28,243 nucleotides of DNA. It comes from a virus. This document shows, piece after piece, positions 1 to 28,243 of the stretch; within the stretch, counting starts at the first letter, position 1, and each line of letters starts with the position of its first letter. Made by a program: the position numbers and the translations under genes. The stretch covers positions 1-28,243 of IMG/VR virus record IMGVR_UViG_3300025030_000358; one strand, written 5' to 3'. The notes beneath the pieces are model-generated. The model was not told the origin of the DNA and ran no database searches. It saw nothing but the letters and a program-made list of their open reading frames with translations.

Positions 1-135
1 TCCGAAGGATTGAAACTTATAAAAGAAAATGGGAGGTTTGTGAGAGATAGATATTGGACGATTATAACCTCTGTTGTTTCGGCATTGATTATTTCGGCGA
101 TTATTTCAACAGTAGTGTGGATAATAAATAGATGA
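1..135 (+). CDS. C-terminal end of a small membrane protein (5' partial)
   Basis: The frame is open from base 1 to a TGA at 133-135, giving the last 44 residues of a protein that begins before the window. About residues 19-42 of the fragment form one hydrophobic segment (WTIITSVVSALIISAIISTV), so the protein ends in a membrane anchor with almost no tail after it. The stop overlaps the ATG of the next ORF (ATGA), which suggests one operon with coupled translation. A tail-anchored accessory or holin-like protein are both possible. I do not recognise the family. Confidence 0.6.
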   Translation, partial: SEGLKLIKENGRFVRDRYWTIITSVVSALIISAIISTVVWIINR

Positions 136-350
136 TAATGAAAAAAGATATTAAAAAAATAATAGCCACAGCAATAACAACCGGCGCAATAATTTCGGGT
201 GGTTTTGTCGCATCTGAAAAAGCAAATTGCGATTACATTATAGAATATCAAGGAGAGAAAATCTGCTTTACGCAGGAAGAAAAAGAAATTATAGAAAAAG
301 GATTGAAACAAAATAATGGATTTGGCGGGGTTAGATTTAATCAAAAATAA
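132..350 (+). CDS. Small protein with signal-peptide-like N-terminus
   Basis: A 72-residue ORF starts at the ATG that overlaps the previous stop; a second ATG lies six bases on. The N-terminus has several Lys followed by a hydrophobic stretch (IIATAITTGAIISGGFVAS), which reads as a signal peptide or short membrane anchor. The mature part would be about 45 residues, charged, with two Cys (NCDY and ICFT) that could form a disulfide if exported. It stops one base before the next ATG (TAA then ATG), so it belongs to the tail operon. No family recognised. It may be a small virion or membrane accessory protein. Confidence 0.55.
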   Translation: MIMKKDIKKIIATAITTGAIISGGFVASEKANCDYIIEYQGEKICFTQEEKEIIEKGLKQNNGFGGVRFNQK

Positions 351-1787
351 ATGGCAATTTTACTAGATACAATTCGCGGGCTTTCTGATAGTAAATGGTC
401 TGGCATAGTCGGGAGCGTATATGCCAGTATCGGACTTGATATTCACAGCACGCCCGGACTATTAAAGGTTCACCAAAAATTGTCAAAAGATTCGGGTTCA
501 ACAGTAACAGAGTTTTGCAGATTAAAAGTTTCCGCTTCCAACGGATACAGTTTTTGGTTCAGCTATACCAGCGGGAAAATATGGGCAAGATCATCGGCAG
601 GAACATGGACATTGGCTTATACAACAGTTCCCGGCGCCGGGAACGCCGGATGTTTGGGGGCGGCCGAATATAACGGATATATTTATTGGGCGACGCAAAG
701 CCGTCTTCACCGAGTAACAATTGCCGGAGCTGATGATTCTTGGGCGGCCGGCGCGGTCAGTCTTAATTGGGCGACATTTTCAATAACCGATTCGGAATTT
801 CATCCTATGGCTCAACAAGACAATAGATTGTTTATCGGCGATGGATATTATGTGGCGGAAGTAAACGAAGCTGGCACTTTTAATGACAATGTTTTGGACA
901 TTAAAACTCCTCACAGAATAAAATGCATAATAGATTACGAACTTGATATTTTGCTTGGCACAATTGTGGCGACGACTGTTTCGCGCGCGGAAGTTATCCG
1001 GTGGGATACGATTTCTTCTTCTTGGAATACATCCGATCCGATAAACGAAACCGGAATTAATGCTTTTATAAGAGATGATAATTATGTTTATGTTCAAGCT
1101 GGCCGGGCCGGAAACATATATTTTTACAATGGAGAAAAATTAGAGCCGTTTAAGCGTATTCCCGGCGATTATTCTAATGTCAAATATGGAGAAGTTTATC
1201 CCGATTCGGTCGGAAACTTTAAAGGTGTGCCGGTATTTGGTTTTTCCAATAGTTCAGAATCGGGCAATTCTACCGGCAATCCGGCCCCGCAGGGAATATA
1301 TTCTTTCGGCTCTTATTCGCGCGATTATCCAAAGGTTATGGACTTATCATGGGTGATATCCCAGAATTTAACCGCTAATATAGAGATTGGAGCCGTCTTG
1401 GTGCAAGATTTTGATTTATTTGTGGCGTGGAAAGACGGAAACAATTATGGAGTGGATAAGATAGATTATACCGCAAAATATGCTTCTGCTTATTTTGAAA
1501 CAAGGATGTTGTTCCAAGACAAACGAGATGCGCTTAAAACATTGTCCGAAGTTTATTGTTTATACAATTCTTTGCCTGCCAGTTGCGCTATCACTTTTTC
1601 ATATTCAATCAATGGAGTCGCATATATTGAAATGACTTCCACTACTGATAGTATTTTAAATAAGATTTATGTTGAAGCCGTCAGTGTGCCAAATATCGGC
1701 AGTTTGCAGATAAAGGTAGCCTTTACAGTTTCCAGCAACAATGCGCCTACCTTAGAAATTCCATTAGGAGCTAATTTTGAAGAATAA
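351..1787 (+). CDS. Beta-rich phage virion/tail protein
   Basis: This 478-residue protein is rich in Gly, Ser, Asn, Thr and aromatic residues and has the alternating pattern of an all-beta fold. Several repeated blocks of the type YIYWAT, RLFIGDGYY and NYVYVQAG, spaced by about 40-60 residues in the first 280 residues, suggest a propeller-like domain. The last 100 residues form a second beta domain. There is no signal peptide and no catalytic motif that I can see. It lies directly before a beta-helix tail spike, so a tail hub, tail tubular or adaptor role is likely. The start is the ATG right after the previous TAA, without a Shine-Dalgarno site. Structural role likely; exact part unknown. 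Confidence 0.75.
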   Translation: MAILLDTIRGLSDSKWSGIVGSVYASIGLDIHSTPGLLKVHQKLSKDSGSTVTEFCRLKVSASNGYSFWFSYTSGKIWARSSAGTWTLAYTTVPGAGNAGCLGAAEYNGYIYWATQSRLHRVTIAGADDSWAAGAVSLNWATFSITDSEFHPMAQQDNRLFIGDGYYVAEVNEAGTFNDNVLDIKTPHRIKCIIDYELDILLGTIVATTVSRAEVIRWDTISSSWNTSDPINETGINAFIRDDNYVYVQAGRAGNIYFYNGEKLEPFKRIPGDYSNVKYGEVYPDSVGNFKGVPVFGFSNSSESGNSTGNPAPQGIYSFGSYSRDYPKVMDLSWVISQNLTANIEIGAVLVQDFDLFVAWKDGNNYGVDKIDYTAKYASAYFETRMLFQDKRDALKTLSEVYCLYNSLPASCAITFSYSINGVAYIEMTSTTDSILNKIYVEAVSVPNIGSLQIKVAFTVSSNNAPTLEIPLGANFEE

Positions 1788-1788
1788 A

Positions 1789-3399
1789 ATGCCTATCATA
1801 GAAACAAAACCAATAGATTTTAGTAAAACAAAGCTTTCTTATTTTTCTTTAAGGCGATCAATTCAATCAACAGGAGAAACAATAAGAAGGCGCGATATTG
1901 CTTTGGGTAATAAAGTAACCAATGTTTTTCCCGGTCAAGATATTCAAAAGGCCATTGATAAGGTCAATAAACTTGGCGGAGGGACTGTTTTTCTAAAAGT
2001 AGGCACTCATTCTTTAATCACCGACTTGACTTTGTATTCCAACATTTATCTGCAAGGAGAAAATGCCGGAAGTTCTATTATAAGTTTTGGCAATAATGCC
2101 AAACAAATTAAAATTGTCGGATCGGGAGCTTATTCAACAGGAACAATAGCGATAACCAATGGCGGGGTTACGGTAACCGGAACAACAACTTCTTGGCTGG
2201 CCAATGTTTCAGCAGGACAAAATATAATGATTAAAGGCATCTGGTATCCCATATCAGCGGTTGTTTCCGACACTGAATTAACTATCGCTATTCCTTATGC
2301 CGATATTAATGTATCGGGAGTAACTTATGTTGCGGCCACAACTATCAATGAAGTGCAGTTAATAAATTTTACAATTACAGCTTCTGGAACAGCGGCGGTA
2401 AAAGCTCAATATGGAAGCGAAATATTTTTAAGAGACATTAATATACAAGCCAGCGTATCTGGTTTAGATTTTGATGATTGTTCACAATCTTCTTTCCACG
2501 AAATTGATTTAGTGGCCAATTACAGCGGGGCTGATTTTAATAACTGCCATTTTACGATATTTGACGCTTGTGGAGTGCTAGATTCCTTGACGGGGAACGG
2601 AGTAACAATGACTAATTGTTCCAGTATGGCTTTGAATGATTTTTTCATATTAAACTCGGCGGGCGACGGATTAAGTATGACCAATTGTGAAGACATAAAA
2701 ATATCCGGTAATTTTACCGAAAATGCCGGACAGGGAATAGAGTTTGTGTCGGGTAATGACAATATTGATGTGGATAGTTTTATTTTTAAAAAAAATGGTT
2801 CAGATGGAGTTAAGTTTACAGCCACAATGGACAATTGTCATATAGGTAAAGGAGTGTTTAAAAATAACGGCGGATATGGAATAAATATCGCCGCCTCTTC
2901 TTGTAATGATAACATTATTTCCAGTTGTATTTTTACGGGAAACACTTCTGGCGGATTAAATGATTCCGGTGTTGGAACGATAAGTCTGGGCAATGTCGGA
3001 CTTAACGCGCTAGAAACCAAAGAACATTTTAGATTTAAAAATACATCCGGCGGATCATTGGCGGCGGGAGATTTAGTCACCTTTAAGGCAGTAGCGGCGG
3101 GCGATGAAGTTACAACCACAACGATACAAGGAGATGATTTGATTTTCGCTATGGCGGTGGAAACTATCACCAATAATTCTTACGGCCGGTTTCAGACTCT
3201 CGGCAAAACAACTGCGCTAAAAGTTGATGGCACAACCGATATAGCCATTGGAGATTTTATTGGCTCATTCACTTCTGCCGGAATAGGAATGAAAGCGGCC
3301 GCTGGGGATATGGCAATAGCGATAGCTCTGGAAGCTTATACCGCCAATGATAGCAACGGAGTGATAGATGCATTATTGATTAAACCAAGAAAAATTTAA
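1789..3399 (+). CDS. Tail spike/fibre with parallel beta-helix
   Basis: A protein of 536 residues. From about residue 48 the pattern PGQDIQKAIDKVNKLGGGTV, then VGTHSL and a predicted run of short strands, is the entry of a pectate-lyase-like right-handed beta-helix. Repeating rungs with an NC step (DFDDCS, DFNNCH, MTNCSS, MTNCED) continue to about residue 390 and form an Asn/Cys ladder. From about 407 a separate beta domain (HFRFKNTSGGSLAAGDLVTF onward) resembles small trimeric fibre or head-decoration modules. Phage beta-helix proteins usually bind or cut surface polysaccharide as trimers; I cannot point to catalytic residues. The ATG at 1789 follows the previous stop. A TTG at 1777 with AGGAG six bases upstream is an alternative start adding four residues. 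Confidence 0.82.
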   Translation: MPIIETKPIDFSKTKLSYFSLRRSIQSTGETIRRRDIALGNKVTNVFPGQDIQKAIDKVNKLGGGTVFLKVGTHSLITDLTLYSNIYLQGENAGSSIISFGNNAKQIKIVGSGAYSTGTIAITNGGVTVTGTTTSWLANVSAGQNIMIKGIWYPISAVVSDTELTIAIPYADINVSGVTYVAATTINEVQLINFTITASGTAAVKAQYGSEIFLRDINIQASVSGLDFDDCSQSSFHEIDLVANYSGADFNNCHFTIFDACGVLDSLTGNGVTMTNCSSMALNDFFILNSAGDGLSMTNCEDIKISGNFTENAGQGIEFVSGNDNIDVDSFIFKKNGSDGVKFTATMDNCHIGKGVFKNNGGYGINIAASSCNDNIISSCIFTGNTSGGLNDSGVGTISLGNVGLNALETKEHFRFKNTSGGSLAAGDLVTFKAVAAGDEVTTTTIQGDDLIFAMAVETITNNSYGRFQTLGKTTALKVDGTTDIAIGDFIGSFTSAGIGMKAAAGDMAIAIALEAYTANDSNGVIDALLIKPRKI

Positions 3400-3408
3400 A
3401 AAATAAGT

Positions 3409-3414
3409 TATAAT
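3409..3414 (+). promoter_or_regulatory. Possible -10 box for a leaderless transcript
   Basis: TATAAT sits 7 bases before the ATG of the next gene, so transcription would begin at or beside the start codon and the mRNA would have no leader. No good -35 lies at the right distance, and the AT-rich context makes chance matches easy. Confidence 0.25.
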
Positions 3415-3421
3415 ATAATAT

Positions 3422-5146
3422 ATGGCCACTTACAAAATTCCTTCCCAAAATCTTTCAGCTTGGATACCCGACGAGGGCGTTCCTTATTATTCGGATTGGA
3501 CAAAAAGAAGCGTTCACCTAAGACAAGGAAAAACTATTTATACTTTGCCGTCTTCTCAATATCAAGGGCAAGCTCTTCAAACTGCTCCCGATAATCAAGA
3601 AGGATTGCAATGGCTGGGTGTAAATTATCAGCAAGGCACCCCCGATATTTTTAAAAGCGTTGCTCCCAAAACAGGAGAGATTTTAACTCAAACTATTTCA
3701 CCTTTTAATCCGCACGGAGTGGATATAACTTCCAATTTGGCGGGAGTTGTTGCTAAATCTCCTTCTTTGGCGGAAAATTTGGCAAGAGCCGGCGCTACTC
3801 CCGAACAAATAAAATCTTTATCGGCTTCGGCGGAAGCGAATAAGGGCGGAGCTTATACTCCCGAACAATTAAAAGTAGCTGGTGTTACCCCTCCAACTCC
3901 GACACCGTTTCCAACACCCGACAAGCAAACAATTTTAGACACAGCGTCTAAAACATTATCGGACTTACAAAATAGAATTGCCACCGAAGGCGTAACAGAT
4001 GCTTCCGGCAAAATATTGATAGCGCCGACAAAAACTCCGGTTTCAGATCAAACTCCGGCTGTAAATATGCAACAAGAAGTGGCAAAAATGGATGAGCAAA
4101 TAAACACCGCCGGACAACAAGAAGCGGAAACTCTTTCGGGAACAAAAATTGATGTCAAAGATTCTTCCGCTTTGATTTCCAAACTCATTGAAACCGAAAA
4201 AGATAAACCAACCATTCCTTCTTTAAGTGAGCAACTAAGCGCTAAACGGGCTTCTTTGGGTTTAGACACTTTGGAAACTCAATTAAACGAAGCAGACGCG
4301 CAAATAGCCAAACTGGAAGCTGATTACCACGCCGTAGAAGCAGAGGAGGGTGGGCGGCTAGTTTCTATGGGGCAGATAAGAAAAAGACAAAGCGCGTTAG
4401 GAATAGAATACACAAAAAAAAGAGGAGAATTGCAAACTCAAAGAACAAATGTCGCTAATCAGCTTAATATGAAATACGGCGCGCTAGAAACTTTTATGAA
4501 ATTCACCGGTCAAGATTATGAAAATGCCAATAAGTCCTATCAGCAAAAATTCAATAACGCCATTACTATGTCCAACTTAATGAGAGGAATAGAAGAAGAC
4601 CAAAAGACGGAGCAAGAAAGAGCCAAAGACAACGCTCGGGCCAATGTGGATATTATGTATGACCTCATTAAAAGCGGGCAAGTGAATTATGATTTATTAC
4701 CCAAAACAACCCAAATGGACATTAGAAACATGGAACTTCGTTCAGGGCTTCCGGCCGGTTTTGTTTCCGCTCTTAAAAAAGTTAGCGTCGGAAAGGAGAT
4801 ATTATTCCACAGGGCGACACCCGATGAAACAGGAGAAATAGTGTATTATAAAGACGGAACATCGCAAGTGATTACTTTTCCGGGAGTAAGTCCGAAACCA
4901 AAACCAATAACGGAAGGAGAAAAAAAGACAGCCTTGCAAAAACAAATGGCTGAAGTAATAAGCGGAAGAAAAGACAAGAGCGGCAAAATTTCATCAGTAA
5001 ATTGGAATACATTAAGAGCCGCATGGGTCCAAGAGGGCGGAACGGCTAAAGACTTTGATTCAAATTTTGGCCAATATATCGACAAAAGCAAGGAAAGTGA
5101 ATATTATGTGGAAAAAAACACTGGCAACGCAACAATAACTTTTTAA
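3422..5146 (+). CDS. Coiled-coil virion-associated protein
   Basis: This 574-residue protein has an N-terminal part with Trp/Tyr-rich short motifs, a proline/threonine linker near residues 155-168 (TPPTPTPFPTP), and a long charged helical region from about 215 to 420. The densest coiled coil is near 281-350, with heptad-like Leu/Ile and many Glu, Lys and Gln. The C-terminal 100 residues are mixed and end in a short beta-like tail. No enzyme motif is visible. It lies between the tail spike and the giant polyvalent protein, so it may be an internal or ejected virion protein, or an adaptor for the giant protein. No Shine-Dalgarno site precedes the ATG. Structural role inferred from context; family not recognised. 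Confidence 0.7.
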   Translation: MATYKIPSQNLSAWIPDEGVPYYSDWTKRSVHLRQGKTIYTLPSSQYQGQALQTAPDNQEGLQWLGVNYQQGTPDIFKSVAPKTGEILTQTISPFNPHGVDITSNLAGVVAKSPSLAENLARAGATPEQIKSLSASAEANKGGAYTPEQLKVAGVTPPTPTPFPTPDKQTILDTASKTLSDLQNRIATEGVTDASGKILIAPTKTPVSDQTPAVNMQQEVAKMDEQINTAGQQEAETLSGTKIDVKDSSALISKLIETEKDKPTIPSLSEQLSAKRASLGLDTLETQLNEADAQIAKLEADYHAVEAEEGGRLVSMGQIRKRQSALGIEYTKKRGELQTQRTNVANQLNMKYGALETFMKFTGQDYENANKSYQQKFNNAITMSNLMRGIEEDQKTEQERAKDNARANVDIMYDLIKSGQVNYDLLPKTTQMDIRNMELRSGLPAGFVSALKKVSVGKEILFHRATPDETGEIVYYKDGTSQVITFPGVSPKPKPITEGEKKTALQKQMAEVISGRKDKSGKISSVNWNTLRAAWVQEGGTAKDFDSNFGQYIDKSKESEYYVEKNTGNATITF

Positions 5147-5149
5147 AAA

Positions 5150-8100
5150 ATGGCTAATGTTTTTGATAAATACTTGGAAGAAAAACCGATTTCTCAAGAT
5201 AATCTTTTTGAGAGATATTTACCTGTGGAAGAAAAAAAAACTATTCCTCCGACGGAAGTAAAAAAAGAAGAAAGAGTTTTTGAATTAATAACCGCGCCGG
5301 AAAAAGAGCCCTTTAAAGATACATTTTTAAAAAAACTCGGCCGAATTGTTGTTCCTAAATCTTTGGAAATAAGACTGGGTTTGCGCGAATCGACAATGGC
5401 GGAAGATATGATGAGCCAAGAAGATGCCCGTCTTTCTTATTATCGGCAGAAAGATTTTGAAAAACGCTACCAAAAAGAAATCAAAGAAGACCCTCAAATT
5501 CCCAAAGAATATAAAGAGCCGGAATCTGTTGTCGGCCAAATAGCGGAAGGAATAAAATATGGCTATCGCGCTACTGTTATTCCAGCTATTGGATATATGG
5601 CCGAAGCCACTGGCCAACAAGCAGGATCACAAAGAATGATTAAGTGGGGCTCGGAGTTTGGCGACAAGGCCACAATTAACTTATTAAAACACCCGGAACT
5701 TTTCCGACCAAAGGAAATAGAAACTTTTTTTGGCGGTGGTTATAAACATCCTAGTTTTTACGGCCGAATTATCGGGGAAACAATACCTTTTATTGTTTCC
5801 ACTATTGGCATGAGCGTGGCTGGCGGTATTTTAGGCGGTCCTGCTGGAGCGGGCATTGGCGGTTATGCCTCTGTTTATGCCCTAGAAAAAGGCAATGCCT
5901 ATAAATCAATGCTTGATAATGGTATTGCCCCCGACAAAGCGGCGGTGGCCTCGGATATTTATGGTGTGATAGCTTCCGCTATAGAAAATAGTTTTGGTAT
6001 TTCGCCGGTTAAAATAGGCCAGCGGGTTTTTTCTCAAAATGCCAAAATGATTGCCGTAAAAAGCTTTAAAGAATATTTGGCCAAAGAATTGCCCCGATTA
6101 AGTATTACAACATTAAAAACCGCCTTAACAGAAGGAAGTGAAGAATTGGCGCAAAGTTTTTCTGAAAAAGTCATTACCAAATGGATGGATGAGAATACGG
6201 AAGTTTTCACCAAAGACATGTTGGAAGAATTTGTTGCCGGTTTTGTTGGCTCCATTCCCTTCGGCGCGGCGGAAATAAGAAAACCAAATATCGTAAAAAT
6301 GACTGAGGGTGGAGATATAATAAAGGAAGAAGAAAAACCCATTAAAGCTCTTGAACTTCAAAAAATGGCCGAAAAAGAAATTGAGGAGAAAAAAGCCATT
6401 GTTCCCGAAAAAAAAGAATTGATTGAAGAAAAACCGCGAGAGAAAGAGTTGCCAGAGATTAAAGCCATAGAATCGGAAGAAATTATAAAAGAGATACCGG
6501 AAAAAATTCAAGATATGGCCAGTGAGGACTGGACAGAAAATTATGCTCCCAAATATGAAGAAATTTATAATAAAGCGGCGGATATTCAAAAACAAATAAA
6601 AGAAGTGGGCGCCAAGGAAAAACCGCCCCTACAAATAAAGCTTGATGAGTTTAATTCTCAGCTTGGCAAAATGGAGGATGAATTTATAAAAAAATGGCAA
6701 GAAAGCGCCGAAAAAGAGGTTGAAAAACCAAAGGAGGTAGTAACACCCGAAAAGGAAGAAAAAGCTCCGGAAATCGCAAAAGAAGTGGCAAAAAAAGGGA
6801 TTGTAGAGGAAAAGAAGCTCAAAAAAGGAGAAAAAGCATTTGAAATCATTCTTGATAATGGAGAAAAAATAAGCGTTGTGTTTGAACCGGACAGTTTCCC
6901 GGGTGTAAATCATTTTGAATTTAAAACAGAAGGAGTTAACGCCATTTCTGAAACTGGCTATCTAAGCTCTTTTATAAATAAAGAAGAAATGAAAAATTTG
7001 TCGCCAGAGGAAGCCGCTCTGAAATTAGGAAATGCGCTTGCAAAACAAGAAGAAATTGAACGGCCAAAAAGAGAAAAACAAAGAAAAAAGCTTGGGTTGC
7101 CAAAAACTGAACAACAATTAGCCGCAGAAAAAAAAGAAAAGGAAACCAAAGAAGAAAAATTTGAAATTGAAATTGAGGCGGAAAAACCGGAAGAGGTTGC
7201 CAAAGAAGAAATAAATGTAGAAAAAAAATCAACCGAACTTTATGGAAAAACCTTTGATAAACTTACAAGAAAACAACGTCTTAATGTCATTAAAGAAACA
7301 AAACAACCGTATTTTATAAATGATTTGGCAAAAGCGATAAAGCTTTTTGCGACACCCGCTTTTGCTAAAAATCAATTTGAGATGAAAGGAGAGTTTTTGT
7401 ATGATGGTTTAAATAAGCATATTTTTACCGACACTTTCCAAATGATTATAAAAAAAGAACCGGCTGATAAAATCCTTAATGACATTTTGGAAAAAACAAA
7501 AAAGAGGGAAATTGAAAAAATAACTAAATTTGACATTCCTTATGCTCAAGCGGAAAAACAAATAAACGAGAAAATAACTCAAGCGCGCGAGGATTATAAA
7601 GGCAAGTTTCCCGATTATGAAAAAATAATTCCAGAAGTAATTGGCGAAGAAATTGTTTTAGTGGGAATAACTTCTGATCCCGTGGAAATGTTTGTATTTA
7701 ATATAGGCGACAAACAGCTTGCTTTAAACCCGGATTATTTGGCTCACATGGTTAAAAACTTGCCGGGCGCAAAGATAACCGTCGTTTCTCCACAAGAGCC
7801 GATAAGGTTTTCTGAAAACGGGAAAATTGTCGGTCTTTTGATGCCTATCAGATTGGAAAAGGATATCTTGATAGAAAAGCCAAAGACTGGTAAAATAAAA
7901 ATATATGGAAAAGGAACTCAAAATAATGGGCGTGATATTGCCAAAGGAGGACTACCCAATGTTGCTGAGATGGTTCAAGAGAAATCCGCAGACCCTGGAA
8001 GACCAAGTAAAGAGCGTGGCGGAGAAGTGGCACCAAGGCGACATAGCGAGCGCGTGTCAGTCATTGGAGAGCGACCTGCAACAAGGGTAAGCAATCAAGA

Positions 8101-11100
8101 AATAGAAGATTTGATAAAAAGCAAAGATACTTTTTCTGATGAAGAAAAAGAGCTTTTAAGGCAATACACCGGAGCTGGCGGACTAGAAAGGCAGGGTGCG
8201 GAAGGCAGAGGGCTTTTAGATGAATACTATACACCCAAAGTCGCCGTAAAATTGGTTTGGGATTTGGTAAAAGAATATACGAATGTAAACAAAGAAAATA
8301 TAAATATTTTAGAACCTAGCGTCGGTATAGGCAGTTTTTTGGAATTTACTCCCAAAACAGCCAGCATAGAAGCTTTTGAAATCAATCCGATAAGCGCCAA
8401 AATAGCCAGCGTTCTTTATCCTGAAGCCGGAATTGAAAATGCTCCATTTGAAACTCTTTTTGTAACGGACAGGGGCGGGAAGAAAACAATCACCCCCGTT
8501 TATGATATAACCATAGGCAACCCTCCTTACGGCGAGCATCGGGGAAAATATAAAGGCTTGGGCGAAGAGCCGGGAATTTCCAAATATGAAACATATTTTA
8601 TCAAGCGGGCTTTGGATGTGACCAAGGAGGGCGGAATAGTGGCTTTTGTTTTACCCTCCAGTATTTTGCGCGGATTTCAAACATTGTCTGGTAAAAAAGA
8701 AATAGCGAAAATTGGAGATTTGATAGACGCTAGGCGTTTACCAAACAGCACCTTTGCTTATACCGATATAGGCACAGATATTCTTGTTTTTAAAAAATCT
8801 TTGGCTAAAAATGATTTTGACATAAGTGTTCGTTTGGCGTTTTTGTCCAATGATTCTTATTTTGAACAACACAAAGAAAAAATTTTAGGCGTGGAAAAAG
8901 AGCGCAGGGGGCGATTTGGTATAGAAAAATACGTGGAAGGACAATTACCGGAAGCCCAAGATTTTGAAAAAGAATTGCCTGAAGACAAAAAAGACATAAT
9001 TGTTGACGAACCCATTGGCGATAAATTCATTGAAGAAGACGAGCAAAAGGTTCCTCTTAATGTGGAAGATGGAAACGTTGAACTCGGAGAGGGAATGGCT
9101 AATGTGGACGAAAAAACAAAAAAAGAAGCAAATAGCAAGGTTGTTATTGTTTCTGATAAAAAAGATAAAACAATATCTTTTAATTCAGGCTTAACGGCGA
9201 AAGATATTGTTTTATGGAAAGAAACAACAGCCACTGGCGAATTAACGGAAAAAGGAATAGAACTAGCATCCGCCGAAGAAAAAAATCTTTATGGCGGAAA
9301 GTGGTTTAATAATTTTAATTATTTTCAAGGAAATATTTATGAAAAGATGGACCAATTAGAGAGAGAAAAAAACAAAATTTCCAATGAACAATATCAAAAA
9401 CAAAAAAGAGGATTGGAAGAAATATTGCCCAAACCTCAAACCATTGAAAATATAATCGTCTTGCCGACTTCTGATTTTGCGCGGGAAATGAATTTTAAAG
9501 ACGGAGAAACCTTAATTGATAAATTCAAAGAATACATCAAAGATTTGCATTATGACGCTTTTGAATCTTCAAGTAGTTGGGAAATTACTGGATATATAAA
9601 TGGATCAAGCGTGACTGGAAGCGACAAAATAATGAACATGGAAATTCGCCGGCGCCGCAGAAAAATAGGCGACAAACTGATGAAGAAGTTTTTAAATGAA
9701 GAATTAAATGAAGCGGAGAAAACGGAATTTGAAGATAAATTCAATAGAAGTTTCAATAATTACATCCGGCCGGACTACACAAAAGTCCCGCTTCTCGCTC
9801 CTATAAATTCCACTTTTAAAGGGAAAAAACTTAATGTTAAACCGATTCAGATCGAGGGCGCCGGATTTTTAACCAATAAAGGATTAGGCTTGTTGGCTTA
9901 CGATGTCGGTGTTGGAAAAACCTTGACTTCAATTTTGGCCATCAATGAAGTTTTAAAAAGAGGTTGGGCAAAAAAGCCACTTTTAATTGTCCCCAACGGG
10001 GTTTATCAAAAGTGGATTAAGGAAATTAAAGATTTGATCCCCGGAGTAAAAATAAATTCTTTAGCTAATCTGGGTGGAAAATTCAAAGGCGATCTGGCCT
10101 CCTTGGAAATTGAAGATGGAAGTTTGTCTATTGTGACTTATGACGGTTTGACCAAGTTGGGTTTTACCGAAGAAACTTACCAAGAATTACTTCTTGACCT
10201 AAAAGATGTAATGACCGGAGTCAATACAACAAAAAGGGGCGAAGCCAAAGAAGAAGAAAAAATTGCCGAAGCTATCGGCCGGGCCGCGCGAGAAACAAGA
10301 GGCGATAGGTTTTTTGAAGATTTGGGATTTGATCACATTACAATAGACGAGGTTCATAATTTTAAAAACATTTTTTCCGGAGCTAAAGTCCAAGAAAGAA
10401 ACAATGAATTTAAAAGCGTCCGGGGTTCCAGTTCAATTCGGGGTATTAAAGCTTATATAATGGCTCAATACGTTTTAAAGAAAAACAACAACCGCAATGT
10501 TTTTGGATTGTCCGCCACGCCATTTTCTCGAAGTCCGCTGGAAATTTATTCCATTTTAAGTCTTTTTGCCAAAAGAAAATTGGAACAACTGGGCATTAAA
10601 AACGTCAATGATTTTATGACAATGTTTATGAAACTAGAGCCGAAGCCGCAAGTAAAGGCCGACAGAACGGTGCAAGTGGAAGATGTCATTGAAAGCTTCC
10701 ATAATTTGCAACAAATGCAGAAACTTATAAGCGAATATATAGATTTCCGGACAGGAGAAGAAGCTGGAATAAAAAGACCATCTAAAATAAAAAGAACGAT
10801 TATTTTGTCGCCCACCGCCACGCAGTTGGATTATTTGGATTTAGCGCAGGGTTTATATGATGACAAAGATGCCGGCGGGGCGATAGTTTCAATAACTGAA
10901 CAGCAAAACATAACTCTAAGCCCTTATCTTTCTCGCTATAATCAAAAAAAACCGACTTATAAAGAATTTGTGGAGGACAGCCCCAAAATAAGGTTTACTA
11001 TGGAGGCCATTAAGCAAATCAAAAAAGATAATCCCAAGAGTAATCAGATTATTTATATGCCGCGCGGAGTTGAATTTTATTTTTTATTGAAAGAGTATCT

Positions 11101-14100
11101 TATTAAAGAGCTTGGATATAAAACGAACGAAATAGGAGAGATTAAAGGAGGAATGAGCGCGGACGCCAAATACAATATTCAAAATCAGTTTAATGACCCC
11201 AAACATTCGCTAAAAATATTGATAGGAAGCGAAACAATGAAAGAGGGAATGGACTTGCACGAAAATACTACGGAATTATATCATCTATTCTTGCCGTGGA
11301 ATCCCACTGACATTTTGCAAGTGGAAGGACGATTGTGGCGACAGGGCAATGTTTGGAAAAATGTCCGAGTGCATTATCCTTTGATTGAAAACAGTGTTGA
11401 TCAGTTTTTGTTTCAAAAACTGGAAACAAAAGAAAAACGAATCAAAAATGTCTGGAGTTACACCGGCAATGAAATTGAAGTCGGTGATATAAATTTTGAA
11501 GAATTGAAACTGGACTTGATAACAGATCCGGTTATGAGAGTTGACGCTGAAAGGAAAATTGTCAAAGCCACTGAACAAGGGCGACTTGAAACAATGAAAG
11601 CGGAGTTGTCTTTTATGACTAGGGTGAATAAGGGAGTGGAAGAAACAAAAAGCGAAATTGAGTCCGTCGAAAAAGACTTGAAAGAGGGAAAGGAAGGGTA
11701 TTGGTATGAACAAGCCAAAAAACAATTACCAAAACTAAAAAAGAAACTTATAAAAGCCGAAGAAAAACTTAAGGGAATTGATGTGGTGGAATTGAATAAT
11801 AGAATCAAAGAAAAAGAAACTGAAATAAAAAAACAAGAAGAAATGGTGGAAAAAATTGACACTGATTTTGAAAACAAAAGGAAAGAAGCTGAAAACAAGA
11901 GGGTTGAAATAATTGTCAAACAAAATGATTATGACTTGCATGTTTCTGAAATTGCCAACGAAAATAAGGATTTTTATACAAGAGAAATAGAACAAAACAG
12001 GCAAGACGAATCAATTGGAAGCGGCGCTGTGGGGGCTTCCATTGGAGCTTTCGCGGAAAACACGCCGATTGAATTTGGCGGTATGGACAAAATCAAGCCT
12101 GTGGAGTTCCCGGAATTGGTGCAATTAGCCAAAGACTTGACGGGACAAACGCCGTCGTTGAAAAAATTCAGACGGGCATTGGGCAGATTCTATTCTATTC
12201 AAAAAGGAAAAATTAAACTTCATCCGGATTTATTTAAAAGAGAAAATTCCAGTCAACTAGCTAAGGTTTTTGCCCACGAAATAGGCCATTTGATTGATTA
12301 TTTACCGAGTCAAACCTTAAAAAGAGGCCACTTGCTGAACCGGCTTTTGACTTTGCGCAAATTTATGAAAGAAAAATATGGCGACTTAAAAATCACAAAC
12401 AGCCAAATAAGAAAAGAATTGACGACAGTAAGTCATTATTGGCGGCCAATGCCGGAAGTGGCCAGTCCGAGTTATCTTGCCTATCGCAAAAGTTCCAAAG
12501 AATTATATGCCGATGCTTTGTCTTTATTGCTTAATTCTCCCGGAACACTAGAGAGAATGGCTCCAACTTTTTATGAAACATTTTTCCAATTTTTAGATGA
12601 AAAGCCGGAAGTGAAGAGTAGTTATTTTGAATTGCAGGCCGTTTTAAACGGCACGCGCCAAACCTTGATTGAATTAAGACGGACTGGCGTTAAGAAAATG
12701 TTTGATGAGGGGGATTATAAGGCGGCCGAACTGCAAAGATTAAAAAATGATGAAAAGAAAAAAAGGGAAAGCAATCTGCTTTTTAAATTAAAATTTGAAT
12801 TATTGGAAAAAAGTCAGGCCGTCCGAGATAAGGTTGCTCAACTTAAAAAGCGAGGAGTGCATATCAACGACGATGAAAACCCTGTTTTTTTTCTTGAAGA
12901 AAAAAATTATCTCGGCGGGAAAATTAAAGCCATACTGGAAACAAAATTTCAAACTATTTACGATGAGTTGGCCCAAAAAGACATTTCTTGGAACGATTTC
13001 GGCGAGGTTTTGTTTTATGAGCGTATTTTGGCTGGGGATAGAACGGAATTGGCCAACCCTCGCGGTTTGACTCCGGAAGCCGTCCTTGAGTCATATAACG
13101 ACCTTAAAAAGCAAATGGGCGAAAACTGGCCGTTTGTGTTGCAAAAAATGGATGAATTTAGAAAAAGACTAAAAGAGGTGGCCACGGAAGCCTACAATGC
13201 CGGTTTATACACGCCGGAATTATATGAGCGCATGCAAGAAAATCCTAAATATGTGACATTTCAAGTTATCGAGCATTTAGAAAACGGGATGAGTTCAAAG
13301 GTTCATCATCAAGTGGGAACACTTAAAGACATTACCAATCCGGCCAGCGCTTCTTTGCTTAAGATGGTGGAAACAATCAAGGCTATCGAACGCAACAAGG
13401 TTAACCGGTCTATCGTGGAACTTTTGAAAAAAAACTTTTCCAATGAAATCAAAGACGCCAAGGTGGTTTATGACGGCAAAGGAATGAGAGCTGTTCCATC
13501 AAGACATCAGTATGAAGAAATGCTGATTGTTATGGAAAAGGGGAAAGCTAAAGGATATTATGTTGATGATTATATTCAAAAATCCGTTAGTTATAATACT
13601 ATCGGACAAAACAGCGCTGTTTTAGGAGCAATTAAATTGTCCAATCGTGCGTGGTTCAGACCTGCTTTTATTACTTTCAACATGGGTTTTCAGTCTTTTA
13701 ATGCCATAAGAGATTTTTTAAGATTTTGGAAAAACACTCCCAAACTATCTTTCTTTCGGGCAATAAAGCGTTATGGACAGGCGGCGCGAGTAGCCAAAAT
13801 CAGAGCTTTCGGCTTACCCCAAAATCCAACCGCTTCAGATTTGGAAGCGCAAAAAATAATCCAAAACTTGGAATATGATCAAGTGTTCTCTATCAAATTT
13901 AGTGATTTTATTTTAGGCGAGCAGGTGGAGGATACTCAGATTCAGCATTTAATGTCTACTTTTGATATTGGTCTAAAAGAAAAAAGACATATTCCGGCTA
14001 TAAGTTCAATTTTGAATTTTATTAAAAATACGGGCGATTTGATTGAAACACTGCCAAAGGTGGCTGGGTATTATGAATTGCGCGACGGGGGAAAATTAAC

Positions 14101-15292
14101 CAAAGAACAAAAAAGTTTTCTGCGCCGCAAAATCGGTTCGCCAGACTTTTTGGCTGGCGGGCATTTAAAGCCAGTCACCAATGAATTGTTTCTTTTTTCC
14201 AACGCCATTTTGCAAGGCATAAGATCTGACATTGAAACAGCGATTGACCCCCAAACTAGAAGCGGTTATTGGTGGAAAACAGCCGCTCTTAATTTTTTAC
14301 CCAAAGCCATAATGTATGCCATTTTAATGGGATTGATGGGCGACGATTATCGCAAGATGATGGAAGAAGCCAGTGAATATGATAAAACCAATTACATCGT
14401 TATCCCTTTGGGTAGGACCAATGGCAAAACAGTTTATCTAAGATTTCCGCAAGATGAAATGGGTAGGGTGCTGGGCGGTTTGTTTTGGAAAATGCTTAAA
14501 ATCACCAGATCGAGCCAATTTGCCTTAAGCGATTTTACGGATATTATCAGCTATACTGGCGGACAACTACCTAGCCTTGCTCCTGTTTTTGAAGTAACGG
14601 GAAGTTCGTATCAATTTCTTTCTGGGAAAAATCCTTATGATACATTCCGCGGGGAATCTGTTTTAACCGATGACGAATATCGCGCCGGAGGGCTTTATGC
14701 TTTAAAACCATTTTTAAAATGGCAATGGAATCAGCTCGGCGGTGGTATTTTTGTGAGATTTAGTGTTCATGACGGTGTGCCCAAAGAAGCCGGACTGGGC
14801 GAGAAAATTTTAAGCTATCCGATAGTAAGCAACATCGCCGGGCGGTTTATCCGCATTTCCGATTTTGGCCGGACGGAAATGTTTCAAAAAACCATTAAGG
14901 GTGTCCAAAAAGAAGAATCTCGCGAGAGGCTAAAAGAGCGCGCTATAATTAATAAATACATAGACCAGTATCAAGAAGCCGACTCGAAAAACGAAGACAT
15001 ACCAAAACTCATAAAAGAGGCCACCAAAGAAGTGTTTAAGGGTCAGATCAAAACAGTTTCTGAGGTCAAAGGATTTCAAAAAAGATTTGAAATATCGCTA
15101 ATAAGAGGCCAAAGCGACGCCAATATCAATGCCTTAATCAATAAAACAATAGACGAACAAATGGCCTTATTAAAACAAATGAAAGAACAAATGGACAAAG
15201 AAGGTTTCAACGAAATATTTATTTTCGCGCAAAAACACAACATTATCAGTAAAAACACGGCTCAAAAATTCTTTGAGATGCAGAAAAAATGA
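5150..15292 (+). CDS. Giant polyvalent protein: methyltransferase, SF2 helicase, metallopeptidase
   Basis: 3380 residues. Residues 207-245 are Gly-rich and hydrophobic (SVAGGILGGPAGAGIGG) and may insert in a membrane. About 385-730 is Lys/Glu low complexity. An N6-adenine methyltransferase follows: lead-in YTGAGG, motif I EPSVGIG (1055-1061), catalytic NPPYG (1124-1128). An SNF2-like SF2 helicase has Walker A DVGVGKT (1585-1591), DEVH (1733-1736), SAT (1788-1790) and motif VI QVEGRLWRQG (2057-2066). A coiled coil spans about 2160-2270. A gluzincin-type peptidase has HEIGH (2376-2380) with likely third ligand E2451 in KELYADA. The C-terminal 900 residues contain FNAIRDF (N2851), which recalls large polyvalent protein-associated domains. 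Methyltransferase plus SF2 helicase is the DarB antirestriction plan; location among virion genes suggests packaging and ejection with the DNA. That role is inferred. Stop overlaps the next ATG. Confidence 0.9.
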   Translation: MANVFDKYLEEKPISQDNLFERYLPVEEKKTIPPTEVKKEERVFELITAPEKEPFKDTFLKKLGRIVVPKSLEIRLGLRESTMAEDMMSQEDARLSYYRQKDFEKRYQKEIKEDPQIPKEYKEPESVVGQIAEGIKYGYRATVIPAIGYMAEATGQQAGSQRMIKWGSEFGDKATINLLKHPELFRPKEIETFFGGGYKHPSFYGRIIGETIPFIVSTIGMSVAGGILGGPAGAGIGGYASVYALEKGNAYKSMLDNGIAPDKAAVASDIYGVIASAIENSFGISPVKIGQRVFSQNAKMIAVKSFKEYLAKELPRLSITTLKTALTEGSEELAQSFSEKVITKWMDENTEVFTKDMLEEFVAGFVGSIPFGAAEIRKPNIVKMTEGGDIIKEEEKPIKALELQKMAEKEIEEKKAIVPEKKELIEEKPREKELPEIKAIESEEIIKEIPEKIQDMASEDWTENYAPKYEEIYNKAADIQKQIKEVGAKEKPPLQIKLDEFNSQLGKMEDEFIKKWQESAEKEVEKPKEVVTPEKEEKAPEIAKEVAKKGIVEEKKLKKGEKAFEIILDNGEKISVVFEPDSFPGVNHFEFKTEGVNAISETGYLSSFINKEEMKNLSPEEAALKLGNALAKQEEIERPKREKQRKKLGLPKTEQQLAAEKKEKETKEEKFEIEIEAEKPEEVAKEEINVEKKSTELYGKTFDKLTRKQRLNVIKETKQPYFINDLAKAIKLFATPAFAKNQFEMKGEFLYDGLNKHIFTDTFQMIIKKEPADKILNDILEKTKKREIEKITKFDIPYAQAEKQINEKITQAREDYKGKFPDYEKIIPEVIGEEIVLVGITSDPVEMFVFNIGDKQLALNPDYLAHMVKNLPGAKITVVSPQEPIRFSENGKIVGLLMPIRLEKDILIEKPKTGKIKIYGKGTQNNGRDIAKGGLPNVAEMVQEKSADPGRPSKERGGEVAPRRHSERVSVIGERPATRVSNQEIEDLIKSKDTFSDEEKELLRQYTGAGGLERQGAEGRGLLDEYYTPKVAVKLVWDLVKEYTNVNKENINILEPSVGIGSFLEFTPKTASIEAFEINPISAKIASVLYPEAGIENAPFETLFVTDRGGKKTITPVYDITIGNPPYGEHRGKYKGLGEEPGISKYETYFIKRALDVTKEGGIVAFVLPSSILRGFQTLSGKKEIAKIGDLIDARRLPNSTFAYTDIGTDILVFKKSLAKNDFDISVRLAFLSNDSYFEQHKEKILGVEKERRGRFGIEKYVEGQLPEAQDFEKELPEDKKDIIVDEPIGDKFIEEDEQKVPLNVEDGNVELGEGMANVDEKTKKEANSKVVIVSDKKDKTISFNSGLTAKDIVLWKETTATGELTEKGIELASAEEKNLYGGKWFNNFNYFQGNIYEKMDQLEREKNKISNEQYQKQKRGLEEILPKPQTIENIIVLPTSDFAREMNFKDGETLIDKFKEYIKDLHYDAFESSSSWEITGYINGSSVTGSDKIMNMEIRRRRRKIGDKLMKKFLNEELNEAEKTEFEDKFNRSFNNYIRPDYTKVPLLAPINSTFKGKKLNVKPIQIEGAGFLTNKGLGLLAYDVGVGKTLTSILAINEVLKRGWAKKPLLIVPNGVYQKWIKEIKDLIPGVKINSLANLGGKFKGDLASLEIEDGSLSIVTYDGLTKLGFTEETYQELLLDLKDVMTGVNTTKRGEAKEEEKIAEAIGRAARETRGDRFFEDLGFDHITIDEVHNFKNIFSGAKVQERNNEFKSVRGSSSIRGIKAYIMAQYVLKKNNNRNVFGLSATPFSRSPLEIYSILSLFAKRKLEQLGIKNVNDFMTMFMKLEPKPQVKADRTVQVEDVIESFHNLQQMQKLISEYIDFRTGEEAGIKRPSKIKRTIILSPTATQLDYLDLAQGLYDDKDAGGAIVSITEQQNITLSPYLSRYNQKKPTYKEFVEDSPKIRFTMEAIKQIKKDNPKSNQIIYMPRGVEFYFLLKEYLIKELGYKTNEIGEIKGGMSADAKYNIQNQFNDPKHSLKILIGSETMKEGMDLHENTTELYHLFLPWNPTDILQVEGRLWRQGNVWKNVRVHYPLIENSVDQFLFQKLETKEKRIKNVWSYTGNEIEVGDINFEELKLDLITDPVMRVDAERKIVKATEQGRLETMKAELSFMTRVNKGVEETKSEIESVEKDLKEGKEGYWYEQAKKQLPKLKKKLIKAEEKLKGIDVVELNNRIKEKETEIKKQEEMVEKIDTDFENKRKEAENKRVEIIVKQNDYDLHVSEIANENKDFYTREIEQNRQDESIGSGAVGASIGAFAENTPIEFGGMDKIKPVEFPELVQLAKDLTGQTPSLKKFRRALGRFYSIQKGKIKLHPDLFKRENSSQLAKVFAHEIGHLIDYLPSQTLKRGHLLNRLLTLRKFMKEKYGDLKITNSQIRKELTTVSHYWRPMPEVASPSYLAYRKSSKELYADALSLLLNSPGTLERMAPTFYETFFQFLDEKPEVKSSYFELQAVLNGTRQTLIELRRTGVKKMFDEGDYKAAELQRLKNDEKKKRESNLLFKLKFELLEKSQAVRDKVAQLKKRGVHINDDENPVFFLEEKNYLGGKIKAILETKFQTIYDELAQKDISWNDFGEVLFYERILAGDRTELANPRGLTPEAVLESYNDLKKQMGENWPFVLQKMDEFRKRLKEVATEAYNAGLYTPELYERMQENPKYVTFQVIEHLENGMSSKVHHQVGTLKDITNPASASLLKMVETIKAIERNKVNRSIVELLKKNFSNEIKDAKVVYDGKGMRAVPSRHQYEEMLIVMEKGKAKGYYVDDYIQKSVSYNTIGQNSAVLGAIKLSNRAWFRPAFITFNMGFQSFNAIRDFLRFWKNTPKLSFFRAIKRYGQAARVAKIRAFGLPQNPTASDLEAQKIIQNLEYDQVFSIKFSDFILGEQVEDTQIQHLMSTFDIGLKEKRHIPAISSILNFIKNTGDLIETLPKVAGYYELRDGGKLTKEQKSFLRRKIGSPDFLAGGHLKPVTNELFLFSNAILQGIRSDIETAIDPQTRSGYWWKTAALNFLPKAIMYAILMGLMGDDYRKMMEEASEYDKTNYIVIPLGRTNGKTVYLRFPQDEMGRVLGGLFWKMLKITRSSQFALSDFTDIISYTGGQLPSLAPVFEVTGSSYQFLSGKNPYDTFRGESVLTDDEYRAGGLYALKPFLKWQWNQLGGGIFVRFSVHDGVPKEAGLGEKILSYPIVSNIAGRFIRISDFGRTEMFQKTIKGVQKEESRERLKERAIINKYIDQYQEADSKNEDIPKLIKEATKEVFKGQIKTVSEVKGFQKRFEISLIRGQSDANINALINKTIDEQMALLKQMKEQMDKEGFNEIFIFAQKHNIISKNTAQKFFEMQKK
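7959..8090 (+). CDS. Possible overprinted small ORF inside the giant gene
   Basis: An ORF in a different frame (+1 relative to the giant gene) encodes 43 residues from ATG 7959, or 61 from ATG 7905. ATG 7959 has AAAGGAGG at 7943-7950, eight bases upstream, the best Shine-Dalgarno match I noticed in the window. The product starts MLLRWFKRNPQTLEDQ, includes VAEKWHQGD and ends SLESDLQQG: a normal-looking, likely helical sequence. In the same bases the giant protein has an odd Arg/Pro/Gly-rich linker (for example PSKERGGEVAPRRHSER) that uses CGT and CGA Arg codons, and local GC rises. This suggests selection in the second frame. It could also be a recently inserted linker. No function proposed. 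Confidence 0.35.
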   Translation: MLLRWFKRNPQTLEDQVKSVAEKWHQGDIASACQSLESDLQQG

Positions 15293-15774
15293 ATAAGATA
15301 TATCAAACAGGAAAAAAATATATAGGACAAGACATGTCAAAAAAAGAAGACGAGTATGGTTGCGCCGAAGCGGTGAATGAGATTGTCCGTTTGGCTATCG
15401 GACAAGAAGCCGGAGGAGGATTGTCCACAACTAAAATGTATCAGTCATTGATAATGGACAAACGATTTAGGCAGTTTGCAGAGCCGGAAAAAGGCGATGT
15501 TATCATTTCTCCTACGGGTTATGGACGAGGTATCGGACATGTAGGCATAATATCGGACAACAATAAAATTATGTCCAATAACAGCCTTAACAGCAAGTGG
15601 GACGAACATTTAGATCTTGATATTTGGAAAAAAAGATATTTTACCTTTCCTGTTGCTTTTTTCCGGTATATAATCAAAGAGGAAGAAATATTGGAACAAA
15701 AGAAAATTAGTCTTTTAGAGAAAATAGTCGCGCTCTATAAGCAAATTATAAACTTAATTTTGAACAATGGATAA
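15289..15774 (+). CDS. NlpC/P60-type endolysin
   Basis: A 161-residue protein with the layout of a papain-like NlpC/P60 or CHAP peptidase. The likely nucleophile is C25 in EYGCAEAVN at the start of a helix. The likely catalytic His is H84 in GRGIGHVGII, preceded by the typical GDVIISPTG strand (69-77). A polar residue in SNNS (96-99) may complete the site. These enzymes cut peptide bonds in cell-wall peptidoglycan. The C-terminal 30 residues are hydrophobic and charged in turn and may help membrane contact. The ATG overlaps the stop of the giant gene (ATGA). A holin-like ORF overlaps its end, so lysis is the likely job. A virion-associated murein hydrolase is the alternative. Confidence 0.75.
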   Translation: MNKIYQTGKKYIGQDMSKKEDEYGCAEAVNEIVRLAIGQEAGGGLSTTKMYQSLIMDKRFRQFAEPEKGDVIISPTGYGRGIGHVGIISDNNKIMSNNSLNSKWDEHLDLDIWKKRYFTFPVAFFRYIIKEEEILEQKKISLLEKIVALYKQIINLILNNG

Positions 15775-15943
15775 AAAAAATATTTTCAAGTCGTGGACAA
15801 TTTGGTTCGGATTGCTTCAAATTTTACTCGGCGGAGTGGGAATGATGAGTGGTTTAATGGGAAGTTCTGAATCATTAGGGTTGATAACATTGGGAATGAC
15901 TACGGTTGGTTTAAGGGTGAAAACAGACAAGCCTGTTTTATAA
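15767..15943 (+). CDS. Holin-like small membrane protein
   Basis: A 58-residue ORF overlaps the endolysin end by eight bases in another frame. It starts MDKKNIFKSWTIWFGLLQ and has two hydrophobic stretches, about residues 10-29 and 36-50, with GG and GM pairs, then a basic tail (LRVKTDKPVL). Small proteins of this type (short basic N-terminus, two segments, tail of the form GLRxKT) are common beside phage lysins. A holin would open the inner membrane to release the lysin. The terminator 12 bases after its TAA closes the operon. The position and shape are seen in the sequence; the holin function is inferred. Confidence 0.65.
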   Translation: MDKKNIFKSWTIWFGLLQILLGGVGMMSGLMGSSESLGLITLGMTTVGLRVKTDKPVL

Positions 15944-15954
15944 ATTATAAACCC

Positions 15955-15986
15955 AAAAAACCGGCAATTTTATTGGCCGGTTTTTT
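15955..15986 (+). terminator. Rho-independent terminator after the lysis genes
   Basis: AAAAAACCGGC pairs perfectly with GCCGGTTTTTT (11 bp) around a 10-base AT-rich loop, and the 3' arm ends in six T. It lies 12 bases after the holin-like stop and would end the late transcript. The A-run on the other side would also let it stop transcription from the opposite direction. Confidence 0.88.
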
Positions 15987-15998
15987 GTTTGAAAAAAG

Positions 15999-16007
15999 TT
16001 ATCCACA
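15999..16007 (+). promoter_or_regulatory. DnaA-box match
   Basis: TTATCCACA matches the DnaA consensus TTATNCACA exactly. It is a single copy just after the terminator and beside about 85 bases of very AT-rich sequence (16011-16095). It may bind host DnaA as part of an origin or as a regulator of the promoter next to it. One 9-base match is weak evidence alone. Confidence 0.4.
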
Positions 16008-16014
16008 GGGTTAT

Positions 16015-16042
16015 TTGCAAACAAATTTAATTGACTTATAAT
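16015..16042 (+). promoter_or_regulatory. Candidate promoter for the recombination/replication operon
   Basis: TTGCAA (16015-16020) and a perfect TATAAT (16037-16042) are 16 bases apart. It follows the late terminator and precedes the small membrane ORF and ERF gene, where a new transcript is expected. The predicted start is near 16049. The -35 is only a partial match. Confidence 0.5.
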
Positions 16043-16094
16043 TTAAACATTAAATAAAAGTCGAAAAAAAATTACAAAAAAATAATTACCAAAT

Positions 16095-16208
16095 ATGGAT
16101 TACCAAAAATTATCGCGCGTATTATGGGGACTCCTGCTCGTGTCGATGGGAGTGAACCTTTACGCGTTTTTTTTATTCAATAAAATCATCAATTCATTAC
16201 TGCAATGA
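16095..16208 (+). CDS. 37-residue single-span membrane protein
   Basis: The ORF runs from ATG 16095 to a TGA at 16206-16208 that overlaps the ATG of the ERF gene (ATGA). It encodes 37 residues starting MDYQKLSRVLWG, with one hydrophobic span (about residues 9-28, LLLVSMGVNLYAFFLF) and the short polar tail NKIINSLLQ. It is the first ORF after the candidate promoter and appears translationally coupled to ERF. There is no Shine-Dalgarno site. The codon pattern and tight overlap argue that it is translated; the function is unknown. It could serve mainly to deliver ribosomes to the ERF start. Confidence 0.55.
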   Translation: MDYQKLSRVLWGLLLVSMGVNLYAFFLFNKIINSLLQ

Positions 16209-17134
16209 CAAACAAAAAAACAAGCGTTGCCATCGTGGCAACGCCGGGAGTAACCAATCAATCAAACACCCATTCTTTGATTGGTCCGGAAGCGTTGATT
16301 GCCCAAGCCATAGACAGAGGGGTATCAGTGGAAACCATGGAGCGATTACTGGCAATGAGAAACCAGCTCAAAGCGGAAGCGGCCAAGGAAGCGTTTGACA
16401 ATGACATGGTTTTACTTCAAGGGGAAATGCCAACAATTAAAAAAACAAAAGAAGTAAGAACAAAAATGGGGAAAAAAGCGTATTCTTACGCTCCCATTGA
16501 ATCTATAGTTGAACAAACCAAGACCATCATCCAAAAATATGGGTTTAGTTATATTGTCAAAACCGAAATGATCAAAGACGAAAAAAGCAAGATTACCGGA
16601 GTTAAATCAACTTGCTCGGTCAAGCACAAATTGGGTCATTCCGAAGAAAGTCCGATGGAGGTGCCACTGGGCAACAAGACCGACATTATGAGTGATTCGC
16701 AGGTAGTGGCCGCCGCCTCCACCTTTGCCAAGCGTTATGCTTTCTGTAATGCCTTTGGAATAATGACGAGCGATGAAGATACCGATGCCGCCGACGGAGC
16801 CGCTCCACCCAAAGACAAACTCGTTCCAGATGAAAGTTTAAGTCGTTACGAGAAAGCGTTGCGAGCCATTTCTTTAAGTAAAGATACTGGGTATTTGATC
16901 GATTCAGACGGGAAAATAATGGCGGGAAAAGTATATAGCGAAGATGAAAAAAAGAAATTACATACCGCAATAGAAAAAAGAGTGAATGAATTGGATAATG
17001 GCGCGCCACAGGAATTTCTTTGCCAAGGAGAAGGGTGCACCAATCCCATTACCAAAGCAGAGGCAGAATATTCACAAAAGATTTTTAAGAAAAACCTATG
17101 TCGAAATTGTCAGAAATTAAATGCAAAAAAATAA
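16205..17134 (+). CDS. erf: ERF-family single-strand DNA annealing recombinase
   Basis: A 309-residue protein. Residues about 25-200 match the ERF superfamily pattern: an N-terminal helical part (MERLLAMRNQLKAEAAKEAF), then GEMPTIKKTKEV, KKAYSYAPIESIVEQTKTII, a beta core with VKHKLGHSEE, and the conserved QVVAAASTFAKRYAFCNAFG with the acidic SDEDTDAAD end. ERF proteins anneal complementary single strands in phage recombination and genome circularisation. The C-terminus carries C273-x4-C278 and C299-x2-C302, which would form a small zinc ribbon not found in the core family. The gene overlaps the membrane ORF upstream and is followed three bases later by a RecB-like nuclease, a natural partner for making single strands. 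Confidence 0.9.
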   Translation: MTNKKTSVAIVATPGVTNQSNTHSLIGPEALIAQAIDRGVSVETMERLLAMRNQLKAEAAKEAFDNDMVLLQGEMPTIKKTKEVRTKMGKKAYSYAPIESIVEQTKTIIQKYGFSYIVKTEMIKDEKSKITGVKSTCSVKHKLGHSEESPMEVPLGNKTDIMSDSQVVAAASTFAKRYAFCNAFGIMTSDEDTDAADGAAPPKDKLVPDESLSRYEKALRAISLSKDTGYLIDSDGKIMAGKVYSEDEKKKLHTAIEKRVNELDNGAPQEFLCQGEGCTNPITKAEAEYSQKIFKKNLCRNCQKLNAKK

Positions 17135-17137
17135 TTT

Positions 17138-17968
17138 ATGAACGAAAAAGAAATTTACGGAGGCTCAATCAAAGTTAAATTAGCCGGCGAGCATATTTAT
17201 TACATCGCTAAAAAGGGAATTGACGGCCAATGGGGAAAATGGGAAAGAATAACCGGTGTTACCACTATTGGCGGAATTAAAGACAAATCCGGTCCGCTTA
17301 AATATTGGGTAGCCAAGATAATGGCGCGGTTCCTCCACGAAATTTTGGAAAAAGAAGAACGAGGAATAACGAAATACGATATTGATGAAGCCAAGAAAAT
17401 CCACACGCAAAGACTTAAGGAAGCCGGAGGGTTTGGAACCAAAATTCACGATTGGTGCGAAAATTATACAAAAGGACTTAATCCAGCAATGCCAGAAGAA
17501 AAAAATGTCATTGTTGGAGTTAATGGTTTTCTTGATTGGCTCAACAGCTCAAAAGCCAAAATAACAGAAAGTGAGACTATAGTTTACTCCAAGAAGTATG
17601 ATTTTAGCGGTAAGATTGACGCGGTAGCGATGATTAAGGGCAAAAGATACCTTATTGACTACAAAACAGGCACAGGCCTCTACAACGACGTTTTATTGCA
17701 AACGGCGGCCTATGCCAAATCTTACGAAGAAATGACCGGCAATAAAATTCATGGCCGATGGGCAATCCGCATTGAAAAAAGGGATGAGGATGAATTCCGT
17801 TCCGATATGGATGAGAAGGGCGCGCCCAATATGGAATATTTGCCGTTCGAGGCTGTGTATCTTGATGAGGACAAAGAACAGATAGATTCGGATTATAGGG
17901 CATTTTTAGCTTTCTGGGAAGGCTTTAAATGGAACAAAAAAACTGGAGACTTTTTCAAAAAAGTCTAG
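17138..17968 (+). CDS. PD-(D/E)XK nuclease, RecB/Cas4-like
   Basis: A 276-residue protein with the ordered motifs of a PD-(D/E)XK nuclease: E146 in SETIVYS, D161 in GKIDAVA, D174-x-K176 in LIDYKTG and Q in LLQTAAYA. The N-terminal 130 residues are helical and contain FGTKIHDWCE, the usual early His helix of RecB-type phage nucleases. No 4-Cys iron-sulfur cluster is visible, so it is closer to RecB/lambda-exonuclease-like phage proteins than to true Cas4. With ERF just upstream, the pair looks like a two-part exonuclease-annealase recombination system. It ends in TAG; in-frame reading beyond this codon gives seven more residues and ends at a TAA overlapping ATG 17992. Confidence 0.87.
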   Translation: MNEKEIYGGSIKVKLAGEHIYYIAKKGIDGQWGKWERITGVTTIGGIKDKSGPLKYWVAKIMARFLHEILEKEERGITKYDIDEAKKIHTQRLKEAGGFGTKIHDWCENYTKGLNPAMPEEKNVIVGVNGFLDWLNSSKAKITESETIVYSKKYDFSGKIDAVAMIKGKRYLIDYKTGTGLYNDVLLQTAAYAKSYEEMTGNKIHGRWAIRIEKRDEDEFRSDMDEKGAPNMEYLPFEAVYLDEDKEQIDSDYRAFLAFWEGFKWNKKTGDFFKKV

Positions 17969-18009
17969 AACAATAAAGGTCGCACTTATTAATGTTTTTT
18001 ACACACAAA

Positions 18010-18261
18010 ATGGATTCAGTGAAATCTTGGTTGGAAGTGTTAATCTGCGGGTTGGTTGCTCACCCTGAGAAAGTTCAAGTTACGGCGACTTCTGATGATA
18101 TGGGGGTGCTATTTACCGCTAAGGTCGATCCGGAAGACAACGGAAAAATAATCGGCAAGGGCGGGAATACCGCTAAAGCCATTAGAGATTTGTTGCACGT
18201 GGCCGGCTTTGGACATAAACTCAGAGCTTCGCTTAAAATAGACGCGCCGGACAGGAAATAA
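18010..18261 (+). CDS. khpA: KH-domain RNA-binding protein, KhpA-like
   Basis: An 83-residue protein that is essentially one type II KH domain. It has the KhpA-like lead-in (LEVLICGLVAHPEKVQV), a strand LFTAKVDPED, and the GXXG loop as IIGKGGNTAKAIRDLL (GKGG at 49-52), followed by a short C-terminal strand. KhpA proteins bind RNA in bacterial cells, often with KhpB, and influence division, translation or small RNAs. A phage copy inside the replication block is unusual. ATG 18010 gives the usual family length; ATG 17992 adds six residues and is equally possible. The phage version may act on phage RNA, but that is inference. Confidence 0.82.
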   Translation: MDSVKSWLEVLICGLVAHPEKVQVTATSDDMGVLFTAKVDPEDNGKIIGKGGNTAKAIRDLLHVAGFGHKLRASLKIDAPDRK

Positions 18262-18265
18262 GACA

Positions 18266-18326
18266 AAAGGATAAAAATAGTTAGAACGCAAAAAAACAAA
18301 TAAAAGGCTAACTATTTTTATCCTTT
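18266..18326 (+). terminator. Perfect 19-bp inverted repeat after the KH gene
   Basis: AAAGGATAAAAATAGTTAG at 18266-18284 pairs perfectly with its complement at 18308-18326 around a 23-base A-rich loop. It lies just after the KH stop and before the initiator promoter, so it probably ends the upstream transcript. The stem is AT-rich and no U-run follows, so it is not a textbook terminator and could instead be a protein-binding or RNA-processing site. Confidence 0.5.
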
Positions 18327-18349
18327 AAACTTAAAAACGAAAGGGCAAA

Positions 18350-18377
18350 TTGACAGTAAAATAAAGAGGAGTAAAAT
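18350..18377 (+). promoter_or_regulatory. Promoter for the replication initiator
   Basis: A perfect TTGACA (18350-18355) and TAAAAT (18372-18377, five of six matches) are 16 bases apart. The predicted start is near 18384, only a few bases before the ATG of the 34-codon leader ORF. It sits between two hairpins in a gap with no other gene. Confidence 0.65.
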
Positions 18378-18387
18378 AAATAATAAG

Positions 18388-18492
18388 ATGAAGCAAGATG
18401 CGATGAAAAATTTAATAGAATTTTTAGTAAAAAGCGACAACACTTTTTTCCCTTTCATCGGGGAGCTTCAAGTGTTGTCGCTTTTTGTTTGA
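18388..18492 (+). CDS. Possible 34-residue leader peptide
   Basis: ATG 18388 opens a 34-codon ORF (starts MKQDAMKNLIEFLVK, ends LQVLSLFV) that stops six bases before the initiator ATG. Its second half is written across the 17-bp hairpin. AGAGGAG at 18365-18371 is too far away to be a good ribosome site. The ORF could be a regulatory leader whose translation decides whether the hairpin forms, or a chance ORF. No homologue known to me. Confidence 0.3.
   Translation: MKQDAMKNLIEFLVKSDNTFFPFIGELQVLSLFV
18429..18486 (+). terminator. Strong hairpin in the leader of the replication initiator gene
   Basis: AAAAAGCGACAACACTT (18429-18445) pairs perfectly over 17 bp with 18470-18486; the loop can add TCCC/GGGA pairing. 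The 3' arm ends in CTTTTTGTTTG, so it can act as an intrinsic terminator. Because it lies between a good promoter and the initiator ATG 11 bases downstream, an attenuator role is plausible. A cruciform in the origin region is the alternative. Confidence 0.55.
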
Positions 18493-18497
18493 AATAT

Positions 18498-19319
18498 ATG
18501 AGCCAACGACGAATGTTTAGTCCAGATATTATATGCAGTGAGGAGTTTATTGATATGCCTGTATCAGCAAGGGATTTATATTATCAATTATCTATAAGAG
18601 CCGATGATGACGGTTTTATCCAACCAAGAATTATTATGAAGATGATAGGAGCTTCACAGGATGATTTAAAAATATTACTTGCAAAGCGGTTTTTATTGCA
18701 CTTTGATAATGGTGTTGTCGTTATCAAACATTGGTTAATTCATAATATGATACGCCTTGATAGATACAAAGAAACAAGATTTATGGAGGAGAAAAAAACT
18801 TTATTTATCAAGGGAAATAAGGCGTATACCGATAATACAGAAAATGGTAAACCGTTAATGGCAACCAAATGGCAACCAAATGACAACCAACGGTTGCCAC
18901 AGGTTAGGTTAGGTAAGGTTAGGTTAGGTAAGGTTAATAAAGAAGATGTCGCAATAGCGACCTTTAGCCAATGCTTAGCCGATGCTAAGCCAGAGGAGAG
19001 TAGAACAGAACAGATTGCGGAAACCGCAGAATGGGATTTTAAGAAATACTTAGAAGACTTAGAAAATCAACCCAGAAGAGATTTATCCATAATCGCCCTT
19101 TATTGGAAATTCAAGAAATTTAACTTCACAAACAAAAAACAAACCGAAATTGAAATACGCCGAAGTTTACGGGCGGCCAAAGACTTATCGCCTTTTGAAG
19201 ATGAAAAAATTTGGAAGACAATGGAATGGTTGAGCAAGAACGCTGATTTTAAATGGGTGTTGGAAAGTGTTGGAAAATATATCACGGAAAATTTATTAAG
19301 TTTAAAAATTAAAAAATAA
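18498..19319 (+). CDS. Phage replication initiator / replisome organizer
   Basis: A 273-residue protein starting MSQRRMFSPDIICSEEFIDM. The first about 100 residues follow the winged-helix layout of phage replisome organizers (SARDLYYQLSIRADDDGFI, then KMIGASQDDLKILLAKRFL, then VVIKHWLIHNMIRLDRYKET). These proteins bind the phage origin and bring in the host helicase or its loader. Residues about 121-145 are encoded by two sets of tandem repeats, giving the linker MATKWQPNDNQRLPQ and VRLGK repeated, often seen where such a gene carries its own origin. The C-terminal part (from about 180) is charged and helical. A TTG nine bases upstream would add three residues; the ATG is preferred. No Shine-Dalgarno site is visible. 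Confidence 0.75.
   Translation: MSQRRMFSPDIICSEEFIDMPVSARDLYYQLSIRADDDGFIQPRIIMKMIGASQDDLKILLAKRFLLHFDNGVVVIKHWLIHNMIRLDRYKETRFMEEKKTLFIKGNKAYTDNTENGKPLMATKWQPNDNQRLPQVRLGKVRLGKVNKEDVAIATFSQCLADAKPEESRTEQIAETAEWDFKKYLEDLENQPRRDLSIIALYWKFKKFNFTNKKQTEIEIRRSLRAAKDLSPFEDEKIWKTMEWLSKNADFKWVLESVGKYITENLLSLKIKK
18858..18890 (+). repeat. Three 11-bp iterons within the initiator gene
   Basis: ATGGCAACCAA occurs twice in tandem and is followed by ATGACAACCAA, one base different. CGGTTGCC follows directly and is an inverted partial copy. Tandem 11-bp units inside a replication initiator gene are typical of phage origins, each unit binding one initiator molecule per helical turn. See also the adjacent 15-bp repeats. 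Confidence 0.75.
18902..18931 (+). repeat. Two 15-bp tandem repeats (GGTTAGG type) within the initiator gene
   Basis: GGTTAGGTTAGGTAA is present twice in tandem and a third copy begins (GGTTAA). Each unit encodes VRLGK in the initiator frame. Together with the 11-bp iterons 12 bases upstream this makes a 75-base repeat cluster that is a good candidate for the phage origin of replication. Confidence 0.75.
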
Positions 19320-19320
19320 T

Positions 19321-19893
19321 ATGAACAAAAAAATCGCACAACTCTATAAAGGAAAATATGAGGAATTGGATATAGTATTCTCTCGTGTGTGGGCTATGCC
19401 GAGTCATTTAACATTCACTATCCACCCGATAAAAGCGATATTGGATAAATATGTGGGGGACGGCAAAGGTTGGGTAGACCCATTTGCCGGAGATAACAGC
19501 CCAGCCGAGTTTACAAATGACCACAATTCCGAAAGAAAAGCAAAATCTCATATTGAGGCGATTGCGTTTTGTGAGGGTTTGAGCGGCCGATATAAGGGGG
19601 TTTTGTTTGACCCGCCCTATTCATTCACACAAGTTAAAGAACACTATACCAATCTTGGGCAAAAGGTTACGAAAGAGAATACCTCAATGAAGTTTTACGA
19701 GGGGATAAAGACGGCTATGTGCGAGAAAATTGAAGCCGGAGGATATGCCATCTCCTTTGGTTGGAACACAAATGGCTTTGGAAAAGAACGTGGGTTCAAA
19801 ATCGTAGAGATTTTGGCGGTCGCACACGGTGGTTCAAAGAACGACACATTTGTTACTGTAGAAACGAAACTTGCAAACTTATGTCAAGAATAA
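19321..19893 (+). CDS. Small adenine-specific DNA methyltransferase
   Basis: A 190-residue protein with motif I-like VDPFAG (D53-G57) followed by catalytic DPPYS (D97-S101), the order of N6-adenine methyltransferases with the cofactor motif first. The remainder has SHLTFTIHPIKAILDKY before motif I and GGYAISFGWNTNGF after motif IV. It is short compared with free-standing Dam or type II enzymes, and lacks a clear target-recognition domain; this size is seen in phages. It would put methyl groups on phage DNA, for defence against host restriction or to mark replicated DNA. No restriction endonuclease lies beside it. It ends by overlapping the next ORF. Confidence 0.75.
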   Translation: MNKKIAQLYKGKYEELDIVFSRVWAMPSHLTFTIHPIKAILDKYVGDGKGWVDPFAGDNSPAEFTNDHNSERKAKSHIEAIAFCEGLSGRYKGVLFDPPYSFTQVKEHYTNLGQKVTKENTSMKFYEGIKTAMCEKIEAGGYAISFGWNTNGFGKERGFKIVEILAVAHGGSKNDTFVTVETKLANLCQE

Positions 19894-20345
19894 AAATGCC
19901 GGAGTTTCCAGTTTGGAAAAAAAGAGAATACAACGAACAAGATATTATCAACTTTTCCGCCGAGCTGGAAAAATACCGGATCTGGGGGAAAGACCCATTT
20001 GACCCCGATAAAAAAATAAAGTATTTGTTGGTTGGTGGGGCATACGCTTATTTACAGGATAAAAAAATAATTGAAAGTTTGGAAAAAATAAAACCCGAAA
20101 TGAAAACAATGTCTGATTTGCCGAATTGGAGAATAATTTTTGCGAGACATTCCGATTACATTGAACACGAAAATAAAATAAAACAATATCTTAATTGGAA
20201 ATACCAAAACCAACAGAAAGCAAAATTTGCCGATATGAAAAAACTTGAAGGTTGGGATAGTATCGCCAAATCAATGCCTGAAATTTTACAATCAGAAAAA
20301 GGAGAAACAACAACGAAAGATATAGACGAATGGCTAGAGAATTAA
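19881..20345 (+). CDS. Hypothetical protein (154 aa)
   Basis: A soluble, charged protein starting MSRIKMPEFPVW. The start overlaps the methyltransferase end by 13 bases; ATG 19896 (MPEFPVW) is an equal choice. It contains PEFPVWKKREYNEQDIINFS, a Trp-rich stretch DLPNWRIIFARHSDYIEHEN near the middle, and a helical Lys/Gln-rich C-terminus (KYQNQQKAKFADMKKLEGWD). No metal-binding or catalytic motif is obvious. It lies in the replication block, between a methyltransferase and a metal-cluster protein. I do not recognise the family. Confidence 0.65.
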   Translation: MSRIKMPEFPVWKKREYNEQDIINFSAELEKYRIWGKDPFDPDKKIKYLLVGGAYAYLQDKKIIESLEKIKPEMKTMSDLPNWRIIFARHSDYIEHENKIKQYLNWKYQNQQKAKFADMKKLEGWDSIAKSMPEILQSEKGETTTKDIDEWLEN

Positions 20346-20349
20346 ATTT

Positions 20350-20604
20350 ATGAACTGTAATATCCCAATCTGCAAAGCCGAGTGCTGTGGCGCCGTCCCT
20401 TTAGCTCAAAGTTTCAAAAAATATCCTTTTGCCAGAAAATGCGAAGTAAAAGAATTTAACGGATTTTTTATCGCAACGGACGAAAACTTGACTTGCGGTT
20501 TCTTGGATGAAAACCGTAAATGCTCAATTTATGAAATGCGTCCAAACTTATGTCGGAAGTTTGGAAATGGAAAACACAAATTATTAAAATGTTTGGAAAA
20601 ATAA
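20350..20604 (+). CDS. YkgJ-family Cys-cluster protein
   Basis: An 84-residue protein with the CxxxC-type pattern of the YkgJ/UPF0153 family: C3, C8, C12 and C13 near the N-terminus, then LTCGFLDENRKCSIYEMRPNLCRKF with the conserved CSIYxxRPxxC. These proteins bind zinc or an iron-sulfur cluster through eight Cys; their function is poorly known. Only one domain is present, close to the minimum length. It follows the previous gene by four bases without a Shine-Dalgarno site. Confidence 0.78.
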   Translation: MNCNIPICKAECCGAVPLAQSFKKYPFARKCEVKEFNGFFIATDENLTCGFLDENRKCSIYEMRPNLCRKFGNGKHKLLKCLEK

Positions 20605-20611
20605 AAAAATT

Positions 20612-20827
20612 ATGGCAAGCATATTAAACAAAATTGAATTAAATATAAGAAAAGAAAAAGAAGTAACAAGGAGAGAAAGTTCTATTTTTTTTGGACTTAT
20701 ACGATGGGATGTGATTGTCAAAGAAAAAGAAATAGGCAATAATCTTGAAATATGGAGTTGCGGGCAGAGGATAGACGAAATTTATTTGGACGGGAAAAGA
20801 TTATTTTATGAGCTGGGGAAAAATTAA
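20612..20827 (+). CDS. Hypothetical protein (71 aa)
   Basis: A small basic and charged protein, beginning MASILNKIELNIRKEK and ending LDGKRLFYELGKN. It shows alternating strands (IRWDVIVKEKEI, LEIWSCGQRIDEIYLDG) and looks like a compact beta domain. It has one Cys and no clear motif. It overlaps the start of the HNH gene by 20 bases, in keeping with the tight packing of this block. The family is not recognised. Confidence 0.6.
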   Translation: MASILNKIELNIRKEKEVTRRESSIFFGLIRWDVIVKEKEIGNNLEIWSCGQRIDEIYLDGKRLFYELGKN

Positions 20828-21172
20828 AATAAGGCCAACGGATGCTTATTTCAGCAAAGCCCTCCGAAAAAAAGAGGATACCGATGCGAGAAATGCGGAA
20901 CATTTTATTCCGAAGGCAAAGGATTATCAGTTTCTCACTTCTATGGCCGAAGAAATGAGAATGTGCGGTTTGACGAGGATAATTGCGACATATTGGATTT
21001 TAGGTGTCATCAACACTTTGAAGAAACTCCGAATGAATACAGAGATTATAAATTTGAAAAAATGGGGAAGAAAAAATTTGACGCATTGAAATTAAGAGCG
21101 AATTTCTACTGCAAGCGAGATGATAAATTGATGATGTTATATCTTAAAAAAACTTATGGAAAAACTTTATAA
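20808..21172 (+). CDS. HNH/NinG-like nuclease, split by a -1 frameshift
   Basis: Neither frame alone makes a full protein. From ATG 20808 the frame gives MSWGKIKIRPTDAYFSKALR and then leaves the family pattern. At CGA AAA AAA (A-run 20867-20873) a -1 shift joins it to a frame that runs to TAA 21172: RGYRCEKCG, then LSVSHFYGRRNENVRFDEDN, then DFRCHQHFEETPNEY. The joined 121-residue product has the usual order of phage HNH/NinG-type proteins: CxxC (20885-20896), His of SHFYGR, Asn of DEDN and a CHxH pair. A AAA AAA in the zero frame is a classic slippery heptamer. Programmed frameshifting, slippage by RNA polymerase, or a miscounted A in the assembly would all explain it. Confidence 0.8.
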
Positions 21173-21641
21173 AATTGCCGTGGATGCCGACATCTCCGTA
21201 AAAGCATTTTCAAAAAAAGAAGCGATTAAGAAAGCGGAAGAAGCGATGAAATTTTTGGAAGTCCATAGTTTCAAAATCCAGCCCGAAAAACGGACACATT
21301 TGCAAAACCGAAGTTTACATTTACTTTTCGCTCAAATTGCAAAAGAATGTCTGGACAAAGGAATTGAGATGAGGCAACTGGTAAAAGATAATGTGCCGAT
21401 TGAAGTAACGGTGGAAAATGTGAAATGGATGTGGAAGCTTTTGCAAAGTGCTTTATTTAAAACAAAAAGCACGACAGAATTAAAAAAACTCGGACAGATA
21501 GAAATTGTGTATGATAATTTTGCGAAGATAGTCAGCGAGCGGACGCAAGGAGAAATAATTTTACCGCCATTTCCAAGTTTGAAAACAAAACAAGAAAAAC
21601 CCGAATACGAATATCCCGAAAGCATAGAGCCGAGTTTTTAA
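21156..21641 (+). CDS. NinB-like phage protein
   Basis: A 161-residue protein overlapping the HNH end by 17 bases. Residues 46-66 (RTHLQNRSLHLLFAQIAKEC) are the signature opening of a widespread phage family near NinB: R-T-x2-Q-N-x2-LH-x2-F, then a helix with a Gly, then VTVENVKWMWKLLQSALF, then KSTTELKKL and IEIVYDNFAKIV, and the late PPFPS. The family is found in recombination and replication blocks; lambda NinB binds single-stranded DNA. The 20 residues after PPFPS are acidic. Pairing with the NinG-like nuclease just upstream repeats the nin-region theme of lambdoid phages. Confidence 0.7.
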   Translation: MEKLYKIAVDADISVKAFSKKEAIKKAEEAMKFLEVHSFKIQPEKRTHLQNRSLHLLFAQIAKECLDKGIEMRQLVKDNVPIEVTVENVKWMWKLLQSALFKTKSTTELKKLGQIEIVYDNFAKIVSERTQGEIILPPFPSLKTKQEKPEYEYPESIEPSF

Positions 21642-21663
21642 AAATTATAAGTTAATTAAAAAT

Positions 21664-21849
21664 ATGATTGAAAAAGAAAAAGCGTTCTGCGATTCGTGCC
21701 ACAACCTGCGCAACCTAACAGACCTATACCGGTTCGCTTGGAGATACAACGACAAACAAAGAACATACCAAAAAACTAAACAATACATCATTCATACCGG
21801 GTATAAATATCTGTGCGCTGAATGCCTAAAAGAAATAATAAAACAATGA
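21664..21849 (+). CDS. Small protein with two CxxC pairs
   Basis: A 61-residue protein with CDSC (about residues 9-12) and CAEC (53-56) separated by a basic, aromatic middle (YRFAWRYNDKQRTYQKTK). Two CxxC pairs at this spacing suggest one zinc site, as in zinc-ribbon nucleic-acid-binding proteins. The AT-rich upstream shows no Shine-Dalgarno site. A 209-base non-coding stretch with a candidate structured RNA follows. Function unknown. Confidence 0.6.
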   Translation: MIEKEKAFCDSCHNLRNLTDLYRFAWRYNDKQRTYQKTKQYIIHTGYKYLCAECLKEIIKQ

Positions 21850-21930
21850 AAAAATTAACTATTGGAAGTTTCAAAAGGGAAGTTGTATAAGAATGTCGTT
21901 TATAAAGAAGAATTTAAAAAATAATTATCA

Positions 21931-22022
21931 TTTCCCTCCGCTGGCAGATTATTTCGGCGCTCAAAGTCTGCCAGAGGCAATAAATAACCTTCATAAACCT
22001 TAGGTGTCAGCGAGGGGAGGGG
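21931..22022 (+). ncRNA. Candidate structured RNA A
   Basis: A gene-free stretch with nested pairing: an outer helix TTCCCT-C-CGCTG with CAGCGAGGGGA (one bulge; 21932-21943 with 22008-22018), a hairpin whose full form is CTGGCAGA/TCTGCCAG (21941-21948 with 21967-21974), and a third ACCT/AGGT hairpin (21987-21990 with 22002-22005). The first two overlap by three bases, so they can compete. It is richer in GC than its surroundings. I cannot name a known class. Strand is assumed from the neighbours. Confidence 0.35.
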
Positions 22023-22058
22023 ATAAAGGTCGGAAAATTAAAAATAATTAAAATCATT

Positions 22059-22214
22059 ATGGAAGAAATGGAAGAATGGGAAAAAGATATTAGGGGACAT
22101 TATTTGTGGAAAAGATACGAAGGAGCAGATGAACTAATTATAATGATTAAAGAATTGATTGCGAAAAAAATAGCAAATTTAAAAAAATCAATGGCAAAAA
22201 ATACAAGAGAATAG
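22059..22214 (+). CDS. Hypothetical protein (51 aa)
   Basis: ATG 22059 opens a 51-codon ORF ending in TAG. The product is charged and helical, with MEEMEEWEKDIRGHYLWKRY at the start and a Lys-rich Ile/Leu helix at the end. An extended -10 promoter for the next cassette begins 11 bases after its stop, so it closes this segment. Without a Shine-Dalgarno site it fits the majority style of this window. No family recognised, and a short ORF like this could be spurious. Confidence 0.45.
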   Translation: MEEMEEWEKDIRGHYLWKRYEGADELIIMIKELIAKKIANLKKSMAKNTRE

Positions 22215-22224
22215 ATTAGAATTA

Positions 22225-22233
22225 TGATATAAT
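22225..22233 (+). promoter_or_regulatory. Extended -10 promoter of the small-gene cassette
   Basis: TGATATAAT is a full extended -10 (TG, one base, TATAAT). No -35 match lies 16-18 bases upstream, which extended -10 promoters do not need. The start would be near 22240 and the leader of about 120 bases would carry the hairpin at 22263-22330 before the first gene. Confidence 0.5.
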
Positions 22234-22262
22234 AGATACAGGATTGTTAGTTCTTTCACAAA

Positions 22263-22330
22263 AAATAAAATACTGAAAAGAGGTCGTGCAGGTTACTTGT
22301 CTGTGATGGCCTCTATCCAGTATTTTATTT
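22263..22330 (+). promoter_or_regulatory. Long leader hairpin before the small-gene cassette
   Basis: AAATAAAATACTG (22263-22275) pairs perfectly over 13 bp with 22318-22330, and inside it AGAGGTC (22279-22285) pairs with GGCCTCT (22308-22314), followed by further wobble pairs up to a GTTACTTGT loop. It lies in the 5' leader, ending 12 bases before the Shine-Dalgarno region. It could regulate translation or protect the mRNA end. No U-run follows, so termination is less likely. Confidence 0.5.
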
Positions 22331-22359
22331 CATACTTTTTTAGGAAAGGAGAAAGAAAA

Positions 22360-22812
22360 ATGAAAGTTACAGTTGGAATGAAAACTTGCTTGAAAGCCTT
22401 ATTGTCGGAAGCATATAATAATCTGTATTGGCTTATTCTCGCTCTGGCTCTCACTTTGCTTCTTTGGCTGGCTCCGAAAGTGAATGCAACGCCATTGGAC
22501 AATTTCTTAACCGAGCATAAGTTGGAATTTCCGCAAGTCGTAAAAGACCAAATGAAAGAGCAGGACTTGGTAGCGGCGGCCGGTGTGATGAATGAGAAAG
22601 AAAAGATATTTACTGTCTACTTTTTGCCGAAACCCGAAACTTTTGATATTCAAGAATTTGATGTCCGCCGAGCTGTAATGCAATGTCAGTTTTATTTGAG
22701 CAAAAGGAAAATCATCGTTGAATATCACACTTGCCGAAGTTGTCAATCTTCTAAGGGTTGGCCGAGTTGCAAGATTGAAGTGATTGTCTTAATGGAATTA
22801 TGGCCGTTGTGA
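22360..22812 (+). CDS. Membrane-anchored or exported protein (150 aa)
   Basis: ATG 22360 is fixed by AGGAAAGGAG eight bases upstream, a strong Shine-Dalgarno site; a longer reading from a TTG at 22297 would run through the leader hairpin. The N-terminus is basic and is followed by one long hydrophobic span (about 20-40, NLYWLILALALTLLLWLAP) with KVNA after it, which could be a signal-peptide cleavage site or anchor. The outer part is about 110 residues with several Cys in a row near the end (YHTCRSCQSSKGWPSCK). It heads a four-gene cassette. No family recognised. Confidence 0.65.
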   Translation: MKVTVGMKTCLKALLSEAYNNLYWLILALALTLLLWLAPKVNATPLDNFLTEHKLEFPQVVKDQMKEQDLVAAAGVMNEKEKIFTVYFLPKPETFDIQEFDVRRAVMQCQFYLSKRKIIVEYHTCRSCQSSKGWPSCKIEVIVLMELWPL

Positions 22813-22827
22813 AAGGAGCGCCGAACT

Positions 22828-23031
22828 TTGAAAGAATTTGACCTTTTTGAAATGTTTGACGAGTATACGACCGACATTTGTTTCAACTGCCACCGGCTTA
22901 AAATTACCCCGATTTACTGGATAATTCCAACACCGGAAATACTTTGTCTGTATTTTCACGCCAAACCAAGAAAAGAAATAACCCTTTGTCCAATTTGCCT
23001 TGAAGACTTATTGACAAACAAAATTATGTAG
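22828..23031 (+). CDS. Small zinc-ribbon protein with TTG start
   Basis: A 67-residue ORF. TTG 22828 is the start because GAAAGGAG at 22811-22818 is nine bases upstream and overlaps the previous stop. Cys pairs CFNC (about 18-21) and CPIC (about 56-59) could bind zinc. The middle is aromatic (YWIIPTPEILCLYFHAK). It ends in TAG. The role is unknown; it may bind RNA or DNA or be structural. Confidence 0.6.
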   Translation: MKEFDLFEMFDEYTTDICFNCHRLKITPIYWIIPTPEILCLYFHAKPRKEITLCPICLEDLLTNKIM

Positions 23032-23060
23032 AACTTTAACCGACAGAAAGGAAGGGAAAA

Positions 23061-23240
23061 ATGCAGATTAAAGGTAAGGCTATGATCAAACAATGTTTTT
23101 GCGGAAAAATAAAAAAGCACGGCGAGTTTATCGGGATAACAAAAGAAACAAGCCACAACATTTCAATGCTTGTCGCAAAAAATGCAGTTGAAATTGAAAG
23201 AGTGAGATGTCCCGAGTGCGAGAAAGGCGGTTGTCAATGA
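23061..23240 (+). CDS. Small Cys-rich protein (59 aa)
   Basis: ATG 23061 lies six bases after GAAAGGAAGGG-type Shine-Dalgarno bases. The 59-residue product has CFCG near residues 12-15 and CPEC then C near the end (VRCPECEKGGCQ), so a zinc site is likely. Its TGA overlaps the ATG of the next gene (ATGA). Third gene of the cassette. Function unknown. Confidence 0.6.
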   Translation: MQIKGKAMIKQCFCGKIKKHGEFIGITKETSHNISMLVAKNAVEIERVRCPECEKGGCQ

Positions 23241-23413
23241 TAACTAAAGCGTTCTGTTTGAAAAAAAACGAAGTCATTGATAATTACAAGACGGTAAATT
23301 ACTGCTTGCATATTGGAATAGGCAAAGCGGTATGTCAGAATTTTTCCTTGAAGCAAATCAGCGAGAAAGGGGTGGTAAAAGTTATTCAACTGCAACTTCT
23401 TCCTAGAAAGTAA
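23237..23413 (+). CDS. Small hypothetical protein (58 aa)
   Basis: ATG 23237 overlaps the previous stop (ATGA); AAAGGCGG lies upstream inside the previous gene. A longer reading from 23207 is possible but less likely. The 58-residue product starts MITKAFCLKKNEVIDNYK, has three Cys (AFC, NYC, AVC) and ends LQLLPRK. It looks like a small soluble domain with several strands. Last gene of the cassette; a hairpin and structured RNA B follow. No family recognised. Confidence 0.5.
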   Translation: MITKAFCLKKNEVIDNYKTVNYCLHIGIGKAVCQNFSLKQISEKGVVKVIQLQLLPRK

Positions 23414-23436
23414 AATTTAGTTCTTTGAAAAGGCGT

Positions 23437-23458
23437 GAGCGAAGCCTAGAATTCGCTC
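23437..23458 (+). terminator. Hairpin after the small-gene cassette
   Basis: GAGCGAA (23437-23443) pairs with TTCGCTC (23452-23458) around an 8-base loop, and TTATAT follows. It could be a weak intrinsic terminator of the cassette, or the first helix of a larger RNA continuing into structured RNA B. Confidence 0.35.
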
Positions 23459-23463
23459 TTATA

Positions 23464-23577
23464 TCGGGTGAAAAAGGGGAATAGTTACCTAGTGGTAGGC
23501 GAGAATGACCACATTGTATTAAGGGCAGAAACGCCTCAATGTCCACAATTAGGATGGTGCAAATCCATCTCACCCGA
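23464..23577 (+). ncRNA. Candidate structured RNA B with tRNA-like end
   Basis: ATCGGGTGA at the 5' end pairs with TCACCCGA at the 3' end. Directly inside the 3' side is GATGG TGCAAAT CCATC, a 5-bp stem with a 7-base loop abutting the closing stem, exactly where a tRNA T-arm would be. TAGTGGTA with CC/GG around it resembles a D-loop. A further helix ACATTG/CAATGT encloses a GGC/GCC hairpin. At about 112 bases, with too many bases between the closing stem and the D-like arm and no clear anticodon arm, it is not a standard tRNA. It may be a tRNA-like or unknown RNA. Confidence 0.4.
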
Positions 23578-23599
23578 ATTATTAAATAAATAAAATAAA

Positions 23600-23761
23600 A
23601 TGAAAAAAGAAAAATCAAAAGTAAATATAAGACAATCTAGTCGTGGTTATTTAATTGAAATAACCAACACTCCAATCAACCAAATGTATGCTGTTACCGA
23701 AGACGAATTGCGACAAATAGTTTTTTGGGGAGAGGCGATATTGAAAAATAAAAATTTATGA
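23600..23761 (+). CDS. Hypothetical protein (53 aa)
   Basis: ATG 23600 opens a 53-codon ORF whose TGA overlaps the next ATG (ATGA). The product has a basic start (MKKEKSKVNIRQSSRGYLIE), a strand-like middle (IEITNTPINQMYAVTEDELR) and a helical end (QIVFWGEAILKN). This looks like a small folded beta-alpha domain. No Shine-Dalgarno site. Coupling to the following membrane ORF supports translation. Family not recognised. Confidence 0.5.
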   Translation: MKKEKSKVNIRQSSRGYLIEITNTPINQMYAVTEDELRQIVFWGEAILKNKNL

Positions 23762-23859
23762 CACCATTTCAAAAAGGCTTTATACGAGTAACAATGGAGG
23801 TATCATTAGTGATAATAGTTCTTTTTATTATAAGTTTTTTAATTTCAGAGTTAAAATAA
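23758..23859 (+). CDS. 33-residue single-span membrane protein
   Basis: Starts at the ATG overlapping the previous stop. The product MTPFQKGFIRVTMEV is followed by a hydrophobic span (SLVIIVLFIISFLI) and a three-residue polar end. The short length and single span resemble many tiny phage membrane proteins. The function is unknown, and it may be spurious. Confidence 0.4.
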   Translation: MTPFQKGFIRVTMEVSLVIIVLFIISFLISELK

Positions 23860-23868
23860 AATAAATAT

Positions 23869-24060
23869 ATGAAAGAAGAAATAAAAATTAACCCCGATTT
23901 GGAAGAAAGAAAACAAGAGGGATGTAGACACTTATTCACCTTATCTCGCATTGATACGGAACAGACTAATCAAGGCGCGGGAAACACAGGATATTTTTAT
24001 CAAAAAATTGCTTATGTTGTTTGCGAAAAATGTGGCGAAACAATAAAGCAGTTAATTTAA
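23869..24060 (+). CDS. Small protein with zinc-binding pattern (63 aa)
   Basis: A 63-residue acidic-to-neutral protein. EGCRHLF near residue 19 and CEKCG near residue 52 could give a C-H-C-C zinc site; the middle is polar (IDTEQTNQGAGNTGYFYQK). Phage proteins of this shape often carry one zinc ribbon. There is no Shine-Dalgarno site. Forty-two AT-rich bases separate it from the next gene. Function unknown. Confidence 0.55.
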   Translation: MKEEIKINPDLEERKQEGCRHLFTLSRIDTEQTNQGAGNTGYFYQKIAYVVCEKCGETIKQLI

Positions 24061-24102
24061 CCCTTTTATAAGTGCGAAACATTATTAAAATAAATTTAAA
24101 AA

Positions 24103-24285
24103 ATGAAAAAACAAACAATAGAATTGCCAATAGAATGGATTGAGGGATTGAAAGTTTATATTGACAATGTTAAAAAAACAGCGATATTCACAAAAGAAAA
24201 CAACACACAAGCCGATAGATTTGCAGTTACCGCTTTGTTGGGTTACTTGGAAAGTTTGCAATCTTTTTTAAAAAATGAACACTAA
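24103..24285 (+). CDS. Hypothetical helical protein (60 aa)
   Basis: A 60-residue ORF that begins MKKQTIELPIEWIEGLKVYI and is helical over most of its length, ending ALLGYLESLQSFLKNEH. It overlaps the Gp37-like gene by 11 bases in another frame, which suggests coupled translation. There is no motif for catalysis or metal binding. Family not recognised. Confidence 0.5.
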   Translation: MKKQTIELPIEWIEGLKVYIDNVKKTAIFTKENNTQADRFAVTALLGYLESLQSFLKNEH

Positions 24286-24901
24286 AACGAAAATAGAATG
24301 GTGTGATACGACGTGGAATCCAGTTGTTGGCTGCAAGCGCGGGTGTAGTTATTGCTATGCTGAAAGATTGAACGACAGATTTAAATTTATTCCCGATTGG
24401 AATAAGCCTGAATTTTTTCCCAAAAGATTGAAAGATAAAATGCCAAATAAACCGAGCAAGATTTTCGTCTGCTCAATGGCTGATATGTTCGGCGATTGGG
24501 TGAAAGACTTTTGGATTGAAGCTGTATTTGCAACCATTCGGGATAATCCGAGACACACATTCCAATTGCTAACCAAAAATCCGAAACGGTATTTGGAATT
24601 TAAATGTTTGACTAATCCAGAGTCGCCGTTATTTCTTAAAAATGTGCAATGTGGAGTAACAATAGATGTGGTTAATCAAGCAAGGTTGAATTATCTCAAA
24701 CAATTACCAAAAGAGATTTATAAGTTCATTAGTTTTGAGCCATTACTTGGCGATATGAGTATGTTGGATTTAACAGGCATTGACTTAGTGATTATTGGAG
24801 CCGATTCAACCAAAGGGGCAACTTCGCCTAAAAAAGAATGGGTTGATTCAATTCAACATCCAAATATCTTTTATAAAAGTAATTTGAAATTAAAAAAATA
24901 A
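24275..24901 (+). CDS. Phage Gp37/Gp68 family protein (DUF5131), radical-SAM-like
   Basis: A 208-residue protein. The N-terminus KIEWCDTTWNPVVGC-KRGCSYCYAERL carries C20-x3-C24-x2-C27, the radical-SAM-type iron-sulfur motif of this phage family, followed by the family blocks SKIFVCSMADMFGDW, HTFQLLTKNPKRY and KFISFEPLLGDM. The expected end (GADS...PKKEWVDSI...FYKSNL) is present but a stretch before the end is short compared with typical members of 230 residues or more. Members are known in many phages; the reaction is not known. It may modify a nucleotide or host component. It starts inside the previous gene and is followed one base later by the DUF3307 gene. Confidence 0.85.
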   Translation: MNTKTKIEWCDTTWNPVVGCKRGCSYCYAERLNDRFKFIPDWNKPEFFPKRLKDKMPNKPSKIFVCSMADMFGDWVKDFWIEAVFATIRDNPRHTFQLLTKNPKRYLEFKCLTNPESPLFLKNVQCGVTIDVVNQARLNYLKQLPKEIYKFISFEPLLGDMSMLDLTGIDLVIIGADSTKGATSPKKEWVDSIQHPNIFYKSNLKLKK

Positions 24902-24902
24902 A

Positions 24903-25241
24903 ATGATTGAAATAATTTTTTGGTTGATGGTCGCTCACTTCATTGCAGATTATCCTCTACAAACATCTGAAATGGGAAAATATAAAAACAAAAGAAATCA
25001 ACCTATTCCGCCAGACAGTAAAGCAAAACCTGTTAAAGTATGGTTCGCATATCTCACTTCACACGCTTTCGTTCACGCAGGATTGTCCGCCTTAGTTGTT
25101 GGTGTTCCATTTGGTTTTTTAATCGGTTTAGTTCATTGGATACAAGATTATTATAAATGCAAAATTCAGTATTCGCCAAACATTGACCAGATAATTCACA
25201 TAACAATTTTAGTGATCATCGGAATTTTTATAAAAATATGA
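24903..25241 (+). CDS. DUF3307 membrane protein
   Basis: A 112-residue integral membrane protein with the DUF3307 pattern: AHFIADYPLQT in the first span, HAFVHAGLSAL in the second, LVHWIQDYYK in the third, then DQIIHITILVIIGIF as the last. Conserved His and Asp inside membrane spans suggest a metal or proton-related activity, but the function of the family is unknown. A soluble loop rich in Lys and Pro (KNKRNQPIPPDSKAK) lies after the first span. The gene follows the Gp37-like gene by one base and its TGA overlaps the next ATG (ATGA). Confidence 0.82.
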   Translation: MIEIIFWLMVAHFIADYPLQTSEMGKYKNKRNQPIPPDSKAKPVKVWFAYLTSHAFVHAGLSALVVGVPFGFLIGLVHWIQDYYKCKIQYSPNIDQIIHITILVIIGIFIKI

Positions 25242-25402
25242 TTAAACCAATAAAAAACATAATACGAGAAGTAAAATTTGGTTTCCAAAGGATGTTCAGA
25301 GGATATTCCGATGATATTAAGTGGGAGTTTGACACTTACTTTTCGCAATTTATTCCGCCTTTGAAAGAATTTTGCGAGAATTGTAAAAAAGAAGTTGGGT
25401 AG
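25238..25402 (+). CDS. Small conserved phage protein, interrupted by an amber codon
   Basis: ATG 25238 overlaps the DUF3307 stop. The 54-residue product contains GFQRMFRGYSDDIKWEFD, a pattern (FQR-x2-RG-[YWF]-SD-x2-W-x2-D) known from many small phage and bacterial hypothetical proteins, and then CENCKK before TAG at 25400-25402. In the same frame, translation beyond TAG gives IIWNAEKKIWECVKCNYQKI and ends at TGA 25463-25465, which overlaps the ATG of the deformylase gene. The two halves make one four-Cys zinc ribbon. So the original gene was probably 25238-25465 and the TAG is a readthrough codon, a recent mutation or a sequence error. Confidence 0.6.
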   Translation: MIKPIKNIIREVKFGFQRMFRGYSDDIKWEFDTYFSQFIPPLKEFCENCKKEVG

Positions 25403-25461
25403 ATTATTTGGAACGCCGAGAAAAAGATTTGGGAGTGTGTAAAATGTAATTATCAGAAAAT

Positions 25462-25923
25462 ATGAAAATTATAATACCACCACATAAAAAGATATCCACA
25501 GTTGTCAAAAACTTAAAAGAGATTAGACAGGATGCTCTGGATATGATAGAATTGATAGAGAAAAATGATTTCAAGGAGGGTGTTTGGAAACAAGCTTATG
25601 CCTTGTCCCACTCGCAAGTTTCCGAAAATCCTAAAACATTTTTTGTAATCAATAAAACAGATCCGCAAATTAAAAAGAATTTTAGAAAAAAGATTATTAT
25701 AAATCCTGTAATATTGGAAAAGGCGGAAGAAGTTTTTAATAAGGAAGCTTGCATGTCAATGCCCTACCGCAAGTCAGCGAAAGTGAAACGGTATAGAAAA
25801 ATTAAAGTAATTTATTATGTTCCCGGGTGGTTTGGCAGATTAAAGAAAAAGGTCGAAACCTGCGTGGGACTCAAGGCTTTCATTTTTAGCCACGAAATTG
25901 AACATTTTAACGGTCATTATTAA
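25462..25923 (+). CDS. def: Divergent peptide deformylase-like protein
   Basis: A 153-residue protein with two of the three deformylase motifs: KEACMSMP, with C97 in the place of the metal ligand of EGCLS, and SHEIEHFNG near the C-terminus, H144-E145-x2-H148, the HEXXH metal and catalytic site. Between them lies the usual basic strand region (RYRKIKVIYY). Motif 1, normally GxGLAAxQ, is replaced by YALSHSQVSENP (Q is kept). Deformylases remove the formyl group from new proteins; several phages carry one. The poor motif 1 could mean a changed substrate. The C-terminus ends soon after the motif. It overlaps the previous frame's final stop. Confidence 0.75.
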   Translation: MKIIIPPHKKISTVVKNLKEIRQDALDMIELIEKNDFKEGVWKQAYALSHSQVSENPKTFFVINKTDPQIKKNFRKKIIINPVILEKAEEVFNKEACMSMPYRKSAKVKRYRKIKVIYYVPGWFGRLKKKVETCVGLKAFIFSHEIEHFNGHY

Positions 25924-25927
25924 ATTT

Positions 25928-26044
25928 ATGAAAAATACATTAAGGATAATTTTGGCAATTATTCTTTTACCTGTCGCAATACCGATGTTTGCTTTTTGGT
26001 ATTTGATCGGCAGAGCAATTTTTGCCGAAGAGAGTAGAATTTAA
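25928..26044 (+). CDS. 38-residue membrane protein
   Basis: ATG 25928 is four bases after the deformylase stop. The product is MKNTLRIILA with a hydrophobic span to about residue 30 (IILLPVAIPMFAFWYLIG) and the tail RAIFAEESRI. One membrane-spanning protein of unknown function. The position within a run of coupled small genes supports expression; length alone does not. Confidence 0.45.
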   Translation: MKNTLRIILAIILLPVAIPMFAFWYLIGRAIFAEESRI

Positions 26045-26048
26045 AACA

Positions 26049-26171
26049 ATGCTAACTTTTAATATTATTTTTATAGCCACAATATTCTTCTTTGGATTTT
26101 CAGTCGGAAGATCAATAGGTAAAGAAGAAAATCAAAAATGGAAAACAAAATTTCACTTCCAACAGAAATAA
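26049..26171 (+). CDS. 40-residue membrane protein
   Basis: ATG 26049 follows the previous TAA by four bases and the ORF overlaps the next gene by 34 bases. The N-terminal 22 residues are hydrophobic (MLTFNIIFIATIFFFGFSVG), and a polar tail KEENQKWKTKFHF follows: one membrane span with a cytoplasmic basic tail. Function unknown. The long overlap leaves some doubt. Confidence 0.4.
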   Translation: MLTFNIIFIATIFFFGFSVGRSIGKEENQKWKTKFHFQQK

Positions 26172-26548
26172 CCGCAAAATTAAAAATTTACGGAATTGTT
26201 TCAGTAGATAAAGTCTTGGCTTCAACGACTAACTTGAAGAATAAGATATTATTAACTCTTTCCGCTTCTTATTTGCCATCTGTTGCCATTGAAGGGGCAA
26301 AAGAAGGAATAAAAAGACTCAACCTTAATCTGGAAAACTTTAATGTAAATTATATAGGCGGGGAATACGCGCTTGATAATATTGAATTTAAAAATTTGGC
26401 GCCGGATGTGGCCGTTCAAGACAAGCCCTCAAAAAGCGCACAAGATATGCTTGCTTATGTTTTGTATGTTTTTGATAAAGCCGGCGATTCTCAAGACAAA
26501 GAAATAGCCCAAAAAGTTGTTGAAAATTTTAAAAAAATGTATAATTAA
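26138..26548 (+). CDS. Hypothetical protein (136 aa)
   Basis: A 136-residue soluble protein. It contains a Ser/Leu-rich stretch ILLTLSASYLPSVAIEGAKE in the first half, a strand-like middle (NYIGGEYALDNIEFKNLAPD), and a helical, acidic C-terminus (SAQDMLAYVLYVFDKAGDSQ). No metal or catalytic motif is visible. It is the last coding gene before structured RNA C and the terminase block. Family not recognised. Confidence 0.6.
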   Translation: MENKISLPTEITAKLKIYGIVSVDKVLASTTNLKNKILLTLSASYLPSVAIEGAKEGIKRLNLNLENFNVNYIGGEYALDNIEFKNLAPDVAVQDKPSKSAQDMLAYVLYVFDKAGDSQDKEIAQKVVENFKKMYN

Positions 26549-26552
26549 AAGA

Positions 26553-26661
26553 GTTTAGCCTTTGCTTGATTCCCTTAAAGTCGAATAATGCGGGTTAGTG
26601 AGGGTGCGACAACATTATACTTTCGCTGGCCGGTTATAGGGGGATCAAGCAAGCGTTAAAC
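26553..26661 (+). ncRNA. Candidate structured RNA C with pseudoknot
   Basis: A long outer helix pairs 26553-26577 with 26637-26661 over about 25 positions with wobble pairs and one mismatch; its core TTGCTTGAT (26562-26570) pairs perfectly with ATCAAGCAA (26644-26652). Inside, GTCG (26580-26583) can pair with CGAC (26607-26610) while ATAATG (26585-26590) can pair with CATTAT (26613-26618), a crossing arrangement typical of a pseudoknot. It lies between two + strand genes just upstream of the terminase genes. It is not an ordinary terminator. It could be a regulatory or packaging-related RNA, or a DNA site; class unknown. Confidence 0.45.
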
Positions 26662-26665
26662 AAAA

Positions 26666-26977
26666 ATGATTACGGAAGAAATTAAAAAAAACTTAATAGA
26701 AAATGCCCGATATCTTATTCAAGGTTACGATTTTATTGTGGAATCAATTCAAAAAAAAGAATATGAAATTTTAAAAATCATTGCCTTAAAAGACGGACAA
26801 GAATATCTCAACATCCAAAACATAATGACTCCGCGTGGCGCTGAAGAATTGGATAAACATCGAGGTTGGAATGAATGGATAAGGCATCACATAAGCGTTT
26901 TACAAAAAGCCATCCAGAAAAAAGAAGAAAGGCCGACAGGAATAAAGAGAATATTAAAATGGTTAAAGTTAAAGTAG
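26666..26977 (+). CDS. Hypothetical protein (103 aa)
   Basis: A 103-residue charged helical protein starting MITEEIKKNLIENARYLIQG, with the middle KDGQEYLNIQNIMTPRGAEE and a basic C-terminus (KKEERPTGIKRILKWLKLK) that could bind nucleic acid or a membrane surface. It begins five bases after the outer stem of RNA C and overlaps the terminase small subunit start by 19 bases. A DNA-binding or packaging helper is possible from position, but no family is recognised. Confidence 0.6.
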   Translation: MITEEIKKNLIENARYLIQGYDFIVESIQKKEYEILKIIALKDGQEYLNIQNIMTPRGAEELDKHRGWNEWIRHHISVLQKAIQKKEERPTGIKRILKWLKLK

Positions 26978-27531
26978 GAAAAGCCAAAAGGAGAAATTCT
27001 GGATATGAAATAACAAGAATGAGACAAAAAAAAATTATTGTAGCTTTACTTGAAAATACGGGTAAAACAATTTCGTCAGAGGCGAGGAAATTAGGATACA
27101 AAGAAGGTTACATTAAATCAGGAAGTTTAACAAAAACAAAGACTTGGCAAGATTTGATGGAAGAATATTTACCGGACGAAAAATTAAGCAGAATTCACGG
27201 GGAATTATTAGACGCCCAAAGCATAGACCATTATATTTTTCCGACAAAAATGACTGATGAGAAAATTTCAGAAACATTCGCCGAATTTGGTTTTAAAGTG
27301 ATGAAGATTATAAAAAATAATAGCGGAGGAAAAAGAGCCTATTTCTCAATTCCCGATAACACCGCCCGGGCCAAAGCCTTGCAAATGGCCTATGAATTAA
27401 AACAAAAATATGGAGAAGACCCATTTAAACATAAGTTCGCTAGATACTCTAAGGGAGAGATTGTCGAATTTATCATTGGAAGAATTACAAGAAACGGCGG
27501 AGGCGGTGGAATACTTGGAGACCAAGGATAA
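26959..27531 (+). CDS. terS: Terminase small subunit (probable)
   Basis: A 190-residue protein from ATG 26959 (MVKVKVGKAKRR). A longer reading from 26875 lies inside the previous gene and is unlikely. Residues about 23-60 form a helix-turn-helix of the type used by small terminases (KIIVALLENTGKTISSEARKLGY, given here in two overlapping parts: SEARKLGYKEGYIKSGS), then KTWQDLMEEYLPDEKLSRIH, a block I associate with phage small terminases, then a beta/helical C-terminus (FAEFGFKVMKIIKN). It would bind the packaging site and hand DNA to the large subunit encoded just after it. The end GGGGG is flexible. The gene overlaps the large subunit start. Confidence 0.7.
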   Translation: MVKVKVGKAKRRNSGYEITRMRQKKIIVALLENTGKTISSEARKLGYKEGYIKSGSLTKTKTWQDLMEEYLPDEKLSRIHGELLDAQSIDHYIFPTKMTDEKISETFAEFGFKVMKIIKNNSGGKRAYFSIPDNTARAKALQMAYELKQKYGEDPFKHKFARYSKGEIVEFIIGRITRNGGGGGILGDQG

Positions 27532-28243
27532 ACGAGAAGCGGCCAAATATTATAATCCCAACCTTAAAGCTGAGAAATTTATTAAAATGATTGGCGAAGG
27601 CAAGACTTTTATCAATATGTTTGTCGGCGCCAACGCCGTCGGCAAAACGGCCGTAGGGGCGAACATAGTAACGAATATATGTTATGGTCCGCAATCTAAG
27701 TGGTTTGATTTGCCATTGTTCCAAAAATTTCCTTATCTTAAAAAAGGCAGAATAATATCCGATCCGACAACTATTAAAGAGAAAATAATTCCAGAGCTTA
27801 AAAAATGGTTTCCGGCCAATGACGCAAAAAAAATACCAGATGCTCCTTATAACACCGCCAAAGAAGGAAAAAACTACGAATCTAAGTTTATCACTAACAC
27901 CGGCTTCGAGATTGATTTAATGAGCAACGAACAAGCTTTGACTGAATTTGAGTCGGTTGATTTGGGTTGGGTGTGGATAGATGAGCCGATGCCCAAAGAC
28001 AAATTTATGGCCACCGTGGCCCGTGCGCGCATGGGTATGGTGATCTTCTGGACATATACCCCTTTATTTCATTCGGGGTGGATTAAAGACTGGATGAATG
28101 AAAAAATAGACGGAGAGTATGCCAACATGGTGGAAACCGAAGTTGAAGACGCCTGCAAAATACACGGGGTGAGAGGACATTTGGAACATGCTAACATTGT
28201 CAAAATGGTTAAAGCTTTTCCGTCTGATGAACTGGAAGCGCGG
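27461..28243 (+). CDS. terL: Terminase large subunit, N-terminal ATPase part (3' partial)
   Basis: An open frame runs off the window, giving at least 261 residues. Walker A is GANAVGKT (residues 56-63 from TTG 27461), Walker B with catalytic Glu is WVWIDEP (D174, E175), and FWTYTPLFHSGW after it is the usual coupling region of large terminases. The C-terminal nuclease lies outside. The N-terminal helix SNLSLEELQETAEAVEYLE resembles the adaptor helix seen in other large subunits. The start is uncertain: TTG 27461 has GGGAG a few bases upstream; ATG 27410 in the same frame adds 17 residues and overlaps the small subunit by 122 bases. This motor pumps DNA into the capsid. Confidence 0.85.
   Translation, partial: MSNLSLEELQETAEAVEYLETKDKREAAKYYNPNLKAEKFIKMIGEGKTFINMFVGANAVGKTAVGANIVTNICYGPQSKWFDLPLFQKFPYLKKGRIISDPTTIKEKIIPELKKWFPANDAKKIPDAPYNTAKEGKNYESKFITNTGFEIDLMSNEQALTEFESVDLGWVWIDEPMPKDKFMATVARARMGMVIFWTYTPLFHSGWIKDWMNEKIDGEYANMVETEVEDACKIHGVRGHLEHANIVKMVKAFPSDELEAR

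Follow-up and report, generated by a model that had tools for sequence, protein, structure and literature searches.

A conserved small gene nested in the linker of a DarB-like methyltransferase-helicase gene of a candidate Patescibacteria phage

In a 28,243-nt viral contig (IMG/VR record IMGVR_UViG_3300025030_000358; hereafter the window), a short open reading frame (ORF) runs in the +1 frame of a giant gene, which raises the question of whether it is a gene in its own right. In the giant protein, a methyltransferase of Eco57I type is combined with a helicase of SNF2 type and possibly with a zincin domain. This union of adenine methyltransferase and SNF2-type helicase in a single giant phage protein places the gene that houses the nested ORF, by its domain content, among the DarB-like polyvalent proteins (PMC5512222). 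DarB of phage P1 is packaged in the virion, injected and shields the DNA from restriction (PMC5512222). In the main text of that survey, the words 'overlap' and 'TnpV' do not appear; the nested gene is an addition to it. The ORF sits in the linker that precedes the methyltransferase region and ends where this region begins (Table 1). It has 61 codons counted from ATG 7905 and 43 from ATG 7959, with its stop at 8088-8090, and the giant frame across the overlap reads GLPNVAEMVQEKSADPGRPSKERGGEVAPRRHSERVSVIGERPATRVS. Elsewhere in the window, 1777-3399 encodes a tail-fibre-like protein with a beta-helix region, 16205-19893 forms a replication/recombination block (ERF-type annealing protein, PD-(D/E)XK exonuclease, DnaD-like helicase loader and DNA methyltransferase), and a peptide deformylase gene lies at 25462-25923 (PF01327, 7.7e-17).

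Table 1. Giant gene, nested gene and candidate expression signals in the window
Feature	Position	Strand	Basis
Host gene of the DarB-like giant polyvalent protein (3380 aa; adenine methyltransferase and SNF2 helicase)	5150..15292	+	domain content
Promoter-like site of sigma70 type, TTGATA-17-TAAAAT, TG before -10	7868..7896	+	promoter score
Nested gene, +1 frame, predicted 61-aa protein MEKELKIMGVILPKEDYPMLLRWFKRNPQTLEDQVKSVAEKWHQGDIASACQSLESDLQQG plus stop	7905..8090	+	conservation, codon-position test, model
AAAGGAGG, Shine-Dalgarno site of the preliminary description; small-frame codons for K-E-D; no conservation in relatives	7943..7950	+	relatives
ATG proposed in the preliminary description; relatives have a codon for I, V, K or A here	7959..7961	+	relatives
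Methyltransferase region of the giant (aa 979-1220)	8084..8809	+	phrog_1685, 11801; Eco57I match aa 1117-1178
SNF2-type helicase region of the giant (aa 1580-2066)	9887..11347	+	domain match

It is the comparative evidence, and not the window sequence alone, that settles the reality of the nested ORF. A preliminary description of the window had noted a local rise in GC, which is real (0.538 at 7959-8090 against 0.380 in the whole giant gene, a value reached in 14 of 3337 windows of the same size), and Arg codons unlike those of the rest of the gene, which are indeed unusual in the overlap (AGA, CGT, AGG, CGA, CGC, CGA, AGG), but just mildly so. When the giant gene was shuffled synonymously, 95.5% of the shuffles had a +1 run of 63 codons or longer, and in 14.8% the region of the nested ORF itself was open. 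An open +1 run of this length is therefore unsurprising on its own. Neither Pfam nor PHROGs searches assigned the small protein to a family.

Relatives were sought with the methyltransferase and helicase segments of the giant as queries, and since such queries cannot favour the small ORF, the resulting sample is unbiased. Eight distinct IMG/VR contigs carry a close relative of the giant that spans the region (L085, L086, L087, L088, L090, L091, L092 and L094), and all eight keep a +1 ORF of 61-65 codons with the same protein and the same stop (consensus ...PILYxWAKxNPExLKRQLxSxA...LESDLQHG*). A ninth relative, L110, was found via the small protein and lies outside the unbiased set. Direct scans of viral contigs with the linker protein or with a long helicase-region query gave no matches; shorter conserved segments did, and DNA-level searches of phages and plasmids returned chance matches only. 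When the nested copies of the window and its nine relatives are compared pair by pair, identity is higher in the small frame than in the giant frame in all 45 pairs (0.44 versus 0.25). Divergence in the overlap of these copies is lowest at the third positions of the giant frame (0.32), the reverse of the adjacent methyltransferase, where third positions diverge most (0.66, nine of the ten loci). The preliminary description had proposed a second protein within the giant and looked to related genomes for stops in the small frame and unreduced synonymous change as signs to the contrary. In the relatives examined here, the small frame is open in 8/8 and synonymous change of the giant frame is strongly reduced, so that the proposal holds. 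The pattern of substitution shows the small frame to be under protein-level selection and the better conserved of the two. These comparisons strongly support a real overprinted gene at 7905-8090, the translation of which is itself predicted. A functionless ORF that arose by chance in the GC-rich linker would be unremarkable in length and would fit the shuffles, but it is contradicted by this conservation and by the reversal of codon positions, as well as by the free-standing homologues and the confident predicted fold described below, and can be practically dismissed.

The small gene was also found without an overlying giant, in three Patescibacteria MAGs of Candidatus Chisholmbacteria (L111), Roizmanbacteria (L112) and Blackburnbacteria (L113). 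Matches to it occurred in 6/374 and 2/380 genomes sampled around the Chisholmbacteria genome. Because free-standing copies occur in Patescibacteria genomes, we infer that the host of the phage is a member of the Patescibacteria, a group of very small bacteria of which most have not been cultured. In the neighbourhoods examined, a large serine recombinase lies 2 to 5 kb from the free-standing copies L113, L136 and L138, a terminase small subunit (TerS) is near L135 and L136, and restriction genes are near L136 and L138. The Patescibacteria regions L135, L136 and L138 resemble satellite or defence islands, in which the small gene is accompanied variously by the recombinase, the terminase small subunit and restriction systems.

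Where the small protein starts is a separate matter. The preliminary description had chosen ATG 7959, with AAAGGAGG as a Shine-Dalgarno (SD) site eight bases before it, in a window where nearly all starts lack such a site. The spacing is correct and the scarcity is confirmed, as an SD match of at least 4 bases precedes just one of the 22 gene starts; AAAGGAGG itself occurs in three copies in the window against 1.7 expected by chance. The proposed start does not hold up, since relatives have I, V, K or A in place of M19 of the 61-codon frame and AAAGGAGG is not conserved. AAAGGAGG is probably not the initiation signal. As M19 varies while small-frame conservation extends to residues on its N-terminal side, in free-standing copies too, the small protein most likely starts at ATG 7905 and is 61 aa long. 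A 43-aa product made from ATG 7959 on the giant's own mRNA would have a strong SD at 8-nt spacing. It would also have parallels in L088, with AGGAGGT before its start, and in the nested ORFs of proteobacterial phages, which probably use SD sites on the giant mRNA. Weighed against this are the lack of conservation of both ATG and SD, the 18 N-terminal residues of the conserved protein that it would leave out and the rarity of SD sites among window genes, and we regard the shorter product as distinctly unlikely.

The sequence upstream of ATG 7905 suggests another mode of expression. The motif TA[AT]AAT lies upstream of seven of the ten nested starts, at -14 in six of them, compared with 2.1-2.6% of control ATGs. 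The promoter-like site of the window ends 8 nt before ATG 7905, and its score is matched by 0.08% of control ATGs. Sites scoring above that of the window were found in L091, L094 and L110 and weaker ones in L086, L090 and L092, although L094 and L110 are near-identical, so that the promoter and motif counts are not fully independent. Upstream of the small ORF in L085, L087 and L088, and in the free-standing copies, the promoter-like site is absent; L088 has in its place the AGGAGGT, ahead of a GTG start. We infer from these signals that the small gene has a promoter of its own inside the giant gene and is transcribed into an mRNA almost without a leader. Translation would then begin at ATG 7905 on a separate transcript, and the small protein could therefore be made independently of the giant. 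Many gene starts of the window are preceded by A/T-rich sequence, which together with the one SD site among 22 starts suggests that the phage-host pair uses SD-independent initiation.

A conserved ORF (MNLxNWxxxAxxHWKExxPxxYxxLKxxGxLxxALxxAAEQT...) occupies the same linker in a proteobacterial-type set of 79 records, made up of 10 phage loci and 69 IMG/VR loci, with a few phages present in both collections. It is in the +1 frame in 79/79 records, from proteobacterial and cyanobacterial phages, and an SD match of at least 4 bases precedes 78 of the 79 copies, compared with 21% of control ATGs. In nearly all phage records listed, annotation gives the larger gene only over the nested ORF. No such ORF was seen in Leptospira phage LE1 or Bordetella phage PHB04, and the nested gene is thus not universal. 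The proteobacterial-type family is homologous to TnpV (profile comparison 41, shuffle maximum 19). TnpV (PF14198) itself also occupies this linker, again in +1, in plasmid giants of Listeria and Enterococcus and in one gut-element giant, preceded by SD-like sites, and the Listeria copy matches the Pfam TnpV family at 1.1e-6. The record OR846775.1 (L006), named Listeria phage LM 4-11-1, may be plasmid DNA; its ArdC-type giant region is common to many Listeria plasmids. Because upstream promoters show no clear excess over controls for the proteobacterial and Bacillota nested ORFs, these probably rely on SD sites on the giant mRNA. The constant +1 relation can be explained by codon composition, since on synonymous resampling of window-type genes 14-45% of the resampled sequences keep the giant-type frame open and almost none the other frame.

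In Sinorhizobium phage PBC5 (L011, 2746-9303), the N-terminal half of the giant continues in frame into a TnpV-like domain and the methyltransferase half is a separate ORF, which reflects either a real split or an old sequencing error. This fusion, like the SD-like sequence within the overlap, would suit a programmed +1 ribosomal frameshift, by which some ribosomes leave the giant frame and end at 8090, so that their product is the N-terminal part of the giant with the small protein attached to it as a tail. However, in 9 of the 10 nested copies the small frame is closed by a stop 6-21 nt ahead of the start (78 nt in L085), which leaves a frameshift little room. In addition, 78 of the 79 proteobacterial-type copies keep both start and SD site, and the free-standing copies have their own ATG. 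We therefore reject programmed frameshifting as highly improbable.

How the window protein relates to TnpV is less direct. TnpV of Tn4451-type elements resembles it in its +1 nesting in the linker before the methyltransferase of methyltransferase-SNF2 giants, in having free-standing members beside a large serine recombinase, and in being a short, mostly helical protein. It differs in length (about 110 aa against 61), and the window protein has no Pfam match; the PF14198 profile finds nothing in the window. Profile comparison of the window group with TnpV was no better than shuffles, and that with the proteobacterial group was marginal (9/200 shuffles). At present sensitivity, homology of the window protein to TnpV is unsupported. 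For the window protein, AlphaFold gives a confident, compact model with two strands and three helices (pLDDT 92.5); for the nested protein of the proteobacterial group, the prediction is confident from residue 1 to about residue 70. At E<=0.001, the fold search returned no PDB match for either protein and no match among viral models for the window protein. A role of TnpV in excision has been postulated from its homology to lambda Xis (PMC3158075), and the literature searched gives no established function for it. We tentatively propose that the small protein is a TnpV-like accessory protein of DNA transactions, acting in recombination, establishment or protection of the element, although we think this somewhat less likely than not to be its role. 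The earlier suggestion of a regulator or partner of the helicase-methyltransferase is also possible.

The explanation that we favour, and hold to be probable, is that 7905-8090 is a genuine 61-codon nested gene of a Patescibacteria phage, started at ATG 7905, served by an internal promoter and derived by capture. According to this model, a free-standing small gene of mobile elements would have been captured in the linker of the giant. The giant could have read through the captured gene because its -1 frame is often stop-free by chance, and the read-through would have become the Arg/Pro/Gly linker. The small protein would have been kept beside an enzyme predicted to protect incoming DNA. The data fit capture from a free-standing gene as well as the reverse direction and do not distinguish the two. 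In S. suis, mobilizable elements with a TnpV gene use snf2 genes of streptococcal ICEs as insertion sites (PMC9815147), which hints at a possible route of capture.

The same insertions, together with the serine recombinases near free-standing TnpV and window-type genes, would also fit a parasitic insertion, a mobile-element remnant that persists because the giant frame stays open and that brings the phage no benefit. A precedent is the ShiLan domain (PMC11855218), the closest published one, in which a second protein is likewise encoded out of frame within a phage methylase gene with no SD; its authors suggest leaderless initiation of this hidden HNH endonuclease. ShiLan differs in being an HNH endonuclease that is inserted in the methylase and spreads by homing, whereas the window product has no nuclease signature and sits in the linker before the methyltransferase domain. 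The candidate of a ShiLan-type hidden HNH element was rejected, as Pfam and PHROGs gave no nuclease match and the fold search no HNH-like match. No endonuclease or recombinase domain was found in the 61 aa by Pfam, PHROGs or the fold search. Moreover, the gene is present in 8/8 close relatives with a divergence comparable to that of the host gene, rather than sporadically, and has been under long-term protein-level selection. A remnant of no use to the phage is accordingly unlikely.

Small-gene nesting in methyltransferase-SNF2 giants is not described in the literature searched, and the nested family is new as far as that literature shows; overlapping genes as such are already known. It is conceivable, though we would not yet bet on it, that giants across several phyla share a +1 capture site for TnpV and its kin, and that in Patescibacteria phages the captured gene has its own promoter and a leaderless mRNA, uncoupled from a late giant. 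Our results add a conserved hidden gene family to the widespread antirestriction giants, in which a second gene recurs in one linker, in the same frame each time; standard annotation mostly misses it in many unrelated phages and plasmids. TnpV thereby becomes testable in cultured phages and plasmids. The findings also suggest a route by which overlapping genes may arise, namely gene capture by read-through.
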